Of a stretch of DNA of 64,000 bases, positions 1-64,000 are shown piece after piece; the stretch's first letter is position 1; each line of letters begins with the position of its first letter. The DNA lies in contig PAHP01000007.1 of the NCBI GenBank assembly GCA_002705205.1, forward strand, positions 192,122 through 256,121, in the 5' to 3' direction. This DNA is from Flavobacteriales bacterium. GTDB taxonomy: Bacteria > Bacteroidota > Bacteroidia > Flavobacteriales > BACL11. The position numbers and the translations under genes are program-made. The notes under the pieces were generated by a model. It ran no database searches, was not told where the DNA came from, and was given only the letters and a program-made list of their open reading frames with translations.

Positions 1-27
1 CTTATGATGAAACTTTGAAAACTATAT

Positions 28-1371
28 TTATAAGGTATTTTCTAGTTTCGGTTTTATTATTCTGAACCCATTTAAAAGCGCCTCTGATAATCTATCAACA
101 TGCGTTTGGTCTAGATTTGTCGAGAACATACAAGCACAAGTATTGATCATGAGTATGTTCTCTTTTAAAAATAAATAATCAAGTAACTCATTAATAATTA
201 CTTTGACCTCCTTTCCTTGGTAAGCTTCTCGGTATGTTCTCGGTTTATTTTTATTAAGATGTACTCTAAACATGGATCCAGCTCCAGTAACACAAGCTGG
301 TATTTCTGCTAAATTAATTGCTTCTTCAATTTGTTCTATTGCTTTTTTTGTAAGCTTATTTAAATTTAAAACAGCTTGCTTATCAAACAAGCTCATTGCT
401 GTATAGCCAGCAGTTATCGATATAGGGTTTGCAGAGAAAGTCCCTGAATGTGGATGTTTAATATTCGTCTCCCTAGGGTCAAGAACTTGCATTATCTCAG
501 CTTTACCAGCTAGAGCTCCAATAGGAAATCCTCCTCCAATAATTTTCCCTAATGCTGTTAGGTCTGGGTCTACATTATAATTTTCTTGTGCTCCAGAATA
601 GTTGACCCTGTATGTTACTACCTCATCAAACGCTAAGACTGCATTATTTTTTCTTGTCCATTTATAAATAGCCTCAATATATTCTTTTTTTGCTGGTATA
701 AGTCCTACTCTGTGAGGAACAAGATCAATCAAGACACACGCAATTTGATCAGCATTCTGATTTAATAGAGCAAGCGTTCTTTCAGTATCATTGTATGGAA
801 AAATAACCATGTCATTTAGAATGCCATCAGGAGTTTCTTCTACAACAGGAACAGGGTTTGGATTGTTAATATCTCCCCAGTTTGTAGGGTCTGAATTTTG
901 ACTTATTTCAGCATAGTCGTATGTCCCATGGTAAGAGCCTTCTGCTTTTGCAATTTTATGCTTGCCGGTATAAACTCTAGCTGTTTTTATCATTGTCATT
1001 ACAGCTTCAGTTCCAGAGTTCATAAATCGGATATTTTCAAAAGCTCTTGTTCTATTATTTAGCAGTTCAGCAAAACTAACTTCTATCTCTGAACCCATTG
1101 CAAATGCTGATCCTCTTTTTAATTGCTTTGTAACGGCTTCAACTATTTTAGGGTGAGAATGTCCATGAATCAAAGAAGCCATATTATTAGCAAAATCAAG
1201 CCTCTGACAACCATCAATATCTGTTATGTAACTTCCGTTAGCAGTTGATACGTAAAAAGGGTGAGGTTTACGAAAAATAGTATTTCTACTAACTCCACCT
1301 GTTAATACTTTGATTGCTCTTTCATATATTTTCTCGCTTTTTTTAGTTGTTTTATTTTTTTCAGTACTCAT
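28..1371 (-). CDS. Class-III PLP-dependent aminotransferase (glutamate-1-semialdehyde aminomutase-like family)
   Basis: 447 aa ORF with class-III motifs (MNSGTEAVMTMIKTAR, AFDEVVTYR, LGKIIGGGFPIGALAG, HSGTFSANP). Substrate not inferable. Confidence 0.85.
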   Translation of the reverse strand: MSTEKNKTTKKSEKIYERAIKVLTGGVSRNTIFRKPHPFYVSTANGSYITDIDGCQRLDFANNMASLIHGHSHPKIVEAVTKQLKRGSAFAMGSEIEVSFAELLNNRTRAFENIRFMNSGTEAVMTMIKTARVYTGKHKIAKAEGSYHGTYDYAEISQNSDPTNWGDINNPNPVPVVEETPDGILNDMVIFPYNDTERTLALLNQNADQIACVLIDLVPHRVGLIPAKKEYIEAIYKWTRKNNAVLAFDEVVTYRVNYSGAQENYNVDPDLTALGKIIGGGFPIGALAGKAEIMQVLDPRETNIKHPHSGTFSANPISITAGYTAMSLFDKQAVLNLNKLTKKAIEQIEEAINLAEIPACVTGAGSMFRVHLNKNKPRTYREAYQGKEVKVIINELLDYLFLKENILMINTCACMFSTNLDQTHVDRLSEALLNGFRIIKPKLENTL

Positions 1372-1563
1372 AATTTATTCTCATTTTTCTTGTATTTAAA
1401 TAAGCAAGCTTCAGTATGTTCTTGTACAAAATTAAAATCTACATTTGGAGCTAATTAATAGATTATTTCTGTAATAAACAAGCTTAAAGAGGTTACTATT
1501 ATCAACAAATTGTTAAATTTAGTATGAATTTGATAAGATCTAAAAAGATCTGGGGTTTAGAAT

Positions 1564-1596
1564 AAAAAAGTCCCTAACATTAGTAGGGACTTTTTC
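1564..1596 (-). terminator. Intrinsic terminator downstream of groEL
   Basis: AAAAAGTCCCTA-acatta-TAGGGACTTTTT perfect hairpin flanked by A/T runs, just 3' of the minus-strand groEL stop. Confidence 0.85.
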
Positions 1597-1617
1597 TAAA
1601 TATATAAGTAATTCTTT

Positions 1618-3255
<1,638 letters not shown>

Positions 3256-3537
3256 TTATTTTATAATTGCTAATATATCAGACTCTTTCATAATCATATA
3301 GTCTTCTCCATTATATCTTAGTTCAGTTCCTGCATATTTTCCATAAAGGATATTGTCACCAACTTTTACGGTAATAGGGTTCTCTTTTGTCCCTTTTCCT
3401 ACTGCTATAACAGTTCCTTTTTGTGGTTTTTCTTGAGCTGTATCTGGTATAATAATCCCAGATGCTGTTGTTGTTTCTGCTTCAGCTTGTTGTATGATAA
3501 CTCTATCTGCTAAAGGTGTAATATTAATTCTTGCCAT
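3256..3537 (-). CDS. groES: Co-chaperonin GroES
   Basis: 93 aa; [42 protein letters not shown]; directly upstream of groEL. Confidence 0.98.
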
Positions 3538-3649
3538 TTTTTATTTTTTTATTTTAAATATTCTATTTGCATAAAGTATGCCAGAGCTTCTCTTATTGAA
3601 AATAACTGAAATTTTGTCAGAATAATATCTTAAGAAGACTTTTTTATTA

Positions 3650-3970
3650 CTATTCATCAATTGGAGCTGTAGGTAGATTTGGTATTACAGCATCATCAAT
3701 TTGTTCTTGTGCTTTTATTTCTGTTGATTCTTCCAACGTGTTTCTTGGTATAGCAAAGTTAGAAGCTAATGAGAGAGCAATTAGAGTAATTGCTAAGGTC
3801 CAAGTTGCTTTTTCAAGAAAATCAGTAGTTTTCTTAGCTCCCATAATCTGATTCCCTGCTCCGCCCCCGAAAGATGAAGATAGCCCACCTCCCTTAGGAT
3901 TCTGAACTAAAACAACTAGTACTAAAAGTACAGAAGTAATAATGATAAGTATTGCAAAAACAGTATACAT
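3650..3970 (-). CDS. secG: Preprotein translocase subunit SecG
   Basis: 106 aa; two TM segments with VLVQNPKGGGLSSSFGGGAGNQIMGAKKTTDFLEK signature. Confidence 0.93.
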   Translation of the reverse strand: MYTVFAILIIITSVLLVLVVLVQNPKGGGLSSSFGGGAGNQIMGAKKTTDFLEKATWTLAITLIALSLASNFAIPRNTLEESTEIKAQEQIDDAVIPNLPTAPIDE

Positions 3971-3971
3971 A

Positions 3972-4637
3972 TTATTTATTATTTAATTTATTTATTAATT
4001 GAATTTGGTCTGCAAAGAAACTACTTTTTTCTGGATATTTCAAGATTAATTTATTATAAGCTAAAATAGCTTTGTTGTAATGTCCTTGCTCTAGGTAAAC
4101 TCTTGCTAAAGTAGGAGTTACTAAATTATCATTCTCAATTAAACTTTCTTTTGCAATATCTACCGGTTTAAAGAATCTCTCTTTTTTTGGTTTGCTTATA
4201 CTTATGTTCCTGTCAATAAAGTTATCTATTAGGTTTTTTCTTTTTGGGTCTTTATTTCTGTCAATTTTTTTTATATTAGATAAAACTAACCATTCTGAAA
4301 AAGAGTGCATTTCATCTTCATGAAATTCTAATGGGGTTCCGATTTTAAGAGATTGTTCGATCTCTCTGTCTTCTTTATAGGGCTCTGTTCTTTCTTCTTG
4401 ATTTTTATCAAGTGTAATTAAGTTAAATAGCTTTTGTCTGTCAATAGAGTAAGAGGCGGCTTTCTTCAGTTGTCTATTATATCTAACACTCTTAATATTT
4501 AAAAGTCCTTTAGCTAGTAATAGCTGCCCAGTTTGGAAGTAAGGGTGCTCAGCAAGTAATTTATCTAATTCAGAAATATCTGAACTGCTAATTAGTCTAG
4601 GTTTTTGAATAAGAGAAAATATTTTTTTAGAGTCCAT
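3972..4637 (-). CDS. Tetratricopeptide-like protein of the secG/lptE cluster
   Basis: 221 aa; one TPR-like unit near the C-terminus (TLARVYLEQGHYNKAILAYNKLILKYPEKSSFFADQI); tightly packed between secG and the lptE-like gene. Confidence 0.65.
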   Translation of the reverse strand: MDSKKIFSLIQKPRLISSSDISELDKLLAEHPYFQTGQLLLAKGLLNIKSVRYNRQLKKAASYSIDRQKLFNLITLDKNQEERTEPYKEDREIEQSLKIGTPLEFHEDEMHSFSEWLVLSNIKKIDRNKDPKRKNLIDNFIDRNISISKPKKERFFKPVDIAKESLIENDNLVTPTLARVYLEQGHYNKAILAYNKLILKYPEKSSFFADQIQLINKLNNK

Positions 4638-5134
4638 TACCAGTTGACAAATGCTTTATTAAATATATCTTCAATTAATTCTTTTGTAATTTCTTCAATC
4701 AAGATTTCTTCTACATCAGCTAAGTTCTCTGAACTATCAAAATCACGATATCGATTAAATAAGCTTTCAAAATTTTTTTCATTATCAATACTATTATTAT
4801 ATTTAATCTTTACTCCTATTGTAAGTCTATTCTGAGCAGCGCTTTCATTTGCTTTTATTGCCATTGGTTTTATCTGGTATTTAGTTATCTGCCCACTAAA
4901 AGAAAGATCCCCTTGATTCTCTGTTAGATCAAGGCTAGTTTGTGCTAAGAAAATATCTTTTAGGCCCTCAGTGATTATTTGGTTTAATGATGCTGGTGTA
5001 TTTCCTGCTTTTGTAGTAATATATTCTACTGAAACTGTTTTTGCATCAGCAGGGATAGATGCTCCTGTGAAAGAGTATATTCCACATGAAACAAGGACGA
5101 TATTTATTCCAATTATGTAAATTATATTTCTCAT
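4637..5134 (-). CDS. lptE: LptE-like LPS assembly lipoprotein
   Basis: 165 aa; lipobox LVSCGIYSFTGASIPADAKTVSVEYI, typical of Bacteroidota LptE; synteny with the sigma-54 activator and secG. Confidence 0.75.
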   Translation of the reverse strand: MRNIIYIIGINIVLVSCGIYSFTGASIPADAKTVSVEYITTKAGNTPASLNQIITEGLKDIFLAQTSLDLTENQGDLSFSGQITKYQIKPMAIKANESAAQNRLTIGVKIKYNNSIDNEKNFESLFNRYRDFDSSENLADVEEILIEEITKELIEDIFNKAFVNW

Positions 5135-6307
5135 TTATAGTCCAAATTCTTTTAGTTTTCTATACAAGGTTCTCTCCGATATTCCTAGCTCTGCAGCTGC
5201 ATCTTTTCTTTTCCCTTTATGTTTTGTTAATGATTTCTCAATTAATCTTTTCTCTTGCTGAAATAATGATAGTGACTCTTCAACTTCAATAGTTTTTGGT
5301 TCGTTTTGATGCTCTAGAGGAGTTTCGGTATAATCTTTTTCATGAAAAATAGTAGGATTTATTGATTGCATAATATCAGTATTTCCTTCTTTTTTTATCA
5401 AATCAAAAGTAATCTTTTTTAGTTCTGTTAGGTCTCTTTTCATATCAAACAGAACCTTATATAAGATTTCTCTCTCTGATAAATCAGCTTTATTTTCATC
5501 TTTATATTTGACAAGGCTGCTATTCTTAATATTAGGTAATTGCTCTTGTAGTTTATTAGAATCGATCATTCTTTCTTGCTCTATAACAGATAATTGTGCG
5601 ACAAAGTTTCTTAATTGCCTAATATTTCCTGGCCAATTATAATTTTTAAGGACCTCAACTGCATCATTAGTTAGTCTTACGGGTGGTGTGTTATATTGGT
5701 CCGCGAAATCAGCAGAGAATTTTCTAAATAGTAAATTGATATCATCTCCTCTGTCTCTAAGAGCTGGAAGGTTAATACTGATAGTATTCAGTCGATAGTA
5801 AAGGTCTTCTCTGAATTTTCCTTTCTTTACTGCTTCAGGAAGATTTACATTTGTAGCGGCAATAATTCTGACATTAATTTTCTGAGCTATTGAAGATCCA
5901 ACCTTTATAATTTCTCCATTTTCTAATACACGTAATAATCTGGCTTGTGATGCAATTGGTAGTTCTCCAACCTCATCTAAGAAGATTGTTCCTTCATTAG
6001 CCGATTCGAAATATCCTTTTCTGCTGTCATGAGCTCCTGTGAATGATCCTTTTTCATGCCCAAAAAGCTCACTATCGATAGTTCCTTCAGGTATTGCTCC
6101 ACAGTTTACTGCAATATAGGGGTTATGCTTTCTTTTGCTGTTTTGATGAATAATTTTAGGGATACTTTCTTTTCCGGTTCCACTTTCACCAACAACCAAA
6201 ATGGATATATCAGTAGGAGCTACTTGTAATGAAACATCAATTGCTCTTTCAATTCCTGGACTATTTCCTATTATTCCAAATTTTTGTTTTGCTTGTTTTG
6301 AATTCAT
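5135..6307 (-). CDS. Sigma-54-dependent Fis-family transcriptional activator
   Basis: 390 aa; AAA+ ([30 protein letters not shown]) and C-terminal Fis HTH ([24 protein letters not shown]); no receiver domain. Confidence 0.95.
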
Positions 6308-6309
6308 GA

Positions 6310-7776
6310 CTAAATTACTTTACCTATTAATGTCGCAGAAGTGCATTTCTCAATTTTTACCATTACATACTCTCCTAAATGATAATCTCCTCTCTCAAAG
6401 ATTACTGTTGAGTTATAAGTGGTCCTTCCGTATAAATGCATGTTAGATTTTTTAGAAACCCCTTCGATAAGAACTTCATAAGTTTTTCCTATTTTTTCTT
6501 TCATATGTAATAGAGAATGTTTTTGTTGCTTGTCAATTATTTCTGATAATCGTCTTTGTTTTATTTCTTCAGGAATATCATCTTCTATTCTTGCGGCAGG
6601 AGTATTAGGTCTTTCGGAATACTTAAACATATAACCGTAGTCATATTTTACATAATCCATTAATGATAATGTTTCTGCATGTTCTGCTTCAGTTTCAGAA
6701 CAAAATCCAGTAATTATATCCATTGAAATAGCACAATCTGGGATCCGCTGCTTTATATTATCAATTAAAGCTATGTATTGATCTCTATTATAGCCTCTTT
6801 TCATAAGTTTTAAGATTCTAGTACTTCCAGATTGTACAGGAAGATGGATGTAATTACAAATATTATTATATTTAGCCATCGTCTCAATTACATCTATACT
6901 CATGTCTTGAGGGTTTGATGTTGAGAATCTGATTCTTAGAAGCGGGTTAGCTTTTGCAATTATATCTAGTAGATTTGCGAATTTAGTGCAATTTAATTGA
7001 TTTTCTTTTGAAGCATTTTTAAAATTTTTCTTTGCGCCTCCTCCATACCAAAGATAGGAATCTACATTTTGCCCTAGAAGTGTAACTTCTCTATATCCAT
7101 CATTGAATAGATCTGTGCACTCTTTTAGAATACTGTCAGGGTCCCTGCTTCTTTCTCTTCCTCTAGTAAATGGTACAACACAAAAAGAACACATATTGTC
7201 GCATCCTCTTGTGATTGAGACAAATGCAGTTACTCCATTTCCTCCTATTCTGACAGGGGTAACATCAGCATATGTCTCTTCTAATGATAGAATAACATTT
7301 ATTGCCTTCTTTCCATCTTTTACTTCTCTTATTAAATTAGGCAAATCTCTATATGCGTCTGGGCCTACAACAATATCAACCAGTTTTTCTTCTTCTAGGA
7401 ATTTCTCTTTTAATCTTTCAGCCATGCATCCTAAAACTCCTACTAACATTTTTGGGTTCTTATCTCTTTTAATGGAGTTGTAGAACTCTAATCTTTTTCG
7501 TACTGTTAATTCTGCTTTTTCACGAATAGAGCAGGTATTCACAAATACAATATCAGCTGCAATTATATTTTGAGTTGTGGAGAACCCTTCTTTTTTTAAT
7601 ATTGAAGCAACTATTTCGCTGTCCGAGAAATTCATTTGGCAGCCATAGCTTTCAATATAAATTTTCTTAGTTGATTTTTTAGCTACAGGAATGTTCAAGA
7701 TCTCACCTTGCTTGCTTTCATCAATTTCTTTTTTTAACAGTTCTTTGCTATTCATTGTTCTTAATATTATTTGCAA
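6310..7776 (-). CDS. miaB: tRNA-2-methylthio-N6-dimethylallyladenosine synthase MiaB
   Basis: 488 aa; [21 protein letters not shown], radical [24 protein letters not shown]-terminal TRAM-like region. The start may lie slightly downstream (MNSKELLK). Confidence 0.95.
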
Positions 7777-7916
7777 AAATAGTAAAAATATGACAATGTG
7801 TCAGTTATGGATTTACTTATATTATATATAATATAATTCAAATTGACAGTGATTTTGATTTTTTTTATTCAAAAAAAGTTCCTTTAATTTGCAGGAAATT
7901 TTGAAAAGTATTTTTT

Positions 7917-10241
7917 ATGGCAAAGAATTTGGTAATTGTAGAGTCTCCTGCTAAAAAGAAGATTATTCAGGGATATCTTGGTAAAGATTATTTAGTTGAA
8001 TCAAGTGTTGGGCATATTAGAGACCTACCAAAAAAAGGAGGTATGGGTATTGATGTTGAGAATGGTTTTCATCCTAACTATGTAATATCAGAAGATAAAA
8101 AAAAGGTAGTTAGCCATCTTAAAGTTGTTGCAAAAAAAGCTGAGACTGTTTGGCTTGCAACTGATGAGGATCGTGAGGGAGAGGCTATTGCTTGGCATTT
8201 AACAGAAGCCTTAAATCTAGATGCGAATTCTACTAAAAGAATTGTTTTTCATGAGATTACTAAAAAGGCAATTACCCGTGCAGTAGAAAACCCTAGAATA
8301 TTAGATGCTAATTTGGTAAATGCACAGCAGGCTAGGCGTGTTTTGGATAGATTGGTTGGATTTGAGCTTTCACCGGTTCTTTGGAGAAAAGTAAAACAAG
8401 GCCTTTCTGCTGGTCGAGTACAATCAGTTGCGGTACGTTTAATTGTTGAGCGTGAGAATGAGATTGCTGAGTTCAAGCCAATATCATCTTATAAAGTAAT
8501 AGCATTCTTTATTAATTCTGAGGGTAAGGTGCTAAAATCAGAGTTGCCACAACGATTTAAGAATAATTCTGAAGCGTATTCTTTTATGCAGAAGTGTAAG
8601 GATGCAACTTTCTCGGTTGAATCATTGGAAAAGAAACCAGCGAAGAAATCTCCAACCGCACCATTTACAACCTCTACTTTGCAGCAAGAAGCATCAAGAA
8701 AGCTTGGTTTTTCTGTTTCACAAACTATGATGGTTGCACAGAAGTTATATGAGGCAGGTAGAATTACTTATATGAGAACTGATAGTGTAAATTTATCAGA
8801 GGATGCATTGAATGCTGCAAAAAAAGAGATTACTAGTTTATATGGCGCTGAGTATGCCCAAAGAAGAGTATACACAAAGAAAGTAAAGGGTGCTCAGGAG
8901 GCACATGAAGCAATCCGTCCTTCTTATATGAATAATAAGACAGTTGATGGAGATAGTTCACATCAAAGGTTATATGATTTGATATGGAAAAGAACTATTT
9001 CGTCACAAATGGCTGATGCGCAATTTGACCGGACGACTGTAAAAATTAATATTTCAAATACTTCAGAGGAATTTGTAGCAAAAGGAGAGGTAATTACTTT
9101 TGAAGGGTTTATGAAAGTTTATTTAGAAGGTAAGGATGATGAAAATGAAGAGCAAAAGGGAATGCTTCCTCTCTTAGAAGTAGGTGAAACCTTAGCTCTT
9201 TCTGAAGCATCTGCGTTAGAGCAGTTTACAAGGCCTCCATCAAGGTATGCAGAAGCAAGTTTGGTAAAAAAGATGGAAGAGCTTGGTATTGGAAGACCTT
9301 CAACATATGCCGCTACAATTACAACGATTCAAAAAAGAGGATATATTGAGAAAGAAAACAAAGATGGTTTTGAGAGAATTTCTCAAATGATTGAATTGAA
9401 AAATGGAATCCTTAAAAGATTAGAAAAAACTTCTATTTCTGGTGCAGAGAGTAAAAAATTATTTCCTACTGATGTTGGTATTGTTGTAACAGATTTCCTT
9501 GTAGAGCATTTTTCAGACGTTATGCAATATAGTTTTACTGCATCTGTCGAGACAGAATTTGATGAAATTGCTGAGGGGAAGAAAGTCTGGAATGAAATGA
9601 TTGCATCATTCTATGGTGGATTTAAAGAAAAAGTTGTTGATGTGATAGGAAATGTAGGCAAAGCATCAGGAGAGAAAGACTTAGGTTTTGATCCTGAAAC
9701 AGGAACTAAGATAATTGCTCGTATTGGGCCTTTCGGTCCTATGGTCCAGATGGGAGAGAAGCAAGACGATGAGAATGCTCCAAAACCAAAGTTTGCTTCT
9801 TTAATTAAGGGGCAGACTCTCCAGTCTATTACACTAGAAGAAGCGCTTGATTTATTTAAGCTTCCTAGAAATGTTGGAGAGTGGGAAGGTAAAGAAATTG
9901 TTGCTTCTGTTGGTAGATTTGGGCCATACTTAAGATATGATGGGAAGTTTACATCAATAAAGAAAACAGATGAAGAAGATCCGTTAACAATATCGCTAGA
10001 TAGATCTATAGAATTAATAAAAATTAAAATTCAAGCTGATAAGGATCGATTAATTGCTAATTTTGATGGCGATCCTTTGATTCAAGTTTTAAATGGAAGA
10101 TATGGTCCTTTTGTTCAGGTATCTCCTGCTAAAGGGAAAAAGATAAACCTGAAAATTCCTAAAGGAGCTGACCCAAAAGATCTAACTAGAGAAGATTGTG
10201 TTAATTTATGGGAAAATAAAACAACTAATAAGTCAAAATGA
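7917..10241 (+). CDS. topA: DNA topoisomerase I
   Basis: 774 aa; NLVIVESPAKKKIIQGYLG, LATDEDREGEAIAWHL, GRITYMRTDSVNLS; C-terminal repeat domains. Confidence 0.98.
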   Translation: MAKNLVIVESPAKKKIIQGYLGKDYLVESSVGHIRDLPKKGGMGIDVENGFHPNYVISEDKKKVVSHLKVVAKKAETVWLATDEDREGEAIAWHLTEALNLDANSTKRIVFHEITKKAITRAVENPRILDANLVNAQQARRVLDRLVGFELSPVLWRKVKQGLSAGRVQSVAVRLIVERENEIAEFKPISSYKVIAFFINSEGKVLKSELPQRFKNNSEAYSFMQKCKDATFSVESLEKKPAKKSPTAPFTTSTLQQEASRKLGFSVSQTMMVAQKLYEAGRITYMRTDSVNLSEDALNAAKKEITSLYGAEYAQRRVYTKKVKGAQEAHEAIRPSYMNNKTVDGDSSHQRLYDLIWKRTISSQMADAQFDRTTVKINISNTSEEFVAKGEVITFEGFMKVYLEGKDDENEEQKGMLPLLEVGETLALSEASALEQFTRPPSRYAEASLVKKMEELGIGRPSTYAATITTIQKRGYIEKENKDGFERISQMIELKNGILKRLEKTSISGAESKKLFPTDVGIVVTDFLVEHFSDVMQYSFTASVETEFDEIAEGKKVWNEMIASFYGGFKEKVVDVIGNVGKASGEKDLGFDPETGTKIIARIGPFGPMVQMGEKQDDENAPKPKFASLIKGQTLQSITLEEALDLFKLPRNVGEWEGKEIVASVGRFGPYLRYDGKFTSIKKTDEEDPLTISLDRSIELIKIKIQADKDRLIANFDGDPLIQVLNGRYGPFVQVSPAKGKKINLKIPKGADPKDLTREDCVNLWENKTTNKSK

Positions 10242-11401
10242 TGATAGAAATCCAATCTTATTTTAATCCAGTTAGTTTGGCACTTTATTCTGATAAAGAT
10301 AGATGGGAAACTACTCAGATTGGCAGGAATGTTGATACGTATTTAGAGGGGCGGTTCCCAGAAGTTAGATTTGCTGAGATCGCTATTTTTAACGTGCCTG
10401 AATATGAGGGATCCAAAAATACTACTGTAGAAAATGATTGTAAGATTAGAGAGACATTTTATTCTTTTCATCATGATAATTTACCTAGAGTTGCTGATTT
10501 AGGTGTAATGCAATTAATGCCAAGCAGAAAAGAATCATTTAAAGTAATTCAAACTGTATGTGAGGTATTATTACAAGATGGAATAATTCCAATAATTATT
10601 GGTGGAGGACATGATGTAAGTTATGCTATATATAAGGCTTATGCAGCAATGGATAAATATATTACCTTGTCAGCTGTTGATAGTAAATTTGATGTAGGAC
10701 TAGAGGATGATAATCTAGCATCTTTCTCACATTTAGGAAAGATGTTGGCGCATAAACCTAGCCATCTTTTTCATTATGTGAATTTGGCGTATCAATCTTA
10801 TTTTGTTTCTGAAATGACAACTGATATGTTAAGGTCAATGAATTTTGATGTTATTAGGCTTGGCGATTTGAGGATGAATTTTCATGAAGTTGAGCCAATT
10901 ATGCGGAATACGGATTTTTTGAGCTTTGATATATCGTCTATTCAGTATGCTTATGCATCAGCAAATGTTTATTCTTCACCAAATGGATTAACAGGAGAGG
11001 ATTCTTGTAAGATTATGAGATATGCAGGTGTAAGTGATAAGGTTACAGCAGTTGGGCTATTTGAGTATAATCAAGGTATTGATACAGATAATCAAACGGC
11101 CTATTTATTAGCTCAGATGATTTGGTATTTTATTGACGGATATAAGATAAGGAAGAACGAGTTAAATCCGAATCTAAAGAATTGTGTTAAATATACGGTA
11201 GCTTTTGAAGATGGTAAGAATCAGATTACATTTTATAAGAGTCAAAGTAGTGGCAGATGGTGGATGGGGGTTCCTTATAAGAAATCGGGATCTAAAAAAG
11301 TGCTAAATTACTATATTGCATGTTCTTACCGTGATTATGAGATTGCTAATCAGGGTGATATTCCTGATAGATGGCTCAAAACTTATTATAAATTTCTGTA
11401 A
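10238..11401 (+). CDS. Arginase/formimidoylglutamase-fold protein, probably with a degenerate metal site
   Basis: 387 aa; ureohydrolase GGGHD present, but the canonical DAHxD and SFDxD motifs appear as DSKFD and SFDIS. Overlaps the topA stop. Confidence 0.75.
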   Translation: MMIEIQSYFNPVSLALYSDKDRWETTQIGRNVDTYLEGRFPEVRFAEIAIFNVPEYEGSKNTTVENDCKIRETFYSFHHDNLPRVADLGVMQLMPSRKESFKVIQTVCEVLLQDGIIPIIIGGGHDVSYAIYKAYAAMDKYITLSAVDSKFDVGLEDDNLASFSHLGKMLAHKPSHLFHYVNLAYQSYFVSEMTTDMLRSMNFDVIRLGDLRMNFHEVEPIMRNTDFLSFDISSIQYAYASANVYSSPNGLTGEDSCKIMRYAGVSDKVTAVGLFEYNQGIDTDNQTAYLLAQMIWYFIDGYKIRKNELNPNLKNCVKYTVAFEDGKNQITFYKSQSSGRWWMGVPYKKSGSKKVLNYYIACSYRDYEIANQGDIPDRWLKTYYKFL

Positions 11402-11533
11402 CTTAAACTCTTTGAGTTACAATCAATTAAAGATTATTTAGTTGAATAAAATGTAATATGCATATCTAGTTTTTGCAGAAAGTCTTAAAAATTGTTTATT
11501 TTAGCCCCAGATTTTTTTAGAGAGAATAATTAG

Positions 11534-12451
11534 ATGAATAAAATATTGGTGTTATTGTTGAGTCTATTGCTAGTGATGGATGTCTTTGCTCAGCAAGATC
11601 CTCAGTTTAGCCAGAATATGTTTAATAAATTGGCTAATAACCCTGGATTTGCAGGTAGTAGGGGTAATGTTGCTACCTCTGTTTTACATAGGTCGCAGTG
11701 GATAGGTTTTGAAGGGTCTCCTTCAACTCAGAATTTTAGTATTGATGCAGAGATCCCTTTTTTAAATGGAGGCGTTGGATTGAATATTGTGAATGATAAA
11801 ATAGCTCAATTTAGTAATCTAGGGCTGCAAGCTTCTTATGCTTATAGGACAGAGTTAGGTGTTGGTCAAATAGGTATGGGAATGTCTGTTGGTATGTTTC
11901 AGAGTAGTTCTGATGGAAACTTTAACCCTGCGTCTACTGGTGATAAAAAAATTCCTATGGGGACTGTTCAGGGGTCTAAATTAGATCTGGGTGGTGGAGT
12001 GTATTTTAATACTCAGGATATGTATATTGGGATTTCTTCTACGCACATGAATGAGCCAATTATAGATTGGAGTGATGGTAAACAATATCCTTTAAAAAGA
12101 CATTATTTCTTAATTTCAGGGTATTATCATGAGATTAATCCTGTACTCTCTTTAAATCCTTCAATCTATTTAAAATCAGATGGGGCCACTAATCAATTAG
12201 ATATTAATAGTAATATAATATATACAAATCAGAACAATAATCAGATGTGGGGTGGCGTTAGTTATAGGTTGGATGAGGGTTTAATATTGCTTGCAGGGAT
12301 GGATATTAATGAAGATCTAAGGTTTGGTTTAGGTTATGATGTTACAATGGTTAACCCTATGGGGAATTCCTTAGAGTTCATGTTGGGTTATGACTTTAAG
12401 ATAAAGACGAATAAAGCGATATCAAAATACAAGAATCCTAGATTCTTATAA
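11534..12451 (+). CDS. PorP/SprF-like type IX secretion membrane protein
   Basis: 305 aa; signal peptide then QQDPQFSQNMFNKLANNPGFAGS..., the PorP/SprF family start; precedes gldK. Confidence 0.93.
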   Translation: MNKILVLLLSLLLVMDVFAQQDPQFSQNMFNKLANNPGFAGSRGNVATSVLHRSQWIGFEGSPSTQNFSIDAEIPFLNGGVGLNIVNDKIAQFSNLGLQASYAYRTELGVGQIGMGMSVGMFQSSSDGNFNPASTGDKKIPMGTVQGSKLDLGGGVYFNTQDMYIGISSTHMNEPIIDWSDGKQYPLKRHYFLISGYYHEINPVLSLNPSIYLKSDGATNQLDINSNIIYTNQNNNQMWGGVSYRLDEGLILLAGMDINEDLRFGLGYDVTMVNPMGNSLEFMLGYDFKIKTNKAISKYKNPRFL

Positions 12452-12487
12452 AACAAGATTTTAACTCACTTAGGTGATAAAATAAAT

Positions 12488-13798
12488 ATGAATATGAAAA
12501 AAATAATTTTATTAGGCTCTGTAGTAGCTCTTTTGAGTTCTTGTGGAGGTTCTGGAGGTGGAGAATTAATAGGTGTTCAGAAAAGACAGGATTGGAATCC
12601 TACAGATCCTTATGGAATGGTGTTTATTCCACAAGGAAGTTTTAATATGGGCCCTTCAGATCAAGATGCTCCATTTGCTAATGTTTCTCAGTCAAAAACT
12701 GTTTCTGTAGGAGCGTTTTATATGGATGAGACAGAAATTACAAATAATGAGTATCGTCAGTTTACAAACTGGGTGAGAGATTCTTTGGCTCATGTAATAC
12801 TAGGTGAAGCTGGAATTGAAGGTCATTTAATAGAGGAAGATAAGAATGGTAATTTTCTCGATCCTGCAAGAATTGATTGGAGTACAAGAATTAGGTGGAA
12901 TGATAGTGAGGTTAGAGAGATACTTGAAGAGGAGATGTATTTACCACAACATGAAAGATTAGAGGGGAGAAGAGAGTTTGATACACGAAAGTATGTATAT
13001 AAATACCAAGTGTTAGATATTGAAGCTGCTGCTGTAAAGGCAAGTAGAGAGAAGGGTGCTACAGGAGAAAGAGATAGGAGTGAGTTTTTATCTGAAATAG
13101 AGGTTAAGATTTATCCTGATACGTTAACATGGAATCATGATTATACGTATTCGTTTAATGACCCTTATACTAAAAATTATTTCTGGCATTCTGCTTTTGA
13201 TGATTATCCTGTAGTAGGAGTAAATTGGAAGCAAGCCAATGCTTTTGCTCATTGGAGAACTAAAATGATGAATTCTTTCTTAAGAAAGATTAAGCAGCCA
13301 ATATTACCTGACTTTAGATTACCTACAGAATCAGAATGGGAATATGCCTCAAGAGGAGGTTTAGATGCATCTCCATACCCTTGGGGAGGGCCTTATACTA
13401 GAAATCTCAAAGGTTGCTTTTTGGCAAACTTTAAGCCATTAAGAGGGAATTATACCGCTGATGGTGGTATAAAGGCAATAAAAACAGCTTCATATAATCC
13501 GAATGGATATGGACTGTATGATATGGCTGGAAATGTTGCTGAGTGGACTTCAAATGCCTTTGATGAATCTGCATTTTCATATTCACATGATATGAATATG
13601 GATTATCATTATAATGCAAAGGATGAAGATCATCCTGTCTTAAAAAGAAAATCAATTAGAGGAGGTTCTTGGAAAGATATAGCTTATTTTATACAAACAA
13701 GTACAAGAACATTTGAGTACCAGGACACGTCAAAATGTTATATAGGATTTAGATGTGCAGTTGACTTCCTTGGTAGAGATAAAAAAGATTTTGAATAA
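12488..13798 (+). CDS. gldK: Gliding motility / T9SS lipoprotein GldK
   Basis: 436 aa; lipobox LLSSCGGSGGG; FGE-sulfatase fold (MVFIPQGSFNMG, FRLPTESEWEYASRGG, GNVAEWTSNAF, RGGSWKD); order K-L-M-N. Confidence 0.95.
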   Translation: MNMKKIILLGSVVALLSSCGGSGGGELIGVQKRQDWNPTDPYGMVFIPQGSFNMGPSDQDAPFANVSQSKTVSVGAFYMDETEITNNEYRQFTNWVRDSLAHVILGEAGIEGHLIEEDKNGNFLDPARIDWSTRIRWNDSEVREILEEEMYLPQHERLEGRREFDTRKYVYKYQVLDIEAAAVKASREKGATGERDRSEFLSEIEVKIYPDTLTWNHDYTYSFNDPYTKNYFWHSAFDDYPVVGVNWKQANAFAHWRTKMMNSFLRKIKQPILPDFRLPTESEWEYASRGGLDASPYPWGGPYTRNLKGCFLANFKPLRGNYTADGGIKAIKTASYNPNGYGLYDMAGNVAEWTSNAFDESAFSYSHDMNMDYHYNAKDEDHPVLKRKSIRGGSWKDIAYFIQTSTRTFEYQDTSKCYIGFRCAVDFLGRDKKDFE

Positions 13799-13820
13799 TA
13801 ATTAAATAAAAGAAAAAATT

Positions 13821-14480
13821 ATGGGTTTTATAGATAGTTTAGAGAAAGTAACAGAAGCAAAGTGGTATAAATTGATGATGCCAAAACTATATGGCTGGGG
13901 TGCTGCGGTTGTAATTTTAGGAGCTTTATTTAAGATTGAACATTTGCCAGGCGCTTCATATATGTTAATGGCTGGACTAGGAATGGAAGCAATTATTTTC
14001 TTTTTCTCTGCTTTCGAAAAACCACACGTTGAGCCAGACTGGTCATTAGTATATCCAGAGCTTGCACACATGGAAGACCCTAATGCTGCTAAAAGACCAG
14101 CTCAGCAATTAGATGAAGCTTTGGCAAAAGCTAAGATTGATAATGAATTAGTTGAGAGCTTGAATGAAGGATTGAGGGCTTTTGGAGAGTCTGCAAAGCA
14201 ATTGAATGAGACTGTTTCTGCTGCAGCAGGTATCTCTGAATATAATTCTCAGATTGAAGAAGGTGTTAAGAACATGAATGCACTTAACTCTTTATACGAA
14301 CTACAGTTACAAACGTCTAATCAACAAATGGAAGCGACTACTATTTTCCTGCAGAACTTACAATCATCAGTTGAAGACTCTAAGAAATTTCAAGAGCAGG
14401 TGAGTAGTTTAGCAGATAACTTAGAACAATTGAATAAAGTATATGGAAACATGCTTAATGCAATGAATCCAAATAAATAA
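13821..14480 (+). CDS. gldL: Gliding motility / T9SS protein GldL
   Basis: 219 aa; two N-terminal TM helices (YGWGAAVVILGALFKIEHLPGASYMLMAGLGMEAIIFFFSAFEKP) and coiled-coil C-terminus. Confidence 0.95.
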   Translation: MGFIDSLEKVTEAKWYKLMMPKLYGWGAAVVILGALFKIEHLPGASYMLMAGLGMEAIIFFFSAFEKPHVEPDWSLVYPELAHMEDPNAAKRPAQQLDEALAKAKIDNELVESLNEGLRAFGESAKQLNETVSAAAGISEYNSQIEEGVKNMNALNSLYELQLQTSNQQMEATTIFLQNLQSSVEDSKKFQEQVSSLADNLEQLNKVYGNMLNAMNPNK

Positions 14481-14516
14481 TCATCTAAATTACTAACTAA
14501 AAAACACACAAATTAT

Positions 14517-16238
14517 ATGGCAGGAGGTAACTTGTCACCAAGACAAAGGATGATTAATATGATGTACTTAGTGCTTACAGCATTACTTGCACTAAATGTT
14601 TCAAAAGAAGTATTACAATCCTTTTTTGAAGTTAATAAAGGTATTGAGAGAACAACTAATAATTTTAACTTAAAGAATAGTGAGACATATTCTGCGTTTG
14701 ATAATGCTGCAGAAAACAATCCAATAAAATATCAAGAAGTTAGAGATCAAGCTTATTCAGTAAAGAATAAGGTTGATGGTATTATTCTTTATATACAAGA
14801 AATGAAGTATGATTTAGTCAGTGCAGTTGATGGTCAAAAAGTATATTTAGGTAGTCCAAAAGATGTTCTAGATGCAGAAGGAGACCCTATAGAAGAGAAA
14901 GTAATAGAAGGTAAGAAATTTAATGAATTATCTAATGAACAAAAGTATCTTCCAATTGCTTATTTAAATAACAAGGATAATAGAGATAAATCAGGAGCTC
15001 TTTTTTATCCAAAGAACCTAGGTCTTAATAAGAAAAGAGCTTCAGTATTAAAGAAGCAGATCGAAGAATATAGAGATTTTTTAATTGACTTAGCAGATGG
15101 AAATCAAAATTTAATAGACAATATTAATTTAGTTTTTGATATGTCTAATAAAGGATCTGGAAAAAAATTACAAACTTGGGAACAATATAATTTTGTTGAC
15201 ATGCCATCTGTTGGTGCTTTAACAATTCTCTCAAAAATTCAGTCAGATCTTAGGAATATTGAGGCGGATATGATTAATCATTTAAAAAGAAATATTGATG
15301 CTAAGTCATTGAAATTTACCTCAGCTGAGGCAATTCAAATCCCAAAAACAAATTTTGTATTAAGAGGCGATTCTTTTAGAGCACAAATATTTATTACAGC
15401 AAAGAATGAGAATCAGAATCCAGATATATATGTTGGAGATTACGATAGTTTAGGAGGAGGAAGATATCAAATGGTAGGAGATTATGAGACTATAAAAGTT
15501 GTAAATGGGAAAGGGATGTTTGCAAAAAGAACAACTTCTGAAGGAAATAAAAAATGGGGAGGTTTAATTGCAATGAAAACAGAGACAGGAACAAAGATGT
15601 ATCCTTTTAGTGGACGATATTTAGTTGCTGCTAAAACAGCTGTTGTTTCTCCTACTAAGATGAATATCCTTTATTTAGAAGTTGATAACCCATTAAAGAT
15701 ATCAGTCCCTGGCTATACGGCTGGTGAGATTTCTGCAGTTATTAATAATGGTAAGCTTTCAGCAGCTAAGAAGTCTTTAGGAGAGTATTCTGCCAGGCCT
15801 TCAAAAAAAGGCAAGGCTATCGTTACATTATATGCAAATGTTGATGGAAAACGCTCTAAAATGGGTGATATGGAATTTAGGGTAAAGGAGGTTCCTCCCC
15901 CTAAAGCAGAAGTAAGGTTTGCTACAGATGTAAAAGGAGAGCTCTTTATTGAAAAAATGAGAATGGTTGCTGCTGGCGGGCTCTCTGCAAAACTTAAAGA
16001 TTTTGATTTTGACGGAGTAAGATATATGATCGTTTCATTTAAACTTACGGGAATGTATAAAGGAGAGCAACAGTATGATGTAGCTAAATCTCCTAAGTTC
16101 ACAGATAAGATGGAAGGAATTATTAAAAATACTAAGGCAGGTAATACAATAACAATATCAAATATTAAAGCAAAAAGAGTTGACGCGAAGAATACAGGTG
16201 TTAGGTCTTTAGCATCAGTTGTTCTAACGATAAAATAA
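14517..16238 (+). CDS. gldM: Gliding motility / T9SS protein GldM
   Basis: 573 aa; start MAGGNLSPRQRMINMMYLVLTALLALNVSKEVLQSF is diagnostic. Confidence 0.97.
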   Translation: MAGGNLSPRQRMINMMYLVLTALLALNVSKEVLQSFFEVNKGIERTTNNFNLKNSETYSAFDNAAENNPIKYQEVRDQAYSVKNKVDGIILYIQEMKYDLVSAVDGQKVYLGSPKDVLDAEGDPIEEKVIEGKKFNELSNEQKYLPIAYLNNKDNRDKSGALFYPKNLGLNKKRASVLKKQIEEYRDFLIDLADGNQNLIDNINLVFDMSNKGSGKKLQTWEQYNFVDMPSVGALTILSKIQSDLRNIEADMINHLKRNIDAKSLKFTSAEAIQIPKTNFVLRGDSFRAQIFITAKNENQNPDIYVGDYDSLGGGRYQMVGDYETIKVVNGKGMFAKRTTSEGNKKWGGLIAMKTETGTKMYPFSGRYLVAAKTAVVSPTKMNILYLEVDNPLKISVPGYTAGEISAVINNGKLSAAKKSLGEYSARPSKKGKAIVTLYANVDGKRSKMGDMEFRVKEVPPPKAEVRFATDVKGELFIEKMRMVAAGGLSAKLKDFDFDGVRYMIVSFKLTGMYKGEQQYDVAKSPKFTDKMEGIIKNTKAGNTITISNIKAKRVDAKNTGVRSLASVVLTIK

Positions 16239-16244
16239 ATAATT

Positions 16245-17144
16245 ATGAAAAAAATAATATTATTATTTGTAGGTGTAACATTGTCTTTCAACAGTGTAAA
16301 TGCACAAGACGTGCTTACTACAGAAGAAATGAATTCTGTATATAAGAAAGAAAAACATCACAATAAAAGAGTACAGCCATACGCTCCTTTACGACAGGCA
16401 GATGTTATGTGGTCTCGTAAGATATGGAGGGAAATTGATCTGCGTCAAAAAATTAATCATCCATTTTATTATCCAGAAAATGATGGTATTGCTCATACTA
16501 TTGAAGATAGGAAAAGTTTAATAGATGTAATCTATTCTGCAATTAAAGAAGGAAGCATTACAGCTTATGGGAATGCTAGTATGGATGATGAGTTTAGAGA
16601 GCCAATGACGCCAGAGCAGATTAAAACTATTGGAGGAGCTAAAGAAACTATTGAAGAGTCTGTAAATTGGGATAAAGTGGCAGATGGCATGACTGAAGAG
16701 GAAGCATTGGAACGGAAGGTTATTAAAACAGAGTTTAACAGAAATACTGTTAAAAAATGGAGATTAAAAGAAGAGTGGTTTTTTGATAAACAAAGATCAG
16801 TAATGGATGTTAGAATTCTTGGAATTGCTCCTATGCAAGAAGACAAGGATGAGGTTACCGGTCAATTAACAGGTGGTTTCTCTCCATTATTCTGGGTTCA
16901 TTTCCCTGAAGCCAGAGAGGTCCTGATTAATGCTGAGGTTTTTAATTTAGTAAAGAATGATGCAGAAAGAAGAACATATGATGATATCTTCTGGAAAAGA
17001 ATGTTTGGTTCAACAATTATAAAGGAAGCAAGCGTTTCGGACAGAAAAGTTAATGAATATATGATTGGACTAGATGGATTATTAGAGGCCCAAAGAATTA
17101 AAGAAGAAATTTTTAATATTGAACATGACTTGTGGGAGTATTAA
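16245..17144 (+). CDS. gldN: Gliding motility / T9SS protein GldN
   Basis: 299 aa; DVMWSRKIWREIDLRQKINHPFYYP... and FNLVKNDAERRTYDDIFWKRMFGSTIIKE. Confidence 0.95.
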   Translation: MKKIILLFVGVTLSFNSVNAQDVLTTEEMNSVYKKEKHHNKRVQPYAPLRQADVMWSRKIWREIDLRQKINHPFYYPENDGIAHTIEDRKSLIDVIYSAIKEGSITAYGNASMDDEFREPMTPEQIKTIGGAKETIEESVNWDKVADGMTEEEALERKVIKTEFNRNTVKKWRLKEEWFFDKQRSVMDVRILGIAPMQEDKDEVTGQLTGGFSPLFWVHFPEAREVLINAEVFNLVKNDAERRTYDDIFWKRMFGSTIIKEASVSDRKVNEYMIGLDGLLEAQRIKEEIFNIEHDLWEY

Positions 17145-17165
17145 TTTCTATTTATCAAGTTAAAT

Positions 17166-17188
17166 AAAGCCCCTTTTGGGGCTTTTTT
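17166..17188 (+). terminator. Intrinsic terminator after gldN
   Basis: AAAGCCCC-TTTT-GGGGCTTTTTT hairpin plus T-run; separates the gld operon from the polysaccharide locus. Confidence 0.93.
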
Positions 17189-17194
17189 ACTTTA

Positions 17195-18442
17195 ATGACA
17201 AAAGAGAATAAAATAGCAATTATAGGTTTAGGTTATGTAGGCCTTCCTCTAGCTATTGCTTTTTCTAAGTATTATAAGGTTATAGGCTTTGATATTGACT
17301 CTAATAGAGTTCAGGAATTAAATAATGCTGTTGATTCCAATGGAGATATTAGTTTCCAGATAAATAATAATATAAAATTTACAGATCAAGAAAAGGATCT
17401 GGTTTTACCTAATGTTTATATTATTACTGTCCCAACACCTGTAACTGCTAATAATATTCCTGATTTATCCCTTGTAGAAAATGCAACAAATATGGTTGCG
17501 AATTATCTCAGAAAAGGAGATCTTGTTATTTATGAGTCAACTGTTTATCCTGGCGTTACAGAGGAAATATGCGTTCCTATTCTTGAAAAGGGTTCTGGGA
17601 TGAAGTATAATGTTGATTTTTATTGTGGTTATAGTCCCGAACGGATTAGTCCTGGTAGTGGCAAATATAATTTACAGAATGTAGTTAAGATCACGTCTGG
17701 TTCAAATGATGATATTGCTCATGAAGTTGATCAGCTGTATAAAAAGGTGATAACAGCAGGAACATATAAAGCACCATCAATTAAAGTAGCTGAAGCTGCT
17801 AAAGTTGTAGAAAATACGCAGAGAGATGTGAATATTGCATTGATGAATGAATTAGCAATGATGTTTGATAAAATGCATATTGAGACTACAGAGGTTCTTA
17901 AAGCTGCTAAGACTAAGTGGAATTTTTTAGATTTTAGACCAGGTTTAGTAGGAGGGCATTGTATTGGTGTTGATCCTTATTATTTATTACATAAGTCTGA
18001 AGAAAGTGGATACAAACCAACGTTACTTTATTCGTCGAGAGAAATAAATAATAGTGTTGCTAGTTTTATTGTTAAAAAGACTATCGAATTAATGCTTGAG
18101 GCAGGTAAAATAATTAAAGGTTCATCGATCTTGTTATTAGGATATACATTTAAGGAAAATTGTGCAGATACTAGAAATACAAAAGTAAAAGATATTATCA
18201 CTAGATTAGAATCTGTTTCATGTAATGTCTCAGTTTATGATCCTTATATTAATGCAACTAATGATAATAAATTTATATTAGATCCGTTAGATAGTGATAA
18301 AAAATATGATGCTATTATTGCTGCTGTAGCTCATGATGAATTTTTAACATATTCTATTGATGATTTTTGTTCATTATCAAAAGGAAAACTTGTATTTTTG
18401 GACCTTAAGGGGATTTACGCAGAATCTACCTGGAAACTATAA
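17195..18442 (+). CDS. Nucleotide-sugar dehydrogenase (WbpA/TviB/VpsB-type UDP-HexNAc 6-dehydrogenase)
   Basis: 415 aa; IAIIGLGYVGLPLAIAFSKYYKVIGFDID, GLVGGHCIGVDPYYL. Confidence 0.9.
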   Translation: MTKENKIAIIGLGYVGLPLAIAFSKYYKVIGFDIDSNRVQELNNAVDSNGDISFQINNNIKFTDQEKDLVLPNVYIITVPTPVTANNIPDLSLVENATNMVANYLRKGDLVIYESTVYPGVTEEICVPILEKGSGMKYNVDFYCGYSPERISPGSGKYNLQNVVKITSGSNDDIAHEVDQLYKKVITAGTYKAPSIKVAEAAKVVENTQRDVNIALMNELAMMFDKMHIETTEVLKAAKTKWNFLDFRPGLVGGHCIGVDPYYLLHKSEESGYKPTLLYSSREINNSVASFIVKKTIELMLEAGKIIKGSSILLLGYTFKENCADTRNTKVKDIITRLESVSCNVSVYDPYINATNDNKFILDPLDSDKKYDAIIAAVAHDEFLTYSIDDFCSLSKGKLVFLDLKGIYAESTWKL

Positions 18443-18451
18443 AGATATAAT

Positions 18452-19282
18452 ATGAATGAAGAATTAAATGTAAAAGAACTTTTTGCAAACTTTGTAAAGT
18501 TTAATATTAGAAATAAGAAAAGAATATTAATGTTTCTATTATTAGGATTTATGAGTGTTGTTGTATATCAGAAGTTTAAGATTCCTTATTATGAAACAAA
18601 AGCAATTTGCAGCTCAGGTATTTCAGAGTATGAAAGACAAGAACAGGTTGATGATTTAAGCCAAAGAACTGCAATTGATTTAATTAATCACCTTCAGATA
18701 AATGTTGAGAACAAAGATTATGGTCAGCTTGCTGTATTATTAAATATTGACACTATAGTTGCTGAGAAGATAAAAAAGATAGAGGCTATACAATTGTATC
18801 AGCAAGATAAGAATGAGAAGTTTTATGCATTAAATAAATTTGAGATTCTTTTAATTTTATATGATAATAAAGTTACAGATGAGATCAAACATGGTTTAAT
18901 TGATTATTTTGGGAATAATAAATATGTTTTAGATTATTATACAGCATATAAACATACTTGTGATAATTTAATTAATGATATTAATGAAGAAATAACAGTA
19001 TTAAATCAAATTAGGAAAGAAACACTGAATAGTAGCATTACAGTTGGTTCATCTAATACTGTAACAGGGAAGAGTAGAAAATTAAGTAATGAGATAATAG
19101 CACTATCGTATTTGAGAGAAGAGATAATGATAAATATGCAATTACTTAAGCCTCTCTCTTTTGTTCAGGAATTTGCACAAGTAAATCAGAAAGAAGATGA
19201 GATTTTTTCATGGGGATTATTAAGTCTCTTTATTAGTTATATTATAGCGAATATTGTTTCAATAGTCTTAGAGGTTAGATAA
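18452..19282 (+). CDS. Wzz-like chain-length determinant / polysaccharide co-polymerase-like membrane protein
   Basis: 276 aa; TM segment near each end around a soluble/coiled-coil region; between two sugar-nucleotide dehydrogenases. Confidence 0.5.
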   Translation: MNEELNVKELFANFVKFNIRNKKRILMFLLLGFMSVVVYQKFKIPYYETKAICSSGISEYERQEQVDDLSQRTAIDLINHLQINVENKDYGQLAVLLNIDTIVAEKIKKIEAIQLYQQDKNEKFYALNKFEILLILYDNKVTDEIKHGLIDYFGNNKYVLDYYTAYKHTCDNLINDINEEITVLNQIRKETLNSSITVGSSNTVTGKSRKLSNEIIALSYLREEIMINMQLLKPLSFVQEFAQVNQKEDEIFSWGLLSLFISYIIANIVSIVLEVR

Positions 19283-19289
19283 TATTAAT

Positions 19290-20612
19290 ATGAGAGTAGC
19301 AATAGTAGGTTCAGGATATGTTGGATTGGTGGCAGCAGCTTGCTTAGCAGAAATGGGTAATAATGTTATTTGTGTTGATATTGATGAGATAAAAATAGCT
19401 AAACTTAAAAAAGGTATTATACCAATTTATGAGCCTGGTCTTTCAGAATTAGTTTTAGAGAATAAGAAAAAAGGCAGCTTAGACTTTACAATTAATATTA
19501 ATGAATCCTTAGAATTAGCTGAAATTGTTTTTATTGCTGTTGGAACTCCTATGGGAGATGATGGATCTGCTGATTTAAAATATGTTTTAGAAGTTGCAAA
19601 ATCAATTGGAGAGAATATGCAGCATCATTTAATTGTTGTTGATAAATCTACGGTTCCTATAGGTACGGCAGATAACGTTAGAGATACTATTCAAGGTGCT
19701 TTAAATAGAAGAGAGTCAGATTTGACATTTGATGTTGTTTCGAACCCTGAGTTTTTAAAGGAGGGATCCGCAATTAATGACTTTATGCACCCTGATAGAG
19801 TTGTTGTTGGAACTAATAATGATAAATCTATGCAGATTATGAAAGATTTATATGCTCCTTTTACTGTTAGTAGCGATAGATTTATTGGTATGGATATTAG
19901 GTCAGCAGAAATGACGAAATATGCTGCTAATGCGATGCTTGCTACTAAAATTTCATTTATAAATGAAATTGCTAATATATGTGAACATATTGGAGCAGAT
20001 GTAAATCAAGTCCGAAAAGGAATTGGAAGTGATAAAAGGATCGGATATAAATTTATATATCCTGGCTGTGGTTATGGAGGGAGTTGCTTCCCTAAAGATG
20101 TTCAAGCTTTAATAAATATTGCAAAGGGAGAAGGGTATAGCCCTGATTTATTAGATGCAGTTGAGAAAGTTAATAATATACAGAAAGAGGTTTTGTTTTC
20201 AAAGTTAAAAGAGAACATTGGGTCTTCATTTAAAGATAAAACAATAGCTATTTGGGGTTTAGCATTTAAGCCAAATACTGATGATATGAGAGAGGCTCCT
20301 TCAATTAATTTGATAAGATCTATTGTTAAAGAAGGTGGTAGGGTGAATGCTTATGACCCTAAAGCAATACATGAAGCTAGGTTTTACTTAAAAGATATTG
20401 ATATTAATTATTATGATAATAAATATGATGTCTTGGAAAATGCCGACGCTTTAGTACTCGTAACAGAATGGAAGGAATTTAGAAGTCCTGATTTTGATAT
20501 CATGCGCTTAAAAATGAAAGGGAATCTATTTATTGATGGCAGGAATCAATTTAAATTAGGTTTTATTAAAAGTAAAGGTTTGCGATATATCCAGATAGGT
20601 GTAAAAGCATAA
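19290..20612 (+). CDS. UDP-glucose 6-dehydrogenase
   Basis: 440 aa; MRVAIVGSGYVGLVAAACLAEMGNNVICVDID, FIYPGCGYGGSCFPKDVQAL. Confidence 0.95.
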   Translation: MRVAIVGSGYVGLVAAACLAEMGNNVICVDIDEIKIAKLKKGIIPIYEPGLSELVLENKKKGSLDFTININESLELAEIVFIAVGTPMGDDGSADLKYVLEVAKSIGENMQHHLIVVDKSTVPIGTADNVRDTIQGALNRRESDLTFDVVSNPEFLKEGSAINDFMHPDRVVVGTNNDKSMQIMKDLYAPFTVSSDRFIGMDIRSAEMTKYAANAMLATKISFINEIANICEHIGADVNQVRKGIGSDKRIGYKFIYPGCGYGGSCFPKDVQALINIAKGEGYSPDLLDAVEKVNNIQKEVLFSKLKENIGSSFKDKTIAIWGLAFKPNTDDMREAPSINLIRSIVKEGGRVNAYDPKAIHEARFYLKDIDINYYDNKYDVLENADALVLVTEWKEFRSPDFDIMRLKMKGNLFIDGRNQFKLGFIKSKGLRYIQIGVKA

Positions 20613-20623
20613 CTATTTATATT

Positions 20624-21895
20624 ATGCAGTTAAAGAATATTCTTGAATCTCAATCCTTAAAAGATTTCTCAAGTCTCTTCTTATCAAATATTTTCCAAAA
20701 GTTACTTGGTTTAATTAGAGAGTTAGTTATTGCATTCTTTCTAGGGTCTTCAATTTTATATGCAAATTTTTTATTATTGAGAGTTGTTGCAGATTTCTTT
20801 TCGCAACTTACAGCAGGTAATGCACTAAAAGCAAATTTACTTCCAAAATTCACTAAAATTTATAAAATATATAAGGAGGTTTCATTAGATCAAGTATTCG
20901 TATTCTCTAGAAAAAATTCAATTTATTTCTTCCTGATTAGTCAATTAATTCAAACAGGGGTTATTTTTTATCTTAACCTTGCAGGTAGTTTGCAGTTTTT
21001 TATAATATCGATTATATTAAGTTTAAGTATTTCTCTGAATTTTATCAATACAATCTTCTTAACTATTTTTCAGGCAAGAGGTTTTTTCTTGAAATATTCT
21101 TATGCTTCTATAACTAATTCTATGGTATTTACTATTTTAGTTTATCCTTTGATAAGTTTTGCGTCTATTATTGGTTTAGTAATAAGTAGATTAATAGGTA
21201 TATTAAGTTTAAGTTTTGCTTTTATAAGACCTATGAGAAATTCCAATAGAGGTGTGGAAATGCAACTTACATCTTCTGATTTTAATTTTCCTACTTTAGT
21301 GTTAGGTAATTTTGCAAATATTATTATTATTTCTTCTCGTTTTATTTCAGGTATGGATGGCTCAAATAATATTACTTTTTTTATGTATTCAGTTGTTATT
21401 TTAAATGTAATATTAACCTCAGTCATTGGTAATATAAGTACAATATTGCTAAGAAAGATCTCGATTAATAAGAATGTTAGATTCATGATTTATTCTTTGT
21501 TAGTCTCTTTATTAGTTGGCGTAAGTATGATAATATTTCTTTATTTCTTTAGTTATGATATTATTGAGTTTATTTATTTAAGAGGTGCATTTAATATTCT
21601 TGATGTACAGCAAACATCAGTATATTTGTATGAGCTAGCTTTTAGTTTTGTACTATTATTCATGACAACAATATTATTTCAGCCTTTTTTAAGCCTACCA
21701 ATCAGCGAGACTAAAGACACTAGAATGAGATTATTTGTTTTGTTTATATTAGGTCTCTTTTTATCTTTTTGTATAGTTCTATTCCCATATTTTTCAGCTA
21801 AAGAAGCATCTTTATTTGTTGTAAATATTACATCGGTTATTGCTTTATTCTTATCTATCTATTCATATATTAAATATCTTAGATATGAACAGTAA
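20624..21895 (+). CDS. MurJ/MVF-like or Wzx-type lipid-linked glycan flippase
   Basis: 423 aa polytopic membrane protein; KLLGLIRELVIAFFLGSS start typical of the MVF family. Confidence 0.7.
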   Translation: MQLKNILESQSLKDFSSLFLSNIFQKLLGLIRELVIAFFLGSSILYANFLLLRVVADFFSQLTAGNALKANLLPKFTKIYKIYKEVSLDQVFVFSRKNSIYFFLISQLIQTGVIFYLNLAGSLQFFIISIILSLSISLNFINTIFLTIFQARGFFLKYSYASITNSMVFTILVYPLISFASIIGLVISRLIGILSLSFAFIRPMRNSNRGVEMQLTSSDFNFPTLVLGNFANIIIISSRFISGMDGSNNITFFMYSVVILNVILTSVIGNISTILLRKISINKNVRFMIYSLLVSLLVGVSMIIFLYFFSYDIIEFIYLRGAFNILDVQQTSVYLYELAFSFVLLFMTTILFQPFLSLPISETKDTRMRLFVLFILGLFLSFCIVLFPYFSAKEASLFVVNITSVIALFLSIYSYIKYLRYEQ

Positions 21896-23102
21896 AACTA
21901 TTTTCTCATGGTTGTTTATATTATCTTCATGTGCTTTGCTGGCAATAGGAAGAGTTTATGAGGAAAGACTATTTATTTATAATGTTAATTTGGCAATTCT
22001 TATTAGTATTATTTATTTAGTATTAGTTTGTTTTTTATTGTTTTCTATTAATAGAATAGTACTTTCAAGAACTAAATTTTTATTTTATTTATTTTATATA
22101 GTACTATTTTTAACTACTTGTATCTTATGGGTTGTATTTGATTTGACTGATTTTGGTTTTGAGAATTTCTTTAATTTTTGGGCTATTTTAGTTCCAATAT
22201 CTGTTGTAATTATTGAGAAATATAGGATGAAAGATGTATTAAATACATTTTATGTTTTATTGGTAGTATGTTGTTTTTTAGCATTTTTATCTGTAATTGG
22301 CTTGTCAGTTTCGGAGAGGGCTGATGGAAGAACAGCAACTTTAGGTGGGGGGCCTATTGTATTTGCAAGATGGATGGGATTTGGAATCTTAACATTATTT
22401 TTGCTTCCTTCTAGATTAAAGAAATGGTATAAGTATCCACTTATTATTACTTTTTTTATATTAGCGATATCTAGTGGTAGTAGGGGGCCAATTTTATCAT
22501 TATTGATGACTGGTATTGTTTATTTACTAATTAACTTTAATCGTATTTTTGTTAAAGGGATGTTCCTTATTGGATTATTGTCAATAATAGTATTGTTTTT
22601 TAATATTGATAAAAAAATCTCTAAAATAGGTAATTCTGATAGAGTTTTTATGAATATCTCTAAAACAGGAGGGAGTACACAATCAACTAGTACTAGAAAG
22701 AATTTAGTTATAGGCTCTTTTTCTATATTAAAAAAATACCCCCTAGGAGTAGGCCCTGGGAATTGGCAAATAATGGCAAATAAAATTCAACCACATCATT
22801 TGATGCCATTAGAATATCCACATAATTTATTTTTAGAAATTGCTTGTGAGTATGGTCTTCATTCACTATTTCTATTCCTAATATTGCTTTTATATGTAAT
22901 TCCCCTAAGCTATAATAGAATGCAAAAATATCTTAAAGATAAGACATCGTTATATCCATTGTTATTTTACTTAATGGTATTTCTATTTTTAAATTCTATG
23001 GTAAGCGGTATGTTAAACGATTCAAGACTGCTCTTTATAGTTATATCATTTATTCTTATTAATAAACCTTTAATTGCCTCTCAACATGTTAATAATTTGT
23101 AA
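21840..23102 (+). CDS. O-antigen ligase/polymerase (Wzy/WaaL-like)
   Basis: Polytopic; SGSRGPILSLLMTGIVYLL and GVGPGNWQ...LEYPHNLFLEIACEYGL. True start possibly ATG at 21885. Confidence 0.8.
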   Translation: MLYSYLSIHILNILDMNSKTIFSWLFILSSCALLAIGRVYEERLFIYNVNLAILISIIYLVLVCFLLFSINRIVLSRTKFLFYLFYIVLFLTTCILWVVFDLTDFGFENFFNFWAILVPISVVIIEKYRMKDVLNTFYVLLVVCCFLAFLSVIGLSVSERADGRTATLGGGPIVFARWMGFGILTLFLLPSRLKKWYKYPLIITFFILAISSGSRGPILSLLMTGIVYLLINFNRIFVKGMFLIGLLSIIVLFFNIDKKISKIGNSDRVFMNISKTGGSTQSTSTRKNLVIGSFSILKKYPLGVGPGNWQIMANKIQPHHLMPLEYPHNLFLEIACEYGLHSLFLFLILLLYVIPLSYNRMQKYLKDKTSLYPLLFYLMVFLFLNSMVSGMLNDSRLLFIVISFILINKPLIASQHVNNL

Positions 23103-23880
23103 CGGAGTATTTAAATCTGGATCAAGTTGGCTTCATGCAATTGTTATTGAAGTGTTAAGAATGAATAAAGTTTGTATTCATGAAGTTCCAAGCAGCTACA
23201 CTAATAATATAAATTCTCCAACTACAATTGTAGAAAGTAAACTTTTTGATTTTTTAGAGAATGAGGATTATAGAAAAAGGAATTATATTACTAAATCACA
23301 TTATTATCAGTCTAAAACACTTACAAGAGATTATGATTCTGACATATACTTCTTATTTGTAGAAAGAGACGTGAGAGATGCTATTGTATCTCACTATCAT
23401 CATTTAAAGAAAAAATATTTTTTTATCAAAGGGTTTAATTTATATTATTTTTTTATTGGCAGACTCAAAGCTTTTGAGATTTTAACTTTTAATCAAAAAT
23501 ATATTGAAGCTTTCTCAGATAAGTCTTTTTTTAAATACTCAGAGATGAAGACTAATTTTGAATCTGTAGTGTTAGATATTTCTTCTGCCTTAGGCCTAAG
23601 ACCACTTTCTGAAGAGGAGATTTCTGTTATAAAAAGTAATACATCGATTAAACAGATGAGACGTAAATTATTATCAGGGGAAGCTAAATATTATTCTACG
23701 GTCGATACAGATAGGGATACTTTAATTAGAAAAGGTCAGTTGGGGGATTGGCTAAATTATTTTAGTGATAGTCAGAAAAAAGATATAAAAAAAATAGCTG
23801 ACGGTAAAGATTTGTTTTTCTTAAAGATATTTTATTTTATTTTATTTTCTGTAAGAAGAAGAGTGTTTAGGATTGAATAA
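23074..23880 (+). CDS. Sulfotransferase family protein
   Basis: 268 aa; N-terminal PAPS-binding-like CNGVFKSGSSWLHAIV and YFLFVERDVRDAIVSHYHHLKK. True start probably ATG at 23086. Confidence 0.78.
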   Translation: MPLNMLIICNGVFKSGSSWLHAIVIEVLRMNKVCIHEVPSSYTNNINSPTTIVESKLFDFLENEDYRKRNYITKSHYYQSKTLTRDYDSDIYFLFVERDVRDAIVSHYHHLKKKYFFIKGFNLYYFFIGRLKAFEILTFNQKYIEAFSDKSFFKYSEMKTNFESVVLDISSALGLRPLSEEEISVIKSNTSIKQMRRKLLSGEAKYYSTVDTDRDTLIRKGQLGDWLNYFSDSQKKDIKKIADGKDLFFLKIFYFILFSVRRRVFRIE

Positions 23881-23882
23881 TT

Positions 23883-25580
23883 ATGAAAAAATGGAGAAAA
23901 TATAATGGGGCACTTATCCCTAATACTCCACCTCATATAGAGGTAGATCTAGAATGTATTGGTAAAAAAATAGTAGAAGATGGAGCGTATTTTGCCCGTT
24001 GGACAACTAATTTTGATTGCAATAAAGAAACTAACTTTTGGTATATTATTAATGATACTCCAATGTTAATTAAGGATTACAGTAAGAATACCAGAAGTAA
24101 AATTAGAAGAGGATTAAAAAGATGTAAAGTAAAATTAGTAAATAAAGAAGAAATAAAAAAATCAGGGTTTTTAGCTTATAGTAAGGCTTTTTTAAGGTAT
24201 AAAACAAATATTTATCCGAAGACTTATAACGAGTTTAAGAATGAGATTGATAGACTTGAGGGTATTTGGCATTTCTGGGCAATTTATAGTAGTGATAATA
24301 TCTTGATTGGATATAGTCAGAATAGAATTTTTGAGAATTATTGTGATTATTCAACTGTTAAATTTCACCCTGATTACCTAACTTTATATCCAAGTTATGC
24401 TCTTTTTTTTACAATGAATAACTACTATTTAAACCAACAGAAGTTTAAATATGTAAATGATGGAGCTAAAAGTATGTCTCATGATACAAATATTCAAAAT
24501 TTCTTAACACAGAAGTTTAAATTTAGAAAAGCTTATTGTAAACTACACTTGCAATATAGACCTGTTCTAAGGGTGATAATCAATATTCTATTTCCATTTA
24601 GGCTTATGATATCAAAAATCCAATTTGGCATCTTTAAGAAGATAAATGTATTATTAAATCATGAGAATATTATTAGGTTAGATAACTTAAGTATAATTAA
24701 TAAGATAGAACCAATTATTATTATTGGAGCTGCAAGATCAGGCACTCATTTGATTGCTACTTCTATACAGAAAAATATAAATTGTATTTATCTTAATGAG
24801 ATTAATGATTTATGGAAGAAAAAATTTGTATTTATAGATTCTGATGAGATTACATTAGATATAATTAATACAGAGAAAGTAAATCAAACCAGGAAAGAGT
24901 TTGAGAAGCTATTAGCAAAGAAGCCATTTAAGACATATTTATTAGAGAAAACAGCCTCAAATTGCTTAAGACTTGATTTTGTGCAAAGAGTATTCCCTAA
25001 TGCAAAGTTCATTCATATAAAAAGAGATGGAAAGTCAGTTTCTGTATCTGTTCGGAAGAAATATTTTGGTAATATTTATAAGATCTCAAGCGAGAAGATG
25101 AAAGCGAGAAGTTCTTTTTTAGAAAGGTTTAATGTATTTATTTCAGAGTCAAAGCATAAATTTGAAAATAGAATATCATTTTTAATGTTATTTTCTAATA
25201 GTATAAGATATCTTAAAATGAGTTTAGTTATTTTAGGTATAAAAAAACGTGATTTTTGGGGTCCTAGATTTCAGGGTTATAAAGAAACATTTAATCAATT
25301 TTCTCCACTTGATTTAGCAGTATTTCAATGGAAATACTGTACACATTGTTTAACGTTATTTCTAAGTAAATTAGAGAAGTCAAAATATATCTCTATTAGT
25401 TATGAGGACTTAATATCAAACCCTGAAAAAGAGATGAGTAAAGTCTTAGATTTTATAATTGGAAAGAGATTCAATGCTAAGATACTGCATGAAATAAGAA
25501 ATTCTGGGCTAATGCGATGGGATGAATCATTATCTAAAAATGAGATAGAATTTTTAAAAAAAGAGATTGATGATAATTAG
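23883..25580 (+). CDS. Fusion: N-terminal GNAT/FemAB-like acyltransferase domain plus C-terminal sulfotransferase
   Basis: 565 aa; N-terminal half with KNTRSKIRRGLKR and a GNAT-like core; C-terminal IIIIGAARSGTHLIATSIQ and AKFIHIKRDGKSVSVSVRKKYFG typical of sulfotransferases. Confidence 0.65.
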   Translation: MKKWRKYNGALIPNTPPHIEVDLECIGKKIVEDGAYFARWTTNFDCNKETNFWYIINDTPMLIKDYSKNTRSKIRRGLKRCKVKLVNKEEIKKSGFLAYSKAFLRYKTNIYPKTYNEFKNEIDRLEGIWHFWAIYSSDNILIGYSQNRIFENYCDYSTVKFHPDYLTLYPSYALFFTMNNYYLNQQKFKYVNDGAKSMSHDTNIQNFLTQKFKFRKAYCKLHLQYRPVLRVIINILFPFRLMISKIQFGIFKKINVLLNHENIIRLDNLSIINKIEPIIIIGAARSGTHLIATSIQKNINCIYLNEINDLWKKKFVFIDSDEITLDIINTEKVNQTRKEFEKLLAKKPFKTYLLEKTASNCLRLDFVQRVFPNAKFIHIKRDGKSVSVSVRKKYFGNIYKISSEKMKARSSFLERFNVFISESKHKFENRISFLMLFSNSIRYLKMSLVILGIKKRDFWGPRFQGYKETFNQFSPLDLAVFQWKYCTHCLTLFLSKLEKSKYISISYEDLISNPEKEMSKVLDFIIGKRFNAKILHEIRNSGLMRWDESLSKNEIEFLKKEIDDN

Positions 25581-26328
25581 TAGCAATAAATTAGTATCGA
25601 TCATTACGCCTTCTTTTAATTCAGAAAGATTTATTGAAGATTGCATAGCTTCTGTTTTTTCACAAACATATCACAATTGGGAGTTTTTAATAGTTGATGA
25701 TTTGTCGACAGATAAATCTTGTCAATTAATTGAAAAGTATAAAGATGAAAGAATAAGCTTGATTAAATTAGAAAATAACGTAGGAGCCGCAGAAGCTAGA
25801 AATATTGCAATCAGAAAAGCTAAAGGAAGATACATCGCTTTTTTAGATGCTGATGATTTATGGGAACCGGAGAAACTAGAAAAGCAAATTTCTTTTATGA
25901 TCAATAATAATATTGCTTTTTCATTTACCACATATCAATTGATTTCTGAGGATGGATTAAATCATCTGAATATTATCAGGGCTCCTACGAAAATAACTTA
26001 TTATTCTTATCTTAAGAATACAATTATTGGCTGTCTAACGGTTGTAATAGACAGAGGTAAGACAGGATATTTTGAGATGCCTAACATTCGTTCTTCACAT
26101 GACATGGCCCTTTGGCTGTTAATTATGAGACGAGGGTTTACTGCATATGGTTTGAAAGAAAATCTAGCTAGATATAGGATTGTTTCTTCATCTAATACAG
26201 CAAATAAAATCAAAGCAGTAGCAGATGTTTGGAAAGTACTCAGACAAGTTGAGCAACTATCTTTTTTATATAGTTCTTGGGTCTTTTTAAATTATCTGTT
26301 TCATGCAATTAAGAAAAGAATATTATGA
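25567..26328 (+). CDS. Glycosyltransferase family 2
   Basis: 253 aa; VSIITPSFNSERFIEDCIASVFSQTYHNWEFLIVDDLSTD, RYIAFLDADDLW. Confidence 0.95.
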   Translation: MMIISSNKLVSIITPSFNSERFIEDCIASVFSQTYHNWEFLIVDDLSTDKSCQLIEKYKDERISLIKLENNVGAAEARNIAIRKAKGRYIAFLDADDLWEPEKLEKQISFMINNNIAFSFTTYQLISEDGLNHLNIIRAPTKITYYSYLKNTIIGCLTVVIDRGKTGYFEMPNIRSSHDMALWLLIMRRGFTAYGLKENLARYRIVSSSNTANKIKAVADVWKVLRQVEQLSFLYSSWVFLNYLFHAIKKRIL

Positions 26329-26918
26329 AAAGAATAATTGATATATTTTTTGCGATATTAGGGATGTTTTTTCTATCTCCTTTATTTTTATTATTACCTA
26401 TTTTGATTAAGAGTACTTCAAAAGGCTCAGTATTTTTTATTCAAGAGAGAGTAGGGAGAAAAGGTAAAATTTTTAAAATGATTAAATTTAGAACAATGCA
26501 TGCTATCCAGGATTCTAATAGTACAATATCTATAAAGGGAGATTCTAGGATAACTAAGGTCGGTGTTTTTCTAAGAAGATATAAGCTAGATGAATTGCCA
26601 GAATTAATGAATGTTTTTCTTGGGCAAATGAGTCTTGTAGGCCCTAGGCCTGATGTTCCTGGTTATGCAGATAAATTATTTGGAAACAATAGAAATATCT
26701 TGAAGTTAAGACCAGGTATTACGGGTCTAGCAAGTTTAAAATATTCAAATGAAGAGGCACTTTTAGCTCAACAAAAAGATCCCAAGTCATATAATGATCA
26801 AGTTATATATCCTGATAAAGTTAGAATCAATTTAGATTATTATTATAATCAAACCGTTTGGCTTGACATTAAGATTATATTTGCGACAATATTTAAACTT
26901 ATTAGTGAAAGAGGATAA
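26325..26918 (+). CDS. PglC-like phosphoglycosyl transferase (initiating sugar transferase)
   Basis: 197 aa; single N-terminal helix; MIKFRTMHA, DELPELMNVFLGQMSLVGPRPDVPGY. Confidence 0.92.
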   Translation: MKRIIDIFFAILGMFFLSPLFLLLPILIKSTSKGSVFFIQERVGRKGKIFKMIKFRTMHAIQDSNSTISIKGDSRITKVGVFLRRYKLDELPELMNVFLGQMSLVGPRPDVPGYADKLFGNNRNILKLRPGITGLASLKYSNEEALLAQQKDPKSYNDQVIYPDKVRINLDYYYNQTVWLDIKIIFATIFKLISERG

Positions 26919-28038
26919 AAAAATATGGTTATCTCCTCCTCATATTGGAAATAAAGAGAAGGAGTTGGTAAAAGAGGCATTTAACACAAATTGGATAGCT
27001 CCAGTAGGACCTCATATTGACAGCTTTGAAATAGAGCTTGCTAAGAGGTCTCGTAATTCTAATGTAGCAGCATTAAGTAGTGGAACTGCAGCTATTCATC
27101 TAGCTTTAATCTTAGCAGGAGTTCAGAGGGGAGATGATGTTATTTGTTCTTCTTTTACATTTTCTGCTTCAGCTAATCCTATTAAATATTTAGGAGCAAA
27201 CCCTATTTTTGTGGATAGTGAGCAAGAAAGTTGGAATATGTGTCCGTTTCTTCTTGAAAAAGCGATAAAAGATGCTCTTTCTAAGAATAAAAAACCTAAA
27301 GCGATTGTTTTAGTTCATCTTTATGGAATGCCTGCTAAGCTTGATCAGATCATGCGAATTGCAAATGATTATGACATACCTGTAATTGAGGATGCAGCAG
27401 AAGCTCTAGGATCAACTTATAATTCTCAGCCTTTAGGTACGTTCGGTGATTTTGGTGTTTATTCTTTTAATGGAAATAAGATTATTACGACCTCTGGTGG
27501 AGGAGCTCTAGTTTGTGAAGATAAGGCAATGATTGATAAAGCGAGATTCCTAGCGACTCAAGCTCGAGATGAGGCCCCTCATTACGAGCATTCGCAAATT
27601 GGTTATAATTACAGAATAAGTAATGTTTGTGCCGCTATTGGTCTTGGTCAGTTAGAAGTTTTAGATGAAAGAGTTATGCAAAAAAGAAAAATAAATGAAT
27701 ACTATAAAAATGAGCTTTCTACAATTAATGATATTAGTTTTTTAGAGGAAAGAGATGGTAGTTATTCTAATTTTTGGCTAACCACTATAGTTTTAGATAG
27801 TAATTCGGCAATAGATAAGAGAAAATTACGTTTACATCTCGAGAAAGGTAATATTGAGAGTCGTCCTCTTTGGAAACCGATGCATTTACAGCCTATTTTT
27901 TCTAACTGTAAGGCCTATGTAAATGGAGTTTCTGTAGATTTATTCAATAGGGGGCTTTGTTTGCCTTCTGGCACATATATGACTGATGAAGATATTAAAA
28001 GAGTTGTAACAAAGATTAAAGAACTGTATGAAGCTTAG
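26905..28038 (+). CDS. DegT/DnrJ/EryC1 (PglE-like) sugar aminotransferase
   Basis: ALSSGTAAIHLALILAGV, SFTFSASANPIKYLGANPIFVD, VIEDAAEALGS, GDFGVYSFNGNKIITTSGGG. The ORF track starts at a TTG (26863) inside the previous gene; GTG at 26905 is a better start. Confidence 0.92.
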   Translation: MKEDKKIWLSPPHIGNKEKELVKEAFNTNWIAPVGPHIDSFEIELAKRSRNSNVAALSSGTAAIHLALILAGVQRGDDVICSSFTFSASANPIKYLGANPIFVDSEQESWNMCPFLLEKAIKDALSKNKKPKAIVLVHLYGMPAKLDQIMRIANDYDIPVIEDAAEALGSTYNSQPLGTFGDFGVYSFNGNKIITTSGGGALVCEDKAMIDKARFLATQARDEAPHYEHSQIGYNYRISNVCAAIGLGQLEVLDERVMQKRKINEYYKNELSTINDISFLEERDGSYSNFWLTTIVLDSNSAIDKRKLRLHLEKGNIESRPLWKPMHLQPIFSNCKAYVNGVSVDLFNRGLCLPSGTYMTDEDIKRVVTKIKELYEA

Positions 28039-29896
28039 ACTGCAAAATCTTGACAGAATTTATAAACAGCTGATTATGTTGTTGATTGATGTATTTACAT
28101 TAATCTTTGCGCTTTGGTTCTCATTTGTTCTTAGGCTTGGTGACGTATTCCCTGCTGAATTTATCTTTGAGTCTTGGTGGGTATTCTTAGCTCTACCGTT
28201 TGTAATGATTCCATTATTTATAAAACTAGGGTTATATAGAGCAGTTCTACAGTATATGGGCATTAAGGTGATAACCACTACCTTCCAGGCAACTACAATT
28301 AGTTGTTTAGTGATAGGATTCTTTATGATGTTTTTTAGAGAATCAAATCTTCCAAGATCTGTATTGCCAATTTTTTGGTTTATTGCTAATGTATTTGTAA
28401 TAACTTCTCGTTTTTTATTTAAAGGATACTTATATTCTTGGGATAGTTTTGTGAATGAAAGAAAGCAAAGTATTATTTATGGTGCAGGGAATGCAGGAAT
28501 GCAATTAGTAGAAAGCTTGAAGAAAAGTGTTGTTTATGCGCCAATTGCTTTTATAGATGATTCTAAAGAAAAACATGGTACAATCTTAAATTACTTAGAG
28601 GTCTTTCCTTTTGAAAAAATGGAATATTTAATTAAAAAGAAAGATGCTAAGGTATTGTTGTTTGCTATTCCTTCTGTAACTAATAAACAAAGAACAGATA
28701 TTTTAAAAAGACTAACCAAATTTCCAATTGAAGTAAAGATACTTCCTTCAGTAGATAATATTGTGAATGGGGTTATTTCCATTGATAACATTAAACATGT
28801 TGAGGTTGGTGATATTCTAGGAAGAAGTTCTGTTGCTCCTAAAGAAGAGTTGTTAAGAAAAAATATTACAGCAAAGAATATTTTAATTACTGGAGCTGGT
28901 GGTAGTATTGGAGTTGAATTATCAAGACAAATTATGAAGTTATCACCTGAAAAAGTAGTTTTAGTTGATAATGCGGAGTTTAATTTATATTCAATTCATC
29001 TTGAGTTAAAGCAGGAATTAAGTAATGTTGAGGTAATCCCAGCATTGTGTACGATTACTAATTATAATCAGTTAAAGAAGATAATTTTGAAGCATGAAAT
29101 TCATACAATTTATCATGCTGCTGCATACAAACATGTTCCTATGGTAGAAATGAATATTTTTTCTGGTGTTTATAATAATGTTGTAGGAACATATAATGTT
29201 GCAAAAATTGCTGATGAATTGGGTGTTGAAAGTATGGTGTTAATTTCAACAGATAAGGCAGTACGCCCTACAAACATTATGGGAGCTTCAAAAAGGATGT
29301 CAGAATTAGTATTGCAGGCATATTCTGATTCTAGTTGTTGTTTTTCAATGGTTCGATTTGGGAATGTGTTAGATTCTGCAGGTTCTGTTGTTCCATTATT
29401 TAGGGATCAAATAAAGAAAGGTGGTCCACTAACTGTTACACATAGGAATATAACTAGGTATTTTATGTCTATTCCTGAGGCGTCTCAGCTTGTATTACAG
29501 GCTGGAGCTATGGCTAAGGGTGGAGATGTATTTGTATTGGATATGGGAGAGCCGATTAAAATTATTGATTTAGCTTATAAGATGATTCATTTGAGTGGTT
29601 TAACACCAATTGATAATGAGAATCCGGATGGTGATATAAGAATTGAATATACTGGCCTAAGACCAGGAGAAAAATTATATGAAGAGCTCTTAATAGGCAG
29701 TGATGTTATTCAATCAGAACACCCAAGAATAATGCAGGCTATAGAGAAGAGATTAGATATGAGCACCGTTCTTTCGTGTATAGATACTATTAAAGAGGCT
29801 CGAGACAAACAAGATGAGGAAATTGTTAAAGAGCTTTTGTTGAAACATGTTGATGGATATACATCAGAGATTTCAGAAAAGACATTAAATTTGTAG
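28028..29896 (+). CDS. Membrane-bound nucleotide-sugar 4,6-dehydratase (PglF/CapD/FlaA1-like)
   Basis: 622 aa; N-terminal TM bundle, NAD domains SIIYGAGNAGMQLVESL and ILITGAGGSIGVELSRQIM, VRPTNIMGASKRMSEL. Confidence 0.93.
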   Translation: MKLRLQNLDRIYKQLIMLLIDVFTLIFALWFSFVLRLGDVFPAEFIFESWWVFLALPFVMIPLFIKLGLYRAVLQYMGIKVITTTFQATTISCLVIGFFMMFFRESNLPRSVLPIFWFIANVFVITSRFLFKGYLYSWDSFVNERKQSIIYGAGNAGMQLVESLKKSVVYAPIAFIDDSKEKHGTILNYLEVFPFEKMEYLIKKKDAKVLLFAIPSVTNKQRTDILKRLTKFPIEVKILPSVDNIVNGVISIDNIKHVEVGDILGRSSVAPKEELLRKNITAKNILITGAGGSIGVELSRQIMKLSPEKVVLVDNAEFNLYSIHLELKQELSNVEVIPALCTITNYNQLKKIILKHEIHTIYHAAAYKHVPMVEMNIFSGVYNNVVGTYNVAKIADELGVESMVLISTDKAVRPTNIMGASKRMSELVLQAYSDSSCCFSMVRFGNVLDSAGSVVPLFRDQIKKGGPLTVTHRNITRYFMSIPEASQLVLQAGAMAKGGDVFVLDMGEPIKIIDLAYKMIHLSGLTPIDNENPDGDIRIEYTGLRPGEKLYEELLIGSDVIQSEHPRIMQAIEKRLDMSTVLSCIDTIKEARDKQDEEIVKELLLKHVDGYTSEISEKTLNL

Positions 29897-29901
29897 ATAG
29901 A

Positions 29902-31530
29902 ATGAATATTCTATTTGTAATTCCAGCAAGGGGAGGATCTAAAGGTATACCTAGAAAGAATTTGAGGGTGCTTTCTGGAAAACCTCTTTTATATTATGCA
30001 ATTAATAATGCAATTAATTCAGAATATACCGCAGATATTTATGTTTCAAGTGAAGATGATGAAATTTTGAATACTGCTAAGAAGTTTGGAGTAGCAACGC
30101 ATAAAAGAGATGTAAGTATCTCAGATGATCAAACAACCTTAGATCCTGTTATTTATGATTGCTATAAATACGCAAAACATGTTCAGCGTAAGGAATATGA
30201 CTTAATCATTACTATACAGCCAACATCTCCATTACTTACATCTAATTCGCTAGATCTTGCAATAAGCAAGATGATACAAAACATTAATATTGACACATTA
30301 ATAGCAGCTAAGGATTCGACTCATTTGTCTTGGAGAAAAGAAGGAGATCATTATATTCCCAATTATAAAGAACGACTTAATAGACAATATCTTTCTGCTG
30401 AGTTTACTGAAACAGGAGCTTTTTTAATTACAAGGAATACAATAATATCTAAGAATAATAGAATAGGAAGTAATGTTGATTTATTTCTATTAAGCGGTGG
30501 AGAAGAAATAGATATTGATACTTATGAAGATTGGAATTTATGTGAATATTATCTAAGAAGAAAGCATATTTTATTTGTTGTTTCTGGTAATAATATTATT
30601 GGCCTAGGCCATGTATACAATACATTGATCGTCGCGAATGATATACTAAATCATCAAATTACATTTTTAGTAGATAATGAGAGTGAATTAGCTTTAAAAG
30701 TCATTCAATCTAAAAATTATCCTGTTTTAATTCAGAAGAAAGATGATATTATTGAGGATATTAAAAGAATCTCACCTGATATAATTATAAATGATAGGTT
30801 AGATACATCAGAGGATTATATAAAGTCACTAAAAGAGCAAGAGTATAAAGTAATTAATTTTGAAGATTTAGGAAGTGGTGCTGAATTTTCGGATGCCGTA
30901 ATCAATGCAATCTATCCGCAGAGAAGATCTCTTCCTGCTCATTATTTTGGGCAAGAATATTTTATTCTTAGAGATGAATTTATTCTTTCAGATGAGAAAG
31001 TGGTACAAGAAGAAGTAAATAATATCTTGATTGCTTTTGGAGGAGTTGATCCTAACAATTATACTGAGAAAGTTATTCGGACTGTTAACTCATATTGTAA
31101 GAAGAATGGCATAAAAATTACAGTAATATTAGGATTTGGTTATGAAAGAGATGATACCATTAGGCAATATGATAATATTCATGTAAAACATAATGTTTCT
31201 AATATTTCTGATTATATGCTAGAAGCGGATCTGATTTTTACATCAGCAGGAAGGACTATTTATGAGGTTGCCAGTATTGGAACACCAACAATTGTGATGG
31301 GGCAGAATGAAAGAGAGATGACACATTTTTTTGCAAATGCAGAGTATGGGTTTTCTAATTTAGGATTAGGCTATAATATTTCCAATGATGATATTTTAAA
31401 TGAGTTTTTAGTGCTAATAAAATCTTATGACATTAGAAAAGAGATGAGTAAATTAATGAAAAGTCAGGATTTAAAGTCAGGAAGAAAAAGAGTTCATAAA
31501 TTAATACAGCACTTAATACAAGAGCAATGA
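29902..31530 (+). CDS. Bifunctional CMP-nonulosonate synthetase (NeuA/PseF-like) fused to PseG-like UDP-sugar hydrolase
   Basis: 542 aa; N-terminal FVIPARGGSKGIPRKNLRVLSGKPLLYYAI; C-terminal half VVSGNNIIGLGHVYNTLIVANDI ... FTSAGRTIYEVASIGTPTIVMGQNERE typical of PseG. Confidence 0.88.
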   Translation: MNILFVIPARGGSKGIPRKNLRVLSGKPLLYYAINNAINSEYTADIYVSSEDDEILNTAKKFGVATHKRDVSISDDQTTLDPVIYDCYKYAKHVQRKEYDLIITIQPTSPLLTSNSLDLAISKMIQNINIDTLIAAKDSTHLSWRKEGDHYIPNYKERLNRQYLSAEFTETGAFLITRNTIISKNNRIGSNVDLFLLSGGEEIDIDTYEDWNLCEYYLRRKHILFVVSGNNIIGLGHVYNTLIVANDILNHQITFLVDNESELALKVIQSKNYPVLIQKKDDIIEDIKRISPDIIINDRLDTSEDYIKSLKEQEYKVINFEDLGSGAEFSDAVINAIYPQRRSLPAHYFGQEYFILRDEFILSDEKVVQEEVNNILIAFGGVDPNNYTEKVIRTVNSYCKKNGIKITVILGFGYERDDTIRQYDNIHVKHNVSNISDYMLEADLIFTSAGRTIYEVASIGTPTIVMGQNEREMTHFFANAEYGFSNLGLGYNISNDDILNEFLVLIKSYDIRKEMSKLMKSQDLKSGRKRVHKLIQHLIQEQ

Positions 31531-32582
31531 ATATATTAGAATTATTATGTAAAGGAGTAAATTTGAACTATCCAATAGTAAGGCCATATATTATTGCTGA
31601 GATTGGGGTAAACCATGAAGGATCTATGGAAACTGCTAAAAGATTAGTAGATGAAGCTAAAGAAGGAGGAGCTGATGCGGTAAAGTTTCAATCTTATAAA
31701 GCAGAAACATTAGCCTCAAGATATTCCCCTGCTTATTGGGACACTACTAAGGAACCTACTAAATCACAATTTGAGCTATTTAAGAAACATGATTCGTTTT
31801 GGAAAGATGAGATGAAACAGCTGAAAGATTATTGTAATATCGTTGGTATTGAGTTTATGAGTACTCCATTTGATATTGAATCTGCTAAATTTTTAGATAA
31901 TATGATGGATGTCTTTAAGATATCTTCATCTGATATTACGAACAAACCATTTATTGAATTTATTTGTGGCTTTGGTAAGCCAATTATCATGTCAACAGGG
32001 GCTAGCAATTTAGAAGAAGTTCAAGATGCTGTAAATTGGATAAGACCTTTTAATGTCCCTGTAGCATTATTGCATTGTGTATTAAATTACCCCACAGCTG
32101 ATATTAATGCTAATCTAGGAATGATTTCTGGTTTAAAGAAAGCTTTCCCAGATAATATTATTGGTTATTCGGATCATACTTTGCCAAAAGACATGAAGGT
32201 TTGTAAGATAGCTGCTTTACTTGGAGCCGTAATTATAGAGAAGCATTTTACGCATGATAAATCTTTGCCTGGAAATGATCATTATCATGCGATGGATAAA
32301 AATGACCTCAAGAATTTTAATAAAATATTAGATACTACTTTTGAGATTTTAGGCCAATTTAATGTTGAAGCTTTAGATAATGAAGAGGAAGCTAGAATGA
32401 ATGCTAGGAGAAGTTTGGTCGCAGCAAATGATATTCCAAAGGGAAAAATAATTGAAGAAAATGACTTGACTTTTAAAAGACCTGCTTATGGTATTAGTCC
32501 TAGATACATTGATGAAATAGTTGGTAAAGAAGCAAAATTTGATATTAAGGAAGATGATATAATTAGAAAAGACTTGATATGA
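31527..32582 (+). CDS. N-acetylneuraminate/legionaminate/pseudaminate synthase (NeuB/LegI/PseI family)
   Basis: 351 aa; YIIAEIGVNHEGSMETAKRLVDEAKEGGADAVKFQSYKAE, IGYSDHTLP, GAVIIEKHFTHDKSLPGNDHYHAMD; C-terminal SAF-like region. Confidence 0.93.
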   Translation: MNILELLCKGVNLNYPIVRPYIIAEIGVNHEGSMETAKRLVDEAKEGGADAVKFQSYKAETLASRYSPAYWDTTKEPTKSQFELFKKHDSFWKDEMKQLKDYCNIVGIEFMSTPFDIESAKFLDNMMDVFKISSSDITNKPFIEFICGFGKPIIMSTGASNLEEVQDAVNWIRPFNVPVALLHCVLNYPTADINANLGMISGLKKAFPDNIIGYSDHTLPKDMKVCKIAALLGAVIIEKHFTHDKSLPGNDHYHAMDKNDLKNFNKILDTTFEILGQFNVEALDNEEEARMNARRSLVAANDIPKGKIIEENDLTFKRPAYGISPRYIDEIVGKEAKFDIKEDDIIRKDLI

Positions 32583-33724
32583 AAGATCAGTATGTGATTT
32601 TAACAGGTAGTAAGAATAATGCTGGAGATTATTTAATAAAATATCGTGCTAAGAAATTATTTTCTTTACTAAGACCTGATAGAAGAATCATTGATATAAA
32701 TGGTTGGGAGCAATTAAATCTTAAACAATTAGCTATAATAAATCAATCAAAAGCATTAATTTTAATGGGTGGGCCTGCTTTAGTAGAAAATATGGTTCCG
32801 CAAGTCTATGCTCTTACTAATAATTTAAATGATATAAAAGTGCCAATTATAATGATGGGTGTAGGTTGGAAGTCTCAAAGTGGAGATTGGGAAGATACCT
32901 ATAATTACCCTCTGAATGAAAGAACATTATCATTGTTAGAAAGAATTGAGATTTCAGGATATTATTCAAGTGTTAGAGACTATCATACTTTAAGTGCACT
33001 TAGATTTAATGGATTTAATAATTTTTTAATGACCGGATGTCCTGCGTACTACAATAAAGATTTCATTAATACTGAATTCAGGTCTGAGGATATAAATCTA
33101 GTTGCGTTTTCTTTGGGTGTTTCTTTTATGAGATCTCCTTCTATGGAGAAGCTAATGAAAGAAAATATATTAGTATGTAAAGAGAAATTTAAAGAGAAAT
33201 CTTTTAAAGTTGTATTTCATCATTCTTTAGAAAGAGATAAGTTTAAGGCTGATTATAGGTACAGATCAAGACACGTAATACAGCATAATAAATTTGCAGA
33301 TTGGCTTGATGAGAATGACATAAGATATGTTGACATCTCTGGTAGTGCAGAGAATCTTATTAATTATTACAATACTGTGGATCTTCATATTGGCTATAGA
33401 GTACATGCTCATATTTTTATGAATAGTATTAATAAGAAATCTATCCTAATAAGTGAAGATGGAAGAGCTAAGGGAGTAAGATCAGCAATCAGTGGTATTG
33501 TCTTAGATGGATATTTAGAATTTAGAGAGAGTTTTTTCTCAAGAGTTTTCAATAAGATACTACCTTTTTATGATAGATTCAGAGTTAATAATAATTTAAC
33601 CAAAGAATTAATAAGTGAGATTAATTATGAGGATAAGAATGATTTTATTCGCTTAAAGAGCTCAAGAAGACTGATAGATAATAATTATATTATTATGCAA
33701 AATTTTCTAAAACAATTACCCTAA
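32579..33724 (+). CDS. Polysaccharide pyruvyl transferase family protein
   Basis: 381 aa; LTGSKNNAGDYLIKYRAKKLF start, ILMGGPALV, VDLHIGYRVHAHIFMNSINKKSILISEDGRAKG. Confidence 0.8.
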   Translation: MKDQYVILTGSKNNAGDYLIKYRAKKLFSLLRPDRRIIDINGWEQLNLKQLAIINQSKALILMGGPALVENMVPQVYALTNNLNDIKVPIIMMGVGWKSQSGDWEDTYNYPLNERTLSLLERIEISGYYSSVRDYHTLSALRFNGFNNFLMTGCPAYYNKDFINTEFRSEDINLVAFSLGVSFMRSPSMEKLMKENILVCKEKFKEKSFKVVFHHSLERDKFKADYRYRSRHVIQHNKFADWLDENDIRYVDISGSAENLINYYNTVDLHIGYRVHAHIFMNSINKKSILISEDGRAKGVRSAISGIVLDGYLEFRESFFSRVFNKILPFYDRFRVNNNLTKELISEINYEDKNDFIRLKSSRRLIDNNYIIMQNFLKQLP

Positions 33725-33727
33725 TAA

Positions 33728-35005
33728 ATGCAAGTTTTAAAGAGCTCTGTAATTTATCTAGGAAGTAGCATTCTAAATAAAGCAATTCCTTTTTTATTAT
33801 TACCTATTCTCACTAAGTATTTGTCTCCAGCTGAATATGGGGTCTTGTCAATTTTCCAATTAATGATTTCTTTTTTCACAGCTTTTGTGGGTATGAACAT
33901 GTCTATGAATATCTCGAAAAACTTTTTTAAATATAATAAACAAGAAACATCATTAATGATTGGAAATATATTAATGATACTTTCGTTGACGACATTAATC
34001 TATTTCTTCATCACTTTAGGTCTTTCTTTTTATTATCAAGAGATATTTTCTGTCCCATCAAATTGGGTAATTCTTATCCCGTTACTTAGTTTTATGTTTA
34101 TGGTTAATACGATTAATCTAACAATCCTGAGAAATCAGGATAAGGCTTATTTATTTGGTGTGTTTGAAATCATTAATACTGCAATAAATATGGGAGTTAC
34201 TATTTTATTATTAATCATGTATCATTATGGATGGTATTCTAGAGTTGGGGGTATAATTATTGCTTATGGTATTTTTTTTATTATTTCTTTATTTTACATG
34301 AAAAAGAATGGCTTTATAATTCTCCGATATGATAGAGAGGAGTCACGAAAGATTTTAAAATTATCTATTCCATTAATTCCGCATGTGCTAGGAGGAATTA
34401 TTATTTCTTTAAGTGATCGTTTTTTTATTGAGAGGATGGTCAATCTGGAGATGGTTGGTATTTATTCAGTTGGCTATATGTTTGGGATGGTTGTCCTTTT
34501 ATTTACAAGTGCTTTTTTAAAAGCATGGGCTCCATGGTTTTATAAGATGTTGTCAGATGTTGATGACAAAAAGAAGAGAAATATTGTAAGATATAGTTAT
34601 TTATATATTTTAGCAACATTTGTTATTGCATTTGGGGTGTCTATTTTTGCTAAATTTATCATTCCTTATGTAGTAGATAGTAGCTATGCTGGAGCTGAGG
34701 TTTATGTTTTCTGGATTGCTATTGGTTATGCAGTACATGGTGTGTATAAGATATTTTTTCCTTATTTAGTACATATAAGCAAAACATCTTTTTTAGCAGT
34801 AAGCACAGTCATTGCAGCAGTATTAAACCTATTTTTTAATTATCTTTTAATAAAAGAATTTGGAGCTATTGGGGCTGCATATTCAACAGTATTATCTTTT
34901 GTTATAAGTGCTAGTTTAGTGTTTTGGTATCAGCAAAAAAATTTTAATATGCCTTGGTTATTAGATCTACAGCTTTTAGTTTCAGTAAAAAACAAGAATG
35001 AATAA
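33728..35005 (+). CDS. Wzx-like polysaccharide flippase (MATE/MOP superfamily)
   Basis: 425 aa polytopic; SSVIYLGSSILNKAIPFLLLPILTKYLSPAEYGVLSIFQ. Confidence 0.88.
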   Translation: MQVLKSSVIYLGSSILNKAIPFLLLPILTKYLSPAEYGVLSIFQLMISFFTAFVGMNMSMNISKNFFKYNKQETSLMIGNILMILSLTTLIYFFITLGLSFYYQEIFSVPSNWVILIPLLSFMFMVNTINLTILRNQDKAYLFGVFEIINTAINMGVTILLLIMYHYGWYSRVGGIIIAYGIFFIISLFYMKKNGFIILRYDREESRKILKLSIPLIPHVLGGIIISLSDRFFIERMVNLEMVGIYSVGYMFGMVVLLFTSAFLKAWAPWFYKMLSDVDDKKKRNIVRYSYLYILATFVIAFGVSIFAKFIIPYVVDSSYAGAEVYVFWIAIGYAVHGVYKIFFPYLVHISKTSFLAVSTVIAAVLNLFFNYLLIKEFGAIGAAYSTVLSFVISASLVFWYQQKNFNMPWLLDLQLLVSVKNKNE

Positions 35006-35034
35006 CTCATGTTCACAGATAATATAGTTTCTTT

Positions 35035-35241
35035 GCAAAGAAAGAGAATAAATTAGCATTAGAAGAAGTAATGAAATTTATTGATATTATTAAAGAAGCT
35101 AGAGATAAAGAAGCTAGAGATAAAGAAGCTAGAGATAAAGAAGCTAGAGATAAAGAAGCAGGAATACTTGTTAAACAACTTTTGTTGAAACATATTGATG
35201 GATGTGCATCAAAACCCCTAGAAAAGAAATTAAATTTGTAA
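35035..35241 (+). pseudogene. Relic of the 3' end of a second pglF/CapD-like gene
   Basis: Reading frame AKKENKLALEEVMKFIDIIKEARDK(EARDK)3EAGILVKQLLLKHIDGCASKPLEKKLNL* aligns with the C-terminus of 28028..29896 (IEKRLDMSTVLSCIDTIKEARDKQDEEIVKELLLKHVDGYTSEISEKTLNL*). Clear nucleotide identity in ...CTTTTGTTGAAACAT.TTGATGGAT...TTAAATTTGTA. Confidence 0.85.
35092..35160 (+). repeat. Tandem 15-bp repeat AAAGAAGCTAGAGAT (KEARD), four perfect copies plus a partial
   Basis: Copies at 35092, 35107, 35122, 35137, then partial AAAGAAGCA at 35152; in frame with the relic above. Confidence 0.97.
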
Positions 35242-35242
35242 A

Positions 35243-36601
35243 ATGAATATTTTAGTACTTGGAGCAGGAACTTTTGGTACTGCTATTGCAAACGAGCTCT
35301 CAGCAAATAAAGATAATAATGTTATCTTGTTCTCACGAAATCAAGATAAAGTTGATGAGATTAATAAATGGCATACAAATAAGTCTTGTTTCCCAAATAA
35401 ACATTTGACAAATACTCTGTTGGCTTCATCTGATAAGAAGGATGTTAAGAATGCTGACGTTATTTTAATTGCATTGCCTTCGTCTGTAATTATTAAATAT
35501 TTGACTTCTCTTCAGCAGCATTTTAAAAAAGAGGTTTTATTAGTTAATTTGTCGAAAGGATTATTTGCTAATGGAGTGACTATCGTAGAAAGTCTTCAAG
35601 AGCAATTGGGTATTGCAAATGTTGTAACTTTAAAAGGACCGTCATTTGCAGTTGAGGTGATGGAACATGCTGACACGCTACTTACTCTTGGTTACTCTAC
35701 AAATGAGCAGTATTATATCATTAATTCTATTATCAAAAATACTGCTTTACATATTGATTGCACTACTGATATTAGAGGGGTGGAAGTGTTGAGCGTACTT
35801 AAAAATATTTATGCGTTAATTCTTGGTGTTGTAGATGCAAAATATAATTCTCCAAATACAAGATTTATGATTCTCACTAAAGCATTTTCTGAGGTTAGAG
35901 TTTTGTTAAGGTCATTAGGAGGTGCTGAAGACACTTTGTTTCTGGCTTGTGGTTTTGGAGATTTATGCTTGACTTCATTGAATGACTTGAGTAGAAATAG
36001 AACATTGGGCTTATTAATAGGTAAAGGTTTTTTTAGTGGTGATTATAAAACCAACTCTGTTATATTAGAAGGCTTGAATGCGGTAAATTTAGTACATAGT
36101 TTCCCTTTGGATCATATTATAGAAAATCTGCCATTATTAAATAAGTTACATTCATTCTTTGGAAGTAAAACAAATATTTTATCTATTGAGTTTGATAAAT
36201 TGGTTGACAGGAAGTTTAGAACTGTGTTGACATATGGTACTTTTGATTTATTGCATTATGGCCATTTAGAGATTTTAAGAAGAGCAAGTCAATTAGGAGA
36301 TAAGCTTATTGTCGGTCTTTCTACTGATGAATTTAATGAATTGAAAGGAAAAAGATGTGTTTTAACATACAAAAAGAGAAAGGAATTACTAGAATCACTT
36401 GACTATGTAGACAAGGTAATCCCTGAAAGTAATTGGGAACAAAAGATGAATGATATTAAGGAAAATGATATTGATATATTTCTCATGGGGAATGATTGGG
36501 AAGGGAAATTTGATGCAATGAAGGAGTATTGTGAGGTTATTTATCTTCCAAGAACGAAAGGAATTTCTACAACAAAGTTAAAGTCTATTCTAAAAGACTA
36601 A
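35243..36601 (+). CDS. Fusion: glycerol-3-phosphate dehydrogenase (GpsA-like) plus glycerol-3-phosphate cytidylyltransferase (TagD/GCT-like)
   Basis: 452 aa; N-terminal VLGAGTFGTAIANELSANKDNNVILFSRN, NLSKGL, GVEVLSVLKNIYAL; C-terminal LTYGTFDLLHYGHLEILRRASQLGDKLIVGLSTDEFNELKGKR ... GNDWEGKFDAMKEYCEVIYLPRTKGISTTKLK. Confidence 0.93.
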   Translation: MNILVLGAGTFGTAIANELSANKDNNVILFSRNQDKVDEINKWHTNKSCFPNKHLTNTLLASSDKKDVKNADVILIALPSSVIIKYLTSLQQHFKKEVLLVNLSKGLFANGVTIVESLQEQLGIANVVTLKGPSFAVEVMEHADTLLTLGYSTNEQYYIINSIIKNTALHIDCTTDIRGVEVLSVLKNIYALILGVVDAKYNSPNTRFMILTKAFSEVRVLLRSLGGAEDTLFLACGFGDLCLTSLNDLSRNRTLGLLIGKGFFSGDYKTNSVILEGLNAVNLVHSFPLDHIIENLPLLNKLHSFFGSKTNILSIEFDKLVDRKFRTVLTYGTFDLLHYGHLEILRRASQLGDKLIVGLSTDEFNELKGKRCVLTYKKRKELLESLDYVDKVIPESNWEQKMNDIKENDIDIFLMGNDWEGKFDAMKEYCEVIYLPRTKGISTTKLKSILKD

Positions 36602-36607
36602 TGGTTC

Positions 36608-37972
36608 ATGTCTGCATACATTAAATCAATACTTTCTGACAAGGAGATTTTGACTAAGGGATTTTATTCGTTGATTTTGAAAATACTAGGTTCTTTATTT
36701 GGTTATTTTTTACTTTGGCTAGTTACAAATGAGTTTAGTGAACATAATGAAGGTACTAGTGCATGGGGAGAGTATGTTCTTTTTTTAGCATTTTTAAATG
36801 TGTCATCTATATTCTCTCGTTTAGGAATTGATAAGCTTTCGCTTAAATTAGTTGCTGCTGCGGATCAGGAATTAAGAATAGTGAGACATATATACTTTTC
36901 TTTATTAAGGTTAGTTGTTATAGTATCTATTATTGTTTCGTTTATTATCTACTTATTTTCTAATTATATTGTGTCTATTTTATTAAGTAGTTCTGACATG
37001 GGATTAGAGATTGTACTTATGATCGTGTTTGTTTTACCATTTTTTTCTGTCATATGCCTTAATGAGAACACCTTGAGAGGGCTCAAAATGATTAAAGAAT
37101 TTGCATTTTTCCAAAGAACCTCTAAGATGCTCTTTTCAGTTTTAGTATTTATATTACTGTTTTATGTTTTTAATTTTACAGATACTATTGTTGTTATCTA
37201 TGCGTATACATTAGCATTATTTTTGATTTTTATTTTGAGCTCCTTTAGAGTGTATAGTGTTTTCTCAAAGGCTAAGAGTCAAAATATTGATTCTCTATAT
37301 AGTAAGGGTGTTTTTAAGCAGTCACTCCCAATGATGCTTTCTTCAAGTGTCTTATTATTAATGTCATGGACAGACTCTTTGATGCTTGGTTTCTACTCGG
37401 ATGAATCTTCTGTTGGTATTTATAATGTTACTGTGAAGGTTGCATTACTTGCAACATTAACAATATCAGCTATTAATAGTATTGTAGCACCTAGGATATC
37501 AGAGACATTTAATAATAATAGAATTCAAGAGTTTAAAACAATTATCTTTAATTCTACTAGTATAATCTTTTTTTCTACTTTACCTATTTTAATTTTAATA
37601 TTTTTATTTCATACTGAGATTCTAGATTTCTTCGGTAATGGATTTTCTACAGAATCAGCGATTTCTGCATTATTGATTTTAACATTCAGTCAATTCGTAA
37701 ATGCTGTTTCAGGCCCTGTTGGAACTATTCTTAATATGACAGGTAAACAAAAAGTTTATGGTAATATATTGCTTGTTGCATTGACTCTTAATATCTTTCT
37801 TAATTTTCTACTTGTTCCAGAAAATAATCCTTTTGCTAAGTTTGGAATTAACGGTATAAATGGAGCTGCTATTGCTAGTGCAAGTAGTTTAATATTTTGG
37901 AATATATATTCTGTTGTATATGTATATAGAAAGTATAATGTATTGACATTCATAAAATTTAAAAATTTATAA
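36608..37972 (+). CDS. Second Wzx-like polysaccharide flippase
   Basis: 454 aa polytopic, MOP-superfamily-like (SWTDSLMLGFYSDESSVGIYNVTVKVALL). Confidence 0.85.
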   Translation: MSAYIKSILSDKEILTKGFYSLILKILGSLFGYFLLWLVTNEFSEHNEGTSAWGEYVLFLAFLNVSSIFSRLGIDKLSLKLVAAADQELRIVRHIYFSLLRLVVIVSIIVSFIIYLFSNYIVSILLSSSDMGLEIVLMIVFVLPFFSVICLNENTLRGLKMIKEFAFFQRTSKMLFSVLVFILLFYVFNFTDTIVVIYAYTLALFLIFILSSFRVYSVFSKAKSQNIDSLYSKGVFKQSLPMMLSSSVLLLMSWTDSLMLGFYSDESSVGIYNVTVKVALLATLTISAINSIVAPRISETFNNNRIQEFKTIIFNSTSIIFFSTLPILILIFLFHTEILDFFGNGFSTESAISALLILTFSQFVNAVSGPVGTILNMTGKQKVYGNILLVALTLNIFLNFLLVPENNPFAKFGINGINGAAIASASSLIFWNIYSVVYVYRKYNVLTFIKFKNL

Positions 37973-37974
37973 TC

Positions 37975-39189
37975 ATGAAGAAGTATATTAAATATCTTCC
38001 TAAACTAGCTAGTCCTCTTATGTTCGTTATTTATCTGTTAGTTTATTTTTTGCCTAGAAATAAAAACATATGGGTTTTCGGTTCTGGGATAGGAATGAAC
38101 TTTAGTGATAATGCAAAGTATCTCTTTTTATATTGTTCTAATATTGATAAGATGTATTCATGTTGGATTACAAGAAATAGAGATCTAGTTAAAAGGCTAA
38201 GGTTGGAGGGTTTAAATGCACATTATAAATATAGTTTTAAAGGTTTGTGGTATTGTATTCGTGCAAAGATATATATCTATGATTCTAGAACAGGAAGTAT
38301 TAATCATTGGACTTCTTCAGGAGCGCTTAAAGTTAATCTTTGGCATGGTTCTCCATTAAAAACAATTGATAGAGATATTGATGTAAAGCATAATGCGTTT
38401 TATATAGGTAACCATACGTGGGGATATAAGAGGTTTTTAGTGAGGATATTAATGCCTCAATGGTTTGTGGTAGCAGATCTAATGATTGCAACTTCTGCTA
38501 AGGTTAAGGGTTATTTTACTTCTGCTTTTGGATCAAAAAAGATTAAAGTTACTGGTTATCCAAGAAATGACATCATTCTTAGTAGTGGTCTTTATACGAA
38601 GCATTTGAAATTTGAATCTGAAATTATTGATACATTTAATACAAAAAATATCATTTTATATGCTCCGACATTTAGAGATTCAGATAGGCACGAAAGGGTG
38701 ACTCCAATTGACTGGGTTGTCTTAAATGATTTGATGAGAGAAAATGATGCAACTTTTTTGATTAAGTTACACCGGCATGATTATTCAGTGGTGTTGAAGC
38801 AGCGTTATAGTAATATAAGAGTTCTTGATAATGAAAGTGATATGTATCCGCTTTTTTCTAGAGTTGATTTATTAATCACAGATTATTCTTCTATCTTTTT
38901 TGATTTTTTATTAACAGGCAAACCTGTATTGTTCTTCCCTTATGATAAGGAAAAATATATCACTAGGCATCGATCAATGTATGATGATTATGATTCTGTG
39001 ACACCTGGATATAAGGTGTATAACTTTGAGGATTTTCGTATAAAATTAATAGACTTTTTTAATAATGCCGATTTATTAAAACAAACCGCAGTAGATTACA
39101 ATAAGATAAAGAAATTATACAATTTATATAATGACAGTAATTCTTCTAAGAGAGTATATGCTTTCATTAAAGATAGCCTAGGTATTTGA
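37975..39189 (+). CDS. CDP-glycerol glycerophosphotransferase family protein (TagB/TagF-like)
   Basis: 404 aa; VNLWHGSPLKTIDRD, KVTGYPRNDIIL, ILYAPTFRDSD, DLLITDYSSIFFDFLLTGKPVLFFPYDKEKY. Confidence 0.92.
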   Translation: MKKYIKYLPKLASPLMFVIYLLVYFLPRNKNIWVFGSGIGMNFSDNAKYLFLYCSNIDKMYSCWITRNRDLVKRLRLEGLNAHYKYSFKGLWYCIRAKIYIYDSRTGSINHWTSSGALKVNLWHGSPLKTIDRDIDVKHNAFYIGNHTWGYKRFLVRILMPQWFVVADLMIATSAKVKGYFTSAFGSKKIKVTGYPRNDIILSSGLYTKHLKFESEIIDTFNTKNIILYAPTFRDSDRHERVTPIDWVVLNDLMRENDATFLIKLHRHDYSVVLKQRYSNIRVLDNESDMYPLFSRVDLLITDYSSIFFDFLLTGKPVLFFPYDKEKYITRHRSMYDDYDSVTPGYKVYNFEDFRIKLIDFFNNADLLKQTAVDYNKIKKLYNLYNDSNSSKRVYAFIKDSLGI

Positions 39190-40490
39190 AAATAATTTTT
39201 AAAAATATAATTATTAATGAATTGTATTACTTGGTAATTTTCTTCCCCTTATGGTGGTTTTTAGGTGTTGAACAATTTTTTTGGTTTGTTTCTGTAGGAT
39301 TAGTTTTTATACAATTTCTTATTTATAGTAAATTTGAGTTTCGTGCTAATATGACCTCTATTTTACTTTTATTTTTTTTAGTTATTTATGGTATTTCTTT
39401 TTTTAGTATTCAAGAGAAGATGAGATATATTACTTATTTTAGAAACCTGAGCACATATCTTACTGCTTTCATGTTATTAATTATTTCTTGGAATATTATT
39501 GATAAATGGAGTCAGATAGAAAAGCTCTTAAAAGCAATTGTTTTTGTAATGTTTATTGCATCAATCGTTGGAATTTTAGCATTTTCTTTTGAAATATTCA
39601 GAGTACAGTTTAAATCTCTTACAGGATACTTGTTGCCCGCATTTATTACTAAGACTGGTTATGGTAGTGTGATTGCAGTAAGGAATGTAGGTTTTTATAA
39701 CTGGTTCTTAGGTATGGATACTTATTTTAGACCTAGTTCATTCTTTCTGTATTCAACAATGTTCTCCTCAACATTAGCTATTGTGTTGCCTATTGCAATG
39801 TTCTTACGGCAAATAAATAAAGGTATAAAAAGAAAATATTATTCAATTGTAGTATTAATAATGATTTTAGCATTATTAGCAACAACAGGAAGGGTTGCGA
39901 TATTATCTTTTTTTCTGGCATTTGTAATTTTTCAATATATGAAAATTAAAGATATTTCAATTCGATTTCTATTTGTAAGTTTAATTGTATTCCTTTCGGC
40001 AGTTTTTTTATTTTGGTTAGCGAACACTGGTGTTTTATATCAGATTATAGACGTAGTGTTGTATTCTAGAGGTGAAGGAAGTGCTAATACAAGGATGAAG
40101 ATTTATACTCAAACATTGAAAGGCTTCTTGCAAAGACCTTTTTTTGGCTGGGGCACCGAAAGGGATGTTAATGGTCTAGATTATCCATTAGGATCTCATA
40201 GCTACTATTTAGGCACATTGTATAAACAGGGGTTGGTAGGTTTATTTTTGTTCATAAGTATAATTATTGAAATTTGGAAGAAGCTTAGGGTAAACTATAA
40301 AACTGATAATAAGATAGTTAAGTTTCTGAAATATGGACAGTTATTGTTATTAGTCTATGTTTTTAATAGTTTTACAGATGTTTTAGATCTTGATGCAACA
40401 ACAATGATGTTTCTATGGTTGATTCTGTCATTGCTAATTGTTTCCAAAAGAGTATTAAACAGAGAGATGATAAAAAAAGAGAATGCATAA
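39186..40490 (+). CDS. Second O-antigen ligase/polymerase-like membrane protein
   Basis: 434 aa polytopic; TGRVAILSFFLAFVIF, GWGTERDVNGLDYPLGSHSYYLGTLYKQGLVGLFLF. Start codon TTG. Confidence 0.82.
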   Translation: MKIIFKNIIINELYYLVIFFPLWWFLGVEQFFWFVSVGLVFIQFLIYSKFEFRANMTSILLLFFLVIYGISFFSIQEKMRYITYFRNLSTYLTAFMLLIISWNIIDKWSQIEKLLKAIVFVMFIASIVGILAFSFEIFRVQFKSLTGYLLPAFITKTGYGSVIAVRNVGFYNWFLGMDTYFRPSSFFLYSTMFSSTLAIVLPIAMFLRQINKGIKRKYYSIVVLIMILALLATTGRVAILSFFLAFVIFQYMKIKDISIRFLFVSLIVFLSAVFLFWLANTGVLYQIIDVVLYSRGEGSANTRMKIYTQTLKGFLQRPFFGWGTERDVNGLDYPLGSHSYYLGTLYKQGLVGLFLFISIIIEIWKKLRVNYKTDNKIVKFLKYGQLLLLVYVFNSFTDVLDLDATTMMFLWLILSLLIVSKRVLNREMIKKENA

Positions 40491-41178
40491 GATACTTTCA
40501 GATAATTTATCAAATAATAATAAGCGGTTAACAACTTTTCTTAACTTATATTCTTATATGATTGCAAGAAATAATAAAGCGGTTTTTAAAGAGTTTAATA
40601 TATTGATAGATGGAATTATATTTGTATGGATCCTAAAGCTATTTGGTTTTTCTCGCGTTCGAAGAAATAGTTTTGATATGACATCTTTAGCTCCAATAGT
40701 ATTTAAAGCAGCTATAGAGAATAACAATAGTATCTATTTTATTGGTTCAAAACCGAAAGTTATTGATACAGCCATAAAAAAGATTAAAGCAAAGTTTAGC
40801 AATCTAAATATTTGTGGCTATAGAGATGGATATTTAAATGAAAATGAAAGAGATTCTATTTTTAACGACATAATTTCTTTAAAAGCTGATATTGTAGTTT
40901 GTGGAATGGGGACCCCTTTACAAGAACAGTTCTTATTAGGTTTACAACAATCTGGATTTAAAGGTAGAGGATATACTTGTGGAGGTTTCTTGCATCAGAC
41001 AGCTAATAATATTAGTTATTATCCTAATTGGGTTGATAGATTTAATTTAAGAGGTTTCTATAGAATGTATGACGAACCCTATTTGATAAAACGATATTTT
41101 ATCTTGTACCCTTGGTCTTTAATAAAATATCTTATTGATTCTTATGAATATAATAAAGAGAAAAAAAGATCTTCCTGA
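40483..41178 (+). CDS. WecG/TagA/CpsF family (GT26) glycosyltransferase
   Basis: 231 aa; IYFIGSKPKVIDTAIKKIKAKFSNLNICGYRDGY, ADIVVCGMGTPLQEQFLLG, TCGGFLHQTA. Confidence 0.93.
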   Translation: MHKILSDNLSNNNKRLTTFLNLYSYMIARNNKAVFKEFNILIDGIIFVWILKLFGFSRVRRNSFDMTSLAPIVFKAAIENNNSIYFIGSKPKVIDTAIKKIKAKFSNLNICGYRDGYLNENERDSIFNDIISLKADIVVCGMGTPLQEQFLLGLQQSGFKGRGYTCGGFLHQTANNISYYPNWVDRFNLRGFYRMYDEPYLIKRYFILYPWSLIKYLIDSYEYNKEKKRSS

Positions 41179-41321
41179 GCATATATAAGGTATGCATAAA
41201 AGATGATAAATGATTTTTGAACTGTTGAGATAATTCGAGCACCAATTTTGATATGAAATATATGCTTACAGAGGTTATATATTGGACAGTCAAGAGGAAT
41301 ATAGAAACACTATTTAGTTAG

Positions 41322-41346
41322 AAATACTAAGTTTATTTAGTATTTT
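41322..41346 (+). terminator. Probable intrinsic terminator between the WecG/TagA-like gene and gmd
   Basis: AAATACTAA-gtttat-TTAGTATTTT hairpin; AT-only stem, so moderate support. Confidence 0.5.
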
Positions 41347-41377
41347 AACGATCTTTTTAGTAATAAATAATATTCCC

Positions 41378-41385
41378 TAACTTTA
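41378..41385 (+). promoter_or_regulatory. Possible Bacteroidota -7 element upstream of gmd
   Basis: TAACTTTA versus consensus TAnnTTTG, 15 nt before the gmd ATG, after a hairpin. Confidence 0.4.
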
Positions 41386-41400
41386 CCATCAAATAAAAAA

Positions 41401-42519
41401 ATGAAAAATAAAGTAGCATTAATTACAGGTATCACAGGTCAAGATGGGTCTTATTTGGCAGAATTTCTCTTAAATAAAGGATATGTGGTTCATGGGATTA
41501 AAAGGAGGTCATCTTCTTTTAATACAGATAGAATTGACCATTTGTATCAAGACCCTCATATTAAAGATAGACATTTGATACTTCATTATGGAGATATGAC
41601 AGACTCTATGAGTTTGATGAAAATTATAAAAGAAGTTTGTCCTGATGAAATATATAATTTAGCTGCAATGAGCCATGTTCATGTTTCATTTCAGATCCCT
41701 GAATATGTAGCAAATACTGATGGTTTAGGTGCTTTAAGGGTATTAGAAGCGATTCGTTTATTGGGATTAAGTAATAAGATAAAGGTTTACCAAGCATCAA
41801 CATCAGAACTTTACGGTAAAGCACAAGAAGTTCCGCAATCAGAAACAACTCCTTTTTATCCTAGAAGTCCTTATGCAGTGGCAAAATTATATGCGTTTTG
41901 GGCAACAAAAAATTATAGGGAGGCTTATGGAATTTTTGCTTGTAATGGGATTTTATTTAATCATGAGTCACCTGTAAGAGGAGAGACATTTGTGACTCGT
42001 AAAATCACTCGTGGAGTTGCAAAAATTGCTTTAGGGCTACAAGAAAAATTATACTTAGGAAACTTGGGGGCAAGCAGGGACTGGGGGCATGCGAAAGATT
42101 ATGTAAGAATGATGTGGATGATATTACAAGCTGACAAGCCAGAGGATTGGGTGATTGCTACTGGAAAAACAACTACTGTTCGTGAGTTTGTAAAAATGGC
42201 TTTTGCTTTTGCAGGAATTGAACTAGAGTTTAAAGGTGAAGGTGAGAATGAAAAGGGTATTGTGGTCTCTTGTTCAAACACTAAATATCAGCTTGAAAAT
42301 GGTCAGGAGGTAGTTTTAGTTGACACTACATATTTCAGGCCAACAGAAGTCGATTTATTAATTGGTGATGCTACAAAGGCAAATACAAAGTTAGGATGGA
42401 TTCCAGAATATAGTTTAGAAGCATTGATCAATGAGATGATGGATTCAGATTTAAAACTGATGAGTAAAGATCAATATCTGAAAGATGGTGGTTACGCCAT
42501 TATGAACTATTTTGAATAG
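41401..42519 (+). CDS. gmd: GDP-mannose 4,6-dehydratase
   Basis: 372 aa; [62 protein letters not shown]. Confidence 0.98.
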
Positions 42520-43600
42520 GATGGAGAAACAAAGTAAAGTTTATATTGCGGGACACAAAGGGTTGGTTGGCTCAGCAATTTTGAATAGTTTAATCAGAAA
42601 AGGGTATCATAACGTAGTTTTTAGAACTCATTCAGAGCTAGATTTAACAGATCAATATGCTGTAAGAGATTTCTTTGAGTTAGAAAAACCAGAATTTGTA
42701 ATATTGGCTGCAGCAAAGGTAGGAGGTATTATGGCTAATAATATTTATCGTGCTGATTTTATTTACGAGAATATAATGATTCAGAATAATGTTATTCATC
42801 AATCATATTTATCTGGCGTTAAAAAGCTTTTGTTTTTAGGAAGCACATGTATTTATCCAAAGGATGCTCCTCAGCCTATATTAGAGAGTAGCCTTCTTAC
42901 TTCAGAGTTAGAATATACAAATGAACCATATGCAATTGCTAAGATTGCAGGGATTAAAATGTGTGAGAGTTATAATCTACAGTATGGAACTAATTTTATT
43001 TCAGTCATGCCAACGAATTTATATGGGCCACATGACAACTTTGATCTAGAGAATTCTCATGTTTTACCTGCTTTAATTCGTAAAATTCATTTAGGAAAGT
43101 GCCTTGAGATTGATAATTGGGAAGTTATTCTGAATGATTTAATTAGAAATCCTATCTCTGGTTTTGACATCAACTCTTCAAAGGAAGATATACTTCTATT
43201 ATTAAATAAATATGGTATAAGAAGAGGAGAGATTGAGATTTGGGGGAGTGGGGCTCCGCGACGTGAATTTCTATGGTCTGAGGACATGGCTGACGCGTGT
43301 ATCTTTTTTCTAGAAAATAGAGATTTTAAGGATATGTATGATTCCGTTAATAATGAGATTAGAAATACACATATTAATATTGGGACAGGTACTGATATCT
43401 CAATAAAGGAATTAGCTAATAAAATTAAGGATCTAATTGGTTATCAGGGTAAATTTATTTTTAATACCTCAAAACCTGATGGGCCAATTAAGAAACTTTC
43501 AGACATTTCAAAACTAGAATCATTAGGGTGGAGATATTCTGTTTCTCTTGATAAAGGTGTTGAAAAATATTATTCATGGTATTTATCTGAGTTAATATAG
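42512..43600 (+). CDS. fcl: GDP-L-fucose synthase
   Basis: 362 aa; [62 protein letters not shown]. Confidence 0.97.
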
Positions 43601-43614
43601 CAAAATAGTTTTAT

Positions 43615-43622
43615 TATTTTTG
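43615..43622 (+). promoter_or_regulatory. Bacteroidota -7 element (TAnnTTTG)
   Basis: TATTTTTG, 5 nt before the ATG at 43628. Confidence 0.4.
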
Positions 43623-43627
43623 TAGAG

Positions 43628-45013
43628 ATGAAGGGTTACTCAAGGTATTTCTGGTTTATTCATTTTATAGGTGATGTTTTCTTTCTAAATATTGCCTTTA
43701 TATTAATGTATGTATTGAAGTTTGATACGATAGATTTCTCAGATAAATACCGATTTCTTATTGTAATCTATAATGCAGTATGGATTTTAGTTGCTTTAAC
43801 ATTACAGTTATATGAGATTAAACAACTAAAACGATTAGACAGGATCTTGTTTAATCTTTTTAAATCCTTCCTCCTTAATGCATTAATAATTAGTGCAGTA
43901 TTATTCTCTTTAAAAGCTTCTGAGTTTTCTAGAGAGCATCTCTATTCAACTTATTTATTGCTTTTTGGGCTAATTATGTTTTGGAGGTATCTTTCTGTCC
44001 AATTGATTAAATTATATAGAAAATCAGGATTTAACTATAAGAACGTGATTATTATTGGAGGAGGAGGGGTAGCAGATCAGCTACACTCTTATTTTACCTC
44101 AGATGATATATTAGGAGTTAGAGTTAAGGCAGTTTTTTGTGATAACCCATTATCATTCTCGATTAAGAAAAATATTAGATCTTTAGAAGTGGATTTGTTC
44201 CAAGATTTTGCATTACGAAATGATATTGATGAAGTGTATTATACGATGCCATTAACTTATACAAAGAAGATAAAGAGTTTGGTTGATTTTTGTGATAAGA
44301 ATATGATTAGGTTTAAGATTGTTCCTGATTTTAGAGGTTTTATCTTTAAGCGAGTAAATATTGATTTCTTTGATGATGTTCCTGTTATTACATTAAGAGA
44401 GGAGCCGCTTACTGATTTTGTAAATAGAGTTTTAAAACGAATGTTTGATATTATGTTCTCAGCACTAGTAATTATATTGGTGTTAAGTTGGTTATATCCA
44501 CTTATTGCCATCCTGATTAAATTATCATCAAAAGGACCAGTATTATTTAAACAGGCACGTTCAGGAGTAGATAATGAAGAGTTTATATGTTATAAGTTCC
44601 GATCAATGGCACAAAGTGATAGTGCAGACACTAAACAAGCAACAAAAGGAGATGCTCGTATTACAAAGATAGGTGCTTTCTTAAGAAAATCTTCTTTAGA
44701 TGAATTTCCTCAGTTTATTAATGTATTTATGGGAGACATGTCAATAGTTGGACCAAGACCTCATATGCTATTGCATACCGAAGAATATTCAGCTCTTATA
44801 AATAAATATATGGTAAGGCAATTAGTAAAACCAGGAATTACTGGAGCAGCACAAGTTAAGGGGTTTAGAGGCGAGACTAAGGAATTAGAAGATATGGAAG
44901 GTAGAATTCGTTTAGATGTTTGGTATATAGAGAATTGGTCATTATCATTAGATATTAATATTATTTTCCATACAGTCTGGAATGTTTTTAGGGGTGATGC
45001 AAACGCTTTTTAA
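43628..45013 (+). CDS. Polyprenyl-phosphate hexose-1-phosphate transferase (WcaJ/WbaP-like)
   Basis: 461 aa; N-terminal TM bundle plus C-terminal bacterial sugar transferase domain (YKFRSMAQ, DEFPQFINVFMGDMSIVGPRPHM). Confidence 0.95.
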   Translation: MKGYSRYFWFIHFIGDVFFLNIAFILMYVLKFDTIDFSDKYRFLIVIYNAVWILVALTLQLYEIKQLKRLDRILFNLFKSFLLNALIISAVLFSLKASEFSREHLYSTYLLLFGLIMFWRYLSVQLIKLYRKSGFNYKNVIIIGGGGVADQLHSYFTSDDILGVRVKAVFCDNPLSFSIKKNIRSLEVDLFQDFALRNDIDEVYYTMPLTYTKKIKSLVDFCDKNMIRFKIVPDFRGFIFKRVNIDFFDDVPVITLREEPLTDFVNRVLKRMFDIMFSALVIILVLSWLYPLIAILIKLSSKGPVLFKQARSGVDNEEFICYKFRSMAQSDSADTKQATKGDARITKIGAFLRKSSLDEFPQFINVFMGDMSIVGPRPHMLLHTEEYSALINKYMVRQLVKPGITGAAQVKGFRGETKELEDMEGRIRLDVWYIENWSLSLDINIIFHTVWNVFRGDANAF

Positions 45014-46385
45014 AACATGCTTTTTGATACTTGCTCCATTCTATGTTTTTTCACAGAATAATACATTCCGTTCTTTAATAGAGACTCAATTTACAAATTT
45101 TCCTACAGATACCTCTAATTATATAAGTATAGCTCCGAATGTATATGCGGTGTCTTCGTTTAATAAAGAAAGTGATATTTCAAATATTTTCTTGTTAAGA
45201 GCAACGCTTACGTCTAATATTTCTAATAATTTAACTGTCATCTCTTATTTTGATTATCTAGCAGTAAATAGTAATTATCTAATAAAAGAATATCAGGATT
45301 CTTTAGGTATTTTTCCTGGTTTTGGATTAGATGATAAACGTATTCAATATAATTTCAGATATAAAATAAATAAGTTCATTTCTGCTGATTTGGGCAATGG
45401 GAAACAATTTATTGGTAATGGATATCAGTCACTTCTACTCTCAGATATAGCATCTCCTTACCCATATTTACGATTAACTACCGAGTTTGGAAGAGTAAAG
45501 TATTATAATCTCTATACGACCTTTATCAATCCCTATATGAGTGATTTTGGGAGAAAAAAACACTCTACAATTCATTATTTAGACTTTGCTATCTCAAAGA
45601 ATATTAATCTTGGAGTTTTTGAGAGTATATTATGGCAATCAAAATCTGAGGAATTAAATAAAGGATATGAGTTAGCATATTTAAATCCTGTAATATTTTA
45701 TAGGCCTGTTGAGTTTTCAAAATATTCAAGCAAAGGGAATGCATTGATGGGATCTAATTTTAGTATAAACTTTAAAGCAATGACCTTATATGGACAATTT
45801 TTGTTAGATGATTTAAATATATCTAGGCAGAAGGATAGAGATGATGATTATGAGAAAGGTTTCTTCCAGAATAAATATGCATATCAAATAGGGTTGAAAG
45901 GAAATATAAAAGATGTTAATTTTCTACTAGAATACAATCAGGTTCAACCATATACATACGGTCATAGAACTATTCTACAGAACTATTCGCATATGAATCA
46001 AGCATTAGCACATCCATTAGGAGCTAATTTCAAAGAGATGATTAATGTTTTAGAATTAAGAAAAGGGAAATGGAGTTATAAGATAAAAACTATGTTTACT
46101 ATTGTTGGTCTAGATTCGTTAGGCTCTCATTATGGTCAAGATATCTTTGCCTCTGATAAGGATGCTAGTACTGGTGGGCAATATTCTTATGGCAACTTTA
46201 ATGGGCAAGGGGTCAAAACAACTATTTTTTCTTTTCAGCCAGAGGTTTCGTTTAGTATTAAGCAGTTTGAAGTATTTGGAATGGTTTATTATAGAACTAA
46301 AAAATCTGACCTATTAGATCAATCTTTTTTATTTTATTCAGTTGGTTTCCGAACCTTTCCATTCATGAACTTTATTGATTATTAA
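44998..46385 (+). CDS. Outer-membrane beta-barrel, Wzi capsule-assembly / RemB-like
   Basis: Signal peptide (LIRAPFYVFSQ-type), aromatic beta-strand pattern, DLGNGKQFIGNGYQSLLLSDIASPYPYLRLTTEFGRVKYYNLYT. The ORF track starts at 44982; ATG at 44998 fits the signal peptide better. Confidence 0.72.
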
Positions 46386-47986
46386 AATTCTAGTTTTTCA
46401 CCGTCTTTAAACGCAACAATAAAAGAATTTGAATAGCCTTTTTTAATCATTCTCTTTTGATATTTAAGAATCTCATCTAGGCTATAATATAAGCCAGATA
46501 AATATGCTGTATTTTTATCTGAGATTGGAACTGTAATAACATTTTCCTCATCAAATAAATTTGCAGGAGTATCAAATTCTCCAAAAGTTCCTAAGTTTAA
46601 TCTAAAGATATAAGCATCACCCCCTTGTGCTAGTTGATCTTCTTTGCTAAATGATTTCATTAATCGTAATCTTGCTTTTTTTAGAGAGTTAGCCATGCTT
46701 AAGGCTTTCTTTTCTTCTCCTTGTTCTCTATATATAAAAATTAAGTTCTCATATGCAGGTAAGAATAATCTATCTTGTTTAATAGCTTTCTGGAAAAGTT
46801 TAATAGATTCTTTGATGTTTAGTAGTGATGCTGTTGTCTCTTTCCGACTCCCGTCTCTATTTTTTCTTGCTGATAAGGATGAAAAAACATAATATGCAAC
46901 AGCCATATTATATGTCCATTCTCTTGTTTTGTAAAGTTTAGGTGTTAGATATTTTAAATATCTTTTTGCTTGCCCTGCTGCTCTTTTATCTCCTGTAGCT
47001 AAATATGATATGGCAAGATTACCTCTTGAAAAGTTTAGCCCATCCTCAGTAATTTTTCCTCTTTTTAGCCTTTTCTCGGTGTTCTTTAAATGTTTCTGAG
47101 CAGTTTTGTATTTTTTCTTTGTTAGCGCTGTTACACCTAAATTATATTCTCCAATCCCTTCTTGGATTTGAATCATGCTCCTTTCATCTATTTTGTCAAT
47201 TTTATTAAACTTTAAGTGATCATCATTTTTAACAATTACTAGATTTGCTGCATCTGGTTTTTTGCCTTTTGGAACAAATTTGCCTTTTTTTCTTTCTTTC
47301 TCAGCTTTTCTTTCTTTTCCTTTCTCAGCTGCTTTTTGATCTTTCTTTATAAGTTTTTCTTCAGCAGTATTCATTCTTTTGAGTACTAAGTCAGCACTTT
47401 CTGAATTCCCAGAATTTCTATAGATTGCTTCTATGGTTACATATGATTGAAAGGAGAACTCGTCTTTTCTTATTATAGAACTCAATAAAGATGCTGCTTC
47501 ATCTTGATTCCCACAATAATAATGAGCCAGGGCAATGTTATAAGCCCATTTATTATCAGAATAAGCCTTAGATGTAATTTTAGTTAAGAAGCTATTTGCT
47601 ACAGCTTTATCTTCTTCATTTCCTGAGTTAGCATATGAAAGAGCCATATTTGCATAAATAAAATTCATAGCATCAGCACTTAGCTTTGCTCTTTTATATC
47701 GTTTCATAGCAGCCTTAAACTCAGTGATAGCTGGGAGATATTCTTTATTTTTCATTAATGAAACAGCAGCGGTGTAATGGTCAGCAGCAAGAGCGGCCTG
47801 TTGGACAGATCGTTTTGTAAGGTTTTTCTGATTTTCATACTGCATTACTTTATCAACATCTGATATGGGTTGCCAATCAAATGCTGTAATTCCTGCTGTA
47901 TATGAAGTGTCAATTGTAGACGCTAACGAATAATTGATGTTTGCAATTATTAATACTATTACTAAAAATATGAGTTCTTTTTTCAT
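46382..47986 (-). CDS. Exported tetratricopeptide repeat protein with Lys/Glu-rich linker
   Basis: 534 aa; signal peptide, two TPR blocks separated by DQKAAEKGKERKAEKERKKGKFVPKGKK. Confidence 0.75.
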   Translation of the reverse strand: MKKELIFLVIVLIIANINYSLASTIDTSYTAGITAFDWQPISDVDKVMQYENQKNLTKRSVQQAALAADHYTAAVSLMKNKEYLPAITEFKAAMKRYKRAKLSADAMNFIYANMALSYANSGNEEDKAVANSFLTKITSKAYSDNKWAYNIALAHYYCGNQDEAASLLSSIIRKDEFSFQSYVTIEAIYRNSGNSESADLVLKRMNTAEEKLIKKDQKAAEKGKERKAEKERKKGKFVPKGKKPDAANLVIVKNDDHLKFNKIDKIDERSMIQIQEGIGEYNLGVTALTKKKYKTAQKHLKNTEKRLKRGKITEDGLNFSRGNLAISYLATGDKRAAGQAKRYLKYLTPKLYKTREWTYNMAVAYYVFSSLSARKNRDGSRKETTASLLNIKESIKLFQKAIKQDRLFLPAYENLIFIYREQGEEKKALSMANSLKKARLRLMKSFSKEDQLAQGGDAYIFRLNLGTFGEFDTPANLFDEENVITVPISDKNTAYLSGLYYSLDEILKYQKRMIKKGYSNSFIVAFKDGEKLEF

Positions 47987-48027
47987 TTTTTTATTTTTTG
48001 CTTTTCAGTCTGCCAAATTATGAAAAA

Positions 48028-51000
48028 TTATTGAAGTATTATTCTTTGGTTAATAATCTGATTGTTTGTGTTAATACGCATATAATATACTCCTTTAGCA
48101 AAAGTAGATAAATCAATTTCAGTATCTGTTTGCGTATTATTTTTGTTATTAACTATAATAAGTTGATTACCTATCGAGTTATATACCGAAATAGATTCTA
48201 TATTATGATCTGATTTAATTTTTACTTTTCCTGTTGTTGGATTAGGAAAGATTCGACTGCTTAATGAATAATACTCAATAGAGGATATATTGTAGTCAAT
48301 AATATATGAATCTTCAGAGCATCCGTTTGTATCTGTTACTGTGACATAATAAGAGCCATTTCCAATAGGTGTAAAAGTAGAGCTGTTGCCGCCTGGAATA
48401 GGATTATTGTTATTATCAAACCACTCATAAGATAAGAATCCACTTGTTGCAACAAGATCATTTCCATTTATCCAAACATTGATTAATATAGGTGAGGGCT
48501 CATTCATAGTAGTTGAATTAACCTCTAAACAACCATTTACATCTAATATAGTTACATTATGTAATCCTGCACATAGATTATTAGTTCCATTATTCCAATT
48601 ATAAGTGTAGGGTGGGGTTCCTCCAGAGGTAATAGTATAAACACTTCCGTCACAGTACCCATAACAGCTTGGTTCTGTTGTAGTTATTGTGCTTGTTATG
48701 GCATCTGTTTCATAAACATCTGCAGTGGTAGATGATAAGCAATTATTGGCATCAGATATTAAAAATGAATAGCTGCCTGCAAATAAACTATTAAAGGTGT
48801 TAGAATTCTGATAAGTATTTCCATTATCAATAGAAAAAGTAAATGGTTGGGTTCCTCCATTTATGATTCCAATACTAACACTCCCATCATTATAACTAAA
48901 ACAGTCATTATGAATAATAGATGATGGAGAGCTGATAATTGAGTCAGGGTTTGAGAGATTAAACGATTCACTAAAGTTGCAACCATTTATGTCAGTTACG
49001 TTAATAGAATGATTTCCTGCGCTAAATACAGTAGAATAACTGTTGTCACTATTTGACCAGTTATATGTAAAAGGCTGAGTTCCTCCCCAAACATTAATAC
49101 TAACTTGTGCAGTTCCATTATAACATAAGATAGAGTCAGTAGTTAAAACTGAGGTGATTGGTTGAGGTTGATAAATATTAAAAGTATCCACTACGTTTGA
49201 GAATCCATCATTAATTGTAATGATGTACTCCCCATAACAAAGATTATTAATGTCATCATTATTTGATGAGAACCCATTTGGTCCTATCCAGGAATACAAG
49301 TAAGTAGAGTCTCCGCCATTTGCTGTGATATCAATAGAACCATTACAATCGTTGTAACAATTTGCATTAATAACATTATCAAGACTCACCCACAATAATG
49401 CTGGCTGTGATAGCTCAAATGTATCTAAATATATACAAGAGTTAATGTCTGCAATCTCTAGGTAATAGAATCCAGCTGTAAGACTTGAGATGTCTTCACT
49501 ACTTGAAGAAAAACTATTGTCACTACTCCAACTGTATGAATATGGCGCTGTTCCTCCATTTGATGATATGGATATTAGACCATTATTTCCCCCATAAGTT
49601 GTAATTTGAACTAATGAGTCAATATTTAAATTAATTTCATTAGGCTCTGTTATCTGTATTGGGGCAATATTTTCAATACAGCCATTATCATCTGTTATTG
49701 ATAGATTATAGTTGCCTACACATAAACTATCAAGATTATCTATTGATGACCATGTAATTCCTCCATCCCATGAGAAAGAATATGGGTAAATTCCTCCGCT
49801 AGCATTGCTTATGATCTCTCCGTCACATATTTGATTGCAAGTAATGTGAGATATATTTGGCGTAGATATCAATGCTGTTGGCTCATTTAAGATTATATTA
49901 TTAGTTGCTGTACATCCATTTGCATCAACTATTGAATCCAAATAAGCACCTGCAGGCAGGCCTATTGTAAGTTGAGAGTTTTGTAGAATATTATTTAAAT
50001 AGTTATCAAATGGACTAGTTCCTCCATTGATCTGGATATCAATCTCTCCATCACTTAGCCCATTACATGATATCTCGAATCCATTATGGTTTGTTGTGCT
50101 ATATGCCGTGTATAAGCTATCAGGCTGAATTATAGTGATTGTATCATAGATCGTGCAGCCATTTAAGTCAGTTGCAGAATAAGGATAAACTCCAGCAGGA
50201 ACTCCTGATGGAGAGACTAATGCTGTATTGAACTCCGTTAATGGATTGTACAATACTGTTGTGAATCCAGCCCATCCAAGAATATAATTCGTGTCACCTG
50301 GATTTACACCTATCGTTCCTCCAAAGAAGTTGACAATAGCACTCCCATCATTTGCCCCAAAACAACTAATATTGGTTTGCGTGTAGGATGATGCCAATGA
50401 GCTGCTATCATTTATCGTAGCATTGTTATTGATGCTGCAATTATTCGTGTCTGATATAGTGACATAATAAGTTCCAGCAGAAAGATTTGATAGATCCTCA
50501 GATGTTGCTCCGTTACTCCAGATGAACGAGTAATCTCCTGTTCCTCCATTTATAGTTAAGTCTATTGAACCATTAGCAGATATACAACTACTAATATCAG
50601 TAGATATAATACTTGAAGTTAATTGAGGAGGTTGTGAGATGTATATTGAGTCAGAGAACAAGCAATAATTACTATCTGTCACTGTATAAAAATAAATTCC
50701 TTCTCCTAAATTGTATTGAGAACTCCCATTCCAGTTTTGAGTATAAGGACTTGTTCCTCCAGTAATTGTTAGATTTGCTACCCCATTAGAGTCTCCGTAG
50801 CAAGAGACATTAACAGTATTTTCAGTTATAGATAGAGTTGATGGTTCGGAGATTGTAAAACTAATACTATCAATGCATTGTTGCCAGTTTTGATCTGTAA
50901 CGATACAATGATAATTTCCTGGAGAAAGATTTGAGATTGAATTTGCTGTACCTCCATTGCTCCAATTATACAAATATTCATTACTACCATTTTGAATTGA

Positions 51001-51861
51001 TAAAATACTTGCAGATCCATTATTGCTTCCTGAACATGTGACATTTGTAGTGTTAGTGCTATCAATTTTATATATTGAACAATCTACAAAGCTTAATGAA
51101 GTAGAGTCACTAGTGCCAATAGTTTGTATAAAGTTTCCTATTGAATCTAATTCTTGAGTTATCCAGTTTGCATAATATGTCCCATAATTAGCACCAGGCC
51201 TGAATCTTACTTTAATAATAACTTCTACTGAGTCTCCTTGGGATATTATCTGCCCTGTTGTATCTCCTAAAAAACTCCAATATCCGTAAGCATGTCCATT
51301 AGAATCAATATTATAGTTTAAGTTTGGCCAATTACCTAAAGGACTAAACCATTTTAGATCAAAATCGCCTTGTGATATATCTATGCTATCATGATATACA
51401 TCAAATTCGGGGCGTACTCTTATATCGCAATTACTCGTATTAGTAAGTGTAAGAGTGTCAAATGACCAGACCCATAGGTTGTAAACCGGGTTTGGGTTAA
51501 AGCTATTAAGACGTTGAGTTAGACTTTTATTACAATTATTACTTATAGTGGTAAAATCATTTCCAAAACTCCAGTTGCCTCCACATTTTACTTTCCAGTT
51601 ATATGTCGTAGATTCAGTTAATCCAATTAAGTGATAAGTTTCGGGACCATTTGTATTAGGCACTTGAATTGCAGCTTGCCATGTTAAAGCTGTGTCAGCT
51701 TTATATCTTAGAGAATAATTACTAGTATTACAGCCTCCATTATCCCAGTTTAACATTACATTAGTAGCGTTTATATTACTTACTGAAAGGTTTGTAGGTT
51801 GTTGGCCAAAACAAAGTAGTGATAAACTTCCTATTATAATAAGTATAATTATTCTTTTCAT
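48028..51861 (-). CDS. SprB-repeat adhesin-like surface protein with FnIII-like N-terminus and canonical T9SS type-A tail
   Basis: 1277 aa; about 11 SprB-type units (e.g. NVSCYGDSNGVANLTITGGTSPYTQNW); C-terminal IFPNPTTGKVKIKSDHNIESISVYNSIGNQLI...GVYYMRINTNNQIINQRIILQ. Confidence 0.93.
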   Translation of the reverse strand: MKRIIILIIIGSLSLLCFGQQPTNLSVSNINATNVMLNWDNGGCNTSNYSLRYKADTALTWQAAIQVPNTNGPETYHLIGLTESTTYNWKVKCGGNWSFGNDFTTISNNCNKSLTQRLNSFNPNPVYNLWVWSFDTLTLTNTSNCDIRVRPEFDVYHDSIDISQGDFDLKWFSPLGNWPNLNYNIDSNGHAYGYWSFLGDTTGQIISQGDSVEVIIKVRFRPGANYGTYYANWITQELDSIGNFIQTIGTSDSTSLSFVDCSIYKIDSTNTTNVTCSGSNNGSASILSIQNGSNEYLYNWSNGGTANSISNLSPGNYHCIVTDQNWQQCIDSISFTISEPSTLSITENTVNVSCYGDSNGVANLTITGGTSPYTQNWNGSSQYNLGEGIYFYTVTDSNYCLFSDSIYISQPPQLTSSIISTDISSCISANGSIDLTINGGTGDYSFIWSNGATSEDLSNLSAGTYYVTISDTNNCSINNNATINDSSSLASSYTQTNISCFGANDGSAIVNFFGGTIGVNPGDTNYILGWAGFTTVLYNPLTEFNTALVSPSGVPAGVYPYSATDLNGCTIYDTITIIQPDSLYTAYSTTNHNGFEISCNGLSDGEIDIQINGGTSPFDNYLNNILQNSQLTIGLPAGAYLDSIVDANGCTATNNIILNEPTALISTPNISHITCNQICDGEIISNASGGIYPYSFSWDGGITWSSIDNLDSLCVGNYNLSITDDNGCIENIAPIQITEPNEINLNIDSLVQITTYGGNNGLISISSNGGTAPYSYSWSSDNSFSSSSEDISSLTAGFYYLEIADINSCIYLDTFELSQPALLWVSLDNVINANCYNDCNGSIDITANGGDSTYLYSWIGPNGFSSNNDDINNLCYGEYIITINDGFSNVVDTFNIYQPQPITSVLTTDSILCYNGTAQVSINVWGGTQPFTYNWSNSDNSYSTVFSAGNHSINVTDINGCNFSESFNLSNPDSIISSPSSIIHNDCFSYNDGSVSIGIINGGTQPFTFSIDNGNTYQNSNTFNSLFAGSYSFLISDANNCLSSTTADVYETDAITSTITTTEPSCYGYCDGSVYTITSGGTPPYTYNWNNGTNNLCAGLHNVTILDVNGCLEVNSTTMNEPSPILINVWINGNDLVATSGFLSYEWFDNNNNPIPGGNSSTFTPIGNGSYYVTVTDTNGCSEDSYIIDYNISSIEYYSLSSRIFPNPTTGKVKIKSDHNIESISVYNSIGNQLIIVNNKNNTQTDTEIDLSTFAKGVYYMRINTNNQIINQRIILQ

Positions 51862-51880
51862 TATTTTACATATTCAATTT

Positions 51881-51889
51881 TGCAAATAT
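51881..51889 (-). promoter_or_regulatory. Bacteroidota -7 element for the SprB-repeat gene
   Basis: Reverse complement contains TATATTTG (TAnnTTTG) just upstream of the minus-strand start; position approximate. Confidence 0.4.
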
Positions 51890-52021
51890 ACGAAATCCCA
51901 CAAGTTATGTTCTGAGTAGTTTTCTTCTTCTCATGAAATTTATACTCTGTGTTATGTTATATTTGAAACAATCTTTTATTGAACTACGTTATGTATATAT
52001 GATAATGGAATTTTTATATTT

Positions 52022-52135
52022 ATGAGAAAAGAAAGTATCCTTCAAGTCTTGCTAATTTGTTTAATTATATTAATATTATTTTTATCATCATGTAGTTCAA
52101 CACATCAATCTTGTTCGGCGGTATGCTTATTATGA
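52022..52135 (+). CDS. 37-aa putative small lipoprotein
   Basis: MRKESILQVLLICLIILILFLSSCSSTHQSCSAVCLL*: N-terminal charge, hydrophobic core, lipobox LSSC; TATATTTG at 51958 upstream; below the ORF-track size cutoff. Confidence 0.5.
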   Translation: MRKESILQVLLICLIILILFLSSCSSTHQSCSAVCLL

Positions 52136-52196
52136 TATAGAATAATAGCAAAGTAAAATGACAATCAGAATTATTAAGTAGTTTATTTTTTTGTGA

Positions 52197-52204
52197 TAAC
52201 TTTG
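52197..52204 (+). promoter_or_regulatory. Bacteroidota -7 element
   Basis: TAACTTTG, exact TAnnTTTG match, 10 nt before the ATG at 52215. Confidence 0.5.
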
Positions 52205-52214
52205 GCAAAAAAAT

Positions 52215-53333
52215 ATGAAAATAAAATTATTTACAATAGCTTTTGCATTTATAGGCTTGAATGCTTTTGCTCAGATTACGGTAACAGACGCTGACATTTC
52301 TAGTGTTGGAGATGTTGTTTATCAAGCTTATGACTCAATCCCAGCAGCTGCAATTAATGTTGGTAGCCCAGGTTTATCTCAAATATGGGATTTTTCTTCC
52401 TTACAAGAATTTTCAACAAATACTATATCTTTTATTTCACCTATAGGTACTATTTATGAGAGTCAATATCCAAATACTAATTTATGTTTAGATGATAATG
52501 GGTCATTGAGCTATTATGATAAAAATAGCTCAGGACTTTTTATACATGGGCTGGGAGACACAGTATTTCATTCCCCTGCTCTTTTCTATCCACTACCTTT
52601 AACTTATTCTCTTACAACTTCTGATGGACCAGTTGTAATAATAGATAACGTTATTACTGGAGCTTTGCTGAGTATGGCGATCCCAGCTACAGTTGTAGCT
52701 TCTTTATCTAGCGGTCTTGCTAATAGAGCGGATACAGCAATTATTAAGATAAATAATACCACAGACTTTTTAGTTGATGCATCAGGGATAATGACAACAC
52801 CTTTAGGGGCATTTGATGTTTTAAGGTTAAAAACAATAAAATATACAGATTCAGAATTGGATGTATATTGTTCTGATACTATATCTGGTTTGGGAACATG
52901 GGTTACTAATGTCCCATTTTCTTCAATTCCTCTTTTGGCTAGTTTTTCAAATAATGAAATAGAATATAAATATCAATGGATAACAAATGATGCGGTAGTT
53001 GAGTTTCTTTTAGCAGAGATAGTAGTTGATGATTCAGACAATATTATTGGTGGAGTTTCTTTTCAAACTTCTATGCCAGCATCTTCTATTATACATGCTA
53101 AAGAGGATTGGTTGCAAGTATTTCCAAATCCTGCCTCTAGAGAGATTACGATTGCCTCTGATTTAATTCATTGTTCATATACCCTTATAGATGTAAAAGG
53201 GAACAGATTATTATCTAATGAGTTTAATAGTTCTACGATAATTGATCTGACTTCATTCTCTTCAGGAACATACTTTTTGCAGATTTATACAGAAGAAGGG
53301 GGCGTAATTGTAAAAAGAGTTATTTTAAAGTAG
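52215..53333 (+). CDS. Secreted protein with canonical T9SS type-A sorting domain
   Basis: 372 aa; signal peptide; C-terminal LQVFPNPASREITIASDLIHCSYTLIDVKGNRLL...SSGTYFLQIYTEEGGVIVKRVILK. Confidence 0.88.
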   Translation: MKIKLFTIAFAFIGLNAFAQITVTDADISSVGDVVYQAYDSIPAAAINVGSPGLSQIWDFSSLQEFSTNTISFISPIGTIYESQYPNTNLCLDDNGSLSYYDKNSSGLFIHGLGDTVFHSPALFYPLPLTYSLTTSDGPVVIIDNVITGALLSMAIPATVVASLSSGLANRADTAIIKINNTTDFLVDASGIMTTPLGAFDVLRLKTIKYTDSELDVYCSDTISGLGTWVTNVPFSSIPLLASFSNNEIEYKYQWITNDAVVEFLLAEIVVDDSDNIIGGVSFQTSMPASSIIHAKEDWLQVFPNPASREITIASDLIHCSYTLIDVKGNRLLSNEFNSSTIIDLTSFSSGTYFLQIYTEEGGVIVKRVILK

Positions 53334-53381
53334 CTTTAGTGAGGTTAAAATTTATGTGTAAAAAAGTAATATATTAGAGAT

Positions 53382-54374
53382 ATGCGGAATATAACTATAT
53401 TATTATTCTCTTTAATACCATTAACACTATTAAGTCAGAATTGTGATTCTTTACTTTATGAGTCTATTACAAATCCAGGTCCCTATAGTGTTGATTATAT
53501 TACAGAACCTTTGGGTATTCGTAATGGTCCTGATTATTCAGGATCAACAATATTTTATCCTTTAAATAACAATATTGAGTGTGCTAGTATTGTACTTGTT
53601 CCTGGCTTTATGAATACAGAGTTAAGTATACAGAATTGGGGGCCATTTTTAGCTTCACATGGTATTGTTACAATGACAATTGGTACAAATAGCTTGCTCG
53701 ATTCAGAATTCCAGCGGAAGGATGCTTTATTAGATGCAATAATCTCATTGAAGCATGAAAATAATAGATCATCATCTCCTTTATTTTACAGGTTAGATAC
53801 AGCTGCTATTGCTGTTGGAGGGTTCTCAAAAGGAGGAGGAGGTGCTCAATTAGCCGGGGTTGATTTCCCTGATTTAAAAGCTATTATAGCCCTTTATCCT
53901 TGGCTAGATAATCCTTCACAATCAGATCTTAATCATAACATTCCTGTTATAATTATTAGTGGTCAGCTAGATGCTATTGCCCCGCCTGCATCACATGCTA
54001 ATATTCACTATACTTATACTCCTAACACAACTAATAAGTTGAAATATGAAGTTGCACTTGCTTCTCATGATAATGTTAGTGGGCCAAATGGTGGCTTTGG
54101 AGAGGTTGGGAAAAGAGTTTTCTCATGGCTTCAGACATATCTTTTGAATGATAGTTGCTATTGTCCTTTATTATTAAATCCAGCTGTTACAGCATCAGAT
54201 TATATAACAAATATTTCTTGTCCTATTATTAATCAGATATCTGAGATTTCATTTTCAAAAAAGAAGTTAATTAAAATCGTTGATATATTAGGCCGAGAAA
54301 CAAAAATGGTTAATCAGAATCTCTTTTATCTTTATGATGATGGAACTGTTGAGAAGAAGATAGTTATTAACTAA
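53382..54374 (+). CDS. Exported chlorophyllase/dienelactone-hydrolase-like alpha/beta hydrolase with short C-terminal tail
   Basis: 330 aa; IVLVPGFMNTELSIQNWGPFLASHGIVTMTI, AIAVGGFSKGGGGAQLAG; tail KIVDILGRETKMVNQNLFYLYDDGTVEKKIVIN. Confidence 0.82.
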   Translation: MRNITILLFSLIPLTLLSQNCDSLLYESITNPGPYSVDYITEPLGIRNGPDYSGSTIFYPLNNNIECASIVLVPGFMNTELSIQNWGPFLASHGIVTMTIGTNSLLDSEFQRKDALLDAIISLKHENNRSSSPLFYRLDTAAIAVGGFSKGGGGAQLAGVDFPDLKAIIALYPWLDNPSQSDLNHNIPVIIISGQLDAIAPPASHANIHYTYTPNTTNKLKYEVALASHDNVSGPNGGFGEVGKRVFSWLQTYLLNDSCYCPLLLNPAVTASDYITNISCPIINQISEISFSKKKLIKIVDILGRETKMVNQNLFYLYDDGTVEKKIVIN

Positions 54375-54415
54375 ATAATAGCTAGTATTATTAATCTCTT
54401 TTAAAATTTATAGAT

Positions 54416-55129
54416 ATGTCTTTAGGTAAATGGATAGGAATAGGAGCAGGGTGGTTTCTTGCAGGTCCAATAGGAGCAATAATTGGTTATTATATTAATA
54501 AAAGTTTTTTTGATGGAAAGAATGACCAAGCAAAAGCCTACGAGTTATCTCTCTTAATATTATCTTCTTTAGTAATAAAATCTGATGGGAAGGTGGTTAA
54601 GGCTGAATTAGATTATGTTAAGAGATTCTTTGTAAATACTTTTGGTATTCAAAAAGCTAATCAGTATTTTGAAGTTTTTAATAAGCTTAACAAGCAATCA
54701 TTGTCCTCTCAGCTTCGTCCTGTGTGCCAGCAGTTAAATTCTTATGTAAACCATGCTTCAAGATTGCAAATAATACATTTTCTTTTTGGAGTTTCAGCAA
54801 GTGATAATGAGATACATGTGTCTGAGATTGAGTTGATCAAGAGGATTGCTAATTATCTTAACATAAACCAATATGATTTTGAGTCTATTAAGTCTATGTT
54901 TATTACTACAGGTAAGGGAGCTAAAAGTAATTTAGATAAATGGTATGCAATCTTGGAGTTAGATAAGAATGCTAGTGATGATGAGATTAAAAAGGCGCAT
55001 AGAAAAATGGTGAGAAAATATCATCCTGATAAGTTGCAAGGTGTTAGTGAAGATATTATAAAATTAGCTGAAGAGAAATTTTTACTTGTTCAGGAAGCAT
55101 ACGAACAAATTAAGAAAAATAGAGTCTAG
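54416..55129 (+). CDS. DjlA-like protein: TerB-like domain plus C-terminal J domain
   Basis: 237 aa; N-terminal glycine-rich membrane segment; C-terminal [34 protein letters not shown] (HPD). Confidence 0.87.
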
Positions 55130-55132
55130 TAC

Positions 55133-55618
55133 TTAATTAGCACAGCAATTTTCATTAGTAGTATTATAAATTTGATCTAGCACTTTATTTCTGAAGTCAA
55201 ATATCTCGTTAACTCTTTTGTTAATAAATAAATAATTTGCTAGTTTCCCTAATATACCAAAAGGAGGGATGTATGTAATAATATCTTTCATTAGCACGCC
55301 ATTATCTTGTACTTTAAAAATATGTTCGTGATGCCACATCTTATAAGGACCAACTCTTTGTTCGTCAACAAAAAAATTCTTTTCTTTAACGTGAGTAATT
55401 TCTGTAATCCAGGTTAAAGGTATATTCAGAATCGGTGTAACTTTATATGATATTATCATCCCAGGGTACATTACTTCATCTTTATTCTTAGAGGTAATAA
55501 TGAATCCCATATTTTGAGGGGTGATTTTTTGAAGATTTTTTGGTGAAGACATAAAGCTCCATAAATCGTCTATATTAGTTTTTACTAGTTGTTCTCTAAT
55601 TATTTGTGTGTAAGCCAT
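55133..55618 (-). CDS. SRPBCC (START-like) ligand-binding family protein
   Basis: 161 aa; LWSFMSSPKNLQKITPQNMGFIITS ... VDEQRVGPYKMWHHEHIFKVQDNGVLMKDIITYIPPFG. Confidence 0.87.
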   Translation of the reverse strand: MAYTQIIREQLVKTNIDDLWSFMSSPKNLQKITPQNMGFIITSKNKDEVMYPGMIISYKVTPILNIPLTWITEITHVKEKNFFVDEQRVGPYKMWHHEHIFKVQDNGVLMKDIITYIPPFGILGKLANYLFINKRVNEIFDFRNKVLDQIYNTTNENCCAN

Positions 55619-55620
55619 AT

Positions 55621-56745
55621 TTATTTTTTATAAAATGTACTTAGTTCTTTTTTTGCTTTTAAAACTTTTGGGGTTATTACTGCCGTACAATAACCTGCTG
55701 ATGAGTTTTCTTTGTAATAATTTTGATGATATGCCTCCGCTTCATAAAAGGTATTAAACTGCTTTACTTCAGTTACTATTTTATTGTCAAATATTTCCTT
55801 ATTTATTTGATCCATATATTTTATAATTATTTTTCTTTCTTCTTCATTATTATATAAAACTATTGATCTGTAGTGTGTGCCAATATCATTTCCTTGTCTA
55901 TTTAGTGTTGTAGGGTCATGAGAAAGAAAAAATATTTTTATAATATCCTCTAGCTGTATCTGCTTTGTGTTATATTGTATTTCACATACTTCAGCGTGTT
56001 CTGTTATTCCTTGAGTTACTTCTCTGTAAGAAGGGTTTTTTATTTTACCGCCTGCAAATCCACTCTTTACATTTACTACGCCAATAACATCTTCAAATAT
56101 TGCTTCTGTGCACCAAAAACAACCACCTCCAAGATGAATGGTCTTTAGATTATTATTCTTTAATTCAGTCATCTTCTTATTTTTATCTTCAATGCTAACT
56201 ACGATCTCATTTCTTCTATTTAAAAATTGATACGGTGAATTATATATTAACACCTCAAAATCATCTTTATGTGCTATGTTATATTGCTGTAGTGCTTTTT
56301 TTAGTTTGTTGATGTGATTTTGTTCTTTTTCTTTATTTGAATATCCAGAGTAAGCTATCGATGCTTTTAAATTAGACGGTTCTTCATATATTAATAGCTT
56401 GTTGTTTTTTGCTTTTGGTAAGTTTTGTAATGTATATTCATCAGGCATAATAAAAGCCATCTCATTTTTATTGTGTAGCTTGATTACTACTGGAGAGGTC
56501 ATTTCTATTTTTTCTTCTGTTTTATTTCCTCCAAATATATATCCCGCTACATTTCTAAATGAGTTATCCCTATCTTTAATATTTTTCGGAATATATGAGA
56601 CATAAATGAGTTTCTTGTATTCTCGGATTTCTATATTTCCTATTTTCTGAATAACTGTGTATTGATTACTCTTTGTTTCTTTAAAAGGTTTAATTGCAAA
56701 TAATAATGTTATAATTCCAACTACAGTTATAAGTATTGTTTTCAT
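55621..56745 (-). CDS. Fusion: exported SOUL heme-binding domain plus peptide-methionine (S)-S-oxide reductase MsrA
   Basis: 374 aa; N-terminal TM/signal then SOUL-type YTVIQKIGNIEIREYKKLIYVSYI ... KIEMTSPVVIKL ... FIMPDEYTLQNLP; C-terminal MsrA LGGGCFWCTEAIFEDVIGVVNVKSGFAGG...HDPTTLNRQGNDIGTHYRSIV. Confidence 0.93.
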   Translation of the reverse strand: MKTILITVVGIITLLFAIKPFKETKSNQYTVIQKIGNIEIREYKKLIYVSYIPKNIKDRDNSFRNVAGYIFGGNKTEEKIEMTSPVVIKLHNKNEMAFIMPDEYTLQNLPKAKNNKLLIYEEPSNLKASIAYSGYSNKEKEQNHINKLKKALQQYNIAHKDDFEVLIYNSPYQFLNRRNEIVVSIEDKNKKMTELKNNNLKTIHLGGGCFWCTEAIFEDVIGVVNVKSGFAGGKIKNPSYREVTQGITEHAEVCEIQYNTKQIQLEDIIKIFFLSHDPTTLNRQGNDIGTHYRSIVLYNNEEERKIIIKYMDQINKEIFDNKIVTEVKQFNTFYEAEAYHQNYYKENSSAGYCTAVITPKVLKAKKELSTFYKK

Positions 56746-56797
56746 TTATTTTTTTTGTAAAAATACTATTATATAAAGAAGAAGTACTATAACTTAT

Positions 56798-56805
56798 TAT
56801 ATTTG
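56798..56805 (+). promoter_or_regulatory. Bacteroidota -7 element, 4 nt before the start codon
   Basis: ACTATAACTTATTATATTTGTGATATG; TATATTTG matches TAnnTTTG; the same block recurs at 61309. Confidence 0.5.
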
Positions 56806-56809
56806 TGAT

Positions 56810-59287
56810 ATGAAGAAACTACTTATTATACTGCTTTGTTTGCCTATTATTTTGTTATCCCAGAATACAAAATATAGTAAGGCGCAGATTTATTATAAAA
56901 ATCAGTCAGAGTATAATCTATTAAGAATAAATGGAGTCGTTCTTGATCATGCTAGAATTAAGAAAGATGTATTTATTGAATCAGATTTTTCATCAGTTGA
57001 TATTAGTATAGCAAGAGATTTAGGCTTCGAGGTTAAAGTGTTAATTGATGATGTTCAGGATTATTATATTAATAGGAACTTATTAGAGACTAAAAATGAA
57101 AAAACACCAAATAATTTATGTTCTAATGGAAGTTTTAATTATACAACACCTGTAAATTACAATCATGGATCTATGGGAGGATACTTAACGTATAACCAAG
57201 TTATGTCAGAGATTGATAGTATGGCTGTATTATTTCCAAATTTAATCACTGTAAGATCGCCAATTAGTACATTTACTACATATGAGGGGAGAAATCTTTA
57301 TTGGGTTAAGATCTCTGATAATCCTAATATTGATGAAAATGAACCTGAGATTCTATATGATGCAGTGCATCATGCAAGAGAGCCAATGTCTGTTCAGCAA
57401 TTAATTTACTATATGTGGTATCTACTAGAGAATTATTCTTCTAATCTAGAGGTCCAGACAATAATTAATAATACTGAGTTATATTTTGTTCCTTTTGTTA
57501 ATCCAGATGGATTCATCTATAATGAGACTACCTTTCCTAATGGTGGTGGAATGTGGAGAAAAAATAGAAGAAATCATTTTAATGGTGATTTTGGTGTTGA
57601 CAATAATAGAAACTACAATTATATTGACGGTACTAATGGAAGTGTTTGGGGAACTAATGGGATTTCATTTAATACATATTCTAATGTTTATTGTGGCACA
57701 AGTCCATTTTCAGAACCAGAGAATCAAGCAATGAAATGGTTTATTGAACAACATGAGTTTAGATTAGCACTCAATAATCATTCATATAGTCATCTATTAT
57801 TATATCCTTTTGGTTTTGATCTTAATCAATATTCTCCTGATCATGACACTTATTTTGCGATTTCTGACTTGATGACTTCACGCAATAATATGGATAGTCA
57901 ATTAGCATGGGAATTATATCCAGCGGCAGGTACTTCTGATGATTTTATGTATGGAGACACTAGTAATCATCAAAAGATATTTTCATTTACTCCTGAGATT
58001 GGAACGGGATTACAAGGATTCTGGCCAGCCTCGTCAGATATTGACCCTTTATGTCAAAGTATGATGCCTTTAAATTTGACAGCAGCTCATTTGGTTGGTA
58101 ATTATGCAAAAGCTACTGATAAACATGCATTTTCTTTTGTAAGTGTAAATGGATTTATATTATATGATATTACTAGATATGGCTTGGAAAGTCCAGCTAA
58201 TTTTACAGTATCAGTTATTCCTATCTCTAATAATATACAGAACATTGGCCCTGCTAATCAACATAATAATATGTCAATGTTACAAACAGATTTAGATTCT
58301 ATAAGTTATAGTCTTTCAAATAATATTTTGCCAGGTGATTTAATTGAGTATGTTATTGTTATGAATAATGGGCTATATTCTTTTAATGATACTATTAGAA
58401 AGATATATGGGACTCCTCAGCTTCTTTATAGTAATAATGGTACAAGTATGTCAGGATGGATTAATCAATTTTCTTGGGGAACTACTTTTTCTTCTTTCCA
58501 ATCTAGTCCATCCTCCATTACAGATTCGCCTTTTGGTAATTATAGTAATAATACTAATAATAAGATATCACTATTAAGCCCCGTTTCATTAAATAATTCA
58601 GTTGCGGCTTATGTTTCTTTTTGGGCCAAGTGGGATATAGAAGATAACTGGGATTATGTGCAATTTGAGGTGTCTGAGGATAATGGAAATACGTGGGTTC
58701 CTCAATGTGGAATTTATACTGAAGAGGGTGCTGTTGATCAGGATATGGGACAACCTGTATATGATGGGTTGCAAACTAATTGGGTAAGGGAAACTATAGA
58801 TCTAGGTGACTATTTGAACCAAGATATTTTAGTCCGTTTTAAGATTGTTACAGATGGAGCAAATACCTATGATGGTTTTTATTTTGATGATTTTGAAATT
58901 AATGTTATTTTTAATTCAGTTTTAGGATGCACTGATTCTTCTGCATGTAATTATGATTCTTTAGCAACAATAAATAATAATATGTGTAATTATAATTCAG
59001 AATCATACGATACGGTTTATACTAATAATGTAATCTTATGGAATGGTATGTTTCTAAGTATATCTGGTGATTATTCAGATACGCTCATTAATACAAATGG
59101 ATGTGATAGTATTGCATATCTTAATTTAAATATTATTACAACAGGGATCTTAGATATAACTAATATGGAAAGCAACTTAATTAAGATTACAGATATATTA
59201 GGACAAGAAACGCCTTACAGAAGAAATACCCCTCTAATCTACTTATACGATGATGGTACAATAGAGAAAAGAATAGTGATAGAATAA
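56810..59287 (+). CDS. Secreted M14-family zinc carboxypeptidase with short C-terminal tail
   Basis: 825 aa; YDAVHHAREPMSVQQL, VPFVNPDGFIYNE, RKNRRNHF...GVDNNRNYNYIDG, FTPEIG; GCTDSSACNYDSLATINNNMCNY module; tail KITDILGQETPYRRNTPLIYLYDDGTIEKRIVIE. Confidence 0.93.
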   Translation: MKKLLIILLCLPIILLSQNTKYSKAQIYYKNQSEYNLLRINGVVLDHARIKKDVFIESDFSSVDISIARDLGFEVKVLIDDVQDYYINRNLLETKNEKTPNNLCSNGSFNYTTPVNYNHGSMGGYLTYNQVMSEIDSMAVLFPNLITVRSPISTFTTYEGRNLYWVKISDNPNIDENEPEILYDAVHHAREPMSVQQLIYYMWYLLENYSSNLEVQTIINNTELYFVPFVNPDGFIYNETTFPNGGGMWRKNRRNHFNGDFGVDNNRNYNYIDGTNGSVWGTNGISFNTYSNVYCGTSPFSEPENQAMKWFIEQHEFRLALNNHSYSHLLLYPFGFDLNQYSPDHDTYFAISDLMTSRNNMDSQLAWELYPAAGTSDDFMYGDTSNHQKIFSFTPEIGTGLQGFWPASSDIDPLCQSMMPLNLTAAHLVGNYAKATDKHAFSFVSVNGFILYDITRYGLESPANFTVSVIPISNNIQNIGPANQHNNMSMLQTDLDSISYSLSNNILPGDLIEYVIVMNNGLYSFNDTIRKIYGTPQLLYSNNGTSMSGWINQFSWGTTFSSFQSSPSSITDSPFGNYSNNTNNKISLLSPVSLNNSVAAYVSFWAKWDIEDNWDYVQFEVSEDNGNTWVPQCGIYTEEGAVDQDMGQPVYDGLQTNWVRETIDLGDYLNQDILVRFKIVTDGANTYDGFYFDDFEINVIFNSVLGCTDSSACNYDSLATINNNMCNYNSESYDTVYTNNVILWNGMFLSISGDYSDTLINTNGCDSIAYLNLNIITTGILDITNMESNLIKITDILGQETPYRRNTPLIYLYDDGTIEKRIVIE

Positions 59288-59301
59288 AACAATAAATAAC
59301 A

Positions 59302-59973
59302 ATGAAAAAACTACTACTTATATTCTGCTCTATGTCTTTATTGACTAATGCTCAAGAACTTTCTTTAACATATAATCAGGCTAATGATACTAAATTTGTA
59401 AAAGGCTATAAAAATAATACGTTAATTGATTCATACACAACAAAAGAGGGTTTTACAATAAAGATAGGGGATACTTTAATCATAGGTAACGCAATAATTA
59501 AGAAGAAGAATAGAAAAAGGTATCTATTCAATGATGTCTTTTCTTATATTGCTGTTGGAAAAATTAAAAGTACAACTAATAAAGAATACAGATATCTACC
59601 TCATAATTTTTCTGGAAGTAAGGTTATTGTGCGTTCAATGTTTGTTACACATGAAAAATATATTGGATATAAGATATTTCCTAAGCGTAATGAGATGCCA
59701 TTATATGTAAGTGTTTTTGTAAAAGGAGCAACACAAGGGATCTCAGAAATTCTAGGAAAGTCTAGAAAAACAATTTTAGATATAGAGAAAGCACTGTCAT
59801 CAGGAGAGGTTGCTTTATTAGAACCTAAAGAATTAAATCTTAAGCAAGAGAGTTCACAAAAAGATAATAATAAGTATGATGCTTTATTAAAATTAGGAGA
59901 ATTAAAAGAATCAGGGATTTTAACTGAGGAAGAATTTAATAAAGAGAAGAAGAAGATTCTTAACGACGAATAA
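59302..59973 (+). CDS. Exported protein with C-terminal SHOCT-like segment
   Basis: 223 aa; signal peptide MKKLLLIFCSMSLLTNAQ; C-terminal YDALLKLGELKESGILTEEEFNKEKKKIL. Confidence 0.72.
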   Translation: MKKLLLIFCSMSLLTNAQELSLTYNQANDTKFVKGYKNNTLIDSYTTKEGFTIKIGDTLIIGNAIIKKKNRKRYLFNDVFSYIAVGKIKSTTNKEYRYLPHNFSGSKVIVRSMFVTHEKYIGYKIFPKRNEMPLYVSVFVKGATQGISEILGKSRKTILDIEKALSSGEVALLEPKELNLKQESSQKDNNKYDALLKLGELKESGILTEEEFNKEKKKILNDE

Positions 59974-60030
59974 GAAATATTAAATTAGCAGAAACCATTG
60001 AAATATCTAGTTCGTTCAAGGGGGTGTCTA

Positions 60031-60055
60031 CTATTATAGCTTCTAACTATAATAG
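60031..60055. terminator. Possible bidirectional hairpin between convergent genes
   Basis: CTATTATAG-cttctaa-CTATAATAG, 9-bp perfect inverted repeat between convergent ORFs 59302..59973 (+) and 60095..60328 (-); no T-run. Confidence 0.35.
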
Positions 60056-60094
60056 AGAGATTTATCCAAGCTATGATTAACGCCTTTTCTACTA

Positions 60095-60328
60095 CTATTT
60101 TTTCCAATCAAAGCAGACCATTGTTTCGCTCGCTTCTGAAGGTCTTGAGCAGCTGTCTAACCCAAAATGAGAGCAATTAGCGCATGAAGAATTTTTTGTT
60201 ATAGAATCTTTATAGCTATGGCTGTCACAGAAATTATTAATTTCTACTTTTTGTTGATGTGTCTGACAAATAAAATCCCTAAGTAAATTTTCACAGTTTA
60301 TACAAGTATTGATATTTCTTAATTCCAT
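60095..60328 (-). CDS. Small cysteine-rich, probably metal-binding protein
   Basis: 77 aa with several Cys pairs (CINCENLLRDFIC, CANCSHFGLDSC); own TATATTTG -7-like motif on the minus strand upstream. Confidence 0.6.
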   Translation of the reverse strand: MELRNINTCINCENLLRDFICQTHQQKVEINNFCDSHSYKDSITKNSSCANCSHFGLDSCSRPSEASETMVCFDWKK

Positions 60329-60484
60329 AATCTTTAATTTTGTTTATTTTAATACGACAAATATACTATATAAGTTTCAGTATTTAAAACTTAAGTGACT
60401 GATTATTAGTAATTTATAATTAGAATAAATAAAAATAAGATAATCTCAGTATTTGTACTGACATCTAGGTTGTTAAAAATTTAT

Positions 60485-60492
60485 TATGTTTG
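60485..60492 (+). promoter_or_regulatory. Bacteroidota -7 element
   Basis: TATGTTTG (TAnnTTTG), 22 nt before the ATG at 60514. Confidence 0.45.
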
Positions 60493-60513
60493 TAACAATA
60501 AAAACTTAAAATT

Positions 60514-61047
60514 ATGAAGAAATTACTTTACTTATTTTTAATACTTCCTTTAGTTTTTTCTTCTTGCAAAAAAGAAGATGAAAAAGTACAAGGATGTACA
60601 GACTCAGCAGCATCAAACTACAACTCAAATGCAGAGGAAAATGATGGTTCATGTTTATTTGATGGATGTACTGATTTATTAGCTACTAACTATGATCCAG
60701 CAGCTAATAATGATGATGGTTCGTGCGAATATAGTATAATAGCTTCCTGGGATCTGGATCAGATATGGATAGACAATCAAGATGTAACTGGAAGTTTTTT
60801 TGAATTTGAGTATACTTTCTATAACGATAATTCTACATACTATGAATTTTCATTAGCAGATGGTAATGGAAATGTACTCACCGATTATGGTTCTGAAGTG
60901 TGGGCTCTGTCTGGATCAACTATAACATGTGTTGATATAGTAGATGGTGACATTGCAATATGGACTGTGGATCATATAAACGGGACACAATTACATATGT
61001 CTGCTACTTTAGATGGATCTCTTTGGGATATTCATTTAAAAAAGTAA
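60514..61047 (+). CDS. Lipoprotein with two GCTDxxAxNYDPxAxxDDGSC-type modules
   Basis: 177 aa; lipobox VFSSCKKEDEK; GCTDSAASNYNSNAEENDGSCLFDGCTDLLATNYDPAANNDDGSCEY; lipocalin-like C-terminal region. Confidence 0.75.
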   Translation: MKKLLYLFLILPLVFSSCKKEDEKVQGCTDSAASNYNSNAEENDGSCLFDGCTDLLATNYDPAANNDDGSCEYSIIASWDLDQIWIDNQDVTGSFFEFEYTFYNDNSTYYEFSLADGNGNVLTDYGSEVWALSGSTITCVDIVDGDIAIWTVDHINGTQLHMSATLDGSLWDIHLKK

Positions 61048-61122
61048 ATAAACATAATCTAAAAAAATACTATAATATATTTTAATACAACTAATTAATT
61101 ATTCATTAATATAGTGAAATAA

Positions 61123-61148
61123 AAAAGACCCCAAATAAGGGGTCTTTT
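61123..61148 (+). terminator. Intrinsic terminator
   Basis: AAAAGACCCC-aaataa-GGGGTCTTTT hairpin downstream of the 60514 gene. Confidence 0.9.
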
Positions 61149-61308
61149 ACTTTGTAGCGGGAAGCACTGAAATATCTAACTCTTTAAAAAGGAACTTACT
61201 AGAGATAGGGGCTCTTTATGATTACATAGAAGATTATAAGAAGTATGTTGAAATAAGTGATAGTTGTAGTTTAAATACTATTAACTAAAGAGCATTACTA
61301 TAACTTAT

Positions 61309-61316
61309 TATATTTG
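61309..61316 (+). promoter_or_regulatory. Bacteroidota -7 element, 4 nt before the start codon
   Basis: TTACTATAACTTATTATATTTGTCATATG; nearly identical to the 56798 promoter block. Confidence 0.5.
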
Positions 61317-61320
61317 TCAT

Positions 61321-62727
61321 ATGAAAAAACTTCTACTTATATTACTTTGCTTGCCTATGATTGGGTTTGGGCAGAACGTGAACATACCTGACGCTAACTT
61401 TAAAGCATACTTAGTAGGAAATACCGCTATTAACACCAATGGAGACACTGAAATACAAGTAAGTGAGGCTGCTGCTTTTAATGGAACTGTTAATTGTTAT
61501 CAAATGAATATTTCTGATTTAACTGGAATAGAAGCATTTACGGCTTTAACTTATTTGCATTGTATGGACAATCAAATCACAACTCTTGATATAAGTCAAA
61601 ATACTGCTTTAGTTGGATTGTCTTGTGGAGAAAATCAACTTACTAGTCTTGACGTGAGTAATAACACGTCTCTAGTTGAATTTGATTGTCGTGATAATCT
61701 ACTCACAAGTCTTGATGTAAGAAATGGAAATAATATTAATATGGGATTTATGGACATTTGTTTTAATAACGGGATAGGTACATTTGACAATCCATATCTT
61801 AATTGCATAAATGTTGACGATAGCACTTTCTCTGCAAATTTCTGGACTTTTAATGGATGGTTTGAAATTGATCCCCATCATTACTTTAGTAATAATTGCA
61901 ACCCCTCTAAGACCTACGTGCCTGATAATAACTTCGAGCAAAAATTAATCAACTTAGGTTATGATGGTTTTCTAGATGACTCTGTTATGACAGCACAAAT
62001 TAAGATAATTATTAATTTAGATGTTCAGTTTCAAAATATTTCTGATTTAACGGGAATAGAAGATTTTACTAACTTAGAGAATTTAGACTGTGGTTATAAT
62101 CAACTCACAAGCCTTGATGTAAGTAATAATACTGCTTTAAATATATTATATTGCAGAGAAAATCAACTCACAAGCCTTGATGTAAGTAATAATACTGCTT
62201 TGAATGTGTTATATTGTAGAGAAAATCAAATCACAAGCCTTGATGTAAGTAATAATACTGCATTAGAATTATTGAACTGTGGAACTAATCAAATCACAAG
62301 CCTTGATGTAAGTAATAATACTGCTTTAAATATATTATATTGTAGAGAAAATCAACTCACAAATCTTGATGTAAGTAATAATACTGCATTAGAATTGTTG
62401 AACTGTGCAACTAATCAACTAACAAGTCTTGATTTAAGAAGTGGAAATAATGTAAATCTTGATTCGCTGTTCTGCTGGTACAATTCTAATTTATATTGTA
62501 TTGATGTTGATGATGCAGTTTGGTCAACTAATAATTGGACTGATATAGACTCACAACACTACTTCAGCACTAATTGTGCTCTACCATCACAAGTACAAGA
62601 ACATTCTATAAACAAAGAAATTCTTAAAGTAACAGACCTATTAGGAAGAGAAACAAAAAACACGAATCAGCCTCTACTCTACTTATACGATGATGGAACA
62701 GTAGAGAAAAGAATAATTATAGATTAA
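61321..62727 (+). CDS. Secreted leucine-rich-repeat protein with short C-terminal tail
   Basis: 468 aa; signal peptide MKKLLLILLCLPMIGFGQ; 21-aa LRRs NQLTSLDVSNNTALNILYCRE; tail KVTDLLGRETKNTNQPLLYLYDDGTVEKRIIID. Confidence 0.9.
   Translation: MKKLLLILLCLPMIGFGQNVNIPDANFKAYLVGNTAINTNGDTEIQVSEAAAFNGTVNCYQMNISDLTGIEAFTALTYLHCMDNQITTLDISQNTALVGLSCGENQLTSLDVSNNTSLVEFDCRDNLLTSLDVRNGNNINMGFMDICFNNGIGTFDNPYLNCINVDDSTFSANFWTFNGWFEIDPHHYFSNNCNPSKTYVPDNNFEQKLINLGYDGFLDDSVMTAQIKIIINLDVQFQNISDLTGIEDFTNLENLDCGYNQLTSLDVSNNTALNILYCRENQLTSLDVSNNTALNVLYCRENQITSLDVSNNTALELLNCGTNQITSLDVSNNTALNILYCRENQLTNLDVSNNTALELLNCATNQLTSLDLRSGNNVNLDSLFCWYNSNLYCIDVDDAVWSTNNWTDIDSQHYFSTNCALPSQVQEHSINKEILKVTDLLGRETKNTNQPLLYLYDDGTVEKRIIID
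62098..62412 (+). repeat. Five tandem 63-bp near-identical repeats encoding LRR units
   Basis: Units start at 62098, 62161, 62224, 62287, 62350 (AATCAACTCACAAGCCTTGATGTAAGTAATAATACTGC...); a degenerate unit follows at 62413. Confidence 0.96.
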
Positions 62728-62729
62728 CA

Positions 62730-63140
62730 ATGAAAAAACTACTACTTATATTACTTTGCTTGCCTATGATTGGGTTTGGGCAAAGTGAAGAGGCCTTAAA
62801 GCTTAGGGATGATGTTAATGATATTAACTATAGGATGGAAAAACATCATCAACAGTTCTATAAAGGAGCAATGCTTAATTCCATCGGAGTTGGCAGTATC
62901 ATTTTAGGTGTATCTTCAGCTATTAACCCTATTACGTATATTGGGAGTGCTTTTATTCTTGCTGGAAATATTGTAATGATAAATTCTCATAAATGGTTTA
63001 AGAATTCAGGCAACTCAAAATATAATTCTAGAATGCAGACAATTAAAGAAAAAAAACGAGAATTAAAAGAATTGTTAAGATATGGAAAAATTAATCAGGA
63101 AGAATATAATAATGCAATAAAGAAGCTATCAAAACAATAG
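62730..63140 (+). CDS. Small exported/membrane protein
   Basis: 136 aa; signal peptide DNA nearly identical to 61321; central hydrophobic segments; SHOCT-like KKRELKELLRYGKINQEEYNNAIKKL end. Confidence 0.65.
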   Translation: MKKLLLILLCLPMIGFGQSEEALKLRDDVNDINYRMEKHHQQFYKGAMLNSIGVGSIILGVSSAINPITYIGSAFILAGNIVMINSHKWFKNSGNSKYNSRMQTIKEKKRELKELLRYGKINQEEYNNAIKKLSKQ

Positions 63141-63147
63141 ATTAACA

Positions 63148-63315
63148 ATGAAAAAACTAAATCAGATTTCAATAGCAATATTATGTGTCGGAGGTTTTTT
63201 TAAGCACAATTCATATCCTTACGCTAATATTTTAGTTTCAATTGGTTTTATTGCCGTTGCTACCACATTAATTATAATGGCATTTTCAAAAAAAAAATCG
63301 ATTAACAATGAATAA
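63148..63315 (+). CDS. 55-aa putative small membrane protein
   Basis: MKKLNQISIAILCVGGFFKHNSYPYANILVSIGFIAVATTLIIMAFSKKKSINNE*; follows the same start junction as its neighbours; below the ORF-track cutoff. Confidence 0.5.
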   Translation: MKKLNQISIAILCVGGFFKHNSYPYANILVSIGFIAVATTLIIMAFSKKKSINNE

Positions 63316-63679
63316 AAATGTTTTTGGTGAACCATTAATTACCTGTAGCACAAAACCTTTGACGGGTTACTTTAGAAATGGATGCTGTGATACTGATAAT
63401 ACAGATACTGGTATGCACACGGTTTGTATTATTGTAGATCAAGACTTTTTATCATTCTCAAAAGCAGTAGGAAATGACCTTTCAACGCCAATGCCACAAT
63501 ATAGATTTAACGGGCTGAAAGATGGAGACAAATGGTGTTTGTGTGCTTTAAGATGGAAAGAGGCGCTAATTAATAAGATGGCACCAAAAGTCATACTAGA
63601 AGCCACTAATGAAGAGACTCTAAAAATAGTTAATATAGAAGATTTAATTATGCATTCTCACAAAGAATTAAAACAATAG
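63308..63679 (+). CDS. DUF2237 family protein
   Basis: 123 aa; NVFGEPLITCSTKPLTGYFRNGCCDT...DTGMHTVCIIVDQDFLSFSKAVGNDLSTPMPQYRFNGLKDGDKWCLCALRW. Confidence 0.88.
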   Translation: MNKNVFGEPLITCSTKPLTGYFRNGCCDTDNTDTGMHTVCIIVDQDFLSFSKAVGNDLSTPMPQYRFNGLKDGDKWCLCALRWKEALINKMAPKVILEATNEETLKIVNIEDLIMHSHKELKQ

Positions 63680-63686
63680 ATTAACA

Positions 63687-64000
63687 ATGAAAAAACTACT
63701 TTATCTTTTATTACTTACACCTGTTATATACTTAGCTTCTTGTAGTAAATCTAATGTTACTCCACAAGAAAATATTAATGATAAAAGCCTTGAAGAAATA
63801 ATTGTGGGCAAAACTTGGAAATTATTAAATCTTGATGAGGGATGGTTTATTTTAAATAATGATAATACTTCTTTAGCAAAAGACTATCAATGTGATACCT
63901 TAGAGCAAAACGCTATATGGCAAATAGAGGATAGTATTTTAAGTTTTACGTACACTATTGGTCCTGTAGAATATATAGAGCGATTGACAATTGTAGAATA
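63687..64000 (+). CDS. Lipoprotein, truncated by the window end
   Basis: Open from ATG to the window end: MKKLLYLLLLTPVIYLASCSKSNVTPQENINDKSLEEIIVGKTWKLLNLDEGWF... with lipobox LASC. Confidence 0.72.
   Translation, partial: MKKLLYLLLLTPVIYLASCSKSNVTPQENINDKSLEEIIVGKTWKLLNLDEGWFILNNDNTSLAKDYQCDTLEQNAIWQIEDSILSFTYTIGPVEYIERLTIVE

Follow-up and report, generated by a model that had tools for sequence, protein, structure and literature searches.

Glycerol-3-phosphate cytidylyltransferases (GCT) such as Bacillus subtilis TagD and Staphylococcus aureus TarD (PDB 1coz, 2b7l) are characterized by the CTP-binding motifs HxGH and RTxGISTT, by the phosphate-binding lysines Lys44 and Lys46, and by a dimer-interface motif, RYVDEVI (PMC8262930). 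Capsules containing glycerol-phosphate (GroP) are known in Gram-negative bacteria (PMC5974469), and in Actinobacillus pleuropneumoniae the Cps3B/D and Cps7B/D pairs consist of a GCT and a Glyphos_transf-family polymerase, which are encoded by separate genes and of which the polymerase is large and multi-domain (PMC5974469, PMC8262930). In Ligilactobacillus agilis, L. ubinensis and Clostridium oryzae, gpsA and tagD, encoding the same two activities as proposed below, lie side by side, but the genes are unfused and their GpsA proteins fall outside the clade described here.

The window analysed here, a stretch of 64,000 nucleotides from the metagenome-assembled genome (MAG) of a marine Flavobacteriales bacterium, likewise combines a GCT with a Glyphos_transf-family enzyme in a presumptive Gram-negative GroP-containing glycan locus. 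In contrast to the A. pleuropneumoniae systems, the GCT is fused to a GpsA-type dehydrogenase, the transferase is small and the setting is of the Wzx/Wzy type. GroP on a Bacteroidota glycan, as we propose from gene content, is reported for the O-glycan of Porphyromonas gingivalis (PMC8729774). Given this report and the Gram-negative capsules (PMC5974469), GroP chemistry as such is not new; the parts for which we found no published description are the fusion and an apparent replacement of GpsA, most subscription papers lying outside that search. We consider it likely that the fusion is a bifunctional enzyme, that the nearby transferase places GroP on a Wzx/Wzy glycan, and that the dehydrogenase, GpsA2, has taken the place of canonical GpsA in the window's family.

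The features of the locus are as follows.

28028..29896, +, PglF/CapD-type nucleotide-sugar dehydratase (synteny)
29902..35005, +, inserted cassette of 5.1 kb (Pfam, NCBIfam; relatives lack it between pglF and gpsA2)
29902-31530, +, PseF-PseG fusion, in cassette
31527-32582, +, NeuB family synthase, in cassette
32579-33724, +, polysaccharide pyruvyl transferase, in cassette
33728-35005, +, flippase, in cassette
35044..35241, +, decayed copy of the pglF 3' end (insertion scar), before the fusion (nucleotide match to resident pglF)
35243..36601, +, GpsA2-TagD fusion protein, 452 aa (ORF, Pfam, NCBIfam, solved-sequence matches, AlphaFold2/Foldseek)
35243..36172, +, GpsA-type dehydrogenase domain, aa 1-310 (alignment with human GPD1 and GpsA2 sequences)
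36173..36217, +, short linker, IEFDKLVDRKFR region (end comparison with relatives)
36218..36598, +, TagD-type cytidylyltransferase domain, aa 326-452 (NCBIfam, solved-sequence matches, alignment)
36608..37972, +, Wzx-type flippase, Polysacc_synt/MatE (Pfam)
37975..39189, +, CDP-glycerol glycerophosphotransferase, Glyphos_transf, single domain, 404 aa (Pfam, NCBIfam, alignment)
39186..40490, +, Wzy_C/O-antigen ligase-type polymerase (Pfam)
40483..41178, +, GT26 WecG/TagA/CpsF-family glycosyltransferase, Glyco_tran_WecG (Pfam, NCBIfam)
41401..43600, +, GDP-mannose dehydratase and GDP-fucose synthase homologues, two genes (sequence, synteny)
43628..45013, +, WcaJ/WbaP-type initiating sugar-phosphate transferase, CoA_binding_3 and Bac_transf

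The GpsA2-TagD fusion protein

The ORF at 35243-36601 opens with ATG and encodes 452 aa in a single frame without an internal stop. Pfam placed NAD_Gly3P_dh_N at aa 3-154 (6.9e-33), NAD_Gly3P_dh_C at aa 176-306 (3e-25) and CTP_transf_like at aa 329-447 (1.4e-24), and the NCBIfam glycerol-3-phosphate cytidylyltransferase model TIGR01518 matched aa 328-448 with 175.6 bits, above its equivalog cut-off of 165.4. The original prediction of a GpsA-like and a TagD-like enzyme on one 452-aa chain was thereby borne out, both families named for its domain search being found on the same polypeptide. The closest solved sequences were B. subtilis TagD 1coz (3.4e-50) and Coxiella GpsA 3k96 (8.8e-32); an AlphaFold2 model contained both domains with a mean pLDDT of 84.9, weak only at residues 243-266, and Foldseek with this model retrieved 3k96 GpsA and 1coz TagD (TMt 0.96, 124 columns). 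Since three other MAGs of the window's family carry the fusion at the corresponding position, with 78-83% identity, and isolates such as Aestuariibaculum marinum and Aequorivita capsosiphonis have it as well, the intact frame cannot be ascribed to a frameshift or an assembly join, and the artefact envisaged as a possible refutation is excluded. Promoter-like sites were less frequent in the sequence than in shuffled versions of it, and terminator-like sites only marginally more frequent; PADLOC gave no match, and no plasmid or phage record in the collections searched matched 80% of the fusion at a single site.

The dehydrogenase domain carries a GxGxFG nucleotide loop. Its K105, K187-N188, D240, T244 and R251-N252 align with K120, K204-N205, D260, T264 and R269-N270 of human GPD1, residues which we take to be catalytic, and are nearly invariant among 22 GpsA2 sequences. 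With both Pfam domains above cut-off and this Lys/Asn/Asp/Thr/Arg set present, the domain belongs to the GpsA-type enzymes; as it missed the cut-off of every NCBIfam GpsA model (best 191.5 versus 257), we describe it as a divergent paralogue, GpsA2. Phylogenetic analysis united fused and unfused GpsA2 domains in a single clade separate from canonical GpsA (support 100/99), on a long branch and with about 26-31% identity to the latter. GpsA2 thus has the fold and active-site residues of bacterial GpsA (PDB 3k96, 1z82) in common, but forms a separate deep clade below the NCBIfam cut-offs, and judged by its sequence it is a distinct paralogue encoded in a surface-glycan locus.

The long branch, together with the retention of GpsA2 beside pglF even where TagD is lacking, could point to a changed substrate: following a pglF-type dehydratase, the enzyme would take part in nucleotide-sugar chemistry and reduce another phosphorylated keto compound or a glycan intermediate. 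We regard this as very unlikely, because GpsA2 retains every residue aligned with the human DHAP/G3P site, has a fusion partner scoring above the G3P-specific TIGR01518 cut-off, and is the sole GpsA-type protein in those genomes of the window's family that carry it.

The cytidylyltransferase half matched B. subtilis TagD and S. aureus TarD with E values of 3.4e-50 and 1.5e-49 and has the HxGH motif, RTxGISTT and the counterparts of Lys44/Lys46 in common with them, the conserved residues being HYGH 338-341, K368/K370, R379, W398, R437-T438 and S442-T443. The active sites of both halves therefore look intact in the alignments, in answer to the residue check that had been proposed. Unlike TagD and TarD, the domain stands behind a dehydrogenase, and the arginine of RYVDEVI, Arg63, has been lost clade-wide: the motif reads DYVDKVI in the window, with Asp in place of Arg63, and none of the 17 fused sequences has the arginine, nor do related solo TagDs or two RmlC-TagD fusions, whereas R or K occupies the position in 12 of 13 other TagDs. 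As the motif belongs to the dimer interface rather than to the catalytic site, its loss marks a divergent member and does not exclude activity. The RmlC-TagD proteins, encoded in Polaribacter (L133:9470-10417 and a matching gene of L134), have TagD at the C-terminus of an RmlC-type dTDP-4-dehydrorhamnose 3,5-epimerase and represent a second, different TagD fusion, adjoining a Glyphos_transf-like gene.

The surrounding glycan locus

The flippase, CDP-glycerol glycerophosphotransferase, polymerase/ligase-like protein and GT26 predicted to follow the fusion were all recovered with Pfam. The transferase scored 192.2 bits (1.7e-56) against a cut-off of 22.1 for PF04464, and its alignment with Staphylococcus epidermidis TagF spans both conserved-histidine regions (WHGSPLK and LIKLHRHD). 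Its best NCBIfam model was TarF, and none of the wall teichoic acid equivalogs was reached within the locus (TarA 44.5 versus 350 bits, TarB 44.1 versus 500, TarF 113.5 versus 550, TarL 79.4 versus 1000). A single domain of 404 aa also sets it apart from the large multi-domain TagF-like capsule polymerases.

A true teichoic acid-like poly(glycerol phosphate), made by a wall teichoic acid-type pathway with a TagA linkage step, would account for a Glyphos_transf and a WecG/TagA-family GT26 within one gene run, and such a polymer had been one of the two glycan forms offered in the original prediction. We consider it highly improbable. The transferase is short, of TarF/TagB size, and not a TagF polymerase; the GT26 passed the WecG/TagA superfamily cut-off (82.9 versus 69 bits) but fell far below the TarA equivalog, and no GT26 was observed at the fusion loci of other lineages, so that it does not count as evidence for a linkage unit. 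Neither a TagO initiator nor a TagGH ABC exporter was seen among the scanned locus genes, whose initiators are of the Bac_transf type. As Wzx, Wzy_C and Bac_transf are present and no ABC exporter was seen, a heteropolysaccharide with GroP as a substituent or linker fits better, and the locus looks like a Wzx/Wzy system for a heteropolysaccharide bearing glycerol-phosphate rather than a wall teichoic acid pathway. Of the original prediction, GroP derived from DHAP by way of G3P and CDP-glycerol remains the best reading, as the fusion is real, its active sites look intact and a CDP-glycerol-dependent transferase is encoded close by; poly(glycerol-phosphate) is not supported.

Gene order (pglF - gpsA2-tagD - flippase - Glyphos_transf - Wzy - GT26) matches in three MAGs of the family, with most of these genes 58-85% identical to those of the window, the flippases of L108 and L109 not being close; homologues of the GDP-mannose dehydratase and GDP-fucose synthase also lie downstream in some relatives. 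The GpsA2(-TagD) gene directly follows the pglF-type dehydratase in relatives; in the window the 5.1 kb cassette, which the original prediction did not mention, stands between them. The decayed pglF copy that precedes the fusion matches the tail of the resident pglF with 78.5% identity along 107 bp (E 1.3e-19) and includes a 15-bp repeat, present 4.6 times, at 35091-35159. This copy makes entry of the cassette by exchange at pglF most likely, and accordingly the fusion most likely adjoined pglF before the insertion, as far as can be read from these sequences. Within the cassette, 29902-31530 encodes a PseF-type cytidylyltransferase and a PseG-type hydrolase on one 542-aa chain adjoining the NeuB-family synthase, all of which scored under the Pse/Neu equivalog cut-offs.

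Three further observations concern the window at large. A 565-aa protein inside the glycan locus (23883-25580) carries a sulfotransferase domain at its C-terminus, preceded by an N-terminal part of about 270 residues that matched no Pfam family; a 1277-aa secreted-looking repeat protein (48028-51861, minus strand) ends in a sequence resembling a T9SS-type C-terminal region; and gldJ/L/M/N-like genes lie at 12.5-17.1 kb.

Distribution and history of the fusion

Comparison of the window protein with 149 relatives yielded five further full-length fusions. Seven, the window included, were found among 396 evenly drawn Flavobacteriales, and none besides that of the window among 392 evenly drawn Bacteroidota. 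A scan of 84,980 species, with one genome per species, found carriers in Flavobacteriaceae, Crocinitomicaceae, Cryomorphaceae and Ichthyobacteriaceae; all these counts are lower bounds. The survey that had been suggested for the same fusion beside TagB/F elsewhere had a positive outcome: 15 of the 17 fused loci compared across Flavobacteriales have a polyol-phosphate (GroP) transferase gene (Glyphos_transf or LicD) in their neighbourhood, some of these genes being assigned by 26-32% BLAST identity only, and none was seen in the stretch examined at the remaining two (L120, L123). Firmicutes matches resembling fusions turned out to be two adjacent genes. An 847-aa reading joining a divergent GpsA2 in frame to an outer-membrane protein that resembles window ORF 44982-46385 (G027, L055:6902-9442) was not counted and is probably no real fusion, as it contains ambiguous bases throughout and its counterpart in G037 (L054:5429-7969) consists of two separate genes.

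The GpsA2 tree contains a subclade of 18 sequences (14 unfused, four fused; support 98/95), all but one from the window's family, and the four fused sequences are nested within it (100/99). For TagD, the solo proteins of G011, G034 and G046 group with the fused ones of the window's group (99/97); the best tree places them inside the fused ones, and a tree uniting the four fused sequences was not rejected (p-AU 0.147). The linker has its homologues at the C-terminus of unfused GpsA2, which ends '...FDDLID', and at the N-terminal end of the solo TagDs of relatives, which start 'MNIIDGKFKTVL', the fused protein reading '...FDKLIDRKFKTVL'. As solo TagDs starting with a remnant of the fusion linker fit the fission of an older fusion, we tentatively read these sequences as an old fusion that split in the window's family, with the window's group having kept or regained it.

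Glycerol-3-phosphate supply in the window's family

Among 52 genomes of the window's family, a C-terminal GpsA domain was detected exactly once in 29, of which 10 had canonical GpsA only (154-168 bits), 19 had GpsA2 only (87-107 bits) and none had both. Canonical GpsA as query recovered its own kind in G011, G022, G020 and G067, but in 17 GpsA2 genomes it found only the GpsA2 gene, without a further copy. Assuming that gene misses are independent among assemblies, the chance that incompleteness alone produced the GpsA2-only pattern is about 5e-20 for the 19 genomes and 1.7e-4 for the four fusion genomes. The window's own genome is a 73%-complete MAG, in which absences were judged by searches; a weak second GpsA-like match there (G000:C8:129817) proved to be a D-2-hydroxyacid dehydrogenase. 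Glycerol kinase was detected in none of the 52 genomes, the controls being detected, and PlsY, a consumer of G3P, in nine of 13 GpsA2 genomes tested. In the other 23 genomes, three of them at 95-97% completeness (G007, G008, G038), neither GpsA type was detected, which indicates either a source of G3P that escaped detection or systematic gaps in the assemblies.

With a sole GpsA and no glycerol kinase detected, the G3P formed in this family must probably also feed phospholipids, and the GpsA2 of the glycan locus is probably its housekeeping G3P enzyme as well. The exclusive distribution of the two types is observed; that GpsA2 replaced canonical GpsA is what we infer from it. Alternatively, in line with the channelling put forward in the original prediction, the fusion could serve CDP-glycerol only, passing G3P between its domains, with housekeeping G3P coming from elsewhere. 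Outside the window's family canonical GpsA indeed accompanies the fusion in eight of nine genomes (G067, G396-G402; G321, by coordinates the same genome as G401, was counted once), including Aestuariibaculum, Aequorivita, Brumimicrobium, Pareuzebyella and others, and the fusion can thus be dedicated there; the ninth, G078 (68% complete), has the fusion only. In the window's family, however, neither canonical GpsA nor glycerol kinase was found with the fusion or GpsA2, and most GpsA2 genes stand without any TagD, which makes a dedicated CDP-glycerol route unlikely there and this explanation as a whole doubtful. The chances seem to us about even for the fuller account, in which GpsA2 displaced ordinary GpsA, the fusion supplies all G3P for phospholipids besides that for GroP decoration, and other members shed TagD.

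From the families and conserved residues, the N-terminal domain would convert DHAP and NAD(P)H to sn-glycerol-3-phosphate, and the C-terminal domain would convert this with CTP to CDP-glycerol, from which, judging by the gene content, the 404-aa transferase would add GroP to the repeat unit of a surface polysaccharide that Wzx and Wzy assemble. The GpsA2 half would, in the window's family, probably supply G3P for phospholipids too, and relatives abandoning CDP-glycerol would retain GpsA2 without the TagD half. The fusion may thus represent a naturally occurring path, on one chain, from DHAP to CDP-glycerol, which according to PMC8262930 is not sold as a pure enantiomer, and its loci point to surface glycans bearing glycerol-phosphate among marine Flavobacteriales. 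Should the replacement be true, a variable surface-glycan locus acquired an essential lipid-precursor enzyme, an unusual case, and part of a hypervariable locus would stay fixed; if GpsA2 displaced ordinary GpsA as proposed, membrane and coat synthesis would be coupled in the fusion-bearing species.
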